Of a stretch of 64,000 bases of DNA, positions 1 to 64,000 are shown one piece after another; the first letter of the stretch is position 1; each line of letters opens with the position of its first letter. The notes beneath the pieces are model-generated. The model did not search any database. It saw only the letters and a program-made list of their open reading frames with translations, and was not told the DNA's origin. The translations under genes were made by a program, and so were the position numbers. Location of the stretch: assembly GCA_022539475.1 (NCBI GenBank), contig VCMS01000024.1, forward strand, positions 1-64,000, written 5' to 3'. This stretch comes from Gracilaria domingensis. Taxonomy: Eukaryota > Rhodophyta > Florideophyceae > Gracilariales > Gracilariaceae.

Positions 1-54
1 GGAAACAGGACGAAAGATGTCAACTTAATTGACGATCCTGAAGGCGCTTTTGTT

Positions 55-927
55 ATGAATCAACTCGCCGAAACTCTTCTGGTTGAGCCTGACACAGCGC
101 CCTCTACAGACTATCATAATGAAACCCCAGAGTCGGAAAGCCTCTTGGCCAAGATCCAGACGTCCCTCATCAGCAATGCGGACTTGGCACGATCTGCCGC
201 ACCGGCTCCGTATGGTAATGACGATAATTCTACGGATGAGGGTTTTTAATTGGGGATCGCAATGGCCGCTCTTTCCCCATCAAAGGCCCACAAAACCACC
301 CGACGCTCATCGCTCCCAGTTTTCATCGAACTACTCAACCTGTTACGCGCCAAAATGGGCGTTGCGCAAACGCAGAAGCTCCCACGCAACCCCACAATCT
401 CCATTTGCGCGACGTATTGTGAAAGAGGTACTGAACTTCAGTGCTAAAAGTCCCACAGGAAAACAGTACCCTCAAGCGTCTTTGAAGGAGCATGCGTCGA
501 TCCAGGTGCGCACAAATCCGTTTGCGACTTGGCACAAGCACGAGCTTATTGCACGTCAGCGGGATTGAAGCTGAAACTATCTCCTTCTCCTTATGCTTTC
601 AAGTTTGGGGACGGATACAGAAACAGCCTTGGAAACATGCCCGCCCGCATACCCACCCCAGACGGCACCTTCATCTCAATCAACATTGACGTTGTGTCCG
701 CGGACATTCCTTTTCTGATTGGACTAGAAGTTTTGGATCGTTTTGGACTTTACCCAAACAACGTTACAAACCAGCTCGTTCATCATCGTGCAGGATGGTG
801 CTACCACTTAAACGCAAGCACAGACACCTCTTCTTGGAATGGAGCTTACCGTCAATCCTCTACACTCGATCCGAACTACAGAAGCTACACGAACACTTTT
901 TCCATCCTAGCGCCGGAAAGCTCCTAA
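55..927 (+). pseudogene. Copia gag C-terminus / aspartic protease region, broken
   Basis: One frame carries this stretch but is interrupted by TAA at 247-249 and at 445-447. Around 494-510 it encodes C-V-D-P-G-A, where retroviral-type aspartic proteases have D-S/T-G-A, and around 700-760 it encodes the hydrophobic IGLEVLDRFGL segment expected near a protease C-terminus. The frame closes at 925-927, while the integrase frame is open from about 795 one base behind it, so protease and integrase overlap in a -1 relationship. The internal stops make this copy non-functional for gag-protease. Whether the -1 offset is a programmed site or a one-base deletion cannot be told from one copy. Confidence 0.7.
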
Positions 928-3467
928 ACCTCTTAAAACGCTCTAAGCCCGATGATCTTTCGCCGGATACCAAACGTCTTTTGCAAGACATTTCGAACAA
1001 GTGTGCTTCATGCCAGCGGTTCTCCTCCCGACCCTTTCGCTTCCGTGTTTCTATTCCCGAGGAAAACATTCAGTTCAATCAGGAGATCGCCCTAGACCTG
1101 ATGTTTCTGAAGTATGGTAAGAAGAAACGAATACCTGTCTTTCACATCGTCGATACGCAAACGCATTACCAGAATGCCGTGATTCTCAAAGGGGAATCCG
1201 CGAAGGACATTTGGGACGCATTTCTGGAAGCCTGGGTCACTACTTATACTGGTTTTCCCTCAGTCATGCGTGTAGATCGCGGCTCCGCATTCACCTCTAA
1301 GTATTGGGGAAATTGCACAATGGAATACGGCATTGAACTTCGCATTTCAGGCGTCCAATCCCACAACAGCATTGGATCAGGTGAGCGTTACCATGCTCCT
1401 CTCAGGAGGATATTCAACACCGTCCGCCATGAATGCCCGTCTCTAGACGCGGATCTTGCCCTTCGTTACGCAGTGAAAGGTATCAATGACACAATGGGAC
1501 CCGAAGGACTCGTCCCATCGTTACTTGTGTACGGAACATTGCCCCGTTTTCCCATCCCCACATCCACAGTTCCAAATCAACAAGAGCGATTACGTGCCCT
1601 TGAAGCAGCTCGACGCGAAATGGCCTCCATCACTGCCAAACTACGCATTCAACAGGCCCTTCGCTCCAAAATCCCGCCCGCCACCAGATACCTCTTGGAA
1701 CCAGGTCAACGTGTCTTGGTCTACGACGAAAAGTTGAAACACTGGACTGGCCCCTACACTATCCTAAAGTTGGTGGGTAAACAAGTTTCCGTGGACGTGG
1801 ACGGAAGAACGGCTCATTACAGTATAGCACACGTGCTCCCAGATCCCACAGAAGTAGGTGATGATGAGTTGAGTCGCCTTCACCAAGGTTTGAACTGCTT
1901 CAGGTCGAATTCGGTTCCTTCGGTCCACATCACAGAGATATTAAGCCCCTCTGACTTCCGTGGCAACCTTCAGCTTTTTGACGATTCTAAAGCTCAAGAG
2001 CTCGCCGGCCTTGCCAAACGTGGTGTGTACGAAGTCATTTGCCGTGAAGAACTTGATCCTACTGTACCGCACAACATACTTGGTGGCCGGTTTGCTCTAT
2101 CGATCAAGAACACAGACTCTGATAACGAGATTTACAAAGCTCGTTTCATTGTGCAAGGACATACCGACTCCGAGAAGCTGCGATTAGTACACCCAAGCAC
2201 CACCTTGAAACAGTCTTCAATTCGTCTACTTATCGCGATAGCAGCTATTTTTGGTTTCCCTGTATGGTCCCAAGACGTGTCCCAAGCATATCTACAATCT
2301 GCTGACAAGCTCATGCGGGACATATACATACGCCCGACAGCCGAATTCTGCCTCTCAGAGGACAAACTACTCAAATTGCTAAAACCTCTTTACGGTTTAA
2401 GCGATTCAGGAGACTACTGGAATCGTACTTTTGCAAATCACCTTCGCCAAGACCTGATGATGATGCCGACCCCCGGAGACCTGTCCCTATTTTTCAAAGT
2501 CGTCCATGACAAACTAGAAGGACTAACAGGCGCGTATGTAGATGATACAATCAGTACCGGTACCGCTTCTTTCGACAACTCCTCCCGCATTACGGAAACA
2601 AGATTTGACTCCAAGCCCCGCGTCTACGACAATTTCAGGTTTGCCGGAATTGATATCACAAACAGCGATAATGGTTACAAACTTCAGCAGACCAAGTTTG
2701 CCTCTCGAATCGAACTCCTTGAAGCTACTGCCACGTTCCCTCAGTTCCGCTCGAAACGTCAAGAACTTGCTTGGTTAGTTCATACGAGGCCTGACATTGC
2801 TGCAACCGTTAACCTCCTCGCCCAAGTAACTGAAGCCCAATTCGGAAAGCCCTACATTGATCAGATTAACATTTTGATCCGCCGCATACACGCCTCTGCA
2901 GACCGCGGTATCTTACAAAGGCGTTTGGATTTGAAGACGTTGCATATTAGGGTGTACAGTGATAGTTCTTTTGCGAATACACCCTCGCAACACTCACAAC
3001 TCGGTTATTTAATCGCACTTTGTGATCACACTGGTCACCACAACATCGTACACTATACCAGCTACAACAGCCGCCGCCGAGTTCGTTCAGTAATGGGAGC
3101 TGAACTATACGCTTTTTCAGACGCATTTGATCTCGCCTATCTTTTCAAACGAGAACTGCAGTCTATGCTCAAGCAACATATTCCTCTTGTAATGCTGACT
3201 GATAGCGATTCGGTCTTCAAAACAATCATCAAGAGCACAACTACATCTGAGAAACGTTTAATGCTGGACATACAAGCCGCGCGTGAGGCGTACAGCTGCT
3301 TCGAAATTGACGACATTGGCTGGATTCGCAGCTCTGACGACCCAGCAGATGGTTTGACGAAGTTGACTCGCTGTCATCCGCTAGAAGAATTACTGGAAAC
3401 TGGAAAGGTCACAGTTCCTGTCCAGCAGTGGATAATAAGGTCAAGTGAGAACATTCGACAGTCGTAA
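795..3467 (+). CDS. Copia pol: integrase, reverse transcriptase, RNase H
   Basis: This open frame of 890 codons belongs to the copia element. In order it shows an HHCC zinc-binding region (residues about 29-72, ending C-A-S-C-Q), the integrase core with D near 99, D near 159 (VMRVDRG) and E near 196 (GSGERYH), a copia-type reverse transcriptase with AYVDD near 579, and an RNase H region (VYSDSSFAN near 720, ending in WIRSSDDPADGLTK). The ATG at 795 is just the first methionine; the natural protein would be a polyprotein entered from the protease frame. The TAA stop at 3465-3467 directly abuts the proposed 3' LTR. No internal stop interrupts the frame, so this part may be relatively young although the gag/protease part is broken. 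Confidence 0.9.
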   Translation: MVLPLKRKHRHLFLEWSLPSILYTRSELQKLHEHFFHPSAGKLLNLLKRSKPDDLSPDTKRLLQDISNKCASCQRFSSRPFRFRVSIPEENIQFNQEIALDLMFLKYGKKKRIPVFHIVDTQTHYQNAVILKGESAKDIWDAFLEAWVTTYTGFPSVMRVDRGSAFTSKYWGNCTMEYGIELRISGVQSHNSIGSGERYHAPLRRIFNTVRHECPSLDADLALRYAVKGINDTMGPEGLVPSLLVYGTLPRFPIPTSTVPNQQERLRALEAARREMASITAKLRIQQALRSKIPPATRYLLEPGQRVLVYDEKLKHWTGPYTILKLVGKQVSVDVDGRTAHYSIAHVLPDPTEVGDDELSRLHQGLNCFRSNSVPSVHITEILSPSDFRGNLQLFDDSKAQELAGLAKRGVYEVICREELDPTVPHNILGGRFALSIKNTDSDNEIYKARFIVQGHTDSEKLRLVHPSTTLKQSSIRLLIAIAAIFGFPVWSQDVSQAYLQSADKLMRDIYIRPTAEFCLSEDKLLKLLKPLYGLSDSGDYWNRTFANHLRQDLMMMPTPGDLSLFFKVVHDKLEGLTGAYVDDTISTGTASFDNSSRITETRFDSKPRVYDNFRFAGIDITNSDNGYKLQQTKFASRIELLEATATFPQFRSKRQELAWLVHTRPDIAATVNLLAQVTEAQFGKPYIDQINILIRRIHASADRGILQRRLDLKTLHIRVYSDSSFANTPSQHSQLGYLIALCDHTGHHNIVHYTSYNSRRRVRSVMGAELYAFSDAFDLAYLFKRELQSMLKQHIPLVMLTDSDSVFKTIIKSTTTSEKRLMLDIQAAREAYSCFEIDDIGWIRSSDDPADGLTKLTRCHPLEELLETGKVTVPVQQWIIRSSENIRQS

Positions 3468-3808
3468 TGTCGACGTCTTGAAAAATGCCGACTGTTGATC
3501 CTACAAGTCCGTGACTACTTGCGTCGACATTACATCTTCTTTGTCGATACTCTTCGAACACTATGGTATCGATATTAGTCCATCGCACTGTGCGGATAAC
3601 TTGCGTAGCTACTTAGCAGTCCAGGCTAGGCTCGTTGTCGCCTTCTAGCCCGGATAGGAATCTAGTCGCAACAGTAAAGCATACTGCAAGAGCAAGCAGA
3701 CCTGTGTCGTTGCTCGCGTTTTCCTCCGCTCAGAGTCCTCGTGGACAGACAGGATAGCCAGCGCTCCCTGTCCGAGCACAACAACATCTGTGTTGTTTGT
3801 CGACAACA
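3468..3808 (+). repeat. Candidate 3' LTR of the copia element
   Basis: The segment starts TGTCGACG right after the pol stop and ends TGTCGACAACA where the gypsy reading frame resumes. An 11-bp perfect inverted repeat, TAATGTCGACG at 3465-3475 and CGTCGACATTA at 3522-3532, lies at its left edge. The partner 5' LTR is outside the window, so the length of 341 bp rests on the TG...CA ends and the gypsy junction only. No convincing polypurine tract is visible just upstream. Confidence 0.6.
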
Positions 3809-5543
3809 TGACGTCCTGGACGTGTGTTAGGTGGTCATCAAGGTTATCGGAGAACACTATGATATCGTCAAGATACACCAAGCAGGTCTTCCACTTCAAT
3901 CGAGCCAAGAGGATATCGATAGCACGTTGAAACGTAGCCGGTGCGTTGGTTAATCCGAACGGCATTCGTTTAAACCGGTACAAACCTTGGTGGCACACAA
4001 AAGCAGTTTTGTCCTTATCCTTTTCACGGATCGGAACTTGCCAGTATCCCCAATTGGCATCCAAGGCGGTGAACACTGTAGCAATCCCAAGCGAGTCAAT
4101 GTATTCGTCCATCCTGGGTATGGGATAAACGTCTTTGACGGTGACCGAATTTAGACGACGGTAATCAATACAGAATCGCCATGATCCGTCCGCTTTTGGA
4201 ACTAGCACCACGGGTGAGGCCCAAGCGGATTGAGCTGCCTCTATGACGCCAGCGCGTAACATCTTCTCAACCTGAGATTGCTCTTCTTCCCTAGCTTTGG
4301 GACCAGCCCGGTATGGGTGTTGGGAAATGGGGCTAGTACCTGGAAGTAGGTCAATACGGTGTTCCGTGATTCCAATTGTCCCAAGGGATCCATCCCACAT
4401 GGGTGTGAACTCCCTCAACATTTCTCTTAGCTTACCTCTATGAGATTCAGGTACATGATCAAAATTCAACTGTTCCAGTTCCTTGACAGGGTCTGTATCT
4501 TCCGTTCCTGGTGGCAACGCTTTACCCTCGGTGGGTGCCAGCGATTTGGTAACTTCGCTCGCCGGGGTAACCGATGCGGTAAAAGCGGTTTCCGCTGATC
4601 CCTCCCACTCCTTAGCATCGGTTATACCGAGAACATCCGCAACGGGTATCTTCGTCGGTACGATGGCAGCAGGGTGTGGGAGAGTGGTACAAAGGATTTG
4701 GTTTTTAGCTAACCACTGTCGGGTTGTGCCAAAGTTGGCGACCAAAACTCTGAATGGTTTGTCGGGTTCCACCGAGATTACTCCGTTCGCCAAAGCGAGT
4801 TGCTTTTGATCATACAATGATGGCAATGGTTGTACCACACGTAGACCAGACTGCTTAGTAGTTATGGTGACCCAAACTTGGGATTGCGCAGGGATTGCGA
4901 TGGCATGAGCCACATGGAGCTTAGATGATACCGGGTCGACGGTTGGAACTTCCTGTGCAGCAGGAAGCGGGACGCGCTTGCGTGTAGCTCTCTTTAGCGG
5001 TTTCCTTACAATCGGTATTTCGGAACCATCATCCATGGTAACAACTCGAGCTCGAGGTCGAATCGCTTCAACAAAACGATCACAAAAGTCACAACCGAGT
5101 ATCACCGGTGCGGCAATGCTTTTGCAAACCATGAAATCCACTTTAACCATACAGGTTCCTAATCGTACCATGAGAGGTATGTACCCAAGAGTACGCAACG
5201 GGTTATTGTTGGCATCCGCGATGTCCAAACCTGGACCATGACGAATTTCATCCCGTAGCGCGGGTGGCACCAACTCAAGGTGAATCAGGTTCGGTGCAGC
5301 TCCTGTATCCAACACAGACAACTGTCGAACCATGAACTGGTTAGACAAGCCAAGATCGGCATAAACTTTGTAGTTTCTCTTGGCTATCACAAGAACTCTT
5401 TCCGGAATACGGAGATTACGGGACCGTATCCACGGACGACGTAGAACCGAAAGGTGTTCTGAGCTCACGTCAGTTGTAGCCGCTATCCTTGAAAGGATTC
5501 TAACAGCTGGGGAGCGAAGCTGTGACGCCTCGGGCGCCTTCAA
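3645..5543 (-). pseudogene. Gypsy pol fragment: protease and reverse transcriptase, truncated
   Basis: The open frame begins upstream of 5543 in the -1 frame overlapping the end of gag; position 5543 is a TTG, not a true start. It shows a retropepsin motif (SVLDTGAAPN, about residue 77) and a Ty3/gypsy reverse transcriptase with WASPVVLVPKADGSWRFC, DANWGYWQ, MPFGLTNAPATFQ and CLVYLDDII (about residue 556). After DDHLTHVQDV the match to the family ends. Codons below 3809 are antisense to the copia LTR and do not belong to pol, so the RNase H and integrase domains are lost from this frame. The protein cannot be functional as it stands. Confidence 0.85.
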
Positions 5544-5587
5544 CTTCGGCTCGGAAGGCGCCCCTCCCGTAGGGGAAACTCCTGAAG

Positions 5588-7456
5588 TCAGTTTTTCTGA
5601 ACGGGGCTCACCGAATTCGGTGCGTGAACTCCGTTCGGGGGGCCTAACTGAACCCCATGCGTGGGTACTTCGCCTTGAACCTGGTTCGAAGGTGCCTGTG
5701 CCGGAACGGAGGGCTGAGCATAGACCGGAACCGGTAATCCCAGTTCAGCTCTGGCCTTATCATATTCCTTTCGTGGAACAGATTCCTTTTCCTCGGGCGT
5801 GAGGGCGTCGTAATACGCAATAATTTTTGGCCTGTGCGACGGCGGAAATACGCACTGCGTCGATACGTGACCTGGAAGGTAGCACTGGTAACATATGACC
5901 GAGGCCGGTTTGTCGCGAGGGCGATTGTCCACTCGACGTTGTGGTGCTGTGTCCTTCCACCCTGGACGGTTCAGACGCGACGAATTGTTAGCGTAACGCA
6001 GCGAGGCTGCAGGCACCCGGACACCTTGGGCATACAATGCGGTGTCTTCTTCCGTGCTCGGAATCGAGGTTGACGGCAGGTCCGTAGATCCGTAAGAATC
6101 GGGGTTACTTCCGATGAAGTGGACGTTATCAGCATCACCGACAGCGGTTTCACGTCGCAAAACCGACATCGATGGTGACGAACTCTCCGCGAGTAGCGCT
6201 TTCGAGCGGCGCTGCCCCGGGTTGCGGGCTCGATACGTCTCTCCTTCCGCCTGGGCGTAATTAACCAACTCTAGGTACGTCATTCGGCGTTTTTCCTCGC
6301 GTCGGCGAGCGACCAACGACCGAATGGTGGGGTCCAAACCATCAACAAACATGGTACACCGCTCCTGTGCGGAATACACATTACCACATCGGTGAAACGC
6401 TTTGTTCAACCGCGTTGAATAAACCGTTTCAGATTCTCCACTCTTCTGTCTAGTGTCGCGAACAGCAAGAGTAGCGCTGTAAATCGCGTTGGAAGTCGCG
6501 TACGACCTGAGAAGGTAGTTCACGGCTTCCGGCCAACACGTGACTCCTCCTTCCGAGGCTCTCGAGGTTCCTCGAACTGAGTTGTACTGATCTTCCGCAG
6601 TCCCTGTTAGGAAGTACGGCAGTGCCACATATGCCTGTGCTTCACTCATACCGAGTATATCGGCCTCCTGGACGAACCTTGCAAGGAAATCCAAGATAAG
6701 GATAGGATCTGTCCCCGAGAGCTTCCTTGTTTCAAGGGTAACATTCAACCTTCGAATGTAGTCCTTCACCTTACCGGTTCCTCGCGAGGAGCGATTCGAA
6801 GTAACATCTTCCAACCGATAATAGCGGTACGACAACAGCTTTGTGTAGAGCGGGTCCGTCGGCTTTAACTCTTTGAGTCCCAAGTGGCGCCGTCCTTTCA
6901 CGCGTGATCTCATCACTGCCTGAGTAGACTGCGTCGCTTTCGACCGTGTCGAACGTGACCTATGACGGTTGTCATCACTATCAGATGAATCTGACGAACT
7001 GTCTTCAGTCATGCCGCTCGAGTCAGAGCGCGATGAATCCGAATCATAGTGAACTCGTTTTGAGTGTGGACGTTTCTGCTTCACCGAACGATGGTCTTCA
7101 TCCGCAGATGGATTTCCTTGAGGAACCTGTGCGTTCACAGCTTCATCCATACGGATTGTATCCTCCAGCGTTTCCAAGCGCGAACGAATTCGACCGATAT
7201 CGGTGCGCATTTCCTCGACAAATGCCCGGTACTCCGTGACGAAGACGTCTGGGGTACCCAGATTTTCCATAATGGAATTCACGTCCCTTCTCAGAAGACG
7301 TAAGTCTCCTGAGACATCCCTCACCTGGGCATTATCAACCTGCGTCCTCAACGAGGTAACATCCTGTAGGAGTTCCACGTGAGCAGCGTGATTAATATCC
7401 AAGCGGGATTCCAACCTAGCCAACTCGGCTACGGTAGCAGCGTTAGGGTTAACCAT
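5588..7456 (-). CDS. Gypsy gag polyprotein with CCHC zinc knuckle
   Basis: The reading frame is open from well above 7492 (a TTG) and its first ATG is at 7456, which I chose as start. The protein has a Ser/Asp-rich acidic stretch, a retrotransposon-gag region (about residues 210-330; LSGTDPILILDFLARF, ALPYFLTGTAEDQY) and one zinc knuckle C-x2-C-x4-H-x4-C about 520 residues in, followed by a proline-rich tail. It would coat the element's RNA in virus-like particles. It ends at TGA 5590-5588, immediately after the sequence AAAAAC, and the pol frame overlaps in -1. The gag frame is intact, unlike the copia gag in this window. Confidence 0.85.
   Translation of the reverse strand: MVNPNAATVAELARLESRLDINHAAHVELLQDVTSLRTQVDNAQVRDVSGDLRLLRRDVNSIMENLGTPDVFVTEYRAFVEEMRTDIGRIRSRLETLEDTIRMDEAVNAQVPQGNPSADEDHRSVKQKRPHSKRVHYDSDSSRSDSSGMTEDSSSDSSDSDDNRHRSRSTRSKATQSTQAVMRSRVKGRRHLGLKELKPTDPLYTKLLSYRYYRLEDVTSNRSSRGTGKVKDYIRRLNVTLETRKLSGTDPILILDFLARFVQEADILGMSEAQAYVALPYFLTGTAEDQYNSVRGTSRASEGGVTCWPEAVNYLLRSYATSNAIYSATLAVRDTRQKSGESETVYSTRLNKAFHRCGNVYSAQERCTMFVDGLDPTIRSLVARRREEKRRMTYLELVNYAQAEGETYRARNPGQRRSKALLAESSSPSMSVLRRETAVGDADNVHFIGSNPDSYGSTDLPSTSIPSTEEDTALYAQGVRVPAASLRYANNSSRLNRPGWKDTAPQRRVDNRPRDKPASVICYQCYLPGHVSTQCVFPPSHRPKIIAYYDALTPEEKESVPRKEYDKARAELGLPVPVYAQPSVPAQAPSNQVQGEVPTHGVQLGPPNGVHAPNSVSPVQKN
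5591..5597 (-). promoter_or_regulatory. Candidate -1 ribosomal frameshift site at the gag/pol junction
   Basis: On the minus strand the last gag codons read CAG AAA AAC TGA. The pol frame is the -1 frame here and is open on both sides of this point. GAAAAAC resembles the slippery heptamer A-AAA-AAC but has G at the first position, so only the A-site tRNA would re-pair fully. I did not find a clear downstream pseudoknot by eye. Confidence 0.4.
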
Positions 7457-7901
7457 GGATGGTGTCTCAACGACGGGTTGAGCAGAACCCAAATTTTCCT
7501 TAGGTGCTTCCGTAACTGAACACGTTCTCCGGGGGCGGGGTACGACCTCAAGAGGTTGCGCCTCATCTGGGATAGACCGGGACGTCGGTGCAACGGGTGG
7601 AACCGCAGCTGACGACCGCGCTGAACCAGCTCGAGAACCTCGAGGCGGTTACGGCATACTGAAAACCAGTAAGCAATCTGATCCAGATGATCCAGTTAAA
7701 CTCGTACACGAGTCTCCAAAGAACAAGAAAACTCAATAAACCTTCTCGGTAAACCACCACGTCAGCGGTTCACGTTCAAAAGTTTTCAACCTCCAAAACT
7801 CTAAAGAGTCCTCTGATCGTTGTCAGAAAACGGTGATCCGTCAACAATCAAGTCTATTCCACGACAGTGACCTAAAACGGTTCTAGGTCGGGAGACCACT
7901 T
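7457..7901 (-). other. Gypsy 5' leader with candidate primer-binding site
   Basis: This lies between the proposed LTR end and the first gag ATG. Three bases after the LTR end the minus strand reads TGGTCTCCCGACC (7898-7886), beginning with the TGG expected of a site pairing with a tRNA 3' CCA end. The matching tRNA was not identified. The gag frame is open without an ATG up to about 7645, so part of this leader may be translated from a non-AUG start. Confidence 0.4.
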
Positions 7902-8735
7902 TGTGGGGCAAACTCGGAAGAGTGAAACCCACCAGACTGTCCGAAGGTCCGCTCTCGTGAGAGATGGCAGACCAGTGACAGAGCTCTCTGTACCACCGTA
8001 ACTCGGTTGTAAGGCCGAAGTGGCAACTGGCTATACCTACAGAGGTGCTAGGCCACGTGGTGAGGAAACGATGAGAAACTCCAGAGACGGGGTGGTATCG
8101 GCAACGATGAAACACGACCAATGACAGGTGTAGTCCCGAGAGGGAAAGCAACAGAAAACAACAACCAAACAACACCCACACGCGACGGGTAGGGCCTCCT
8201 CGGCACTGTGCCCGGAGCGGGGCGAGATCCTCCAACGGTAATGCACGGGTTTCCGTAAACACGGCAAAACTCTATACAGAGTCGGATCACTTCGTAATCT
8301 AGTCCTATACCTCCTCGGTACGACCCTCAGGTCCCGACATCAACAACAGATGTTCCTCAAAGGTACCGAGAGGGTAGGACCACCGTAACCAGACGTGGCT
8401 ATACTCGCGAGAGTGATAACCCACGTAGGCGGTTGGCGCCAGAGCCTCACTCGTGTAGAGTCCACTCAGGAGAGCGCTACTCGACAAAGAGTTCACTTAG
8501 AAGTGCTCGGGTTGACTTTACAAAGGTGCTCGCGACGACGAGGTCGAGCTCACCTAAGTAGGTCTAAACTAACTATGTACACGTGGTGCACACCCGCAGG
8601 GGTCCGTACACGTGGCTAGCCCAGTGTCAGGCACCTCAGGTGCACTACCTATTGTCCCGTAATATGCACACACACGGTGGTGTAGTACACGCGTCCACCT
8701 AGCGGTATTGACCAGCAATGGCAACCCTGATTACA
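7902..8735 (-). repeat. Candidate 5' LTR of the gypsy element
   Basis: The plus strand starts TGTGGGGCAAAC at 7902 and ends GATTACA at 8735, giving TG...CA ends on either strand. It is visibly related to the solo LTR at 10511-11499: both carry TATACCTACAGAGGTG near one end and (C/G)TACACGTGG- or ATACACGTGG-type sequence near the other, in the same orientation. No ORF here is credible. The right boundary is the less certain one, because no target duplication can be checked. Confidence 0.5.
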
Positions 8736-8851
8736 GGTAACTGTGGGGAAGCCATTCCAAAAGTAACCGCCAAAATTGGGTCCAACTCATAACTCTTCGA
8801 GTGCATCCTCGTATCACTCCCCTGAGTATATGAGGCGCATCATCCTGATAA

Positions 8852-11800
8852 TCACGCAAATTGCGTTGCTCTACATATTGGGACAACGTCCTCCCCCTCC
8901 AGGGGTTCGACCGCAAGCCCCAACGATTCAAGGACAATGAAGGCAGCAAACTGATAGGACCGAATGGGTGTCCTCGCCTTGCCCGCCGCCTTCTGTACTC
9001 CAGCTCCCTTGCCACTACGAACCGACAAAGCCACAGCCTTTCCAAGCAAAGCGGCACTCTTCTTTGTGGCCGCAATGCGACGCTTTTTCTCCAAAGCACC
9101 TTCACGCGCTCTCTTCCTTTGCGCAGCTTGAACTCTGCGCTTAACCCTCTCAGCATCGCGACGAATTTGCTCGGCAATCCTCTTCGTTCTTTTTTCAGCA
9201 GCTTGTCGCTCCACAATCTCTTTCTCTTTTGCGCGTTGCTCCGCTTGTTCCACCCTACGCTTTTCTTTCTCTTCCACTTCAATTCGCGTCGCTTCTGTCT
9301 CTCTCTTTCTGCGCGCCAGCTCCTCTCCGTGTGTAACCCATTCTGCTGGCTGTCCAGCATCATAGAGCGTTCGTGGCTGCTCCTTGGATACCTTAACAGC
9401 GTTAGGCCCACTTCCCGGTTTGGATATGAGCGTTATCAGGATCGAATTTACCGTCTCTGTTTCCTATAGAACCGTGAAAAACTTCTGTATCTTCATCGAA
9501 AATCCATCCCCCGGGGCTTTCATAAGGTCTTCAAGCTTATAAAACGTCTCCTTGTCAGACTGTCGAGCACGGACCGCTCCAACGGCTGAGCTACCTTCGG
9601 CAGCGTTCAGCTTAGCTTCTTCCTTTTTTAAAATGGCTCTGTTTTCGTCTTTGAAAGTCTTGAACTGGTCAGGGAAGCTTCTCTTGAACGGAAAGGTACC
9701 GGTCTTCAAGAATCCACTTTTAACGTCTGCATCCGTTATCGTCTCCCATGCGTACACAGCACAAGCTAGGTTAAAATTGACAATATTCGTGTCGACACGA
9801 CCCTGTCGACAGAACTCGTCCCTAATGAGCCTCATGCTGCTTTGGAATCTGCGATTAATATGTTGATCGCATGGTTGTAGGAAGTGCGACGTGTTCGCTG
9901 CATTAATTACCGCCTCCACAAGATGCGCATAACAGTACTCGACCCATTCGATATCTTTTCGAGACGAGTCGCCGTCCAAGAATAACAAATAGAAGGTGTT
10001 GTCTGGAATAAACCGGACGGCTGTGTTTTGAATATGCTTAGCCAAGCAGGGCATAAGTGATCCTTCCATTGAGCCATTCTCGCTAACTTTGATCACTCCA
10101 TCCGGGGGAAACCAATTCGGATTGGTAAATCGCGCGATTATTCCAGAAGGAGACTCGGAAAAGGTTCCTTGAACTGGAGCGTACCAGTCGGAAGATTTTC
10201 TTTTTCCCGCCACAATGAAAAATGGAGGTGCAACACGACCAGCCGCAGACGCCGCAATCACGGCAGTAATATGTTTGGATACGCCATAGCTGGACTTGAC
10301 TGCACGAAGACCTCCATTTCTTGAATTCGTAGCTGAGAAAACCTTACAACGTTTTCCATTCATATTGTTAACCTGAGTTTCATCGACATTCCAAATCCGA
10401 TTTGGTGATGAAAGCAAGCCAGCACGCAGCTTTCCAATGCGTTCTAGAACGGAGAAAAAAGTGTCAACGTGTTCATACGATTGCGCGGCTAGCTTTGCGT
10501 TCTCTCGGTTTGTAGAGCAAAACCCTGCGCTAGGCGCGATGGGGAATCTCCACTAGGATGTCCGAGTCCTACTCCCTGGATGGGATAGAAACAGCGGCAG
10601 ATCCCTCTGTCCGTGCTCGAGTCGCGAGACAAGCCGGGTGTAAGACCGGAGACGGTGACTGGATATACCTACAGAGGTGAGATGCAAAGAACGGTGTAGA
10701 TCCAGAGGTGAAGTGTGATCCGAACCTGGAGAGATGGAGAAAAAGGGGACCGTGTCAACGGGGGGGGAGCTCACGGTGCAACCCACTGGAGCGAAGCTAC
10801 GGACCGTGCCAACCGGCGGAAACAGGTCCGATAGCGGAGCGACGCACAAAGGCGTGCCGAAAATATACCCAATACTGGGGCGGAAGCAATACCTGAACCA
10901 GGTGAACGGGTGACAACAACAGTCACGAAAGTGAACAACAAAATACAATGACAACAACAAGGGACCGATACAACGGTAGATATAACAAAGATTCCAGAGA
11001 TGGCAAGATGCAAGCTTCCTAAGTGACCCTGAGGGGTAGTAGTGCCGAAACCAATCGTGGTTACTCTCCGAGGGGAGTGGTAAACCTACGTAGGCAGCTG
11101 TCTACTATAGCCCGATCCTGAACAGGACGCGACTCAGTTGTCCATTTACTCGTCGGCTCCAGGGTGAGATCACCCGAGCATATATACTACTACTACTACG
11201 GTATCTACAATGCACACCTCCCGAGGGTCATACACGTGGACGACCCACTGTCAGGGTGCGGGGTATTCCCCAACGGGCGTGGCACAAATATCTAACTAGC
11301 CAGCTCCACCACGTGGCCTACTATCACACCCACTAGGCACTTCCCACGCAGGGTCTACCTATTAAGGGTCCAACCAAACCATCCCAACGATACCCAAAAT
11401 TAAAGGGAGTTTTCATAACTTAGCCACGTCACCGGCCATCGGTACCATCTCATTATGAGAACCGTGATGCATCCGATAGCGGAAAGCCGTTGCTCCACAC
11501 GGTTCTCAATGTTTTTAAACGACACTTCGCGATTGCGTGCTCTGTACTTTCGAATGAAATCGTCACTTGGAACTCCGTTCTTAAATCCTGCTCTATCGTC
11601 TGCCGCGATGCGGGATAAAACATGCTTGAATGTGAATTTGTCTACCGCAAAACCCCTCTCTGCCGCAGTTATCATTCTCGTATTGATCATTTGACATTCC
11701 TCTTTAGTAATAGTAAAAGAGGGGCCAGGCCGTATCTCGGGACTCAATAAATGCTCCAGTTCTTGTTTGCTGCTTGATGCAGCTTTTTTAATCCTATGAA

Positions 11801-11987
11801 CAGTTGACTTGCTGATGCCGGTCAATGTAGCAGTATCGCGAACGTTTCGGTTATCTCGCAGCAGTCGTAAAGCTTCTGTACGCGCGAGGGACTGGTCTCT
11901 CTGACGTTCCAAGCGCTTCTTGTGCTCAGATGTCTGTTTTCGCATGGACGGGGGCATGATGAAAACGTTACGGCTGTTCAATGCCAT
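8852..11987 (-). pseudogene. pogo/CENP-B-like DDE transposase, split by an LTR and a TAG stop
   Basis: From the ATG at 11987 the N-terminus has a Psq-type helix-turn-helix (RDTATLTGISKSTVHRIKK) and then a CENP-B/Tc5-type DNA-binding domain (ending VPSDDFIRKYRARNREVSF). The frame is broken by the LTR between 11504 and 10506. It resumes as ENAKLAAQSYEHVDTFF and runs into the DDE_1 catalytic domain with NVDETQ, FLDGDSS and HFLQPCDQ supplying the three acidic residues. A TAG at 9466-9464 interrupts the frame. Beyond it the same frame stays open to 8852 and encodes a long Lys/Glu/Arg-rich probable coiled coil (EEKEKRRVEQAEQRAKEKE), a typical C-terminal tail for this group. Both lesions make it inactive. 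Confidence 0.85.
10511..11499 (-). repeat. Solo LTR (989 bp) with 5-bp target duplication CGGTT
   Basis: Plus-strand ends are TGTAGAGCAAAACC at 10511 and TTGCTCCACA at 11499, short inverted termini of an LTR. CGGTT precedes it (10506-10510) and follows it (11500-11504). Removing the LTR and one CGGTT joins the transposase as ...SFKNIENR-ENAKLAAQ..., which restores a continuous conserved domain. Orientation (minus) is inferred from similarity to the gypsy LTR at 7902-8735. No internal retroviral genes remain, so it is a product of LTR-LTR recombination. Confidence 0.9.
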
Positions 11988-12250
11988 GGTGAACAAGTTG
12001 TCAGAGGAGCTCGCAGGAGCTGTTCATTTGAAAGTTTATTGCAGTCCTGTGCATGACGGGAAAGGAGCTCACAATGGACTTACGACTCCCCTGTGGCGCC
12101 AGATGGGATGGGAGATGGGCGTTTCGGTTCCCATACGTTTGGCGGGAATTTGTCCCAAAATTAGCCATGTCCCAAAACTATCCTCCCAGAAGGGTACGTA
12201 GAAAGATAGCGCTGTTGCTCAGCGAAATGCGTGGCTCGCACCCCTCGATA

Positions 12251-13244
12251 GCCCCATGCCCCTTGCGAGACCGATTTTGATCACGCTGCCCAGCAAGATT
12301 TTGCGAGAATTAGAGAGAATCTCGCTGGCCAGCGAGATGTTCTCAGTGTAGCAGCGAGAACTTCTCGCTACTCGCCGCCCTGCGCCGTCCCTCACCGCTC
12401 GCTTCTTTGCTGTTCCGCCGCTGTTCCGCCGCTATAGCGCCTGCTTCGCCGCCATCTGCCTCGTTTTCATCCGCTGTGCTACCGTCGGCTTCGCCGCTGC
12501 TTTGCCTTCCGCCTTGCCGCATTACGTCTCTACGCCCGTCCTGTGACCGCAATCCAACTCACCGCTTTCTGCCCCCCGCCCTTTGCTACGCCACTTTGTG
12601 CCTCGCTGCACTCTGTGTCGCTGCCCTCCGCCTCGGCGCCCTCCGCCCCGGCGCCCTCCGCCTCTTCGTTTTCCGCCTCACCGCCTTCCGTGTGGCTTTC
12701 TCACCATCGCCGCCCTGCGCATCACGGCCCTGCGCTTCTCCGCCGTACGTGTCGCTGCTCTCCGCATCGCCATCCTTCCGCTTCCCGCCGTGTGTGTCGC
12801 TGCTCCTTGCCTCGCCGCCCTCCGCGTCGCTCTCTCCATGTCGCTACCGTTCTTCTTACTGCCATTCTTCTCGCCGCCTTTCGTCTCTTCGCCGTTCGTT
12901 TCGCCACTCCACGTTTCGTCGCCCTTCCCATCATCGCCCCTCACATCCCCGCCCTCCGCCTTGCCACAGTCAGTGTCTCTGCTCTCCGCCCCACCGCTCT
13001 CTGCCTCGCTGCTCTCCGCCTCAGCGCCCTCCACCTCTCCGCCATCAGTGTCGCCGCCCCTCGCTTCCCGCCCTTCGTGTCGCTGCTCTCCGTCCCTCCG
13101 CCCTCCGCCCCACCACTGTCTGCCTCGCTGCTCTCTGCCTCTCTGCTCTGCGCCTCGCCGCCCTCCGCCTCTCCGCCGTCAGTGTCGCGGCCCCTCGCTT
13201 TCCGCCCTCCGTATTGCTGCCTCTGTTTCGCTGCCTTTCATTTT
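12251..13244 (+). repeat. Left terminal inverted repeat, pyrimidine-rich minisatellite
   Basis: Near-identical in inverse orientation to 19655-20649. The outer 150 bp are unique-looking and contain repeated GCGAGA/TCTCGC palindromic motifs (CTCGCTGGCCAGCGAGAT). The rest is an irregular tandem array built from units such as CGCCCTCCGCCTC, with interspersed CGCTGC and TCGCCG. Several overlapping frames are open through it on both strands (Ser/Pro/Cys-rich forward, Arg/Lys-rich reverse). They follow from the base composition and are not credible genes. Confidence 0.9.
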
Positions 13245-13417
13245 CGGCTTTCGGCCTTGGAACCCTCCCCCTCCACGTTCTGCGCATTCCAGCTCTTGCT
13301 TATGAAGTTGTTGCTCTCAAGTTTCTGTCCCTCGCCAACCATGCAGGGTTCTAGTTCAACGCAAACATTTTCGTCGGTCTCGAGACCCCGAACTGATTTC
13401 CGGACGTTCATATCTGT

Positions 13418-14002
13418 GTGACGCGGATTACGAGCATGCCGTACGCTTCAACTAAGGCTTCGGCACCGCCAGTTTGCGTCTTTACACCATCGACAACTAA
13501 GAAAAAGAGGCCCAGCACACAGACGATCTATGCGGCCAATAGCGCTCAAGGGGGAAACTGTGATGCGAATGTGATTGATTTCGGTCCACAGCCTTTGAAA
13601 AACGATGCTTGTAATACAATAGATGCGCACAGTACTGGATCGGAGTCCTTTAACTCTGGAATGAGGTCACAACCCCATCGCATGGTAGCAGAAGAAATTC
13701 AGGAAGAGGAGCAGAATGATAAAGAGGAACAGCCACCCAAATCTTTTCATGTTCTCCATGATCCAAATGATAATGAATATCCATCTACGGACTCGTGGTC
13801 TTCTTTTCAAGGGGATGATTATATCTCCTCTTCAAAAGAGAGTGCCAGTGATAACACATCTTTGTCAGCATCTGAGTTACAAATACAGTACACAGAAGTA
13901 CAAATGCTGCATAACAAAGTGGAGCATAAAACGCCGTTGAATCATTCCGATATGATACCTAATATCGTGGATGCAGGCAAGAACGCGACAGAGGACTTTT
14001 AG
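13418..14002 (+). pseudogene. N-terminal acidic region of the long-TIR element's transposase
   Basis: A 194-codon segment, low in hydrophobic residues and rich in Ser, Glu, Asp and Gln (EEIQEEEQNDKEEQPP), as expected for the disordered N-terminus of piggyBac-type transposases. It ends at a TAG at 14000-14002, but the same frame continues without another stop into the conserved transposase core starting near 14024. It is therefore best read as the N-terminus of one protein with an in-frame nonsense codon rather than a separate gene. A start at 13437 (ATG, MPYASTK) is also possible. No domain can be named in it. Confidence 0.6.
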
Positions 14003-14023
14003 TCCACTCTCTTTGTAGACTCT

Positions 14024-15433
14024 GTGGAATTTCTGGACGACATCACAGACGAACTGGAGAACGACATTTTTGGTAATGAGAGGACCACGAGCGTAACTGA
14101 CACCGAAGAAAGAAGTGTAAACAACAGGGTTGGGGGTCTTCCTGGATGGAAGTATGCAGGGGCTTTCGAGGACATACGAATCGACGTGGACAATGCAGAA
14201 CGAGTTCTCGGCCGTCGGTTTTTGGTTGAAGCAAACCATATGTTAGACAGCGTCATGAATGATATTGAGGTTAACACTACAAGCATTTCTCAAACAAATA
14301 TCGGACATATGACCAGAATGCAAGCATTGGATGTGTTTCTTCCCAGCTCTGTGCTAGAGAAACTTAAAGAATTCGTCAATCGAGTTTTATCGAAGCGCAA
14401 GATATCGCTCACCAACACTTTGGAGATCAAGGGGGTCATAATTACGCATGTACTTGCTGCGTCTTATGGGACATCCGTATCGATCATGACGTCAGCGGAA
14501 CATCGAGAATTTTACTTTCAAACTGGAGTTTCGGGGGAGCGATACAATGCAGTGTGGTCGGCGTTAAGTGGCACTCTGAAACGGAGTGAGCGGGTGCAAG
14601 ACTGTGGTCTCGGATGGTCTAATAGGCCAATTGCCGGGAACCAGCTGATAACGGAATTGGAGCAGCAACTCGCAGCAGTGAAACGAAGGTTCTTATACGT
14701 TCCAGGACAGACAATATTTTCCTTGGATGACGATCATCAGCGGCTAAGGTCACGGGCAGTAACTCAGTTGACTAATCTTTCGCACGTCAACAACCCTCAG
14801 AAGGCCTTAGGTCCTGTTAGTAATGCGCTGTGCTCGGCTTTGACTTCCGCCTTTCTAGCTTGGCACTACTCCAGACCACACGAGAAAATCATTCACGTAT
14901 GGCAGCGTCTTGTTCAACTGGTTCAAGGAGCAGCGACCCCTGGCTGCGTTGTTCCAATGACTGATGCCATATTTGCAGCTGACAGAGGCTACAATGGAAA
15001 AGAGACTATAGATTTTATAAACGACCGACTAGGGGCCACTGGTATAGGGACCCATAAACGGAGCTTGGATTATCCTTTTGTTTTTGGTGACGGACCTCTC
15101 CGGAAGAAACACAAGGGCATGATCATAAAGGAGAAAGGTTGCCGTGCGGTGTACAGCGCAGTGCGACCGCCAACAGAGAAGGGTGGAAGGGAATTTCAAG
15201 CCATTGTATATCGAGAGAGCTATTCTGGGAGAATTGCCTCTGTATACCACAACAAGATGAGCATGTTCGGCGCAAGTAATTTTACGCTGATCCCGAAGAC
15301 GGAATTTGGGTCAAGGTCTCTTACTGCAGAGGAATTCAAGACCTGCGGGAAGGGTACAGCCGATTTTGCAAGAACAAGACAGGATTTGCAGAGAACGGCG
15401 AAGAGGGGTGTAATCCAGATCAGAATGATATAG
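14024..15433 (+). pseudogene. piggyBac-like (DDE_Tnp_1_7) transposase core, first half
   Basis: This frame encodes about 470 residues. The first codon given here is GTG, and the frame is continuous with the preceding segment apart from one TAG. It shows SLDDDHQR at about residues 232-239 (first catalytic Asp region) and AADRGYNGKET at about 317-327 (second), followed by GATGIGTHKRS and YPFVFGDGP, comparable to the second-Asp region and following TGT/GT motif of piggyBac transposases. The third catalytic Asp is not here; it is in the segment at 16566-17237. The last roughly 20 residues before the stop look out of frame. The next frame (one base back) is open from well before 15433 and reads on into the nuclease domain, so a one-base deletion near 15370-15390 is likely. 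Confidence 0.7.
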
Positions 15434-15447
15434 CACAGACCTCATTA

Positions 15448-16545
15448 TTGCATCTTTCTCTTGCCACAAGGCAGTTTCACGAGTACACAATCTTACAATC
15501 CGGAGATCCCGGATGGTTTCTCGCCAGAGCATTTAGGTTCACATCTCGAACAACGCACTTGTTTTTCAGGGCTATGGCCTCTGATTTCGAGAAGCACGTG
15601 CGAGGCGGAGCCCTACTCCTTCGCGGTAAAACTGTCATGAAAGGGGCACAATCTCTTCCGACTCAGGAGAGTGAGACGAGAGCATTGCTCAGTGACAAAA
15701 TGGCGGCAGTAATAGACGGTTTAGGAATGACTCAGCGAAATTCGGCGACTGATGGCGAGGTGACAGAAGCCGTCGGTCACATAATGACGGCCACGCAAGA
15801 ATCGCTGTCGGCCCTGCTGAAGACGGCGTTGGTGAAAATGCTGACAAGAGTGGGCCATCGACCGCCCGCATCACTTAACAAACCGCAGTTGGTTGATAAA
15901 ATACTCAAACTTCAGAATGACGTGGTCAATGGTTCAATAACACTCACAGCTTCACTAAATGACTCAGAAACAAACGAAAGCTTACGACGAAGTATTCAAA
16001 AGTGTCTTTACAAGGCCTCTTTGGAGGCTTGGTTTATGAAGCCGCTGACAGTGACGGCGGGAATGCGGGAGGGATCAATAAACGAAAAGAGTGTCTTGCG
16101 CTCACTTCCTAAATTCTTCTCTGAACATGACGTTTTGGACGGAAATGCGTTCCAGATTCAAGCGACATTTAGACCGCAGTACGCGAAACGATATACTATC
16201 AATAGAATATGGACTACTGGACTAATTGGGTCAAAGAGTGTTGAACTCTTGGCAGGCAGCCCGGATGGTATTTCGGCAATATCTGATGAGAATAACGTGA
16301 TCACAGTGGCGGCGATTGAAATTAAAACAATGACCTGGTTACGAACGTCGAAGGAGGCGGAGCGCATTCGTCATCGATACAGCAGGGTGGTGAAAATACC
16401 GGACATTGGACACTCGGAGTACTCAACAAAACTCTTTCATCAGTTGGTACCATGTACTGAGTACAGACTGCAGTGCGTCCACCATGCGGCCGTGGTTGAA
16501 AGGCCTTACTTTTTGTTGTTTCAAAGGGAAGCAGCCTTGGAGTAG
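15448..16545 (+). pseudogene. YqaJ/lambda-exonuclease-like nuclease domain inside the transposase
   Basis: The frame opens upstream of 15448 and encodes QSGDPGWFLARAFRFTSRTT near its start, which matches the W-x2-R...-T-S start of YqaJ-type nucleases. Further on come AGSPDGISAI (about residues 270-279) and AAIEIKTM (about 289-296), the D...E-x-K metal-binding signature of that fold, and then FHQLVPCTEYRLQCVHHAAV, a counterpart of the YqaJ Q-x-Q helix. It is followed, again one base back, by the transposase third-Asp segment. The domain may trim or process DNA ends during transposition. That role is inference; only the motif set is seen. The flanking frame offsets mean this copy is dead or needs frameshifting. 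Confidence 0.65.
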
Positions 16546-16565
16546 CAAACATCATTTATGTTGCA

Positions 16566-17294
16566 ATGCTACAATTTCATAGACCATTTCTTGCAAAGTA
16601 TACGTACAGCATTTCGTGCATGAGAACGATGGCGTTTGAATGGATAGGCTCTTCGGCCATACATATACCCAAACAATATGACGAACCCCTGCAAAGTTCT
16701 CACGCCAAAGATATATATTCTTTTGGTTCGTTTTACAATTTGAGCGCAGCTTACAAGAAGTTATGCGATGAAAAGGGATCCCTACCTCCGGCACGCATGA
16801 TAAGACCCACATGTCTTGTGTTCTGGAACTTACTGAAGGGGGGAGTTGATGAATTTAGTAGAAGCATGCAGAACCTTTGCTACACGAATTCATCCGAGAA
16901 TCAGATTGTCAGCGTTTTTGGAAGACTGCTGTGTGCACAAGTAAATAATGCCGGCATTGTTTACACACTTTACCTTGCAAGAAGACATGGAAATCTTCCC
17001 GATAGAATTAATCCACAAGAAGGATCTGCAACAAGTTATCGACAACTGCGACATGATGTGACAAAACACATGACTTTTTGTTCGTTCGCTAAACATTTAG
17101 CGAAAGAGTTTGCGGAAATCTATAGAAGAATCAAATGTGCTGAGAGTTCTTGTGGAAGAAAATCGTCGAACGTCTCAGAGAAGGAGGTTGTGAAGCAAAT
17201 GTATGTGAAGAACGTTATTGAAAAATATAACCAAACCTGTAGAGCAAAACGCCCTGAACAGGGATGCACTGAGGTGCTTGTCATAGTTTGTTGA
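16566..17294 (+). pseudogene. piggyBac-like transposase, third-aspartate segment
   Basis: The frame is open upstream of the ATG at 16566, and the conserved reading joins the nuclease frame near 16525 (FLLFQ... then SLGVANIIYVAM). It carries LLKGGVDEFSR at about residues 89-99, equivalent to the K-G-G-V-D motif that supplies the third catalytic Asp in piggyBac transposases, followed by a helical region with VNNAGIVY. Genuine coding ends at 17237, where a solo LTR begins. The last 19 codons (17238-17294) are LTR sequence. Excising the LTR continues the frame as KYNQTNDTKRSLS into the cysteine-rich domain at 18100. Confidence 0.75.
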
Positions 17295-18094
17295 TCCGTT
17301 ACCGGCTTCGCCACCTCATTTATGAGAAGGCATCGTGGCAATTGCCCATTTTCGGATATGCCTAGGAAGGGTAGCGTTTCTGCACACGTGTGCTGAGTTG
17401 GCCCGATAGTGGGTGCGCCGTGGCAAGCCTGCCACGGTTGCACACCTGTAGTGTGTTGGCCGGCAGCGCCGGATAGTTAAATATTTTAATTGATATTTTC
17501 AAGTGCCGTATATAAGTGGCGGCACTTGCCGCCACTGCACGGGAAGTAAACCTCAAGGAGGCCTTTGGCTCTGATCTTCTTGCCGCTTGCGCACGGTCAC
17601 AAGCCCCATCCTGGGGAACACCGCCGCAATTCCGGGCTGATCAACCAACCTCCATCTCTGAGGAGTACTAATCCGTCGTCACGGCACCTTTACTATCTAT
17701 TCTATTGTTTTTACTTCCGTCTTACGGCTCTTCGATACTCTGCCCTGTCATACAGGTTTGGCTCATTAGTCTCGGGACTTATTCCCGTTATCTCGAGTCA
17801 GTGCCCCGCAGTGCGGCTCGCTGGCTAATCTTTTGTCGTCCCATACCGTTGGGCTGGGTACCCCCACTCGCTGTGGCTCGCCGGAACCATCCGGATACCT
17901 ACGCCGATTCTACCCCCTTTACCTCCGACTGCACGCCCAGATCGGGGTCACCCGGATTTACACCCGGCTCGTGTTGGCCCTATCGGAGGGTTCTGTCACT
18001 GCGCCTACCCCTGTAGGGAACAGGGTTCGAACACCCCTGTCGGTGCTCTTCCGCGACGCGGCTGTTTTTTTCCCGCCACCGGGTTTGCACCACA
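17238..18094 (+). repeat. Solo LTR, 857 bp, inside the transposase gene
   Basis: Ends are TGTAGAGCAAAACG (17238) and TTTGCACCACA (18094). The 5 bp before it are AAACC and the 5 bp after it AAACT, a target duplication with one mismatch. Excision restores the transposase frame exactly. The copy at 18605-19463 is the same family in inverse orientation. A TATATAA followed by a perfect hairpin lies at 17509-17536, which suggests plus orientation. Confidence 0.88.
17509..17536 (+). promoter_or_regulatory. LTR TATA box fused to a perfect hairpin
   Basis: TATATAA (17509-17515) is followed without a gap by AGTGGCGGCA-CT-TGCCGCCACT (17515-17536), a perfect 10-bp stem with a 2-base loop. The same arrangement, inverted, is conserved in the second solo LTR (hairpin 19162-19183, TATA 19183-19189). 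It sits where an LTR promoter would be expected. Function is inferred from the TATA box and from conservation between the two copies. Confidence 0.55.
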
Positions 18095-18405
18095 AAACTA
18101 ATGACACAAAAAGAAGTTTGTCAGCTCTGGAATCACATCATATGCTAAAAGACAAGCCTGGATATTGTTCTTTGTGTTCATATTATCATAGTGTTAAATT
18201 GGGAGGACGGGCTTTTAAGAAGCGAGGTGGCTCAAAGACGAGACAGTGGTGTAGGTTGTGTCGCCAACCATTATGCTCAGCTTGCTGGAATACATGGCAT
18301 CGGAGGAGAAAGCTTAAGAAGGCTGCAATATCTGCAGTAGCACTGGAAGATCTTATTAAGAAGGCTAAGAACGAATTGGAAGAACTAAACCAAAGTAACG
18401 TGTAG
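18095..18405 (+). pseudogene. Cysteine-rich C-terminal domain of the piggyBac-like transposase
   Basis: The frame encodes C-x2-C (PGYCSLC), then W-C-x2-C-x4-C-x2-C (QWCRLCRQPLCSAC) and H (WNTWHRR), followed by a basic helix and a stop at 18403-18405. This spacing matches the C-terminal RING-like zinc domain of piggyBac transposases, which binds the transposon ends. It is separated from the rest of the gene only by the solo LTR at 17238-18094. The open frame that continues leftward into the LTR is fortuitous. Confidence 0.75.
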
Positions 18406-18604
18406 ATTTTTTATCGTGACGTATATGAAAATGGACGTAAAACTATGTTTCGCAGGTTTGTAGTCTACTGACCAGCGGCGAGGCAAAGAGAAACGACAGC
18501 AAAGAAGCAGAAACGTGGAGGTAGAGGAAAGCGGGACGACGAAGGTCGGTGCGTCGCAGGGATGCGAGAATGGAGAGAGCCAAAATATGTGTACGTGTAG
18601 GGTG

Positions 18605-19463
18605 TGTGGTGCAAACCTGGTGGCGGGAAGACAACAGCCGCGTCGCGGAAGAGCACCGACAGGGGTGTTCGAACCCTGCTCCCTACAGGGGTAGGCGCAG
18701 CGACAGAACCCTCCGATAGGGCCAACACGAGCCGGGTGTAAATCCGGGTGGCCCCGATCTGGGCGTGCAGTCGGAGGTAGAGGAGGTAAAATCGACGTAG
18801 GTATCCGGATGGTTCCGGCAAGCCGCAGCGAGTGGGGGTATCCAGCCCAACGGTATGGGGCGACAAAAGATTAGCAAACGAGCCGCACTGCGGAGCACTG
18901 ACTCGCGATAAGCGGGAAAACTCCCGAGACAAATGGGACAAACCTACAATGTAGGGCAGAGTGGCGAAAGCCGTAAGACGGAAATGAAAACGATAAAATA
19001 GATAAGACAAGTGCCGTGACGACGGATTAGTACTCCTAAGGGACGGAGGTTGGTTGAGCAGCCCAAAAATGCGGCGGTGTTCCCCAGGATGGGGCTTGTG
19101 ACCGTGCGCAAGCAGCAAGAAGATCAGAGCCAAAGGCCTCGTTGAGGTTTACTTCCCCTACAGTGGCGGCAAGTGCCGCCACTTATATACGGCACTTGAA
19201 AATATCAATTAAAATATCTAACTATCCGGCACTGCCGGCCAATACAATACAGGTGTGCTCCCGTGGCAGGTTTGCCACGGGGCACCCGCTATCGGGCCAA
19301 CTTGGCACATGTGTGCAGAAATACTACCCTTCCTAGGCATACCCCAAAATAGGGCCACTATCACAGTAGCCTCTCATAACCTGAGGTGTCGAAGCCGGTA
19401 ACGGATCAACAAACTATGAAAAGCACATCGGTGCATCCCCACAAAAGGGCGTTTTGCTCTACA
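18605..19463 (-). repeat. Solo LTR, 859 bp, with perfect target duplication GGGTG
   Basis: Plus-strand ends are TGTGGTGCAAACC (18605) and GTTTTGCTCTACA (19463). GGGTG flanks it on both sides (18600-18604 and 19464-19468). It is the inverse of the LTR at 17238-18094 over its whole length with scattered substitutions. The different target duplications show two independent insertions rather than the ends of one inverted element. It lies between the transposase stop and the right TIR. Confidence 0.9.
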
Positions 19464-19654
19464 GGGTGGCATGAGCCCAGAGGTAAACGGAGGCGAAAGC
19501 AACGACGCGAACAGTGATGCGAGCGGCCACGATGAGCAGCAAAAGTCGTGATGCAAGAAAGCACGAAAGTCGGAAGGCAAACCACAGCGAGAGATTCGAG
19601 GTGAAAAGCGGCGAGAGTGGGGAGGGAAACAGCAGCGAAAGCTGCGAGAGGGGC

Positions 19655-20649
19655 AAAATGAAAGGCAGCGAAACAGAGGCAGCGATACGGAGGGCGGAAA
19701 GCGAGGGGCCGCGACACTGACGGCGGAGAGGCGAAGGGCGGCGAGGCGCAGAGCAGAGAGGCAGATAGCAGCGACGCAGACAGTGGTGGGGCGGAGGGCG
19801 GAGGGACGGAGAGCAGCGACACGAAGGGCGGGAAGCGAGGGGCGGCGACACTGATAGCGGAGAGGTGGAGGGCGCTGAGGCGGAGAGCAGCGAGGCAGAG
19901 AGCGGTGGGGCGGAGAGCAGAGACACGGACTGTGGCAAGGCGGAGGGCGGGGATGTGAGGGGCGATGATGGGAAGGGCGACGAAACGTGGAGTGGCGAAA
20001 CGAACGGCGAAGAGACGAAAGGCGGCGAGAAGAACGGCAGTAAGAAGAACGGTAGCGACATGGAGAGAGAGACGCGTAGGGCGGCGAGGCAAGGAGCAGC
20101 GACACACACGGCGGGAAGCGAAAGGATGGCGATGCGAAGAGCAGCGACACGTACGGCGGAGAAGCGCAGGGCCGTGATGCGCAGGGCGGCGATGGTGAGA
20201 AAGCCACACGGAAGGCGGTGAGGCGGAAAACGAAGAGGCGGAGGGCGCCGGGGCGGAGGGCGCCAAGGCGGAGGGCAGCGACACAGAGTGCAGCGAGGCA
20301 CAAAGTGGCGTAGCAAAAGGCGGACGGGCAGAAAGCGGTGATTTGGATTGCGGTCACAGGACGGGCGTAGAGACGTAATGCGGCAAGGCGAAAGGCAAAG
20401 AAGCGGCAAAGCAGACGGTAGCACAGCGGATGAAAACGAGGCAGATGGCGGCGAAGCAGGCGCTATAGCGGCGGAACAGCGGCGGAACAGCAAAGAAGCG
20501 AGCGGTGAGGGACGGCGCAGGGCGGCGAGTAGCGAGAAGTTCTCGCTGCTACACTGAGAACATCTCGCTGGCCAGCGAGATTCTCTCTAATTCTCGCAAA
20601 ATCGTGCTGGCCAGCGTGATCAAAATCGGTCTCGCAAGGGGCATGGGGG
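19655..20649 (-). repeat. Right terminal inverted repeat of the long-TIR element
   Basis: Inverse copy of 12251-13244, of the same length within a base or two and with only scattered differences. The match ends where AAAATGAAAGGCAGCG (19655) meets element-specific sequence. As on the left, long open frames on the minus strand repeat those of the left TIR because the DNA is repeated, not because a protein is conserved. Confidence 0.9.
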
Positions 20650-22382
20650 TAACTTACAAGGCCGTAATGCTTTCGTTAGAGAGAACGGTTCTCCAGCTTA
20701 CAGCGGCAGCGGTAAACCGCCGTCGGCTTGCTCCTACCGGAGCCACCGGTCTTTTTTGACCCGAGCTCAGCTCGAAATAATATTATTAGTGAGGTATAAA
20801 ATCAGAGACATATCGAGTCGATATTATCGACCCTGTCGCCCCGCCAGGGTTTTATTAAATCTACACTACACGTAAAGTGCTGTACGCTCCAAGCGCAGGG
20901 GCTCTCGAGTCTCCTCTACTCGTGACCTTACTCGTGACCCGAAAGTTTCTTCAGAAGTTTTACATAAAACAAGAGCTATCCAGAGGTGCAGGGGTGTTGG
21001 TGGTGCCCCTTGAGCGACAATCGATGCTCCGCTCACTGCCTCAGCCGTCTCGCGCCTGGTGTGGCGTTCAAAACGGCTCAGCGCGAACCAAAGGTGCCTT
21101 TGGTAAGTAGTACATTAACATACACATCGTCACCATCAGTGGGAACTATTGTGATGAAGACTTTTAGCAGACATCACCTAAAACGCTCTTTGAGCGCGGC
21201 AGTTGTGGTTGGAGCTTCAGTCCGAGATTGGTGCAAATAAGTGGAATCAGACCCTTACGGTATTCTTCTTCTCCGTAGATATGGGTACGAGAGGCACTGT
21301 TATCGATGGAAAACTAGAACAATCAGGCAAGGTATCGCCATTGCCACGCAATGTGCATTGTGTGAGCATCGGAACAATCACTTACTGTGTGGCCCAGTTG
21401 CAGCAAAACCCATACAGAACGAATAGCATCCGGTCCGATTTAAAGCTTTCTTTTCTTTCGTCTGTTCAGGGGCCAACGTTCAACTTCCAACTCCTCGGTC
21501 GTCCAAGAGTGGAAACAATGTACTAGGAAAGATGGTCAGAAGACCTTGTGGACCCCATTAAATGCAAGATATAATTCACGCTTGTAGCCGTCTCCAAAAG
21601 TTTCGTTCTCCTGTTTGCATGGTACATCTCGGGCATACTAAAAGTATGAAGTTACGACACAACCACTGTTCACGTGCAGGCATTAACGGTCATAAAAGAA
21701 TGATCTTGATGTGCACTAGTTTTTGGCTTTCCTCCAGAGAGATAAAGGGATGTAATACGAATATTCTGTGAGCTTCAGAATCGAAAGTTCACATGCACTC
21801 TGGCGCAGAAAAGGCAGCAAACAATAAAGCATAACCTTACTGAACCTCCATGACCAAACTCACCATGACTGAGTAGATATCTACATCAATATATCGTTAA
21901 ATAATGGCATTGTTACCTCCTTCACGAAGGTCAGGCGACGATAAATCACAGTGGGCATCGACAGTTCCTTTTAAATCTTGTCGGCTAGATGCCCCGTGAC
22001 TCCATTCTGCACGGCTTACTGAATGGTTGCTATCACAGAAATTTTCACGATGAAAGAAACGATAGTTGCGAAGCACAGTAAGAATCGAACAATACTCGTA
22101 GATATCTCACCTCACAGGCCCTGTCCCGATACTATCCAGCTGGATCTCAAGACACCTGACATAAATCTCTGTATTACCGGTGCCCAAATGCAATATTCCT
22201 TACTGTCGTTCTTTTCTGCAAGAGATTTGAGGATATATCTACTGCTCTGGGCCTTCGTACCCAGATGGGATAGGTCTTGACACCTGCATCGTTTCAGCCT
22301 ATCATCCGTGTAGACTACCTCGTCAGTCCTTGACTCTCCTCTCACTTCATGTTTTATCATTGCTCTTCTACAATAAGACAAT
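20650..22382. other. Intergenic, no recognisable gene
   Basis: Holds only short open frames. The longest (21203-21526, 107 codons) has no recognisable motif. Near 20690-20755 there are short self-complementary stretches (GCGGTAAACCGC; ACCGGAGCCACCGGT) followed by a T-run, possibly a decayed element end or small RNA terminator. The last 300 bp would include the sulfotransferase promoter. Confidence 0.5.
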
Positions 22383-24323
22383 ATGCGTTATCAAGTCTCT
22401 TCTCTTATCTCTTCTAATGTCTCTTCGCTACCGGTCGCGCAATCGGGTGGGGGAGCAACCCCGTTCTTCCGGCTGCGTCCTATACAGCGGCATAAGAGTA
22501 TCGGACGTTTTCGTCTTAGTCATGTCCTCTCTATCAAAAATTTTTCGCTGTTTCTCATAGTGTTCGCCTTGATGGTATTGTGGACGGAAGAAACAGGGTT
22601 TGCACCATCTCTAGATATAGCGGCTTCTCAAATACTGACGCCTAGGCCGCATCATGTCCTCAATTTCTCGGACACTTTGTTCTCACGCTCTCAGCTCAAA
22701 GAAAGCTCGGACAAAACCAAAAGCAATGAAGAAGATAAGGACTACGCAACTCGTCAGGCTATGATGACCGCAAAGGTTGAAGAAAAACCAGAAGTCAAAT
22801 CGAGTTCTTCTTTGATCGAGGGATCTGAAGGTGGACCCATTGCACAAACTAGCGAGAAAATCAAAGATAGAGGCTCCGCGAACGATAACAGTCAAGCAGA
22901 GAGTAATAGCTTGGAGGAGAATATGTCGACTGGCGGTGACATCCCAGGAAAGGACAATGGATCCAATGACGCTCAGAACGATGTTCAAAGCGATGTTCTA
23001 AGCGATGCCCAAAATGATGTTCAAAGTGATGTTCAAAGCGATGTTCAAAGTGATGTTCGAAGGGATGTTCAAAGCGATGTTCAGAGCGATGTTCGAAGGG
23101 ATTTTCAAAGCGATGTTCAAAGCGATGCTCGAGGCGAAGTACAGAGCAATTCCCAAACCGATTCTCAAAGCGATGTTGAAAAGGATGCTAAAAACGATAC
23201 CGAAGAAGCGTTCTCCAAGCCGAAACCCGCTGAACAATCTAATCAGTTTGAGGAAGCTGCCAAAATCAATCGAGAATCTGAAGATAATGATAAAGGGGAG
23301 GAGCACTCCGATGTGGATTACAATGAGGCAGAAAAAGAACCGAAGCAAGCCGAAGCCCAAAAATCACTTGCCGAAATGCTCAGGTTCACTCCAGCGACTG
23401 CAATCAACTTCATGCACTTCCACAAAACTGGCGGAGTGAGCTTCAAAACATCTTTGCACAAGTTCTATCACGACAAATTCAAAGGCAATGGAGAAAAGGT
23501 TCGTGTAAGAGATGCATGCTATGCCAGAGAAGGGGTCGTGAAGGACCCGTCAAAACCATCTTTTTTGGCATGGCGATGTGATTGGGAACCAGTTCGGGAG
23601 CAGAATGAAGAGGAAAGGAACAAGCTCGACTTCACCTTTGGCCACCAGTTCTGGGGGAGCGGTATCGGTGATTTGCTCAATCGACGAAATGTGCGTTCGT
23701 TTACGGTAATGCGACATCCCTTTGACAGAAAGGTGTCATTCTATTACCATTTCTTTGTGAGAGAAGTGGGAAGAAAGGAAGAAGACGTGACATACGAAGA
23801 GATTCGTGACTTCTTGTTATTTGACAAGCTTACAATAAAGGCGGATCTCGGGAGGGATCTTGGACCAAACTACATGGCTGGTAGACTATTGTCAGATGGA
23901 ACCAAAGGATACGTTGGCAATAGCTCGTTCCAATACTATGAGGCCGAACAAACTAAGAAACATGACGTTGCAGAACAGGCACTGAAGTTGGTGAGAGACT
24001 ATTTATTTGTCGGACTGCAAGCGGAGTCCGGTGCCACAAAATGCATGTTGAAGAAGGTGGTCGAATTATTTAATCAGGTGAACGGTGTTGACAATAATGG
24101 TCTCGAGGTTATTGATGATGGTGCGAAGAAGCTCAATAGCGGCTCGTACTCATTGAATGCAAAGCGAATTTGGGGTCTGTTCTCAGCCGAGGAGAAGATC
24201 ATATTCGATCGAAAGGAAAGGGTTGACCTTCTCATTTATGAGGAAGGTGAGCGACTATTCAAGGAACAAGTGAAATTGTTCGGCTGCGCTCATCGGGTAG
24301 TAACGCAGAAGTACAAATCATAA
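22383..24323 (+). CDS. Type II membrane carbohydrate sulfotransferase
   Basis: The 646-residue protein should transfer sulfate from PAPS to a sugar in the Golgi lumen. A single hydrophobic segment (about residues 52-66, FSLFLIVFALMVLW) after a basic cytoplasmic tail gives type II topology. A long acidic stalk follows, including tetrapeptide repeats of the form D-V-Q-S (about residues 199-268). The catalytic domain begins near 335. FMHFHKTGGVSF (about 343-354) is the 5'-phosphosulfate-binding loop and VMRHPFDRKVSFYY (about 442-455) the 3'-phosphate-binding motif, in the style of heparan 2-O-type (Sulfotransfer_2) enzymes. In red algae such enzymes are expected to sulfate galactans. The exact acceptor cannot be read from the sequence. 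No intron was seen; the start is the first ATG and precedes the basic tail. Confidence 0.85.
   Translation: MRYQVSSLISSNVSSLPVAQSGGGATPFFRLRPIQRHKSIGRFRLSHVLSIKNFSLFLIVFALMVLWTEETGFAPSLDIAASQILTPRPHHVLNFSDTLFSRSQLKESSDKTKSNEEDKDYATRQAMMTAKVEEKPEVKSSSSLIEGSEGGPIAQTSEKIKDRGSANDNSQAESNSLEENMSTGGDIPGKDNGSNDAQNDVQSDVLSDAQNDVQSDVQSDVQSDVRRDVQSDVQSDVRRDFQSDVQSDARGEVQSNSQTDSQSDVEKDAKNDTEEAFSKPKPAEQSNQFEEAAKINRESEDNDKGEEHSDVDYNEAEKEPKQAEAQKSLAEMLRFTPATAINFMHFHKTGGVSFKTSLHKFYHDKFKGNGEKVRVRDACYAREGVVKDPSKPSFLAWRCDWEPVREQNEEERNKLDFTFGHQFWGSGIGDLLNRRNVRSFTVMRHPFDRKVSFYYHFFVREVGRKEEDVTYEEIRDFLLFDKLTIKADLGRDLGPNYMAGRLLSDGTKGYVGNSSFQYYEAEQTKKHDVAEQALKLVRDYLFVGLQAESGATKCMLKKVVELFNQVNGVDNNGLEVIDDGAKKLNSGSYSLNAKRIWGLFSAEEKIIFDRKERVDLLIYEEGERLFKEQVKLFGCAHRVVTQKYKS
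22978..23190 (+). repeat. 12-bp tandem repeats encoding a D-V-Q-S stalk
   Basis: Degenerate units of GATGTTCAAAGC (with GATGTTCGAAGG and other variants) run in frame through the sulfotransferase gene. The repeat keeps frame and charge and so extends a flexible stalk between membrane and catalytic domain. Copy number is likely to vary between alleles. Confidence 0.9.
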
Positions 24324-25159
24324 CGACGGTAATTAGAGGTGGAACATAATATGTTATCTAACTGTTGGGTTGGCACAGCTGCGTATCCATATCGAATAGA
24401 AGTGCTTGATTCAAGCTGCTTAAGAATTATGAATATTGGGTACCCTTGGTAGTGCATATCCTTGGTCTCAAAGCAAATGGCCAGGGTTCTAGGTTATTGG
24501 TTCTAATATTAGTGATAGTGCACATAAAGAAGGTGAAACCAAGGCAACGTTTTCGAGCTGAACATGGTCTTACACTTGAGGCAGAGACAGCACATTCAGT
24601 GTTCATCATACGTTGTTTTTGCTGCTTGAAAAGCGACAGAAGTAACGTTTCCAACTCTTTTAGAGCAAGGTCATTCCTGAGACGCTCGACTAGCCCTTTT
24701 GCTCTGGAACATGCGACATGTAATCATTCGGGAGAGAGAGCATTCTTGCCCATCTTGATGAATTCTCTAAACCAGTCCAACATAAAACCGAGAGCACAGA
24801 TTCCATCCGGTTCAAAGAAACTTTTCGCGACTTGATGGTAAGCTCAAGAGAGAGGGTCGTCTTTATTGCAAGTACCAGGGGTAACCTTCAAACAGCGGAG
24901 CTTGTATTTGATGTTGCTGATACATTTGCTCATGATATCATTTTAATATTTAATTTAATAAATCAAAATTAGCCGTTTTTCTACAAATAGTAATTGGAAA
25001 TTAGTCTACACGTATTCCCGGAGTGGGACTGTGGCCGCCGTCGACGACCTCTATGCGTTTCCGGCTCCGTTCTCCGCAGCATTCACAGAACGTAATCGAC
25101 GACGCCGAGAATTCCCCCGCTGACTATTCGCTTCTTCGCGGTCCCGCTCTCTCAGCAAC
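24324..25159. other. Intergenic between sulfotransferase and RPL35
   Basis: No credible coding frame. An A+T-rich patch lies at 24935-24990, and the RPL35 promoter should fall in the last 200 bp. No TATA box in a convincing place was seen. Confidence 0.5.
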
Positions 25160-25537
25160 ATGGCTCGCGAGTCAATGAAAACCAGTGAGCTCCGAACAAA
25201 GACCAAGGCTGACCTTGAGAAGGAGGCTGAAGATCTCCGAGTTGAACTCGGTCAACTGCGCGTCGCAAAGGTGACTGGCGGACCGGCATCGAAGCTAGCC
25301 AAGATTCGTGAAGTTCGCAAGAGCATCGCTCGCGTACTAACCGTTCTCACAGCCCAAAAGAGAGAGGCTTTGAAGGATCACTACAAGGATAAGCGATACA
25401 AGCCACTTGATCTCCGCCCGAAGAAGACTCGTGCCATCCGCCGACGACTCACGAAGGAGCAATTGGCAAAGAAGACGCTGAGAACGCAGAAGATGGAGAA
25501 GGCTTTCCCGAAGCGCAAGTACGCTATCAGAGCATAA
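25160..25537 (+). CDS. RPL35: 60S ribosomal protein L35 (uL29)
   Basis: 125 residues, close to the roughly 123 usual for eukaryotic L35. It binds 25S/28S rRNA near the polypeptide exit tunnel of the large subunit. The family pattern is clear: [15 protein letters not shown] at the start, [17 protein letters not shown], the [10 protein letters not shown] segment, [20 protein letters not shown], and a basic tail ending PKRKYAIRA. The first ATG, in context CAACATGG, is the start. It is intronless, unlike in many eukaryotes. Confidence 0.97.
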
Positions 25538-25788
25538 ATCGTCTTCCTTCGCACCGATGGCTGGTGGGACTGCTACTTGCTGATGATCACTTACAAGTCT
25601 GAAACCCACTCTGGAGCAACGGATCTACGTATTGTACATCCGGCAATTGTTTACAAAGATTCTTTCGGTCGAGCGGTGTAGCGATCAAGATAAAAGAAAG
25701 TGATTGTTTTATGCGAAAGTCCTTTTGTCGCGATATGTCATCAACACGTAATGCATTTGTTCTAGAAAGCCGTTTTCGGAATGGAAAC

Positions 25789-27220
25789 TTAACTGAGTCT
25801 TCGAGAAGCCTCAGAAAGAACTTCATCAGGATGACAAAATGCAAATCGAATAAAGTCCCTCGAAAGATCGCTCTTACCGACATGTTCCGGCTTGAAGAAT
25901 GCCGATATGGGGATTGTAGTAACTCTGTTGTTTGACACCAGGTGACGAGACATGTTATAATCCGCTCGTTCTATTGTTCCTGGGTCGATTTGCAGAGCTC
26001 CCTCAGCCACTAGTTTGCTAATCTCATCAGGCAGACCTTTTTCTTCCTTGATTGGATGTCCATCAGGCACTTTTGCGCAGATGTAAAAGGCACCCTGCGG
26101 CACAATCGGTTCCATTCCAGCGCGGCGAATAGCTTCTGTTAAGAAGTCGCGTTTGCCTTTGTACATGTCGCACAACCATTCATAGTAGGTGCTAAATCCT
26201 TTATAAGGACCTTGAGCCACCTTTAACATTTCAGCAGCAGCGGCCTGACTCGTATGATTCACACAAAACACAGTGTACTGCTGAAGAATTTGTGGGTCTC
26301 TCATGAGGCTCTGAGGTCCTACTAACCAACCAAGCTTCATCCCTGTTGCGCTAAAAGTTTTTCCAATGCTGAATACACTCAAGGTGCGTTCAAATGCACT
26401 CTCGGACACTGATGCAAAAGGAACATGCTTACCGGAGAACACTAAGTGCTCGTAGACTTCATCGGACAGTACGATGCAGGAGGGAGCTTTGGTTTCGATT
26501 ATATCCAGTATCCCTTGTTGTTCCTCCAGCGAAAATACTTTTCCTGTGGGATTATGAGGGGAATTCAGGATCAGCATCCGCGTTTTATCTGTGATGGCGT
26601 TCGACAGTTCCTCAAGGTCAAGATAAAAGTCATTTGCTGATGAAGGGTGCTTTCCCTTCACACGTAACGGAACGTAAACTGGCTCAGCTCCAGCCATCTT
26701 CACCGCACCGGTATAGATGTCAAATGCTGGTTCGATGAGGATAGCTTCATCCCCTTCCTGAAGAAAGGCACCGCAAGCCAAGCTAAGAGCCTGAGAGGCT
26801 CCGACTGTCACGAGAACTTCTTTGAGAGGATCAATTCCACGTGGCTGCAAGTTTGGATGTAGTAGTTTTGGTCCGTAAAGGCTTGCAATTTCCTCAACAA
26901 ACGTAGGCATACCGGCGGAACGAGAATACTGACAACTCGTATCAGCCTGGGCTGCTTTCACCAAGGCCTCCTTGACAAAAGGAGGGGAAGCCCATCCGGG
27001 AGCTCCTTGACCTACATTCACGAACCGCAACATTGATCAATCAACGTGTTAGGAATGTGTTCTGGGAGTCCTAAAAAAAGTCGTCTATGTTGCACGAAGA
27101 CTCACCGAGGTTCACACTGGAAGTAAGCTTCGAAAGAGGTGTGAATTCTAGCCAAACTGAAGGACCACCAAACGGCAGCATTCGAGCAACCCGTGGTGGC
27201 TGAAGAAAGCGTCGAGACAT
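25789..27220 (-). CDS. Kynurenine-type aminotransferase (class I/II, PLP), two exons
   Basis: Exon 1 is 27220-27106 (ATG, MSRRFLQPP...) and exon 2 is 27011-25789. The 94-nt intron 27105-27012 starts GTGAGT and ends ATGTAG. Splicing joins ...TSSVNLG-QGAPGWASPP, the conserved N-terminal VNLGQG motif of kynurenine aminotransferase/cysteine-S-conjugate beta-lyase enzymes, and gives 445 residues, a normal length. Other motifs are NSPHNPTGKVFS, SDEVYEHLVF and the PLP-lysine region SIGKTFSATGMKLGW (Lys about residue 255). It transfers amino groups from kynurenine, glutamine or aromatic amino acids to 2-oxo acids; substrate choice is not resolved. A longer unspliced frame starting at 27033 also exists, but it lacks the N-terminal motif. 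Confidence 0.92.
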
Positions 27221-28077
27221 TTTGAAATGGGACAAAACTATAGGATATGGAGAATATGTTGCTTAGCCTAAATCGAAAATCGCCCGGGGAGTGACTCACG
27301 TGTGTCGTCAATCAGCAGTTTAAGACCAATTTCACGGTAAGGGTTCTCTTCTGGCAGATTGCGGTATCCCTGTTTATTGCTGAACCTTCAAATAGTTCTC
27401 TACCAGTCTACATGTACTGTCGGTCTTCTTGGAATGAACTCAAACGGAATAATGTGCCCATTTGCATATGAGTAATATATTTCCTGGTGACATGTCACGT
27501 CCGGCCCATTGGAGACACGCTCTTTCTTCAGGTCTCCGCTAAAGAGCAAAACGACAATAACGTTACTTCGATGCGCAGTTCTTCCCTTGTTTACATACAC
27601 TTCTTGCTCGGTAGCAAGGTATGGAGTCCATACTATGGACAGACAAAATACTTCACGTAGCTCGCCCGAATGTGGAGCATGGTGACCAGATATTTTGGTG
27701 CGGGCCCTCCAAGATGTTTGTCAGGGTTGTATCAAGATTCGGCCTTCACGGCAACATACACGTATCCGCGACATACACGCCTGCAAGAGAAAGACACTCA
27801 TCTGACTTACATGAAAGTTTCAAGCGAGGCCGTTTGTTGGTGTGCGGGTGTATGCAAGTTAAGGGTATGAGAGCATCCGAGAAGTAGCTTACATACACAG
27901 AACAGTTGTTTCGGTACACGGTACAAGGAATCGGCGGTGTTGTCCCGAACAAGATACGGAGCGACTCGAACGCCTCGACATTATGAAGCCCATATCATGC
28001 GTTTGTTCCCGAGTCACAGTACGGGGAGTTCCGATTTGCACCGACGTGTACGTTTTGCTATCCCAACCTTGGACAAA
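27221..28077. other. Intergenic between divergent genes
   Basis: Shared upstream region of the aminotransferase (minus) and a small membrane protein (plus). Only short unrelated frames are present, and no repeat or RNA gene was recognised. Confidence 0.5.
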
Positions 28078-28647
28078 ATGGAGAGCCAATTACGATCTCG
28101 GACAAAAGGAATTATTGCGAGTCTCACATCCGCAGTTCATATCGCTTATGGTGCCGCATTGATGCTCATTTGTCTCCTTTCGTTATTGTTGACATGGATT
28201 CTATATCATGTATACCCTCCGGCCATATTCCTTCTCCTCTTCATCGTTGCACTGGCCGTAATGTATGTAAACTCCAAAAAGGAACTCGCCGATGAGGTCC
28301 TCGAACAGATCGATGAAGCGGTATCCCCGTCAAGAACGGAAGAAACTGGTCAAACACCACAGCAGCAGAAGACTATCTTGCAGCGTGTGCTTCACAAAGG
28401 CGTCGATGCTATTCTCTCGGCTGCAGCAGATTCCTTTATGATTGTCCCGTGTGTTATTGCTCTAATCGGCGTCATTCTTCTAGTGATGGGCTATCACCCG
28501 TTTGGCGTGACTTTGTTATTTTTGGCTGCCAGTGTGTTAGCAATTACAGGATGTTCGTGCTCTATCATTAAGAGATTAGCCTATGCTTGGATTGATAGGC
28601 TGGTTCTTCCAGTAGAACCTGATGAAACGACGACATTAGTGACATGA
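28078..28647 (+). CDS. Small four-helix membrane protein, function unknown
   Basis: From the ATG at 28078 (context ACAAAATGG) the protein has 189 residues. Four hydrophobic segments are visible: about residues 19-45 (AYGAALMLICLLSLLLTWIL), 47-66 (PPAIFLLLFIVALAVMYV), 121-140 (FMIVPCVIALIGVILLVMGY) and 142-163 (PFGVTLLFLAASVLAITGCS). An acidic, glutamine-containing loop separates the two pairs. The frame is open further upstream to 27937, but that start is GTG and the extra residues are not hydrophobic. I recognise no family. The helix-pair/loop/helix-pair layout suggests an organelle or ER membrane protein; this is inference. Confidence 0.6.
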   Translation: MESQLRSRTKGIIASLTSAVHIAYGAALMLICLLSLLLTWILYHVYPPAIFLLLFIVALAVMYVNSKKELADEVLEQIDEAVSPSRTEETGQTPQQQKTILQRVLHKGVDAILSAAADSFMIVPCVIALIGVILLVMGYHPFGVTLLFLAASVLAITGCSCSIIKRLAYAWIDRLVLPVEPDETTTLVT

Positions 28648-29836
28648 ACAGAAGTGAGAGTTCACCATGTGAAGCAATTCAGTTTTCGAATCAATGCGAC
28701 AGTTCTATGCGATAGTCCACGATCATCACAAAGGATCTATAGTTTCCTAATTAGACATCACTGGATAACGCGAAATCGACTTGGAACAAATTTCGATAAG
28801 ACCACACTCTCGAAGGGGTGCTACAGTAGAACGATCCTGCACCGAAGTTTCGAGGTTTTAGTGAGACATGACGGTTGCCCTTAAAGGGGAGCGATGGCTC
28901 ATGCGTGGAAGGACGAGGACCGCGTTTATGAGGGTTGAGCAAGTTGAGAAAGTACAGTACTACCAGAGCGAATGGGATGCAGGTTGCGGAGATATCGCTC
29001 ACAAGCGTTAGATGCTATTGCAAGACTATGTTATTAACACATCTTTCTTCCTCGATACAAGAAATGATGAATATCTACATTATCAGTGACATAAATCAAA
29101 AGTCGCATACATTCCAGCACTGGGGCATCCCTCAAGCACCACGACGGGGACCTCATTCTGTAAACATAGACGACTACCGAAATCTGTTTGTCTCAAATGT
29201 GGGCAATGATGCCATGAATTTCATTCCTACGGCGTGATAACCCTGGCTAAAGAAACAGCTGGACGTCAGAGAAAACTGGCGCGAGTGGATGACTTGGTAG
29301 CCTTGAAGTTATTTCTACCCTCGGTACCGAAGGCACAGCATCTACCTTCGAAGTTAACACAAAACTTATACATATTGACTATGAACGACCTCCACGGCTT
29401 TATTGGGGCAGTCTGTTACCACATTTACCGGAAACAACACATGGACGGAGGTGGTGGGCGCAGAAGTTCAAAACGAGCAAATTCCGATCCCACTATCATC
29501 GAGAACAATTCGATATTACAGGAAGGATTTATCACATCCCCCAGTATCAATATATATCAACAATTAGGAGTACAAAACAAAAAGTTCACAGTTCTGAGAG
29601 AGACAAATTTCGAATAACTTACTCTGTACATAGACATGAGAGAGCGCTGTGATACGATTTTCATCCATCAGTTGTACAAGAAATCGAATCGACCAGAACT
29701 TCGGAGTCTACCGAGACGTGAAAATAAAAAAGGAAGCAGTGGAAGTGGAATCCACTTCCATCAGTGCCATCACGGCAATGATAGTGTGCATGATGGGCAG
29801 CATTCCTCGCGAACGGATTGGCCGAGTTAATCGATT
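28648..29836. other. Intergenic, no recognisable gene
   Basis: 1.2 kb between a plus-strand and a minus-strand gene end. The frames are short (longest 127 codons) and show no family motif. No tRNA-like, repeat or LTR structure was seen. Confidence 0.5.
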
Positions 29837-32659
29837 TTAGGCCATCATGAAGATCCTTCCCATTGTCTGAATTCCATGGGCCCGCTCACTCAAAATTTGT
29901 TGTCTCGTAGCTGCGGCCTCGCCATGATTGAGTGGGGGCAAAGGTCGCACCAACTGAGATTCTAGGCGATCTCGGTCCCGAACTCTGTCGTTTCTCTCTT
30001 TCCCGTCCCGCGTGAGGTATGATCCAATGCGCCTTCGATACTTTGGCTTTGAAGATGGTGGAGAATCAGAAGAAGAAAGCGACGGCGCAAACATGTCACT
30101 CTCGGCTACCAAATCTCTTCCGGACAGCACAATCAGCAACACGTCTTCCAATGTCGTCTCAATATCTATGATTGAGATCTTCCACATCATATCGATCGCA
30201 TTCTCCGCCATTTCCACAGCAATTTTCTTCGCTTCATCTTCCGAGATGAACTTATGATCACGTCCGGACCGCATCACCCTGTCGTGCAACCTTTTCTGCT
30301 TGTCCATCACACGGTTGGCGGCATTGAGTGCCTTGTGGTGGGACGCAAACTTGTGCGACCGCATGGAGGCCTTCCGCACAACGGCAGACAGGTTGAAAGG
30401 ACGATTCTTGTCAAGCAAGTGTGTCGTGTGCTGCACGTACACATTGCCAACTGTGTTCAGCAGATGTGGCCCAAAACTGGCATCCTTCAACTTGTGCATC
30501 AAGTGGTTTGTGTTTTCCAGGAAGCCTTTCTTATCACCATCGACCCAGGGCTTGAGCATCTTCACCATCTCAAGCACAAGCTTTCCGACTCGAGCACGTT
30601 GAATACCGTTGAGCACTTGTTCCGAGGGAGTGTTTCCACTGTCGTCCACATTAGTAGCCAGACTCGCAAGCTGCAACTCACCAATGAGATTGACAAACTG
30701 GTCCGAGCCGAACACCATGGCAAACAATGTGGATGGGTCGATGTTGTTGACACTGTTCTTCACCAAGCCTCGGTCGCCATAGCGATCATACACAGCGCGG
30801 GATTCCGGGTCCGACAAGACGCGGTATGCTTCGGCTAGCTTTTGAAACTTGTAAGTGGCGTGTTGATCACCCGCGTTCTTATCCGGATGATACTTGCGAG
30901 CCAACTGGTAGTAGCTCTTCTTGATCATAGCCTCAGTGGCATCTCGGGGAACCTGCAACAGCTCATACAATTCCTTTCGGCTATGGGCCGAAAAGGACGA
31001 CCTGGACGCGTCGGTATTGGCAGTGTTAAAGGCGTCATTGGACGTAGGCGCAGAACCGTTGGTTTCTGCTCTGGTGGAGGCCGAGGCAGAAGCGGAGGCA
31101 GAGGCCGAGGCGAATGAATTGGACTTGGCAAAGGTTGGAGGCGAAGCCATCGAAGCCGTGCGCTTGTCGTACGCGGACAGAGAAGCGGCGAGGCGACTTA
31201 AGGACGCAGGCTCTCCAGACGGATTATGGGCGTTACGTTCAGACGAAGAAGTTCTTCCGTCCTGCCTCGAAAAGCGGAAACGGGAGGACAGTGAGCGTGA
31301 GTCTGCATCGGATCGATAGATGTCGTGGCGTTGCGAATCGCGGTTGCGTTGCGACAGAAGGCTGAAACTTCGTTCACTCCGTGAGGGAGTTTGTAACGGA
31401 TTTGACGGGGATATCTCCGGAGGAGTGGCAACACGCGTCTGTGACGGGGGAGGGGAATGGCTCGAAGTGGCGGCCGCGGGTGGCATCTCTGAGTCGGACT
31501 CTGCGCCCTCCTTGTCAATTACAAACTGCGCATCTCGAATGCCATCCAGCAGCGACTGCGCGCGCGGGCAGTGCTGCAGGGCGCGCTCAAAGGTGCTCCT
31601 TGCGCGAGCCGGGTGCGCATTCTGCAGGTGGGCGGTTCCGAGGGTGTACCAGGCGTGCTCCGAGGCGGGCTGCAGCTGCACGGCGGCGGTGGCGTCGGCA
31701 ATGGCGGCCTGAAACGACTGCTGGCGGTCGGTGTCAATGGCGTCGGAGAGGTGGGCCTCGCTTCTGCCGACGAGCGCGCGCAGCAGCAGCGCGGGCGGCG
31801 GCGGCGGGTGCGCGTCCACCACGTACGAATAATGCTGAATTGCGCGGGAATACTCGGCCATCTGGTGCGCGTCCGCGGCGTCGCTCAACGCGCGGCGCGG
31901 CGAGTGCGCGCGCGAGGGCGAGGGCGGCGACGGCGCGGCGTGCGCGCCGTTGGGCAGCGCGTCGTGCAGCGCGTGCGCGCGCTCCACCAGCACGCTCTGC
32001 GACGGCAGGTCGGCGGGCGCGGCGGGCGCGGCGGGCGCGGCGGGCGCGGCGGGCGCGGCGGGCGCGGCGGGCGCGGCGGGCGGCGGCGGCGGCGCGGGCG
32101 GCGCGGCGTCGGCGAGCACGGCCTCGGCGACGAGGCGCAGCGCGGGGTCGTACGGGCAGTGCGCCAGCGCGTTGTGCAGCGCGCGCGTGGCGGCGCGCAT
32201 GTCGGCCGCGGCGTGGTACGCGGAGAAGAGCGCCAGCCACACGGCGGGCAGCTGCGGCGCGGCGTGCACGGCACTCGCGGCGTCGCGCAGCGCGCCGGCA
32301 AGGTGCGGCGACGAGTGCGGGTCGGACAGCGTCGCGCCGTGGTGCCGCCTCATATGCTGCGCGTGGCGCTGCAGCAGGCGCGCCACGGACGGCGCGTCGG
32401 GCTCGCGCGCCGGCGGCGGCGGCGGCGGCGGGGGGGGGAGGCGGACATGACTTGGGGGCGCGGCGCGAGGCAGATCCGCCGCGGCGAGCGCTGCTGCGGC
32501 TGCGGCTGCGGCTGCGGCTGCGGCTGCGGCTGCTGCGGGCGGCGCGCGGCGCGAGGTGGCCGCCCCCGCATTACAGCGCGCGCGAGCGGCGCAGCGCGCT
32601 GCACTACTGTGCGTGGACTTGCTGCATGCGCGCCACACGTCGCCCGCGCGCAGAAACAT
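29837..32659 (-). CDS. TPR and DnaJ (DnaJ-X) co-chaperone-like protein
   Basis: From the ATG at 32659 the protein has 940 residues; the open frame above begins with GTG only. The first third is of extreme composition: poly-Ala (about 45-62), a run of nine Pro, Ala-Ala-Pro repeats and TPR-like helices (ALHNALAHCPYDPALRL; AWYTLGTAHLQNAHPARA). A Ser-rich linker leads to the J domain at about 556-622 (ELYELLQVPRDATEAMIKK, HPDKN at about 590), which would stimulate an Hsp70. The following region (VLNGIQRARVGKLVLEM, HLLNTVGNVYVQHTTHLL) matches the DnaJ-X domain of plant and algal J proteins. The 5' third is CpG-dense while the J-domain part is not. The start is uncertain within that GC-rich part. 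Confidence 0.85.
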   Translation of the reverse strand: MFLRAGDVWRACSKSTHSSAARCAARARCNAGAATSRRAPPAAAAAAAAAAAAAAAALAAADLPRAAPPSHVRLPPPPPPPPPAREPDAPSVARLLQRHAQHMRRHHGATLSDPHSSPHLAGALRDAASAVHAAPQLPAVWLALFSAYHAAADMRAATRALHNALAHCPYDPALRLVAEAVLADAAPPAPPPPPAAPAAPAAPAAPAAPAAPAAPADLPSQSVLVERAHALHDALPNGAHAAPSPPSPSRAHSPRRALSDAADAHQMAEYSRAIQHYSYVVDAHPPPPPALLLRALVGRSEAHLSDAIDTDRQQSFQAAIADATAAVQLQPASEHAWYTLGTAHLQNAHPARARSTFERALQHCPRAQSLLDGIRDAQFVIDKEGAESDSEMPPAAATSSHSPPPSQTRVATPPEISPSNPLQTPSRSERSFSLLSQRNRDSQRHDIYRSDADSRSLSSRFRFSRQDGRTSSSERNAHNPSGEPASLSRLAASLSAYDKRTASMASPPTFAKSNSFASASASASASASTRAETNGSAPTSNDAFNTANTDASRSSFSAHSRKELYELLQVPRDATEAMIKKSYYQLARKYHPDKNAGDQHATYKFQKLAEAYRVLSDPESRAVYDRYGDRGLVKNSVNNIDPSTLFAMVFGSDQFVNLIGELQLASLATNVDDSGNTPSEQVLNGIQRARVGKLVLEMVKMLKPWVDGDKKGFLENTNHLMHKLKDASFGPHLLNTVGNVYVQHTTHLLDKNRPFNLSAVVRKASMRSHKFASHHKALNAANRVMDKQKRLHDRVMRSGRDHKFISEDEAKKIAVEMAENAIDMMWKISIIDIETTLEDVLLIVLSGRDLVAESDMFAPSLSSSDSPPSSKPKYRRRIGSYLTRDGKERNDRVRDRDRLESQLVRPLPPLNHGEAAATRQQILSERAHGIQTMGRIFMMA

Positions 32660-33761
32660 CCACTCGGCGGCTCTTCGCCGCGCCCCCCCCCCCACCCGCG
32701 CGCGCCGTCATAGTCGCGCGCCACGCCGCGCGCGCGTGGCGTCGCGGGCGCGCGTCGCGAGAGCGCGCGGCGGCCGCGCCTCGCGCGGGTGACGTCGGCG
32801 GCGGCGCTGGCGCCGCGCGCGTTTACCTTCGCCGGCGCGCGCGCGCCGCGCGCGGCTGGGGCCGCCAGCCGCGCCGCAGCGCGCAGTGCCGGGCCGGCGG
32901 CGCTTCGTACCGCGCCCCTGTAAATTACACAGCGGCGCGCGCCGCGGGCCGTGCTCGCTGCCTTGGCCAGCACCGCGCTGACTTGTACGAAGCGAGTCGT
33001 GCAGGCGCGCGTTAACCCTAGCTTATCGTTAACATTGCCGCTCAACTGCATCGCAGCGGCGCAATCATCTCGTCATCAATCATCTTGCGTTCAATTGTTC
33101 AATTCCCGCTCAACTCGGCCGCCGCCAGAACAATCGCCTGTCATCATCATGTCGCTCATACCGTACGCTTGCCGCGGCGGTCGCCGTGGGTCAAACTTCT
33201 CCGTGCGTTACCCCTTTGCTGGCAAACCCTTGCTGACACAACCGCTTGCCAAAATCAACCAAAATGCCGCAAAACTCGAAACCAAATCTCACTCTGCTGC
33301 ACCAATTATCAGCGCGCGGTGCGCGCACCGCGCAGCCAAACACGCCACACGCGTACATCATGCACGCTCTTGAACCCGCAATACAGGCGTATCTTCCTTC
33401 CCTATTACGCTTCAACTTGGATTGGCGGCCTTCTTTAATACAACTCTTCTATCCGGCCACACACTTGCTTCTAAACGATAACGGCTAACACCGCCGGCTG
33501 CTCTGCCCACTTTCGCAACAGCCTTCGCCAATTCTACGGGTAGAACGGTTCTACTAGAACCCTGCGTTCTGCTATTTCTCGCCTTTTCCCGTTTTTGCAC
33601 AGCCGCATGCCACCTTTCCTGGCTGTCTGCAATCAGCACAGCCCCCGCGCTTGTCGCGTCTCTGCTCCCCACCATTCCCACTCGCCCTCTCTCCTCCCCC
33701 GCCCCCCACAACTCTCTCGTCTTCAGAAAGAAAAAAAAAATAAATAACCCCACTCTCTCAA
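32660..33761. other. Divergent promoter region, CpG-rich then balanced
   Basis: Lies between the minus-strand DnaJ gene and the plus-strand GFAT gene. The left half (to about 32960) is dense in CGCG; the right half is not. An A-rich tract, AAAGAAAAAAAAAATAAATA, lies 25 bp before the GFAT ATG. Open frames here are composition artefacts. Confidence 0.5.
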
Positions 33762-35870
33762 ATGTGCGGAATCTTCGGCTACGCCAATTACGGTGTCGGT
33801 TTGGACACGCACAAGGTGCTTCATATTCTCGTGCAAGGTCTGCGTCGCCTGGAATATCGCGGCTATGACTCTGCAGGACTGGCCCTCAACGGAAACGCCT
33901 CGTCCGAGGTCGTTGTAATCAAAGCCGTGGGCTCAGTCGACTGTCTCCAAAAGTCTGTCGACAAGATTCGCGAGGCACGCTTTCCTACCCCCGAGCCACT
34001 CTCGAATCACGTTGGCGTTGCTCACACCAGGTGGGCTACGCACGGTGCCCCGACAGTATTCAATTGCCATCCGCACACATCCGATTCGTCTGGACAATTT
34101 GTCGTTGTGCACAATGGCATCATCACCAACTTCAAACCGCTCAAGGAGATGCTCTTGTCCAAGGGCTTTCAATTCTGCAGCGACACTGACACCGAGGTAC
34201 TTGCCAAACTGCTCATGTATCTGTACGATACTGTTCGCGAAAATGGCGAGAAGCTTACATTCCCAAGGCTGGTCATGCACCTGGTCCACGCCATTGACGG
34301 CGCCTATGCTCTTCTCATCCGTTCTACCGCATATCCCAACGAACTGGTCGCCTGTAAAGTTGGTTCCCCTCTTGTTCTTGGTCTCAAGCCCACCCAACGC
34401 GAAGAAATTGCCGTCATCCGCAGCTCCATCCGCGAAACGGTAGAAAATCGAGGTGAGCCCGTGTCGAAGAGGCCGCGCAGATCTCCATCCGTCGAAAACT
34501 TTTCTGGTGATGAGTTCAATGGCGTTGAGTACTTCCTCAGCTCAGATGCCAGCGCCATTATTGAGCATACCGACAAAGTGGTGTACTTCGAGGACGATGA
34601 CCTCGTTCACATTCGCGGCGACGGACATCTTCGCATGTACAATACAGGGGACTCTGAAACTACCCGCGGAATTGCGTCTAACAGAACAATTGCAACGCTC
34701 AACATGGAGCTGGAGCAAATCATGAAAGGAGCGTACCCCCATTTCATGCTCAAGGAAATCTTTGAGCAGCCGGAATCGCTACTGCAGACTATGCGCGGTC
34801 GAGTGCTTATCAACTCTGCGATGGATGGCAAAGAACATAGTATGCAGACAAAGGCGGACGTGCATTTGGGAGGCATTGCTGAGCGACTCTCCGACTTCAA
34901 ACGTTCGTCGCGAATCATATTTGTGGCCTGCGGTACTTCTTTTCATTCATGCCTTGCAGCAAGACAAGTTATGGAGGAGCTGACAGAGCTTCCCGTCTCA
35001 ATCGAGCTCGCGTCTGACTTTTTGGACCGAAGGACACCATTGTTCCGTTCCGATATCTGTGTGTTTGTCTCGCAGTCAGGTGAAACTGCTGATACTCTGG
35101 AAGCGTTGAGATATGCAAAAAAGTGTCAAGCGTTGACCGTTGGACTTGTGAACGTGGTTGGAAGCAGTATTGCTCGACTTACAGACTGCGGTGTCCATCT
35201 TAACGCCGGAGCGGAGATTGGTGTGGCTTCCACGAAAGCCTACACTTCGCAGATTATCACAATTGTTATGCTAGCGCTGCAGTTGAGCCTGGATTCCAGA
35301 TCCAAACATCAGAGGCGCCGCGAAATCCACCAGGCTTTGCTGCAGCTACCCTCACTGGTGAAGAAAACACTTCACGATTTGGATGGCTCGTTGAAAGCGA
35401 TTGCAGAACGACTTCGAGATAATACCTCAATCCTGTTGTTCGGAAGAGGATACCAATATGCGACTTGTCTTGAAGGGGCCTTGAAGATCAAGGAGTTGAG
35501 CTATATCCACACAGAAGGAATCCATGCGGGAGAACTGAAACACGGCCCCCTGGCTCTCATTGACGAGAAAATGCCTTTCATTCTGTTCACAAGCCAAGAT
35601 GCATGTGCAACAAAGGTTCAAAACGCATTGCATCAGTTGCTGGCACGCGGAGGGAACTCAAACATGATCATCATCGGCACTGAAGGGGACAAGAACCTTG
35701 AAACATTCTCAGAAAAGGCGGAGTTGATTTTGGTGCCAAACACAGTTGATTGCCTCCAATGCGTGTTAAGCATCATTCCAATGCAACTCCTAAGTTATCA
35801 TCTTGCTGTTGCGCGGGGGTTGAACGTTGACCAACCCAGATCTCTAGCAAAGAGCGTGACCGTTGAATGA
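33762..35870 (+). CDS. GFAT: Glutamine-fructose-6-phosphate aminotransferase
   Basis: 702 residues. It makes glucosamine-6-phosphate from fructose-6-phosphate and glutamine, the committed step to UDP-GlcNAc, in the cytosol. The N-terminus MCGIFGY supplies the Cys nucleophile of the class II glutaminase domain, followed by LEYRGYDSAG, HTRWATHG and VVHNGIITNF. After an Arg/Ser-rich insertion typical of eukaryotic forms (about residues 225-250, a possible regulatory segment), two SIS sugar-isomerase domains follow: ACGTSFHSCLA and VSQSGETADTL in the first, FGRGYQYATCLEGALKIKE and ELKHGPLALI in the second. It ends LAKSVTVE, the conserved C-terminal tail with the catalytic Lys. The start is fixed by the obligatory Cys2. 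There is no intron. Confidence 0.97.
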   Translation: MCGIFGYANYGVGLDTHKVLHILVQGLRRLEYRGYDSAGLALNGNASSEVVVIKAVGSVDCLQKSVDKIREARFPTPEPLSNHVGVAHTRWATHGAPTVFNCHPHTSDSSGQFVVVHNGIITNFKPLKEMLLSKGFQFCSDTDTEVLAKLLMYLYDTVRENGEKLTFPRLVMHLVHAIDGAYALLIRSTAYPNELVACKVGSPLVLGLKPTQREEIAVIRSSIRETVENRGEPVSKRPRRSPSVENFSGDEFNGVEYFLSSDASAIIEHTDKVVYFEDDDLVHIRGDGHLRMYNTGDSETTRGIASNRTIATLNMELEQIMKGAYPHFMLKEIFEQPESLLQTMRGRVLINSAMDGKEHSMQTKADVHLGGIAERLSDFKRSSRIIFVACGTSFHSCLAARQVMEELTELPVSIELASDFLDRRTPLFRSDICVFVSQSGETADTLEALRYAKKCQALTVGLVNVVGSSIARLTDCGVHLNAGAEIGVASTKAYTSQIITIVMLALQLSLDSRSKHQRRREIHQALLQLPSLVKKTLHDLDGSLKAIAERLRDNTSILLFGRGYQYATCLEGALKIKELSYIHTEGIHAGELKHGPLALIDEKMPFILFTSQDACATKVQNALHQLLARGGNSNMIIIGTEGDKNLETFSEKAELILVPNTVDCLQCVLSIIPMQLLSYHLAVARGLNVDQPRSLAKSVTVE

Positions 35871-36027
35871 CGATTACAACGAATTCTTTGCTCACAGGAT
35901 TTGAACTTCATATTCCACTCGGATTCTAGGAAATGTCTACCTTGTACGCTGGTGATATGGAATCCATACAATTCTGCATCCAGCTCGTCGTTCGTCGCCA
36001 ACTTAAATACGTTCAGTCATAACTGTC

Positions 36028-37105
36028 TCAACGAATCCAAAACGCAGTCCCATAGATTGCTAGACCAAGTATTAATGCCGCAGAACTGGTACCAAGAACA
36101 TAGAAATATCGCCATCCTCGTCTTAGCTTGGTCGCTTCGTTCACCCATGTTGAAACGGTACTAAGAGAACCCCCAAGTCCCGAGATGACTGCCAGTAGGA
36201 CAAACCTTGCTGCAACCGAAATTCTGCGGTTTACAAGCAAAACGACTGCGATAGAAAGGTCCAAAACCATTGCCGTCATATTGGCTCCAAACGTTCCAAG
36301 AGGAAACCTCTCCCCTTTGCCATTAAAGCGAGATAACCACCATCTCAACAAAGCCCCGAATGGAGCAAAGACGCCAGACATCCAGAAGAAACGTCGATGG
36401 GACACAGAGAAGCTGGTGCTATCAAAAATAGCCCCGGTAACCATAGCACCGTATAAGCCAAAGAAAGCGAAAACCGTAGCGAGCAGAGCACACATCCGTC
36501 TCGCTCGACTAGTGGTGCCCGTTCTTTGATTTGCAGAATGTAAAGCGCTTTCTTCTGAGAGAGAACGATTTACGCCCCCTTGATTCGCAGAAAGGTGAAC
36601 AAGCAGGTCACCAGCGTCTTTTCCGAGAGTTAATCCGAGAAAAGCCATTGCTAAACCTACGGGAATGGCCACAAACGCCGGAAGTCTTGGACCTAGAACA
36701 AGCAAGACGGATAACTGAAGATGCCAGGAGGCGAAAGCTTCAGTCATTCATGTTGAAATCGAAATCACCGTGCAGGGAATGTGAAGTTCAGAAGGTCAGA
36801 TACATTTGCGTTAATCTCAATTCAGCACTGACGACGAGCTTACTTGTGACACTGCCAGCCAAGCCAGTGGAAATGGCTACATTGAACCACTCTGGATACA
36901 TGAAGCGGCGCTTCAGAGAGTCGTGGAAACCAAGAATAAAGCATCCGAGAAAATTGGCGGGTAGGTCAGTGAACAGAGCACTTCGAGCGGAAGTAATACC
37001 TCCAACACTTTCACCGAATAATCTGTTGACGGCGAGACGCAGTACTACTCCCAGCGCAGCAGCAGTACTGATGCCCAGTGCTTTAAGGGGCAGGTCGCTT
37101 GTCAT
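36028..37105 (-). CDS. FEX-type fluoride exporter (two CrcB/Fluc domains), two exons
   Basis: Exon 1 is 37105-36844 and exon 2 is 36737-36028. The 106-nt intron (36843-36738) starts GTAAGC and ends TGAAG. Splicing rebuilds GLAGSVTTFASW, the G-S-x-T-T-F-x-S-W pore motif of the CrcB/Fluc family, which neither open frame holds alone. The product of 323 residues has a first domain with a conserved Asn (LPANFLGCFILGF), a connecting helix, then a second domain (FGALLRWWLSRF, PLGTFGANMTAM, GLGGSLSTVSTWVNE). This is the fused dual-domain layout of eukaryotic FEX proteins, which export F- across the plasma membrane. The start at 37105 is the first ATG in frame. It ends 157 bp from convergent GFAT. Confidence 0.92.
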
Positions 37106-37828
37106 TCTCCCAGAAGGTTTAGAGGGACGGAGTGCGTTGAAACAAACGGGTGTTCCAAGACGGGGGAAGTGACCAATTGTCCTCTGAAGCACCGCTGCGC
37201 AGTTTGACACATCCGAGTGCAGGCCGTGATTTCAAAGGCTCCCTGGGAAAAAAAGAGGAGCCGAGGTTGTTTGCCCTCGTTCGAAATGACAAGTATGTTG
37301 TATTCCAGTGGTAATACAGCTTTATTCTATGCGCAGATCTCCATATCTCGCCCTTCGGGGCTAGAAGCCGCGATGTGTCGCAGTTATTGGTTCCTCGCGT
37401 CGACGTTAAAGATGAAGAAAACGACAGTGTTCCGCACGAAGTTATCATACTTAATTCTTCATGTGCATACATGCATATAACGATGCGCCCGTCAAGGCAC
37501 TAGTCTGGTGGTGATGTGCCCTGAAGTCGATGCACGCTACGTGCGGTCAACGACTTTGGCAGCTGTGCTCAAGGCCTTATCGCACGGGCCGGACGGAGCA
37601 GCCAACGAATGGGCCATCCGAGTTGGTCCACCGGTACATCAATCAAAACTGCTCCCTTTACTCATGACTGCAGTTCGACGTTTACTCCACGTGCCCACGT
37701 CATCGCGCAAGAAATTAGAACCGAGTACATGAAGTGCCGATGTCTCCCGGGAAGCAACCCACAGCGTCGTCATTCTTCCACAACCGGGTTTGCTCTGGAG
37801 CGAGCCCTTGAACACATCGCGTCTGAAC
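37106..37828. other. Divergent region between the FEX and GET2-like genes
   Basis: Contains only short open frames. It should hold the promoters of both neighbours. No TATA box or repeat stood out. Confidence 0.45.
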
Positions 37829-38509
37829 ATGTCCACCTCCCCGTCAACAGAAACACCAGTACTCACCGCCGCAGAGAAGGCCGAGATTCGGCGTCGAAAG
37901 ATTCTGGCCAAGAAGAATGCGCGAATGGAATACGCAGCCGGCAAGCGAACCGCTCTCCCAAGCGAGGCGCCTTCCGAACCGATAGATGAAGTGCCACCGC
38001 AAGCTCCCACAGCATCAGCCAATGCAGATCCTGCGCAGATTAGGTATGAAGCAGAACGTCCCGTTTCAGACAGGCTCGTTGCGATAGATCCAACTTCATA
38101 TAGGGGGCAACGATCATACGATGGTTCCGGCTTACAGAGGCCTAATGTGTTCAGCGGAGCGTTCTCTATTTTCAACGCTAGAGTGATGCGATTAACTGTA
38201 TTAACTTTGTTGGCTATGGCGTATACGGCAGCGTTAACTTTCGATTACATTCCGCGGTGGCAAGTTTCAGCTGTCGAGGTGTTCTTCTCGGCTGAGGTGT
38301 GCTTCTTGGTACCGAGCATATTTGAAGCAATCAGAAATCGTTCAAAGCGCATATCGATATCAGGACAGAGCGGAGAGGCATTGCCCTTCACGATGCTTCG
38401 TCTGCTCTCAAACATTCAGGATAGTGTATTGTTGGTGCGAAGAATAGTGAACGAGTTTTCAATGTTCATGTTTGTATTTCTGTGTACATGGTACCTGATC
38501 GAAGCTTGA
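37829..38509 (+). CDS. GET2/CAMLG-like tail-anchored protein insertion receptor
   Basis: 226 residues from the ATG at 37829; an upstream ATG-less extension of 13 codons to 37790 is possible. The N-terminus has LTAAEKAEIRRRKILAKKNARM, quoted here in part as EIRRRKILAKK: the charged helix by which GET2/CAML captures the ATPase GET3. A disordered linker follows, then three C-terminal hydrophobic segments (RLTVLTLLAMAYTAALTF; EVFFSAEVCFLVPSIF; FSMFMFVFLCTWYLIEA), matching the three-helix membrane domain. It would sit in the ER membrane with GET1. Overall similarity is low, as is usual for this family, so the call rests on the RRRK helix plus topology. Confidence 0.7.
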   Translation: MSTSPSTETPVLTAAEKAEIRRRKILAKKNARMEYAAGKRTALPSEAPSEPIDEVPPQAPTASANADPAQIRYEAERPVSDRLVAIDPTSYRGQRSYDGSGLQRPNVFSGAFSIFNARVMRLTVLTLLAMAYTAALTFDYIPRWQVSAVEVFFSAEVCFLVPSIFEAIRNRSKRISISGQSGEALPFTMLRLLSNIQDSVLLVRRIVNEFSMFMFVFLCTWYLIEA

Positions 38510-38610
38510 GCACAGCCAACGTTACCTAGGGCGTAAAACGATTGTTGCTAATGTGGTAAGCAGTATACATATGTTTTGTGTCTGGGACTGATGGTATCTG
38601 CCAGCAGCTC

Positions 38611-39351
38611 TTATTGATCGTCAGCAGCTTTTTTCCTGGCAGCTGCTCTAGCTTCTTTTCGCTTCTGCTCCTTTTCCTCCTTGTCCTTCAACTTCTTTTC
38701 AATTCTTCGTTGCTCGCGGTTCAAACTTGTTGATGATGTTGCGGCAGCTGTAGACCTCTTTGGAGGGAACTCAGTATCAATCTCTCCCTGCCACCTAGTC
38801 TTCGGATATGGATCACCATCGACTCTCTTTCGCACCCAAACCTTCTGACGCGCATCGTTTTGTTTTATGATGAGGCCATCGATAGATAATATGATTGTTC
38901 CGATAGTGATGTACGCCATGAGCACGAGAACAGTGGTGCCCAGAACTCGATCGAAGAGCGGATTTCCCTCAAGGCTTTTTATGAGGCTTAACAGATCGGA
39001 GGCAGGTGCATCTTCTGCAAGCGCTGGTTGCGCTGCGGTTGTGACAAGCGGGAGCAGGGCCCATGTGGCTTGGTTAAGGTGGCGTGATACTGGATGATGC
39101 GACGGGCGGGAGTCGTGCTGGATGCCACTGGTGACGACGTTAACGCGAGGTAGCGGGGAGGAAGCGGCCGATGTATGAGGGTGAGATGAGGCAGCACGTG
39201 GGATGAAAGTGGCTGTTCGCATCCCATTGGCAAAGCGAGGCGAACGCGTCGGCAGCAACGCACACAGGCGACCCCGCGCAGCGCGCCCGCCCTGTCGCGT
39301 GCGAGCCGATCTGGAGGGCAGCGCGGGCGCGACGAAAAGAGCGGAGCACAT
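38611..39351 (-). CDS. Plastid/thylakoid-type membrane protein, function unknown
   Basis: From the ATG at 39351 the protein has 246 residues; the frame continues upstream, but as Arg-rich CpG-island sequence. The N-terminal 80 residues are Ser/Ala/Arg-rich like a transit peptide, followed by ATWALLPLVTTAAQPALAED, a hydrophobic stretch ending A-L-A like a thylakoid-processing site. One membrane helix follows (GTTVLVLMAYITIGTIILSI), then a conserved-looking stretch (WVRKRVDGDPYPKTRW) and a Lys/Glu-rich C-terminal coiled coil. I recognise no named family. Targeting is inferred from composition. It is convergent with the GET2-like gene (101 bp apart) and divergent from the SUN gene. Confidence 0.65.
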   Translation of the reverse strand: MCSALFVAPALPSRSARTRQGGRAARGRLCALLPTRSPRFANGMRTATFIPRAASSHPHTSAASSPLPRVNVVTSGIQHDSRPSHHPVSRHLNQATWALLPLVTTAAQPALAEDAPASDLLSLIKSLEGNPLFDRVLGTTVLVLMAYITIGTIILSIDGLIIKQNDARQKVWVRKRVDGDPYPKTRWQGEIDTEFPPKRSTAAATSSTSLNREQRRIEKKLKDKEEKEQKRKEARAAARKKAADDQ

Positions 39352-39844
39352 GGCGCCTCGCACGCTCTGCAACGAAGCAAGACGCGCGCGCGGCGGCAGC
39401 GGCGGTCGGGCGCGGACGCGACGTAGACGGCCGTCAAGCGCTCGGTGGAGATCTGCGCGCCACCTGGTGGCACGTTTGCCACGCAAGCGCGTGATCTGGC
39501 GGCGCGCGCCGCCACGCACGTCGGGGCGCCTCGCGCGCGACGCGTGCCCCAGCGCGCGGCGCGCTCCGCCCCCGCCGGACCGCGCAAAAAAACGCGCGTC
39601 CGCTGCAAAAGGGCGCGCCGCTCGCACCGCCAAAATCTGTTCCGCATCACAACTTGGCGCCATTTTCGAGCCGTTTCGAATCCGCGTCGCCCTCGCTCCC
39701 CGCCCCCCCTTCCCCGTCAAACGACCCGTTGCGTCATTGCCGCTTGGAGACTCCAAGCCGCGGCGTGTTGCGTACCGTGCCCGTCTGCCAGCTCGCTCGG
39801 CTCCCTTCGCTTGCGTCTTCTGCGCCTCGCTGCGCGCGTCCACC
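39352..39844. other. CpG-rich bidirectional promoter
   Basis: Shared upstream region of the thylakoid-type protein (minus) and the SUN gene (plus), dense in CGCG. Long frames on both strands run through it because stops are rare at this composition. I do not treat them as coding. Confidence 0.55.
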
Positions 39845-41377
39845 ATGAGTCAAGCGCGGCGCTCCGAGCGCCTTCGTCGCAAGCGACTCAGCACCCCGGG
39901 CTTGTCCCGCCCTGGCAATTATAGTCTGTATGGAACTGGCTACGTCGTAGAATCGGAGGCTTCTTTCTTACCGCCTGAGGAACGGCGCCCGTCAAAGGAA
40001 TCGCGTCGAGTGCGGTACAAGGACTCTCCGCACAAGTTTGTCGCTGACTCGCCGGCAGAGCCTCCGCCGTCACGTCGCGTTTCTGCCGCGCGCGGCGTGG
40101 CCGACCGAGTTCGCGTGTCGCTTTTCGATATCCTGGGATCTGCCGCCAAGAAACCTGCCAGTACCACATGGCGAAGTGGCCCCGATCAGCATCAGGAAGA
40201 CGAGATAATCGACCACGATGAAGATGAACCGCAACAACAACAACAACAACAACAACAACAACGACCCTCTCATCCAGAAATCGATGACGCTCCTTCTACG
40301 ACCAACAACACGTTCACCCCCCTGCAAATCCGGCGCACAATTCGCAACTTGCTCCACTCCAACCAAAAATCGCTTCCAATCGTCTTCATCACGGCGCTTT
40401 TCATCACCGGCATGGTCTTTTTGCTATTCATGGAAGCTCGTTACAGCGCCCGCACAGGCGCAACGCCAGCGTACGCGCGACTTCGCGACTCGTGCACACC
40501 GCGATGGACGCTGTCAGACATCCCAGTACCCCCACTGCTCCGCGCGCTAACATCCGTTCTTTACGATGCTGTACGCACCATCATCACGAGTCTGTTCTCA
40601 TTTCTTCGCAATTTGCCATCCTATCTGTTCCGCTCCGCGTCGCGAGCGCCTCCCACCGTCATTGGCGACTTTGTCACGCGCACGGAACTTGAGCAGGAGA
40701 TTCTGCCGCGTGTGATCACCGAGGCGAAGAAAGCGGCGCAACAGGATGCCGCTCGTTTGACAGCTGACTTACCTCTGGCCGTTCGTCGCGAAGCTGCGCG
40801 CATGCGCGATGAATTTTCGGGCTTTGCGGAGCGATATGCGGCTGATAAGGATCTCCCGCCAGACTTTGCTCTCGCATCGGCGGGTGGAAGGGTTCTGTGG
40901 ACCAGACCGAGCATGCAGAGGCTGTACGGCCGTTTTGTTCGCCAGTATGCAGAAGCTCTTTTCGGAGATGGAATCCCGACGCCGCATAGACCTGTCAGGG
41001 CTTCCACTATATTGGAGCCTGATGTTCTACCGGGAAGATGTTGGTCGTTTGAAGGGGATAAGGCGGAGGTTATGATCCGGCTTCTCGCGTTGGTCAAGGT
41101 AAATAGCGTGACGATGGAGCATACGCCAAGAGCAAGCGTGCTGTCTATTCGGAGTGCTCCACGCCAGTTCAAAGTGTACGGCGTGAGGATGGACGGCGAG
41201 GAGGTGGAAGCTGGCGACTTTGTATTCGATATGGAGGAGGAGCAAAAGGGGCACCTGCAGCGCTTTTATGTGCCTGGCAACAACGTTTTCCGAGCGGTTC
41301 GTGTAGAGATTTTGGGCAATCATGGGGCGAACCATACGTCGTTGTATCGTTTCCGAGTGCATGGGGAACAGGTATGA
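39845..41377 (+). CDS. SUN-domain inner nuclear membrane protein
   Basis: 510 residues from the ATG at 39845 (context CACCATGAG). The N-terminus is basic and would face the nucleoplasm (RRSERLRRKRLSTPG, shared style with lamina-binding tails), followed by a run of ten Gln (CAA codons). One membrane helix lies at about residues 177-196. A lumenal coiled coil at about 278-335 leads into the SUN domain (about 340-508): FALASAGGRVLW, ILEPDVLPGRCWSFEG, VTMEHTPR, FKVYGV, GDFVFDMEEEQKGHLQRF and VRVEILGNHG. This is a complete SUN domain including the Cys after GR. It should trimerise and bind KASH proteins to form a LINC complex. The frame upstream of 39845 is CpG-island sequence. Confidence 0.95.
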   Translation: MSQARRSERLRRKRLSTPGLSRPGNYSLYGTGYVVESEASFLPPEERRPSKESRRVRYKDSPHKFVADSPAEPPPSRRVSAARGVADRVRVSLFDILGSAAKKPASTTWRSGPDQHQEDEIIDHDEDEPQQQQQQQQQQRPSHPEIDDAPSTTNNTFTPLQIRRTIRNLLHSNQKSLPIVFITALFITGMVFLLFMEARYSARTGATPAYARLRDSCTPRWTLSDIPVPPLLRALTSVLYDAVRTIITSLFSFLRNLPSYLFRSASRAPPTVIGDFVTRTELEQEILPRVITEAKKAAQQDAARLTADLPLAVRREAARMRDEFSGFAERYAADKDLPPDFALASAGGRVLWTRPSMQRLYGRFVRQYAEALFGDGIPTPHRPVRASTILEPDVLPGRCWSFEGDKAEVMIRLLALVKVNSVTMEHTPRASVLSIRSAPRQFKVYGVRMDGEEVEAGDFVFDMEEEQKGHLQRFYVPGNNVFRAVRVEILGNHGANHTSLYRFRVHGEQV

Positions 41378-41885
41378 ATTGTTTACGGAAGGGGGAGAAG
41401 GTTGGGCATTGCTCTTGGTAATGTGTGTACATATGCGTAAATGATTTGATGGTGTAGCTTTTGCGTGGATGGCGACAGAGAACTGTTGTTGCGCGTAATC
41501 ACTGTTTCAACTTCAGTCGACTTGAGTAAAGAGACCTGGAGGCCCAGGCTTCACGAGCGAGTTTGTTGAACTATCTTACCGGGCAGAAATTATGCAAGCC
41601 GCGAGACAGTGGTGTGTCTGACCTCATCGGACAGAGCGGTGAGTCGACAGGATAGATCACGTCGCATTTGCAGATTTAGTTGAATTATTTGAATATGTTC
41701 TTCAGTATCCTGTACCACGGCGCTTTGTGCGTGTTGCAGTGGCCACGTGTGCACAGCTGCAATGCAAACTTGTTGTGCAGCCTTCGCCCCGCCAGGCGAG
41801 CGACATGATCAGGCGGGCAACGCTCAAACTCACACATCTCTGCCGAAGCGAACGCCCTTCCTCGGAGACGGCGGATGTGGCCGCA
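41378..41885. other. Intergenic upstream of the GPHR gene
   Basis: No gene or RNA recognised. The GPHR-like frame is open upstream to 41727 and contains another ATG at 41805, so the last 80 bp might be coding. Confidence 0.45.
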
Positions 41886-43406
41886 ATGAGGCGGTCCGCC
41901 GCCAGCGTGTTTACGCAAGCGCTTGCCGACTCTCTGGTGTCCGTCCTCACCTTCCTCTTCACCCGCCGCTGCGGCGCCCTCTTCTACAAGCGCTTTCTCT
42001 CCCGCGAAAATGTAATCAACCAGTACGTACCACATCTCACTTGCTACCACCCTCTCGCCCCCTACTAATATCGCGATCGTTGCCCGTTTCGTAGTGCAAG
42101 TGTACAGCGTCTATTTGAATGGACCTTTTCGCTCTCTCTTTCCATCATTCTTCTCATCTTTTTCGACGCCGTCGGAGTCATGCATACCGCAACACGCCGT
42201 CTAAACTGGCTCTTCGACGTTTATGCTTTGGTCATAACTCTACTACTAATTCTGCCTACGGCTCAAGTGTACCACATTCTCTACGACAGTGGATGGCGTC
42301 CTATCGAGGCCATCCGCGCATCCTTACTTTGCGAGCTTGTCTTCCTGTACCTCTTCTGGCGAGTTGGTGATGGATTTCCGCTCATGCCGCAAACCTACTC
42401 CCCAATAACTCCCAAGATCATCTCAACTTTTTCCATCGAAGCCGTACTGAGCCGTATCCTTGTCGTGGGCATCACCATGCTCGCTGTTCTTTCCGGCTTC
42501 ACCGCCGTCAATCTTCCGTACAATTACTTGACTTCATTCATTCATCCCATCAAGGAAAAGCAGGTCCTCGCTCTCGGCGACAAGCTACTATCCTCGATTG
42601 AGCGCGTTTCCCGCAACAAGCGACAACTGCTACAGTCGGAGATGCAGCAAGTCGTAACGGCGCGTTTGGCGGAGAGATCAACTGCTTCGTCAACTCGCAA
42701 TCGCGTAATATCCACGCTTCCCCCGGACATGCAGCAGGCAGACAGAGACTTGACGCATCTGTTCCACGAGTATACAGATGCCGCGTCCGCCCACCATGAT
42801 GTCCTGTTCGCGCGCACGCGAACGGGGAGACTGTTCACGTCGCTAGGCGCACTTATGTTGCTTCTCTGCGCGATCAGGGTTTTGGCTGCTGTCTACAATA
42901 TCTGGGCGCATCTCCGTGGCAATCGTGTTGGATCTACTGGAGCTGCTGTTGCCATCTCAAATCGGTTACATAGCGTATTGATTCGTGCGGGCGTCAACAT
43001 AGATGTCAAGGTAGTTTATCAATATGCTACGCTCGCTTTCACCTCTGTGCTTATGTGTGTTAACTTGAGAGCCGTGTTGGTTCGGATGACTTCTGTGTTT
43101 GCGTTTGTATCTGGAAACCGAGCTGTGAATAGTTCTGCAGCTATCTTTATCGCTCATCTAATGGGCACTTATGTCATCTCGTCCACTATTCTTGTTAGAA
43201 GCTTCTTGCCACCTGGATCGAGAATTCTGATTGCTGACGTGCTGGGAAAACTTGAGTTTCGATACTTCCAGAGGTGGTTTGATGCCATATTCATCTCAAG
43301 TGCGATACTTGGCGCCGCATTTCTAGCGTATCAGTCTGGATATCTGTGCGGTCGTGCCGGGTTAAAGTCTGGTGCGCCGAGGAGAATGGCGAAGCACAAC
43401 AGATGA
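41886..43406 (+). CDS. GPHR/GTG-type Golgi pH regulator, two exons
   Basis: Exon 1 is 41886-42022 and exon 2 is 42095-43406. The 72-nt intron starts GTACGT, has CTACTAATA (branch-point-like, 42062-42070) and ends TTTCGTAG. Joined, they read FLSRENVINHASVQRLFEWTFSLS, quoted in part as SVQRLFEWTF, which aligns with the Q-x2-F-S-x-T-F-A segment after helix 1 of human GPR89. The product has 482 residues and about eight to nine membrane helices, with STFSIEAVLSRILVVGITMLAVLSGFTAVN as the family signature (in part EAVLSRILVVGITML) and a charged central loop. The family forms anion channels that acidify the Golgi, also proposed as plant GTG receptors. The ATG at 41805 is an alternative start. Confidence 0.9.
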
Positions 43407-44229
43407 GAGTAACTGCTGTACTCCGAAATGACAGGATGAAGGAGGACCTCATAGAGAACGCGGCTGCCTTTCGTTCAAATGCAATCATTCAACACAAGTG
43501 CAACACAAAGCTGTCTTGTTCTATCAAATTCGAATTCATTGGTGATTGTTTTATTCTTGTTTCGCGATCTGATTAGTAGACTCGTGCGCCAAAGGTCCTA
43601 TCGGTGCTAATCCCTCGAAGACTTCGACATGAGGCTGATTGAAGCCCAGCTTGGAATACTTTTTTGTGGAAGCAAATGTACCAATCGGTATTGGCATGTC
43701 AAGAATCCGAGATACACGGTAGTCTGCTTCGCCCGGCCAAGAGCACCCGCAGAAAGTCCTACGATATCATGTCCATCCACTTCGTCGCGAAAGAAGCGTT
43801 CATCCTTCCATACTCTAAACTTGCCAAACGTTTGGGAACACCGGTCGATAGCTGGTCTCCATGGGGTAATATACAAGATCGGGTCTCCGCTCAAAGTTGA
43901 TCGCACATATTCGTATGCGTGTACTCTTTGGCTGCGATGTGTATGAGAGGTTAGGTATGGTAAACGACCAGGACAACAATATATCAAGTGATTGCGAACA
44001 GAGCCAAGCTAGATCATGCGGCATGGGGTTCTCAAGGGTTATGTGATGCTGAAGGTCGTTAGAGAGTAAGCTGGCAGGTAAGCGGGATGTACGTGTATCT
44101 GCCGGAGATTTAGCTTTTCTTGAGATGCTGGCTGGGTTTCCGCGACTCCACACGTACTCGCTTCCGATGCAAGTGGTATGGTAGGCAGATGATCATTAGG
44201 GAAGGTAAGAGCTTCTCGATTCGGCATCA
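43407..44229. other. Intergenic between convergent genes
   Basis: Lies between the 3' ends of the GPHR and RING/RAWUL genes. Several 60-126-codon frames overlap on both strands, none with a recognisable motif. Confidence 0.5.
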
Positions 44230-45045
44230 CTATTCAGTTCCATGCACGTTTGGTACTTCATAGTGTAAGACCAAGTGACCCTCCGATGCGGGCCAGACAT
44301 GCGTAACCAGATCACCTAATGTCATTGTACCCACAAGCTCCTGGCCAGCGCACTTGATGACAACGATTTCCGTGGAGTGAAGCTCGAGCCTTTCCCGAAG
44401 GTATCGCGAGATGTAACTTACGTCAACTTTTCTAGTGGTTCTCAGAGCCGGCCTCTCAAGCTTGGGCGCCGATCCCAATGGTAGGAGTTCGCACCGCACT
44501 TCATCAAACGCGGTTGGACCTTTCAAGAAACGCATTCGGCTCGGCATCTCCGAGGACGGAGTTTGTGTCTCCGAAGAGGAGGCTCGGGCTTCGGAGGAAG
44601 ATGCTCGCGTAGCAGCTTTCGAGATGTCGTGGTCTGCAGCGATCTTCCTATACTTCGTCGGCGGCTCGGCCTGGTCGCTTTCAGGCGAAATCGAGCGGCC
44701 GGGGGCCGGCGGATGTAAGGGCTCCAGTGCGGTAGCAAGGGCGGAGCAAACTCCAGATGATTGCGCGGTAGACAGCGCGGCGGACAGGGTTTTCTGTGCG
44801 GGTTGTGATGGATTTCTTGACCTCAGTTTGGCACGGTCAGTTACGGGCTTGGCGTTAGCAGTATCGTTGCGACGCGGACGTTGGTTGAGACGCGAAGTAA
44901 CGAGGCGACGGCGCTTGCTTCTCCCGACGCCGTTGCAAACTAAACAAGAGCTCTGTGAAACTCCACAAGAGCGACAAACCGAGTGGTTGCACCGCAAGAC
45001 TCCAACGTCACGAACCTCTCCAAGGCAGACGTCACAATGGGGCAT
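44230..45045 (-). CDS. PCGF-like RING and RAWUL protein (Polycomb PRC1 type)
   Basis: 271 residues from the ATG at 45045. At the very N-terminus is a compact RING: C4-x2-C7, C19-x-H21, C24-x2-C27, C34-x2-C37 (C3HC4 with short loops). A basic and Ser/Pro-rich linker follows (RRRLVTSR, ARASSSEARASSSETQ repeats). The C-terminal 65 residues (VDVSYISRYLRERLEL, IVVIKCAGQELVGTMTLGDLV, LVLHYEV) match the ubiquitin-like RAWUL fold found after the RING in PCGF/BMI1 and RING1 proteins. Such proteins form the E3 that ubiquitinates H2A in PRC1. Whether it pairs with a RING1 partner in this organism is not visible here. RAWUL similarity is at the fold-motif level. Confidence 0.75.
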   Translation of the reverse strand: MPHCDVCLGEVRDVGVLRCNHSVCRSCGVSQSSCLVCNGVGRSKRRRLVTSRLNQRPRRNDTANAKPVTDRAKLRSRNPSQPAQKTLSAALSTAQSSGVCSALATALEPLHPPAPGRSISPESDQAEPPTKYRKIAADHDISKAATRASSSEARASSSETQTPSSEMPSRMRFLKGPTAFDEVRCELLPLGSAPKLERPALRTTRKVDVSYISRYLRERLELHSTEIVVIKCAGQELVGTMTLGDLVTHVWPASEGHLVLHYEVPNVHGTE

Positions 45046-48000
45046 CGCGTGCGGCAGACGCGGTAGACGCGATAGACGCGGGGTTCTTATATTGACGAGG
45101 GTGGAGAGCAGTAGCTTTGCGTGGCATGCCGGCGGCTCGCGCGTGGAGACGGCGAGTGTTTACACGCGGCTCGCGGGCACTTCAGCAGTCCGGGGAAAAG
45201 CTTTGAAGAGCTGCGGGGGGGGCGTGAAGCGTGGCTCCGGCACTGGTGACCCGCGCATATGCAAGCTGTCGGTTGTTGTTGACGCATCAAAATGCCCAAT
45301 TGACGTCGCCGCGTGCCCCTCATTGTGCCCCGATTGGCCGATTTCTCCCATCCCCCTTTGAGACTCGTCATGTGAGCGCCCTCAGGCTTCGCGTGCGCAC
45401 TGGAAACATATCTTCCCGATGTCCTCTGCGTTCGTTTTACCAGACCGCCGCTTCTGGAACCTTTTGGTCCGCTTCTTTAACAAAAATCCCACTTCTTCCA
45501 AGTTCTAGGGGCTTGAGCATCGTTTATCAACTTCCAGCCGCCGTGCGTCGCTCAAGTACGATCTTAAGCCTATCGCGCTTGTTAGATACACTAGAAAGCT
45601 GTGCTCTGGCTAGATGATGCCCATCGTTTTGAAATCGGTCTTCTGAATTTCTGTACGGGGACCTAAACCGTTGTAGTCGTATTAACTGTGTCGCTCAAGA
45701 ATTATGAGCTCTTTGTCGAGCAAGAGAGAGCTTTGTTGACTTCAGAACAGATAACTTGGGAAGGCAGTTAAAATAAGATCTTCAACGTATTCTACGCGTG
45801 CTGGCTAGCTCCCATCTGCAACGGAGCCTCCGGTTTTGCTCCAAGAAAACTACTACTTCGTCTGCATATTTGTATCTCCGTAAAAATCGCTTGGCCGCAA
45901 CACGTCCGTTTCTAGAGCCCAGTTGACACAAGTAGACATTTAATATTATATCATGTCTTGCATTCGATGGGGTTAACTCTGGCACGAAAAAGAACAGAGG
46001 GACGCAGAGCACATCCTAACCTCCTAGTTTCGCCAAATTGTATTGCGTGGAAGCCAAATCATACCGAGATCAGGTTTCACATGGACGTATTCAAAAGAGA
46101 ACCCTCTCGAACACGTATATTACTCCCAAGAATCTATTTGATTCCACCAGATACTTGCCCCTTTCACATGCCGTAATTAGTATCTCTCCGGGGTCAGAGT
46201 GGCGGATATCGGAAGTGGTAGGGTTTCCGAGCGAGACATTGTCTCGAAGCAATATGACGAGATCTCGCTACGTGGCCGGTATGTGATCTGTTACGCTTCC
46301 TTCTTCTTCATCATCGATTCTCAACATAACATCTGTCCTCCATATAAGCTGTTTCCATCTATCTGTCGATAAAAGGAAAGAAATGATTTGAATGAGGGTC
46401 AAATGTGACAAAAGTCCTAAAATGCGTCTTGTTTCGATGCTACAGCTGCATTCTCGCGTTAGAGAAGAGCTCCCCGCATTTGGTCTACAGCGGAGAGAAA
46501 ACAAGCGACGCTTGAGACGATACAGCAATGGTCATCGAAGTTTCTTAGCGTTTTTCGGAGACGGCAACGTTTAGCATCCTTTTCTAAAGATGTTTAACAA
46601 GAGGCAACGGCCGCTGTTAACACAGAAGAGTTTCGTTATTAATTCTGCACTAATGGCATGCGAGGAAAACGCAGCATTCCTCTTTGGCTCAGAACAAAAC
46701 TCGAATAAGGTGATTTGAGATACTTCATCGACAAGAGCCAATCCAATGCGAGCGCTTGCAACTACCACTCAAACTCCAATGACGAAAGGAATTGTTGTCT
46801 GCATCCTCACTCGCTTCACAATCAATATTCAACGTCACGAGGTAACTCCGACGTGATAACCTAACACTTCTTCAAAATAGTTTCATACAGAAAATACTAT
46901 GCCGTTTCTCTTACTCACCGCAACAATGCTTCTCAGCCCATTTGTTCTTCTCACATATGAAATATCGCGGCTGTGTTCTCTCGAGAATGGCTAACTTCAA
47001 GAAGAAGCGATAGTTTTAATCGAAAATGTTTCAGTTGCTCTGAAACAATCAAGATCTGATTTTTTCCTACACATGCTCGTAGGGGTCATGTTCAATGAAC
47101 AGCTGAGATTCCCTTGTGTGAGGAAGCACGATTGTTTGCCCTTTCTTCTTGCATCCTGTGGCTTGCTCGAAGCTTTCTAGAAGCTGCCGCGTTTGCAAGA
47201 AAACTTTGTTTGAAGATAATTGCAGCTTTTCGAAGTTGTACTGTCGTTTTACGTTGACTGAGGTAGTATCTCGTTGTGCTACGAAGTCAGTACTAGCGAG
47301 ATGTCGGCCTGCGTGAGCAATTCGCTATCGACTAGTTGCGCCTAAGTGTGCGCGTCTTCAATTCTGTGCTAAATGCCCGAAAGCCTTTGTCCGAAGGTCA
47401 CAACCACGACGAGGAGGCGATGCAACGTATCACATCATACATGATGTATGCTCAGAGGCCGTGATGCAATAGGATTCCTCTCATTCAACAGCTGCTTTCA
47501 TCGGCTTGGTGAGACGAAGAGAAGCAGCCTGGGAGTTGACAACTTTCTCAGACCCTAAATGAAAGCGTGGATAAAACAGCAGGGGAGGGATTGCCCGAGG
47601 GAATAGTCCTGTATGCAGGGGTACGGACCTCTTAAAACGTGTGGCCGTCTGCTTCTTGCATGCAGTTAGAAGGGGAATTGTTCAACACTTACCTTGCGAT
47701 CGGCAAATTGCAATCGGGCAGTTGACCGACTGCTTTGTCGAATGCACCGCGCTGTTTTCTCAGAGGCGGAACGGGATTCGATAGCAATTGCTGCAATCGC
47801 TCAGATAGCAACCAGGGATTTCTCTCTTTGATGAAGAGAATACTGTGCTCTTCATCATGAAAGAAAACACGCCGCCACGGCACGTATGAAGTGCAGGGAG
47901 CTCCCCCGGGGCTGGAACGCGAGGATTAGGATATGGTGACATCGCTCTACTTTGGGAGCGAGTTGAGTGCGCGAACGGTTCGTGACGAAGCATGAGACTT

Positions 48001-48463
48001 GATGAAGCCAAGTGCAATTGAGCGCCGAGAAGTTTTTTCACTGCGTGATGTTGGGCGTGTTAATTCCGGGCTATGCTATGTATCGTTTGCGTGGCTGGTT
48101 TGTGTTATCAGTTTGGGCTCCAAGCTATGGAGACGGTAAAGCTAGTTGGCAGGGAAGGGAATGAGGGAAGAGCAGGAGCGCGGCGTGGGGCTGTAAGCAA
48201 AGCGCGCGCGCAGTAATGGGAGGAATGGGAGGGTAACAGGCAGCATTGCTGGCGCCGCTTCGCAGAGTTGGAGCAGAGTTGATTGTCGCGGAGCGGCACT
48301 TGGGCGGCGCCCAATGGGCGCCGTGAATTTTCGTCAATTCATCGATGATTTCATACAGATATCAAAGCTATCCAGCGCCACTCTCACGCCGACTTGGCTG
48401 CACACCACTACGCACGCTTCCTCTTTGCGCGAGTCGCGCGCGCCTCCAACGCCTCTGCGCAGC
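45046..48463. other. 3.4-kb stretch with no recognisable gene
   Basis: Only short frames (up to about 128 codons) without motifs. No LTR, TIR, tRNA or 5S-like structure was noticed on either strand. It may hold an intron-rich gene, a lncRNA or decayed repeats; nothing supports a choice. The last 150 bp should hold the SRPRA promoter, and the ATG at 48314 is an alternative upstream start of that frame. Confidence 0.5.
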
Positions 48464-50210
48464 ATGATTGACGCCTTTTGCATCTTTGAACGCGGCGGCA
48501 CCATCCTGTGGCGCCGTTCGTACGTGCCGCTCAAGGGCGACCCGTTCGCCATGTTCGTGCGCTCCGTGCTGCTTGAAGACCGTCTCTCCCTGCACGAGTT
48601 CTGCTACCAGTCGTACTCCATGCTGTGGGTGCTGGACAACCAACGCGGCCTCGTGTTTGTGGTCGTGTTTCAAAGCAAGTTGCGTCCGACGTACGCGCAA
48701 GAACTGCTCCAGCTGGCGCGGCGCGAGTTTGTACAAAGCGTGCACGAAGAGTTTGCTCACGCGTGCGGACGGCGTGCGACAGGACAAACGCGCCAGCGTT
48801 TCGACGAAGGTCGATTATTGCGCTCTGGGTCGTCGAACCCGAGTCGACATTCCTGAGCGGAAAGATACGTTCGTCGGAGGTGAAGGCGCCACAGCGAGAC
48901 AGATTCGGCGCTGCAGAGCATAGCGCAGCGTCGAGACAATAGAAATAGTCAGCGAACGCGCCACAAAAGCATGCACAACAGGACCGTTCTGGAAGGAGGC
49001 CCAAAGCAGCACAATGATCGGCGCTTGCAGAGCCTCGCAAAGAAGGCGCAGTCAGAGGAACAACAGACAGTAGCGGCGCGCAGCCTCGGCAAAGGCGCAG
49101 CGAGAGGATTTATCGGCACTCGACTTTAGCGAAGCGGCGGCACAGCAGGGCGACCAGGTGGATCAGGCGCAAGTGGACGAATTCCGCGCGCGATACCTAC
49201 CGTCAAACATAGAGCACGACAAGGTGCACGTCTCGCTGAGCGAAGACGAGGCGGACGACGAGCAGGAGCAGTACGAGCGTGGGGTGTTCTCGTACTTCAA
49301 GGCGCTGGCGGGCATGAGAAGCATGACGAAGAGCGAGCTGCAGCCGGTGATGAACCAGTTTCGCGAGTTTCTGATCGCGAAAAACGTGGCGCAGGACATT
49401 GCCGACCAGCTGATGGACTCGGTGCAGAGCAGTCTGGCGGGCAAGAGGATGGACTCGATGCGCTCGCTGACGAGCACGGTGCGCGCGGCGGTGGACGAGG
49501 CGCTGACGCGCATCCTGACCACACGGCGGGGCGCGGACCTGGTGGCGGAGATCAGCGCGAAGCGGCGCCGCAGCGCGGCGCCGTTCGTGATCGCGTTCTG
49601 CGGCGTGAACGGCGTGGGCAAGAGCACGTCGCTGGCCAAGACGTGCTACCTGCTGCGCAAGCAGCGGCTGTCGGTGATGATCGCGGCGTGCGACACGTTC
49701 CGCGCCGGCGCGGTGGAGCAGCTGCGCACGCACGCGCGCTGCCTGGGCGACGGCGTGCAGCTGTTCGACAAGGGGTACGGGCGCGACGCGGCGGCGGTGG
49801 CGGCCGACGCCATCCGGCGCGCCACGGAGCTGCGGCTGGACGTGGTGCTGGTGGACACGGCCGGGCGCATGCAGCACAACGAGCCGCTGATGCGCGCGCT
49901 GGCCAAGCTGGTGCAGGTGAACCGGCCGGACCGGCTGCTGTTCGTGGGCGAGGCGCTGGTGGGCAACGACGGCGTGGACCAGCTGCGCAAGTTCAACCGC
50001 GCGCTGGCCGACCTGCAGCCGGGCGCGGGCGCGCGCCTCATCGACGGCATCGTGCTCACCAAGTTCGACGCCGTGGACGACAAGGTCGGCGCCGCCGTGT
50101 CCATGGTGTACGCCACGGGGCAGCCCATCGTGTTTGTGGGCGTGGGCCAGACGTACACCGACCTGCGCACGCTCAACTCGCGCGCGCTCGTCGCCGCGCT
50201 GCTGCGCTAG
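48464..50210 (+). CDS. SRPRA: Signal recognition particle receptor subunit alpha
   Basis: The N-terminal SRX domain starts at the ATG at 48464 (MIDAFCIFERGGTILWRR; VLDNQRGLVFVVVFQ; YAQELLQLARREFVQ) and binds the beta subunit. The GTPase part occupies about 49074-50210 in another frame: LSALDFSEAA (the L-D-Y-S-type linker motif), N-domain helices, GVNGVGKST (G1), DTFRAGAVEQLRTH, DTAGRM (G3), TKFD (G4) and the C-terminal GVGQTYTDLRTLN. It docks ribosome-SRP complexes at the ER. Between about 48800 and 49080 the SRX frame closes (stop 48856), so an intron or lesion lies there; one frame-consistent option is donor GAAG/GTCGAT near 48808 and acceptor CAG at 49083. Codons from about 49400 on are strongly G/C-ending. 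Confidence 0.88.
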
Positions 50211-50224
50211 CCGCCGCCAAACTG

Positions 50225-50446
50225 CCGCGCGCGCGCGCGCGCGCGCGCTGACGTGAGACGCGATTACAGCGCGCGCGCCAGCGCCGCCTTGTATGAGCGC
50301 CCACGTCAACATCGCGTTGACGCGCGCGCTATAAACGTCAGCCACCCACCGCCGCGCGCGCGCGCGCGCGCGCTATAAAGACCTGCCGCCGCGCGCGCCA
50401 TTCCCGCACCGCCCCGCCCCGCCCCGCCCCGCCCCCGCCCGCCGCC
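50225..50446 (+). promoter_or_regulatory. Promoter with alternating (CG)n tracts and two TATAAA boxes
   Basis: Between SRPRA and the LURP-like gene lie three alternating CG runs. Two of them run directly into TATAAA: 50321-50335 and 50353-50379 (the latter CGCGCGCTATAAAG). The second TATA is 73 bp before the ATG at 50447, an ordinary distance. GC boxes (GCCCCGCCCC) lie between. Alternating CG tracts can adopt Z-DNA; that they do so here is speculation. Confidence 0.65.
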
Positions 50447-50614
50447 ATGGCCATGCCGCCGCCGTCGCCGCCGTCGCCGCCGTCGCCGCCGTCGCCGCCG
50501 TCGCCGCCGTCGCCGCCGTCGCCGCCGTCGCCGCCGCCGCGCGCCGCCGCCGCCGCCGCGTCGCCCACCACGTCGTCGCTCACGCACAGCCCGCCCGCGT
50601 CGCCCGCCGCCTCG

Positions 50615-50645
<31 letters not shown>

Positions 50646-50850
50646 CGCGCGCGGCGTCGCTGCCGCACCCGCACCACCCCGCGCACCCGTCGCACCAGCG
50701 CGCGGCGGGCGGCGGCGGCATCGGCGGCGGCTGTGGCGGCGGCGCCGCGCCGCCGCCGTCGGCGCGCTCGCTGCACCCGCACCACCCGCACCACCCGCGG
50801 CGCGCGGCGGCGCGGCGCCACTCGGCGCTGTCCGCGTCGTCGCTGTCGCT

Positions 50851-50881
<31 letters not shown>

Positions 50882-51733
50882 TCGTCCGCGCGCGCGCACA
50901 AGTACTCGCAGGTGGTGCGCGCGCGCAGCCGGCTGTCGGCGGCGGCGGCCGGCGGCGCCACGTCGGTGCGCCCCGCGTGGTCGTACACGCACTCGTCGCG
51001 CGCGGCGCGCAGCGGCGGCGCGCGGCCGGACGGCGCGCGGTCGCTCGACGGCGCGCCCGAGGCGGCGCGCGCGCGCGCGCACACCAGCCTGGCGCACGGC
51101 GGCGCGCCGGCGCTGCCGGACCGCGCCACGGACTCGTTCTGCGCGTCGCTGTCGGACGCGCCGGACGCGCCGGCGCGGCGGCCGCGCGGCTACCCCAAGG
51201 CGCTGCCGCGCGGGAACGGCTTCTGCTACCTGTCGCCGCGGCACCTGAGCGCCGGCGTGGCGCAGTACGTGGTGCAGACGCGCTCGTCGCGCACGACGGT
51301 GCTGTGCGCGGCGGCGGCCGCGCTGCCGTCGTTCTACCTGCGGCGCAGCGCGCTGTCGCTGCACGACCGCGCCACGCTGCACTGCGCGGACGTGCCGCTG
51401 GCGCACGTGTTCACCGAGCTGCTGTCGGCGCGGCGCGCCACGCACGTGGTGGACGCGCGCCGGCGGCCGCTGTTCGTGCTGCGCCTCGCGCACGCCGCCG
51501 GCTACCAGCGCCGCGACATCCGCGTGTTCGCCGCCGCGCGCGGCGCCAAGCACCAGCTGGCCATCCACTACCTGTGCGACCGCCGCGGCCTGGTGTGCAC
51601 CGCGCGCGACGGCCGCGAGGTGTTCCGCGCGCACCCGACGCGCCTCAGCCTGTCAGTGCTCGTCGCGCCGGGCTACGACACCGCGCTCTTCGCGCTGCTG
51701 GCCTGCATCGCCGCCGACCTGTGGGCGCTGTAG
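50447..51733 (+). CDS. LURP-one/tubby-C-terminal-like protein with low-complexity N-terminus
   Basis: 428 residues from the ATG in context GCCGCCATGG. The first 190 residues are low complexity: P-P-S repeats (9-bp units), poly-Ala, poly-Gly, His-Pro and poly-Ser tracts. The C-terminal 190 residues look folded: YVVQTRSSRTTVLCAAAAAL, HVFTELLSARRATHVVDA, RRPLFVLRLAHA, IHYLCDRRGLVCTARDGREVF, and the ending VLVAPGYDTALFALLACIA. That ending resembles the hydrophobic C-terminal helix of LURP-one-related/tubby-like/scramblase barrels (V-x-P-G-x-D-x-A-L). Molecular role unknown. Almost all third positions are G or C. It overlaps the Myb gene tail to tail by 81 bp. Confidence 0.7.
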
Positions 51734-52495
51734 CCGCCGCGCCAGTAAACGCTTGTACCGCGCGTGGCAGCTCTTGCGGCTGCGCGAGAAGCCCAGCCGC
51801 GCCGCCACGTCGCCAAACGTGAACGCCGCCGCGCCGCCGCGCTGCAGCGCGCGCACCGCGCGCAGCAGCGCCTCGTCCTCCTCCGCCGCCCACGCGCCGC
51901 GCCGCGCCGGCCGCAGCGAGCTCGCCCACCGCTCGTAGCACTGCGCGTCGCTGCGCGCGCCCACGCGCCGCGCCACGCGCGCCCACCGCCCCTCGCCCAG
52001 CGCCGCCACCGCCGCGCGCAGCCGCGCGTCCTCCGCCGCCGTCCACCGCGCCGAGCGCAACGCGCCGTTCAGCCGGTTGTTCAGCAGCTCGTACACCTGC
52101 GCCGCCGTGCGCCCGCGCGGCGCCGCCGCCGCCGCGATCGCCGTCCACCGCGCGCCCAGAGCCGCGCGCAGCCGCACCAGCTCGCGCAGCTCGGGCGCCG
52201 TCGCCGCCGCGCGCGCGATGCCCGGCGCCAGGCTGCGCTCGTAGCGCTGCCGGCACGCGGCCGCGCCGCGGCTGCCCACCGCCGCCGCGATGCGCGCCCA
52301 GCGCCGGCGCGCCGCCGCCGGCTCGCGCGCGTGCGCCGCCAGCAGCCGCGCGTCCTCGCGCGCCGTCCACGCGCGCGCGCGCCGCGGCGCGCGCGGCGCG
52401 GCCGGCGGCGGCGCGGCGGCGCGCGTGCTGAGGCGCGCGGCGAGCGGCGCGCGCGCGCGCACGGCGGCGCGCGCGCGGAGGAGGAGCGCTTGCAT
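51653..52495 (-). CDS. Protein with four Myb/SANT-like repeats
   Basis: 280 residues. Repeats are recognised by W-x(2)-x-E-D-x-x-L and a later W-x-x-I/V-A plus C-x-x-R/W-Y/W: RAWTAREDARLLAAH...WARIAAAVGSR...CRQRYERSL; an intermediate one (ARWTAIAAAAAPRGRTAAQVY); ARWTAAEDARLRAAV...WARVARRVGAR...CYERWASSL; and GAWAAEEDEALLRAV...FGDVAARLGFSR...CHARYKRLL. Multi-Myb proteins usually bind DNA (SNAPC4- or Myb-like). The first 30 residues (LLLRARAAVRARAPLAARLSTR) are Arg-rich, lack acidic residues and resemble a mitochondrial presequence. Composition is extreme (Ala/Arg from CpG-rich DNA), so divergence from the families is hard to judge. Confidence 0.7.
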   Translation of the reverse strand: MQALLLRARAAVRARAPLAARLSTRAAAPPPAAPRAPRRARAWTAREDARLLAAHAREPAAARRRWARIAAAVGSRGAAACRQRYERSLAPGIARAAATAPELRELVRLRAALGARWTAIAAAAAPRGRTAAQVYELLNNRLNGALRSARWTAAEDARLRAAVAALGEGRWARVARRVGARSDAQCYERWASSLRPARRGAWAAEEDEALLRAVRALQRGGAAAFTFGDVAARLGFSRSRKSCHARYKRLLARRLQRPQVGGDAGQQREERGVVARRDEH

Positions 52496-53261
52496 GCGCG
52501 AGGGAGCGGTGCGCCGGCGGGACGGCGGGACGGCGGGACGCTGGCACGGCTCGCCGTGCCGCTGGCGGCGCTGACGGCGGCGACGTCGATTTGATACCTG
52601 TCACATGACGTGATGAGTTATCAGCTTGTGCGCCAACTCGCGTCTGGAGTTACTGTACGCGTGGCCGCGCCATTCACACGCAACGAGCACCCCACCATGA
52701 TGTCGCCCTATCTGTACGATACAGCCCACCACCGCCTTTTCCAGCTCTTGCTTGCATCGCAGCATTGCCGAGGCTGCTTTCTGAGCGCGCCAAGTTGATG
52801 GACAACATTACTGCAAGCGAACGCGCACGTTGGCGCGTGCAGTTGCCGCGTGGCGCGCTGTGGCCTGCCGAGTCAGCACTTTGCGCCTGCACTTGTGTGC
52901 ACGGGTACATACGCTTATCATATCTGCCGTATGACAAGCCTATCAAGTACACTAACCTATAAGGTTAGTATATGCCACTCCCATCATGGGAGGCTGTGAC
53001 CCAGATTCGATGCCAACAACGCGTTTGAATCAACTTCACCTTTTGCTGGTCCAAGAAGCCACCACCAGCATCAGCCACCAACTTCATCTTTGCATATGTG
53101 CTCGACGTCTGCGGCGCAAACGAGGCGGTGGGCAATATGCAGCAAGCCCAAGGCTTTTGAGAGCAGCATACAAGGGTACTACAACAGTCGCCCTTTCTAC
53201 CCCGACAACGGCAAAAGTTCTCTCCGCGCGGAGCTCCTTCCCCTTTTTCTCAAAGAGCAAA
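52496..53261. other. Intergenic
   Basis: CpG-rich at its left edge (Myb promoter), then ordinary composition. The frames are short and without motifs. It ends at the 3' end of the 5S rRNA gene. Confidence 0.5.
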
Positions 53262-53381
53262 ACATTCGGCACTGGGGATTCCAGACCGATCCCTCATGTC
53301 AGTACTAGCCCAGCTCGAAGTGACTTAGCTTCGCAGTTCGGGATGGGATGCGGCGCGTGTCAGCTTGATATGGCCGAATGT
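53262..53381 (-). rRNA. 5S ribosomal RNA
   Basis: On the minus strand the transcript starts ACATTCGGCCATATC and ends GTGCCGAATGT. The first and last nine bases pair perfectly (53373-53381 with 53262-53270). Inside are CCCATCCCGAACTGCGAAG (loop B/helix III, part of the 5S consensus), the box-A-like AAGCTAAGTC region and GGGCTAGTACT, all at the expected places. Length is about 120 nt. TTTT follows directly (part of GAATGTTTTG), a pol III terminator. It is a single copy here with no neighbouring rRNA genes or second repeat unit, so it is a dispersed 5S gene or a pseudocopy; all main helices look intact. Confidence 0.93.
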
Positions 53382-54127
53382 GATTGAATTGCCAATCCGC
53401 ATTGTTACTTAGATTTGCGTTTGACAAAGAGTGATAGAGAGTCATATTCTTTCTTTGATAGAACGCCACTCCCCTGCTAACTAGCTGACTTACCGTACAC
53501 GCCATTACTTTCGCAATCAGTCCAATCGCACGACAACTTTCAGCATGCTGCGATGCATCTTTATTCTTCACGAGACGTGCTGTCCAATAAAGTATTGTCA
53601 GCTGCGGTTGCACTACACTCTTCTTCTTTACCGTGGACACTAGTTTCCTATTACTAAAACTGCAGTAGAGCCTCAAACGAGGCTCTCTCTCTTTAAAAAG
53701 GCCAACAAGTTTTGTGAATGTATGTCTTATCAGGTACTGCACTCATCAGTGATGATTTGGCTTCATGTGGCTGTCCAGCGAACACAAGTCGTCGAGAGGT
53801 ATTCAGCAGCGGACATCGTAGCACCACATGTTCCCAGTCTTTCTTCACGATTGTTGCAGTACACATGTAGCTCTTCCCGTTAAAACATTCAAATGCCCGT
53901 CTCTTGGCGCTGTTGTGGTGTGCGCGCCAGTGTTCGTATTTGGTCTAAAGTATATTCTGGGTGGCAGTCGATCCAGCGCGTTATTCAGCTCACGACGAAA
54001 AAGGACGCTCTCAGGACGCTCTACATCATTACAGGCCCCCGAACCACCTTGGACATCGAAATCAGAACCAATTGAGCACAACCATTCGCCTATCAACAAA
54101 AACAAGCTCTCGAGTTCACCTTCACGC
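53382..54127. other. Intergenic between 5S rRNA and a membrane-protein gene
   Basis: No gene recognised. The longest frames (145 codons minus, 107 plus) carry no motif, and the minus one runs into the 5S gene. Confidence 0.5.
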
Positions 54128-55738
54128 TCAGGCCGAAGCAACACCAAATAAGTCGTGAGTCCATTTCAACACAGCTTCTCTCCAAACAGACTCGATAGCG
54201 TCTGCATTGCTACATCCAATCGCGCGCAGTTGCTCAGCCATCTGCTCGCCAGTTGGTTCGCTCCCGTACCTCTCATCGGTTATACGTCGCAATGCAGCCA
54301 TTTCCGAACAAACATCGCACGAACAGACCCCAAGTTCACATCTCAACGCAAGGATCATAGACGATGCCTGATATTCATCGTTCCATCTGGACTCTAGACT
54401 AGACAATCTCACGACCATTTCTATGCTCTGTAAACCCGCCTTTAGAAAATGTCTCGCCAAGTCGACCGGTACATCAAACACACCACTATTGCGACATTCT
54501 CCAAGCCCGTCCCACCATCCCAGCATGATAAGCTGAACCAGCACCCGTCTTAAGACGTGCCGAACACTGATAAACTCAGATAACTGTCGTTCATCATCGG
54601 CAAGCCGCTCTTCAGTCTCCTTCCATGCCCTAATGTTCTCATCTACAAACTGCTGAAGCCTTTCATAACATAAACGAGAATATTCAGTCGATTCTGGCCA
54701 GCTCATTACGCGGTACAGAATAATCTGTTTCGAAGCGGCCTCCCCTATGCTGACAATGGGTTTGTCCGTGTAGTCTCTAAACAGTACATCTTCCTTGTTT
54801 CTAAGTTTCATGATATCGTTGCAAACATGATCTTGATGAACACGCTGCAATACTTGTGTTGCTCGCATAGGGTAACACACGTTGTATAACCGGGAAAAGT
54901 GCGAGTGTTGTGTAATCGAGTCCAAATTTCCTAACATTGCCCAGCGATGACGAACGACTCGACTTGGGGCAGTAAGCAATTGCTGGTTGGCATCGAACAC
55001 GGCAGCGACTTCCTTCCTCAAAAACAGTTTGCAGGAGTGCGAAGAACGTCTGCGGAGAAGAAAATGCAGGACTGGTCCCCTACTTTTTAGTTTACCACCT
55101 TCTCCGATAGGATTACATATACGTGCTATCATCGCGAGAAACCAGAACGGGACAAAGCCAATAGCAGCAATGATTTGTAGAAGAATATGGAACACGAGAG
55201 CAATTGGGTAAAGTGTAATGTGACCAATAAGTGGGAGCAGTGTTCCCATTGCATTCCGGGGGTGGTAGTCTCTAAGGAGTGAGTATGTGAGAGCCCCAGC
55301 CTCGCCACCATAGTAACCAAATTCTGGATCGTACAAACGATTATCCCCATCGTGCCAGACAGTACTTGCGAGCACAAGAAGCCCTACGCATTGTAGCTCT
55401 TCTTGCGTGGTAAAAAGCATCTGTTCTGCCCAGAGAAGGGACTTGTTAACAGAAACCCAAATGACCAATGTCAAATCGACGCGGGCGACGAAAGGGGCAA
55501 GAGCGGCAAGTAAATATTCTGAGCGAGCAAAATCCCCGGTACCGAATGCATTTCGAAGTGGTAGCGCACTAACAGCAGTAACGACCAAGACGATAAGGAC
55601 ACCCATTGTTTCACTGCCTCTATCCTGAAGAGAGAGCACTGTGGGAGGAACTGCGGATGTTGCTAAAGCAATACCGAGAATGAGTTGCGCTATGAATGCC
55701 AGGACTCCATCGGGGATTCTATCCCCGTTTCCTTCCAT
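54128..55738 (-). CDS. Large membrane protein of unknown function
   Basis: 536 residues from the ATG at 55738 (the frame extends five codons to a TTG). Hydrophobic segments are visible at about residues 13-36 (LAFIAQLILGIALATSAVPP), 45-60 (MGVLIVLVVTAVSALPL), 80-100 (APFVARVDLTLVIWVSV), and a pair at about 175-215 (LIGHITLYPIALVFHILLQI; GFVPFWFLAMIARI). The C-terminal 320 residues are soluble, helical and contain CELGVCSCDVC near the end. I recognise no family. It could belong to a lineage-specific family, but nothing here proves that. No intron is needed. Confidence 0.65.
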   Translation of the reverse strand: MEGNGDRIPDGVLAFIAQLILGIALATSAVPPTVLSLQDRGSETMGVLIVLVVTAVSALPLRNAFGTGDFARSEYLLAALAPFVARVDLTLVIWVSVNKSLLWAEQMLFTTQEELQCVGLLVLASTVWHDGDNRLYDPEFGYYGGEAGALTYSLLRDYHPRNAMGTLLPLIGHITLYPIALVFHILLQIIAAIGFVPFWFLAMIARICNPIGEGGKLKSRGPVLHFLLRRRSSHSCKLFLRKEVAAVFDANQQLLTAPSRVVRHRWAMLGNLDSITQHSHFSRLYNVCYPMRATQVLQRVHQDHVCNDIMKLRNKEDVLFRDYTDKPIVSIGEAASKQIILYRVMSWPESTEYSRLCYERLQQFVDENIRAWKETEERLADDERQLSEFISVRHVLRRVLVQLIMLGWWDGLGECRNSGVFDVPVDLARHFLKAGLQSIEMVVRLSSLESRWNDEYQASSMILALRCELGVCSCDVCSEMAALRRITDERYGSEPTGEQMAEQLRAIGCSNADAIESVWREAVLKWTHDLFGVASA

Positions 55739-56904
55739 CTTTGTGACTGGCAAGTCTCAGAAAGATATATCGTCGTCCAAACCTTTGCGTGAAGGCAGTC
55801 ACATCTATATGCTACAGCTATTTGAGAAGCCTCCATTGCTTCTGTGCGAGTAGCGTTTATTGAATCGTGAGGCCCAGTTACTTATGTTCACCTTCGCTCA
55901 CCATCAAATGGTGACAAACTTTATCAACTCAGATACCGTTGGTATGTGGTACCTTTGGTACCTTTCAGCTATGTACGAAGGTACGTGCCTGGTACACGTA
56001 AATTCATCTTCAAAACCCGCAACTACGTTCTCGCTTATGTCACGTTGCACAGTTGGCACAAAGCACACAGGCCTCGCCACTCAACGCTTGATAAGACGGT
56101 CCGGGCCTGTGGCCCGGACCACATACACCTCCCTCCCACTGGCGTGGATGCCCGGGGTTCCACGCCATCCGTCGCCGTCAAAAGTCATGCCCTGCGCTAT
56201 ACAGCCACAACTCACAGATCGCTGTTCTTGGTATCTAATTTCCGCGACACTTACGACGACAGAATCAAAGAGAAGCGGTCTGATCCTACTGCACCACAAT
56301 CATGTATCAGCAACAAATGTATCAGGTTGATTCTATCCCTCCCTCATTGACGCCGAACAAATCGTATTCTTTAACGCCAAAGAACCTAAACTCTATTGAA
56401 GCCATTCTGCAGCTGAATGGATTCATCAGGGCCCGTGATGCGAATGTACTGGTGAGCTGAAGGAGTACCTGGAAGACAAGCGGTAGCTGGGACGGCCCAA
56501 CAACAAGCGGGGAAAGAAAAGCTTTGAAAAGCTAGACAGGAATCCTGTCACAGAACGCGCTTTTCGGGCGCGAGTACCAAGGGTACCAAGGTTACAATGG
56601 ATTGGAGGGGCCGATTACCTTTGTAGAAATAATGGCTGGCTCTACAAGGGTATGGAGGAATGGGTAGCTCCTTTCCGAGGTTTGGGAATTTGCGTCGTTA
56701 TGTCCAATCAATGGTCAGCTCCGCTGACCAATGATGGGAACACAGCGTTACATAGGAAAAACGACATTGTTGACGATAATCGTACACGTTCGGTGTAAGC
56801 GCACATCCAATGGAGCAGAGCGACTTCGCTTGGGCCGAATTTGGTCGACTTGGCTTCTGAACTTGTTTAAGATCCCTAATCGATGCCTCTTCCCGTAAGC
56901 AACG
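55739..56904. other. Intergenic with hairpins, possible small non-autonomous element
   Basis: Holds no credible protein gene. GGTACCTTTGGTACC at 55948-55962 and AGTACCAAGGGTACC at 56573-56587 form an imperfect inverted repeat around 610 bp, inside which two strong hairpins lie (annotated separately). It may be a MITE-like element. A palindrome GGTCAGCTCCGCTGACC is near 56714. Confidence 0.4.
56098..56166. other. Two adjacent perfect stem-loops
   Basis: Stem 1 is GGTCCGGGCC-TGT-GGCCCGGACC (56098-56120, 10 bp). Stem 2 is GGCGTGGA...TCCACGCC (56141-56166, 8 bp, 10-base loop). Both are perfect. No protein frame explains them. Confidence 0.6.
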
Positions 56905-56975
56905 ACGCCGGTGGTATAGTGGTAGCATACGCCCCTGCCACGGGCGAGACCCGGGTTCAATTCCCGGCCGGCGTA
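56905..56975 (+). tRNA. tRNA-Gly (anticodon GCC)
   Basis: 71 nt without CCA. Acceptor stem ACGCCGG/CCGGCGT (56905-56911 with 56968-56974), discriminator A. D arm GTATAGTGGTAGCAT. Anticodon stem CGCCC/GGGCG with loop CTGCCAC, anticodon GCC at 56937-56939. T arm CCGGG-TTCAATT-CCCGG. All stems pair fully. A TTTT terminator follows within 15 bp. No intron. Confidence 0.98.
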
Positions 56976-57130
56976 ACTTCTCCTTTTGCCTACACCTCCG
57001 ATCTTCTTCTCTCCCTCTCTTTCATCATACAATATATGACATACGAAGGTACATCGTCCGCGGGTACACGTACTGACTGCAGATCAATGGGCATGTTCGC
57101 CTTCCTTTCGTGATAGTTGAGCCCCCCAAG

Positions 57131-57766
57131 ATGACAAAGTCAAGCGATCCTCCCGCCCCAAACAGCCCCGCCGCCAAGCTCTGGCACGAGCACCTCCGCG
57201 ACGCGCTGCACATCACCGCCCCCAGCGCGCACGGCATGACCGTGGCACAGCTGGCCACAATCCGACCGCCCACCACCACACCGTCCTGCCTCGCCGCCCG
57301 TCCCACAATCCGCAGCGTAAACATCCGCCATCACGACGAAACCGCGCTCTACTTCCTGACCGACACGCGCTCCGACAAGGCACAAACCCTCCACCACTCC
57401 CACCCCCACCCCGCGCCAGCCGAGCTGCACTTCTGGCTGCCCGCCGCGCGCCTGCAGCTCCGTCTGTCCGGCGCGCTTGAGCGCCACCTCGACGACGCGC
57501 TCCGCCTTCGGTGGTGGCAAACGCTCCCGCCCTCTCAGCGCGTCTGGTTTGCCTGGCCCGCTCCGGCTGCCGCCCGTGACGACCGCGCGCTCGAAGCCGC
57601 GCAGCCATCCGACAGCGTGCCGGAAAACTTTGTCATACTGCGCGTCGTGCCGGACTTTGCAGATCTGTTGTACCTCACGGACATGCCGTACAGACGCGAG
57701 CACCATACCGCCACGCAGCTGCACACCGGCGAAACAGCGTGGCATGTCAAGCGCGTCAATCCGTGA
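57131..57766 (+). CDS. PNPOx-like FMN-binding split-barrel protein (Alr4036 type)
   Basis: 211 residues from the ATG at 57131; the open frame begins seven codons earlier at a GTG. The pattern matches the Alr4036/pyridoxamine-phosphate-oxidase-like family: WHEHLRDAL at the N-terminus, MTVAQLATIRP, IRSVNIRHH, LYFLTDTRSDKAQ (flavin-phosphate contact), AELHFWLPAARLQLRLSG, RLRWWQTLPPSQRVWFAWPAP, FVILRVVPDFADLLYL and the closing WHVKRVNP. Members bind FMN; in eukaryotes their exact substrate is unclear. It is convergent with the next gene, with 17 bp between stop codons. Confidence 0.88.
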   Translation: MTKSSDPPAPNSPAAKLWHEHLRDALHITAPSAHGMTVAQLATIRPPTTTPSCLAARPTIRSVNIRHHDETALYFLTDTRSDKAQTLHHSHPHPAPAELHFWLPAARLQLRLSGALERHLDDALRLRWWQTLPPSQRVWFAWPAPAAARDDRALEAAQPSDSVPENFVILRVVPDFADLLYLTDMPYRREHHTATQLHTGETAWHVKRVNP

Positions 57767-57783
57767 CGCATTTTTCCTCTCCA

Positions 57784-58575
57784 TCAGCGGAACATGGAGA
57801 GCACGTCGTCCACAACGTTCGCGTCCGCGCTCGTCGACAGCGCGGCGCGGATCTGCTCGTCGTCCGGTCTCTCCTCCGCGCACAGCACGCTAGCAAAGCC
57901 GCCAAACCGCGTGCCGCGACAAACGCTCCACTCGTGCGGAAACTTTCGAAACAGCAAGCCATCACCCCACTCGTCCCTCTTCTCCATGTGATAAACGTCC
58001 ACAAACCGGTTCTCCTCCCCTTCCTGCTTCCTCGAGTCCCCCGCGCGCACCACAATCACCAACCGATCCATGCCCAGCACGCGCGCCACCTCCTCCGCCG
58101 CGCGCCTCACCCGCGCGTCACCGCCCACGAAGACGAGCACGTCCTTGCCGCCCGCCACGCCGCCCGCAAACCCCCTCACGCCGCGCCACTCGCCGACGCT
58201 CACATTGCGCAGCGCGCCCCACCTGCGATCGGCCTCTTTGGCCAGCTTTGCATTGCCGAACACGGCGTGCAAGGAGAGCTTGCCGTCAAACAACACGGTG
58301 AGCAATCTCGTGAGCTCGCGCTCCGTCGCGTGTTGTGCAACGCTTCCGCGTTCGGTTTCGGGGCGCGATTCTAGGCCGAGCTGCGTGCCGGGCGGCAGGT
58401 GTAGCGAAATGCGCGATTGGCGCGATTGGAGCGCGGACTGCAGCGCCTGCTGAATTTGTTGCGCGAGGAGGCGCGCGCGGCGCGGCGGCCTGTGGCAGAG
58501 AGTGGGGTGGGTGCGCGTGCGGCCGGCGCGGGTGGTGGGAAGGACGGCGGAAATGAAGGTCAAGGTGGGAGGCAT
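57784..58575 (-). CDS. DUF1995-like protein, probably plastid-targeted
   Basis: 263 residues from the ATG at 58575. The frame extends upstream to 58758, but that part overlaps a MITE terminal repeat, so I prefer the internal start. The first 40 residues (MPPTLTFISAVLPTTRAG..., rich in Thr/Arg/Pro) look like a transit peptide. The body (LLAQQIQQALQSALQS, ISLHLPPGTQLGLES, ELTRLLTVLFDGKLSLHAVFG, LVFVGGDARVRRAAEEVARVL) resembles DUF1995 proteins of plants and algae, whose function is not settled. No catalytic motif can be named. Confidence 0.7.
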   Translation of the reverse strand: MPPTLTFISAVLPTTRAGRTRTHPTLCHRPPRRARLLAQQIQQALQSALQSRQSRISLHLPPGTQLGLESRPETERGSVAQHATERELTRLLTVLFDGKLSLHAVFGNAKLAKEADRRWGALRNVSVGEWRGVRGFAGGVAGGKDVLVFVGGDARVRRAAEEVARVLGMDRLVIVVRAGDSRKQEGEENRFVDVYHMEKRDEWGDGLLFRKFPHEWSVCRGTRFGGFASVLCAEERPDDEQIRAALSTSADANVVDDVLSMFR

Positions 58576-58677
58576 GTTGGGGCGGCGCGGGAGTGGCGGA
58601 ACGGATCGGGCCGAGGGCGCGAGGTGCGCAGTGTCACGGTGCGTGCGTGAGCTCGTGAGACCTGCACACTGGAAGCG

Positions 58678-59103
58678 TGTATCTAGTAGATACTGGGAGC
58701 ATCCTGAAACAGCAAATACACATTTTGTTCTACGCTCAAAGTCACGATTTGAGCGCACGACGTGACTTTGCGCTTGCGATTGGGTTGAATTCGGTCAGCG
58801 GGCTTGCCCCACAGACCGAGTTCTGCTCTCGACGCAAAACATTAGTTTAAGCGCGCGTACTCTTCGGTAGTGAATATCGATTGGCTCCTCTCGCTGCGCA
58901 TTCCCCACTCTGTGCGTTCGCTTCAGAATGTGTGGTGATCTTTGAATGGACGACTGAAAAGAACTCTTGAAATGACTTTTGATTTACTTCGGAGGTTTTC
59001 GTTTTTGTTCTTTCAGGAAGTCATCTGCATTGCAAATATACAAAAGCACACAATGCAGTTTTGTGCGTTTGGTGTTTCAGGATGCTCCCACTATCTAGAT
59101 ACG
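58678..59103. repeat. MITE-like element with about 50-bp terminal inverted repeats
   Basis: The left end (58678-58728) contains ATCTAGTAGATACTGGGAGC and continues ATCCTGAAACAGCAAATACA. The right end (59050-59103) contains the inverse, TTTCAGGATGCTCCCACTAT then CTAGATACG. About 40 of 50 positions match in inverse orientation. The 426-bp element has no coding capacity and sits in the 5' flank of the DUF1995-like gene, overlapping its upstream open frame. No clear target duplication. Confidence 0.75.
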
Positions 59104-59877
59104 TGTAGACTCTACACTGTAGAGCACGGCTGGACAGTTTGGCAGTTGGTGCCCTGTGTCTTGCGTGGGTTGTTGGCCAAGTGTGCAAAATTGTTAGTCA
59201 GGCTGCACGGTCAGGGCCACGCCGCTGGACAGAGAAACTACGAGCGCGATGACGATTATGAGCGCGTGGCGTTTGTTGGCCGGAGAATTGGTTGCACGCA
59301 ACTCGGCCGGCGTAGGCCAAACCCGTTGTAAAGCTGTCTCGCCTGCTACTGGTACTTGTTGCCCACTGGTACGCAGCTACAGCGCGCGTGCTGATGTGGC
59401 TTGCTTGCGCATTTGAACTTTATGGAACGACAAGCTGTTGCGGTATGGACCGAAGGAATGAACGTCTGGGTTCCAGAAAATGCAAGTGTAGCACATAGGC
59501 TGGAGCAAGCGGAAGAGGCGGGAAAGCGTCGTACCCAAAGTTCCGGCGAAGTAAAAAAGGGTATGATCGCACTGCACACGACGTGACGGCGGCGGCCAAC
59601 GCTGAATTGAGTTGTGTCTTACGCTTTTCTCCGCGTCAATCAAATTGCGATGCACTTGCACTGATCTCCGGCGGCGTGCACCCTGCGCCATCGCGATGGC
59701 CATGACCATCGCGATCGCCATCCTGCGCCGCCTACACTCAAGCCACCTCCGCCGATCAAGCGCGTCTTCTACACTCGTAAATACGCCACGCGCCGGCGCT
59801 CAGCTCGGCTGCCATCTCAGCGGCTACAACAACGACGACAACAAACCATCTGCCGCGCCTCCCAAAAGCGTGAAACA
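59104..59877. other. Intergenic upstream of the MAPEG gene
   Basis: Contains a perfect palindrome, ATCGCGATGG-CCATGA-CCATCGCGAT (59690-59715), directly followed by GCGATCGCC, about 165 bp before the MAPEG ATG, a possible regulatory site. Otherwise nothing was recognised. Confidence 0.5.
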
Positions 59878-60312
59878 ATGGACGTTGCCATCTACATGAT
59901 CCCGGCCGCGTGGGCGGTGTCCACGGTGCCGCTGTTCGCGCGCGTGTTCCTGGTGACCAAGTACGGCAAGCTGGACAACCGCGCGCCGCGCGACCGCGCG
60001 TCGCAAACAAGCGGCATGAAGAAGGAGACAGCGGCGCTGTGCGACCGGCTGATGGCGTGCCACAACAACCAGCTGGAGACGCTGGGCTTCTTTGCCGGCA
60101 GTGTTGCGGCCGGGGTGGCGGCCGGGGTGAAGGGCGAGCACTTGGCTGCGCTGGCAAAGGGGTACGTCGCAACGAGGATTGTGTATACGGTTGCTTACGC
60201 GGCGCCACAGATTGCGGGCGGCTTTGCTAGATCGGCGAGCTTTATTGGCGGTATGTCATACGTGGTGCGTATCTGTCTTGCAGCGGCGGCTGCGGTGAAG
60301 GGTACTTTCTAA
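59878..60312 (+). CDS. MAPEG-family membrane protein
   Basis: 144 residues, the normal size for MAPEG (membrane-associated proteins in eicosanoid and glutathione metabolism). Four hydrophobic segments are seen: about residues 3-27 (AIYMIPAAWAVSTVPLFARVF), 67-90 (LETLGFFAGSVAAGVAAGV), 92-112 (LAALAKGYVATRIVYTVAYA) and 121-140. The signature is present as ACHNNQLETLGFF followed by YVATRIVYTVAY, in line with the N-x2-E...R-x2-Y/H pattern of the family. Members are ER or outer-envelope trimers using glutathione; the substrate is not predictable. The ATG at 59878 is the only sensible start. Confidence 0.85.
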   Translation: MDVAIYMIPAAWAVSTVPLFARVFLVTKYGKLDNRAPRDRASQTSGMKKETAALCDRLMACHNNQLETLGFFAGSVAAGVAAGVKGEHLAALAKGYVATRIVYTVAYAAPQIAGGFARSASFIGGMSYVVRICLAAAAAVKGTF

Positions 60313-62087
60313 AGGGGAGAGCGGATGGAGGAGGAGGTTTGAGGTGGTGTGTGTGTCAAGTGTCATTGTATCAAGAGGAAGCTTTTGTGGGTGGTAAGAC
60401 TGGGCTTGGTACGCACCAGCGTATGAAAACCAGCTGGTCAACACCGATGGCGCATTTGGCTTTTAGCGTTCAAAACCGCAAATTTTGCCACATGGTACGC
60501 ACACATTGTGGACGTGTCCGTAGAGGCTGTATGTAACGTTGTGCGGCGTTATACTGTACGTAGCTCTGGTGGGGTATAAAGCTGAGAGAATGTCATGGCT
60601 ATGCGTGATGTGAATCATCGTGGGTTGTTGACGTAATCATAGCCATAGCCATGGCGAGACAGTTGGCGCGTGGGGCGGGCGGCGAGTGCATGTGTTGGGG
60701 GGGCGAGGCGCCAGACGAGAGCAATGGACGAGAGCCACATGCTGGCACTGCTTCCAAGTGTTTGCGTGGCGCGCATCTGATCTCGCACAATCCCCAACCG
60801 GCGACCTCCGCGCGTTCTTTTTTTCATGCTGAATGAATGGCCAGCCGGCGGACGTGCGCCAAGCAACAAGTGCTCGCCTTTTTCTCACACTGCGCTGCAC
60901 TGCGCCGAGCCGCGACCAGCCGCGCGCGCGCGGCGGCGGCGGCGGCGGCGCTGTGTGGGCGACCGGCGCGCAATCGTGCGGCCAGCGACAGAGCGCGCGA
61001 AGACGTATAGCAGCGTGCGTTTAGGCCTTTGCTTGAGCTTGCGTGGTCCTTTCCTTTACGCTTCATACAGCCGCCCAACAGTTGTATGCCCACGCCGCGC
61101 CGCCGCGCTTGACAGCCGCGTGGCGTAACGGACGCGCCGGCGCGAGACTCTTGTTGTTTGTGCTACGCGCAGGGCGCGCGCGCGGACAGAGGCGACGGGC
61201 GTGTCTGCCTGCCGCGCAGAGTGCGCTCGCGCGCGCGCGGTCTCGAGAGGCGGCGGCGCGCGGCGGCGCGCGGCGGCGCGCGGCGGCGCGCGGCACAAGC
61301 GTCAGCGCGTTGCGTGCGCGCGCGGCGGCGAAAGCGGTGCCGCCGCCGCGCTCCCCCGGCCGTGCCGCGCCGCGCGGCGGCGCACGTGCGCCGCCGCGCC
61401 ACCTGTGGCGGCACCGTGCGCGGATGACGTTTGCAACGGAACGCGCCCCCCGCGCCGGCGTCCGCCGTCCCGCGCCGGCGCGGCGCCCGCGCGCAGCTCC
61501 CGCTTGCGGCCGCGTCACGCGCGCGCGCGTCACCGCGCGCGCAGCGCCACACAGCGGCGCCGTAGAAAAGCGGCGCGCCGCGCGCGCGCGTCGCCCCCGT
61601 GTGAAGGTAACCGCGCGACACGCGCGCGCGCGCGCGCCCCGCCGCCGCCGTCACGGCGCACGCGCGCCACACAGCCGCGGCTGCGCGCAGCCTTCCGTTA
61701 TAGCGGCGCTGCCGGCGCGCAGCTCGCGCGCGCGCGCGCGCTGCCTTTCGACTGGCGCTCGCCCTGTTTTTCTTCGCGTCCCCCCCCCCCCCCCCTTTTC
61801 TGCCCGCGGTTTGCTCCGCGCTTCCGCGCGCGCTGATGCCTCGTTTGTTGCGCCTTGTTTACGCCGGCTCGCGCTCCCTCTAAAGCTGCCGCGTCCTTGT
61901 TGCGGCGCCTCTGGGTCGCCTGTGCCACCGCCCTTTTCTTCGCTCGTGCTGCTTCCCTCGCACCCCATTTCCCCCTCCCTCCCCTCCCTCCCCTTCCTCT
62001 TCCCCCCCCTCCCCTTCCTCCCCTTCCCAACCCCCCGTCTCTGCGCGCGCCGCCACACGCCATTCACATCCGCGAGCCCCCGCCGTT
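60313..62087. other. Long intergenic region with CpG-dense promoter block
   Basis: 60313-60860 is ordinary. 60880-61800 is extremely CG-rich with a short tandem array of GGCGGCGCGC units (61250-61300), and 61780-62040 is a C/T tract. Long frames on both strands (for example 61043-62152) are Arg/Ala-rich and change with every frame, so I regard them as non-coding. It probably serves as the antiporter promoter and 5' UTR. Confidence 0.6.
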
Positions 62088-64000
62088 ATGGATCCGTCGC
62101 TACTGGCGCTGGTGCGCAACACCGCCGGCAGAGCCACCAAGATCTGCGTTGAATCCACCTCCAACTGCAAGCTGCAAAACGTCAATCGCTGCATAATCGA
62201 TGGCGTCGATCTGTGTAGCAAGAACTTCACCATCATCATCTTCCCCTTCTTCTCCCTCTTTCTGGGCGTCATCAGCATGCCGCTGTCCAAGTCCATCGGC
62301 ATTTCCTACACGCTCTTCATCCTCATCATTGGCATCATCCTCGGCATTCTGGGCTGCGCCGTAGATCTGGGCTTGCTCTCCGTCTCGCTCAGGCAGTGGG
62401 TGCATCTACACCCGCCCACCATTTTCTTCTACGTCTTTCTTGCGCCCCTCATTTTTGAGGCCTCGTTCAATACGCGTTGGCATGTGTTCAAAAAGCTGTT
62501 GGTGCCCATCCTCACCGCCGCCTTCATCATTTGTCGGTCTGCAGGTCGCGCTCATCGGCTTCTTCCAGCGCGTCGTCATCCGCACCGCTGAGTGGTCATG
62601 GTGGTCCGCTCTTATGTTCGGCTCCATGCTCTCCGCCACAGACCCCATCAGTGTCACCGCCACCCTCAAGTCGCTCGGCGCCTCGGAGGCGCTCAACACC
62701 CTCATTGAGGGCGAGTCTCTCGTCAATGACGGCTCTGCTTTCGTGCTCTGGGAGCAGTTTTTCGAGAATGCCCAGATTGACTTTGAGCTCAGCGAGGCTG
62801 CCGAGGCCATCGAGCGAAACACAGGCGTTGTCGAGGAGACCACCAAGTCAGCCGGCGAGATTGTCGGCGCCATTTTCAAGCTCAGTTTGGGTGGCATGGT
62901 TATGGGAGTTGCGTTTGGTCTTGTTGCGCTCATCATTCTCAGCTCTGTGTACGACGAGTTCGAGGTGGAGACTTCGCTGACCGTCATTGTGGCCTTTTTG
63001 GGTTTCTGGACCGCGCAGGCTCCTTCCAAACTGTCTGGCGTTATTGCGAATGTGGCGTCGGGGCTGGTGATATCTGCGTTTGGGCGGCATCTAATAACAC
63101 CCGCCGTGCGAGGGCCTTTAGCAGAGTTTTGGGAACTGTTGGGTTGGATTGCCAACACCATTGTGTTTGTTCATGCCGGCGTGTTGCTGTCTGCCTTTAC
63201 CTGGTCTTGTGCTGGTGAACCGCACGAGGTGAAGGATTATGCGTTCATTATTGTGTGGTACTTGTACCTGCAACTCATTCGGATGGGTCTTTTCCTGCTC
63301 TTCCGTCCCATCCTGTCTTTCCGAAACAAGTGGCTGGGATGGAAGGAAGCGTTTGTTGTCGGCTTCAGTGGTCTTCGCGGTGCTGTTTCCCTCATTCTTG
63401 CCCTGGAGGTTGCTGGCAGTCAAGCGCTTCCGGAGGGAGTCAAGTCGCGTGTTGTGTTGTGGACAACTGGTATTGTGGCTCTCAGTTTGCTCGTGAATGG
63501 CTTCCTCGTGAAACCAGTGATTCATGTGATGAAGCTTGACCGTGCTGAAAAGTCGAGGGAAGAGTTTATGCTTCGCGCCCGCGCTGTCATGGTTCAGCGA
63601 ACGCTGCAGATTCTGGATAATTTGTGCGTGGAATCTGGGTACAAGTCTGCGAGGTGGTCGTATGTCATCAAGAATGTGCTTCCGGCTGAGTGGTTGGATG
63701 AGGCTGAGCATGTCGCTGGCTATCGAAATGCCGTTGAGCAGCTTATGGACAATGCGCCGGCCTCAACAAGAGTGAGTCTGGAACATGTTCGTGTCGAGGA
63801 ACGGAATAAGATCTTGCACACAGCTGTCAACCATCGCCTGAGCCAGGACATTCCTACCCTTGGTATTCGTCCATCTCCGACTCTTTCTCCTGGAGCCAAT
63901 CAACCAGATTTCCATCCTCACATCCGCACATCAATGAGCAACGCCCCGTTCATGTACAACAATGCTGCGGTCGTCGACACCCCGCGTCGAAGCCCAACGA
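62088..64000 (+). CDS. Na+/H+ antiporter (NHX/SOS1-like, CPA1), partial, one apparent frameshift
   Basis: Starts at the ATG at 62088 and runs off the right edge. The first 148 codons contain several helices (NFTIIIFPFFSLFLGVISM; SYTLFILIIGIILGILGC; FFYVFLAPLIFEASFNTRWH). At about 62529-62533 the frame shifts by one base. Ignoring one T of ATTT gives FIIVGLQVALIGFF, and the reading then stays open to 64000. The second part carries MLSATDPISVTATLKSLGAS and EGESLVNDGSAFVLW (the CPA1 Asp motif), GFSGLRGAVSLILAL, then a cytoplasmic tail. It exchanges Na+ or K+ for H+. Only this base is wrong in about 1.9 kb, so a sequencing error or a recent allele-specific lesion is likely. Confidence 0.88.

What the first reader, a model, noticed from the sequence alone, without database searches (positions are those of the whole stretch)
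13418..18405. A piggyBac-type transposase with a YqaJ-like nuclease spliced between its second and third catalytic aspartates
Seen: successive frames encode SLDDDHQR and AADRGYNG (D1, D2 regions), then a W-x2-R/SPDG/E-I-K nuclease set, then KGGVDEF (D3), then a C-terminal cysteine-rich zinc domain. The pieces are joined by one in-frame TAG and two one-base offsets, with almost no spare sequence, so the ancestor was probably one roughly 1,400-residue protein. Known: piggyBac transposases carry insertions between D2 and D3, and some other eukaryotic DDE elements (ISL2EU/IS4EU) encode a YqaJ protein separately. Inference: here the nuclease forms the insertion domain and could process ends or flanking DNA during excision. 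I cannot tell whether this family has been described.
Basis: partly seen in the sequence, partly recalled or inferred. Interest (0 to 1): 0.85.

Follow-up and report, generated by a model that had tools for sequence, protein, structure and literature searches.

The report
Jumping gene with built-in DNA-chewing enzyme
A red-algal DNA transposon makes one large protein in which an exonuclease-type DNA-cutting domain is nested inside the enzyme that moves the element; both sets of catalytic residues are conserved, so this looks like a working two-nuclease transposase, although the copy in this window is dead.

The parts
12252..20648 (+). whole element (8,397 bp, including two nested solo LTRs), termini CCCCATGCCC...
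   Evidence: 31-bp tip found without mismatch at both ends of the window and C311 copies and one end of C385
12248..12251 (.). 4-bp site flanking the left end (ATAG)
   Evidence: does not match the right copy
20649..20652 (.). 4-bp site flanking the right end (GTAA)
   Evidence: the related unfilled site at C56 (L067) does not settle the original 4-mer
12252..13244 (+). left terminal inverted repeat (~1 kb, GC-rich degenerate 15-bp minisatellite inside)
   Evidence: 96-98% complementary to 19655-20651
19655..20648 (-). right terminal inverted repeat
13436..14002 (+). N-terminal low-conservation segment of the transposase ORF; ends in in-frame TAG
   Evidence: mean pairwise identity 20.8% over P0018 1-245
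14003..15333 (+). DNA-binding/dimerisation region, RNase H-like half with D1 (14720-14743) and D2 (14975-14998), beta-rich segment after D2
15334..16508 (+). YqaJ/lambda-exonuclease-like nuclease with SAP-like helical insert: W-x3-R 15496-15552, NE 16063-16086, SPDG 16258-16269, E-I-K 16312-16329, Q 16462-16485; frame offsets at both ends in this copy
16509..17237 (+). last strands of the nuclease, then D3 (KGGVDEF 16836-16856) and following helical region
17238..18094 (+). nested solo LTR (857 bp) of a high-copy retrotransposon
   Evidence: absent from the C311 copy
18095..18405 (+). C-terminal cysteine-rich (zinc) domain and stop
18605..19463 (-). second nested solo LTR, opposite orientation
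   Evidence: absent from the C311 copy

Best explanation
The locus is a dead copy of an autonomous DNA transposon family of red algae whose single protein (about 1,200-1,390 residues) is a piggyBac-fold DDD transposase carrying, between D2 and D3, a complete lambda-exonuclease/YqaJ-type nuclease (itself split by a SAP-like insert), followed by the C-terminal cysteine-rich domain. Shown: one ORF, both sets of catalytic residues conserved, mobility, 4-bp NTAN target duplication. Inferred mechanism: the DDD site excises the element with 4-nt staggered cuts and inserts it at a TA-centred 4-bp site; the donor ends left behind carry 5' phosphates, and the nested nuclease, placed beside the flanking DNA, digests the 5' strands there. 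That would remove the cohesive overhangs and favour homology-templated repair, which would restore the donor copy.
Against: No experiment and no excision footprint was seen, so the nuclease role is untested. Lambda exonuclease works as a trimeric ring (entry title of 1avq: toroidal), not shown here. The relation to piggyBac by sequence is weak: PF13843 reaches its cut-off in 0 of 14 proteins (best 19.5 of 22.4); hhalign to host piggyBacs gives probability 4.7% and E 0.0086 for the D1 half (score 29.7, best of 20 permutations 27.5) and 40.5% and E 2.9e-4 for the C-terminal part, where only the cysteine-rich domain aligns. YqaJ PF09588 passes in 1 of 14. Foldseek on the whole model gave no hit at E <= 0.001. 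The residue three after D3 is Ser in 14 of 14. The window element's own flanking 4-mers differ (ATAG/GTAA), and its related unfilled site does not settle them.
Confidence: 0.42

Rival explanations
1. TnsA-like division of labour: the same nested transposase, but the PD-(D/E)XK domain makes or finishes a defined cut at the transposon ends (second-strand cut or hairpin opening) instead of resecting the donor.
For: TnsA (endonuclease) and TnsB (DDE) act together in Tn7-like elements and occur as a natural TnsAB fusion, with the TnsA mutant giving cointegrates (passages of PMC8188705). Nuclease residues are 14 of 14 conserved.
Against: piggyBac-type excision proceeds by attack of the first cut strand's 3' end, through a transposon-end hairpin (passage of PMC6900584), so no second nuclease is obviously needed. 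The fold matches listed first are exonucleases (TnsA is not among the 50 rows shown, which does not exclude it).
Confidence: 0.27
2. The nuclease acts on other DNA (host or target DNA, or competing elements), or on structures formed after insertion; its place in the transposase only tethers it.
For: YqaJ/lambda-Exo-type nucleases are a separate ORF in ISL2EU and lie downstream of the transposase domain in KolobokE (passages of PMC4482050, PMC9587614), so a place inside the catalytic domain is not needed for whatever they do.
Against: In both lineages seen here it is nested between D2 and D3, which suggests coupling to the transposase reaction.
Confidence: 0.13
3. The domain is a structural or DNA-binding relic without catalysis.
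For: The insertion domains of RAG and Hermes are described as bending and shaping DNA, not as nucleases, in the passages seen of PMC6900584; the SAP-like part is poorly conserved (23.8% mean identity).
Against: All tested nuclease residues are invariant in 14 of 14 proteins, and nuclease identity (41.7%) is close to that of DNA-binding region 1 (42.3%).
Confidence: 0.1
4. The nuclease is a recent passenger (homing-type or intein-like insert) in a piggyBac gene.
For: A nuclease in the middle of another enzyme's catalytic domain is a known passenger pattern (general knowledge).
Against: No family member without the insert was seen: 14 of 14 full-length proteins have it; 17 of 39 genomic matches run in one piece from D2 past the nuclease E-x-K (the other 22 do not span both points); the distant second lineage has it too.
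Confidence: 0.03
5. Two neighbouring genes misread as one, or a chance frame assembly.
For: The window copy is broken into pieces.
Against: Five stop-free copies in the genome and a transcript ORF marked complete.
Confidence: 0.01

Closest known systems
piggyBac superfamily (T. ni piggyBac 6x67, piggyBat 9c0f)
   Different: D2-D3 longer by about 470-500 residues than in five host piggyBacs; duplications NTAN, TTAA only in some; Ser three residues after D3, where 4 of those 5 host piggyBacs have Asp; below the Pfam PF13843 cut-off
KolobokE
   Same: eukaryotic DDD/E transposon with a PD-(D/E)XK lambda-exonuclease-like nuclease (passages of PMC9587614)
   [quoted passage not shown] here it is nested between D2 and D3 and termini are CCCC
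ISL2EU (PHIS group)
   Same: a YqaJ exonuclease domain is encoded by the element (passages of PMC4482050; PMC9179366)
   Different: separate ORF; AT duplication; DDE transposase grouped with PIF/Harbinger
TnsA-TnsB fusion of Tn7-like elements
   Same: one polypeptide with a nuclease and a DDE transposase (passages of PMC8188705)
   Different: bacterial; not known to me to be nested; different transposase family
Teratorn (piggyBac-like transposon fused with a herpesvirus)
   Same: a piggyBac-type element that acquired foreign DNA-processing genes (search listing of PMC10175614)
   Different: the fusion there is between an element and a viral genome, not a nuclease inside the transposase; only the listing was seen
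Chondrus crispus protein P0022, UniRef name 'PiggyBac transposable element-derived protein'
   Same: a full-length member of this family (40% identity to the P0018 segment)
   Different: the database name does not mention the nuclease; no Pfam domains are precomputed for it

Membership tests
piggyBac superfamily | piggyBac-type RNase H-like DDD fold | tested here: met
piggyBac superfamily | C-terminal cysteine-rich domain | tested here: met
   13 of 14 full-length proteins (the L060 ORF loses it); hhalign of the C-part to host piggyBacs E 2.9e-4, probability 40.5%, score 39.2, best of 20 permutations 21.8
piggyBac superfamily | strict TTAA target site | tested here: not met
   4-bp NTAN: perfect pairs CTAT, TTAT, ATAA, CTAG, TTAA, TTAA in 6 of 9 elements; related unfilled sites hold a single TTAA (C266, C50), CTAT (C311), ATAA (C20)
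piggyBac superfamily | 4-bp duplication and termini starting CCC | tested here: met
   CCCC at both ends in 8 of 9 elements, the ninth (C9) has CCCC and CCCT
piggyBac superfamily | Pfam PF13843 above curated cut-off | tested here: not met
   0 of 14 proteins; 5 of 14 give sub-threshold matches 13.8-19.5 of 22.4
piggyBac superfamily | fourth Asp three residues after D3 (recalled as D450 in T. ni piggyBac) | tested here: not met
   Ser in 14 of 14
YqaJ / lambda-exonuclease family | E, D (SPD), E-x-K, Q motifs in order | tested here: met
   14 of 14 (L060 reads TPD)
YqaJ / lambda-exonuclease family | Pfam PF09588 above cut-off | tested here: inconclusive
   met in P0018 (25.3) and in second-lineage L061 (26.6); not in the other 13 of 14 full-length proteins, nor in L062 (17.4)
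YqaJ / lambda-exonuclease family | lambda-Exo fold | tested here: met
YqaJ / lambda-exonuclease family | 5'-3' exonuclease activity | not testable with these tools
   needs biochemistry
ISL2EU | YqaJ as a separate ORF and AT duplication | tested here: not met
   definition from passages of PMC4482050
Kolobok (KolobokE) | termini 5'-RR; [quoted passage not shown]
   termini CCCC; nuclease nested; definition from passages of PMC9587614

The most novel reading that the evidence does not exclude
A eukaryotic transposase that carries a lambda-exonuclease-type resection enzyme inside its own catalytic domain and uses it to convert a seamless cut-and-paste excision into resected ends repaired from a homologous template, so that the donor copy is kept: a built-in copy-number device, accompanied by relaxation of the TTAA target to NTAN.
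Probability: 0.3. Interest if true: 0.88.

Novelty: new variant of a known kind. Interest (0 to 1): 0.66.

Why it matters
DDE transposases tolerate insertions between D2 and D3, but a whole second nuclease there, conserved with its active site, would be a new way to couple DNA cutting with end processing. Lambda-exonuclease-like nucleases recur in unrelated eukaryotic transposons (ISL2EU, KolobokE, and here a piggyBac-related lineage), and the passages I read give no tested role for them; stop-free copies in a genome of only ~78 Mb, with the nuclease nested rather than separate, make that question testable in one protein. The relaxed NTAN target also bears on how piggyBac enzymes choose TTAA.

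Tried and rejected
Direct Pfam scan of window ORFs and two C311 ORFs: no DDE or YqaJ hit for this protein. Sequence search of PDB with a C311 ORF and with the family profile: nothing related. A 2-bp TA duplication, my first reading, was dropped when intact elements showed matching 4-mers and unfilled sites agreed. Reading TIRs/TSDs of canonical host piggyBacs as a control gave no clean result, so NTAN is not compared with the host's own piggyBacs. A scan of viral contigs with the family alignment found no relative. Palindromic tendency of the flanks (33 matched positions, shuffled mean 24.6, p 0.009, eight elements) is too thin to claim. The profile search scored only the 7,993 candidates sharing most words, within a length range, so its lack of canonical piggyBacs is no proof of a gap. 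Host name: relatives in Agarophyton chilense and Chondrus crispus suggest a red alga, perhaps gracilarioid; two searches for Gracilaria genome papers with these words returned nothing. Literature: piggyBac+YqaJ, YqaJ+transposase (22), piggyBac+red alga+transposon (23), piggyBac+insertion domain (45), YqaJ+transposon+eukaryotic+superfamily (59), piggyBac+TTAA+algae (60) and piggyBac+lambda exonuclease (102) listed no paper on this fusion by title or abstract start. [quoted passage not shown] the other (PMC13289751) only lists both words in a filter; the third was not opened. Repbase reports are not held. A published description elsewhere is not excluded.
Full report
Observation. The window copy is broken by a TAG at 14000-14002, by frame offsets near 15334 and 16509, and by a nested solo LTR at 17238-18094 that separates D3 from the cysteine-rich domain; a second solo LTR lies at 18605-19463 in the other orientation. 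The repeat is high-copy: 38 of the 45 places match only this stretch, one of them being the window's own second LTR (a lower bound, 40 of 658 candidates scored). The C311 copy, 97.8% identical over 3,942 aligned columns, lacks these breaks and has a stop and a frame offset of its own elsewhere. So the ancestor was one ORF.

Element. Ends were found at 12252 and 20648, with ~1 kb inverted repeats. The 31-bp tip occurs without mismatch at both ends of the window and C311 copies and one end of C385, and with 1-3 mismatches at five further places, including both ends of a 2.4-kb element on C9.

Family. A search with the D1-D2 half gave 17 proteins, a full-length read-through query 9, and a profile 49; all 49 scored E < 1e-54, and no canonical piggyBac appeared, although only the best 7,993 candidates within a length range were scored. 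Eight proteins are full length (P0018-P0024, P0027); P0018 is a EukProt transcript ORF marked complete, P0022 is from Chondrus crispus and named 'PiggyBac transposable element-derived protein' in UniRef, and P0011, P0017 and P0048 are from Agarophyton chilense. In the host genome P0018 gives 39 matches. The copies at C1, C2, C42, C50 and C266 are stop-free from D1 through the cysteine-rich domain; C20 is stop-free but its ORF loses that domain. Eleven of 39 matches span D1 to D3 in one piece.

Two active sites. In 14 full-length proteins (6 host, 8 other) D1, D2 and D3 are invariant, D1-D2 is exactly 85 residues, and D2-D3 is 614-627. In five canonical piggyBacs of the same genome D2-D3 is 125-150, with positions assigned by me from motifs. 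The nuclease residues E892, D952, E969, K971, Q1020 and the W697/R701 pair (P0018 numbering) are invariant in 14 of 14. Mean pairwise identity is 60.4% for the RNase H half, 41.7% for the nuclease, 42.3% for DNA-binding region 1, 45.1% around D3, 49.1% for the cysteine-rich domain, 23.8% for the SAP-like part and 20.8% for the N-terminus.

Second lineage. A Pfam YqaJ search of the host found one locus over cut-off, C117 (L061; 26.6 bits), and none of the main-lineage copies. Its relative on C107 (L062) reads D1 (LDDDLY), D2 (TADRGY), W-x3-R, NE, SPDG, E-I-K, Q, SGVDG, CxxC in one frame broken by two stops; the family HMM matches it at 63.3 bits in two stretches. The gap from W-x3-R to NE is about 66 residues there against about 190 in the main lineage, so the SAP-like insert is absent. 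Nesting of the nuclease therefore probably predates the split of the two lineages.

Mobility and target. The C266 and C20 elements are 98.0% identical over 5,710 bp, the match ending within 5 bp of the element tips, on different contigs. Nine elements had both ends read: six have perfect 4-bp copies (CTAT, TTAT, ATAA, CTAG, TTAA, TTAA), two differ at one base (C20, C9) and the window element at two; shuffling the right ends gives a mean of 1.3 perfect pairs and p 0.00034 (the 4-mers of C9 were entered by hand). Searching the genome with eight joined flank pairs found related unfilled sites for five of them; eight sites were fetched. For C266, 30 places cover the junction; of four fetched, three match 115 of 116 bases with a single TTAA and one has diverged at the 4-mer. 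The C50 relative (86% identity, flanks partly palindromic) holds a single TTAA; the C311 relative, which matches only 13 bases on the left side, a single CTAT; the C20 relative (88%) a single ATAA, equal to one of its two flanks; the window relative differs next to the junction and does not settle its 4-mer. The duplication is therefore 4 bp, NTAN, not strictly TTAA.

Mechanism. Shown: one protein, two conserved sets of catalytic residues, 4-bp duplication on insertion, movement. Inferred: cut-and-paste by the DDD site, and catalytic use of the nested nuclease on DNA ends of the reaction. I favour resection of the donor 5' ends because the fold is nearest to lambda exonuclease, known for 5'-3' digestion (general knowledge), and piggyBac excision proceeds through a transposon-end hairpin (passage of PMC6900584), which should leave 5'-phosphorylated flank ends (inference); a TnsA-like cut is the main rival (PMC8188705 passages).

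Known or not. [quoted passage not shown] passages only). The seven searches listed under Tried and rejected found no paper on a piggyBac-type transposase with a nested YqaJ nuclease; Repbase was not available. I class it as a new variant of a known kind: a piggyBac-related lineage, not a strict member, since TTAA, the fourth Asp and the Pfam cut-off were tested and not met.

Noticed in passing
L061 (C117:131567-132847), L062 (C107:76500-82900), C3:481238-482647: a second, deeply diverged transposon lineage with the same D1-D2-YqaJ-D3-zinc order but without the SAP-like insert; the two copies read (L061, L062) are broken, and the C3 matches hold stops
   Followed up: partly
window 17238-18094 and 18605-19463; 37 further single-stretch places: very abundant ~860-bp solo LTRs, several pairs about 11 kb apart on one contig, suggesting full-length LTR retrotransposons
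   Followed up: no
flanks of 8 elements: left and right flanks look weakly palindromic around the target (33 matches, shuffled mean 24.6, p 0.009); the C42 element sits in TGACTCA...TGAGTCA
   Followed up: partly
L010 (C374), L011 (C385), L012 (C650): three partial copies all break at the same element position (3762-3765), as if another element had inserted there in an older copy
   Followed up: no
window 9464-10552 (-) and 11400-12023 (-): remnants of another DDE transposon (DDE_1; HTH_23) just left of the element
   Followed up: no
window 690-3467 (+) and 3645-5744 (-): retrotransposon ORFs: RVT_2 plus integrase core, and RVT_1
   Followed up: no
window 12600-13177 and 19678-20276: the inverted repeats are filled with a degenerate 15-bp GC-rich minisatellite, where long overlapping ORFs appear in several frames
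   Followed up: no
host genome: 130 matches to canonical piggyBac (PF13843), 121 of them over cut-off (some genes give two matches), in a 78-Mb genome
   Followed up: partly
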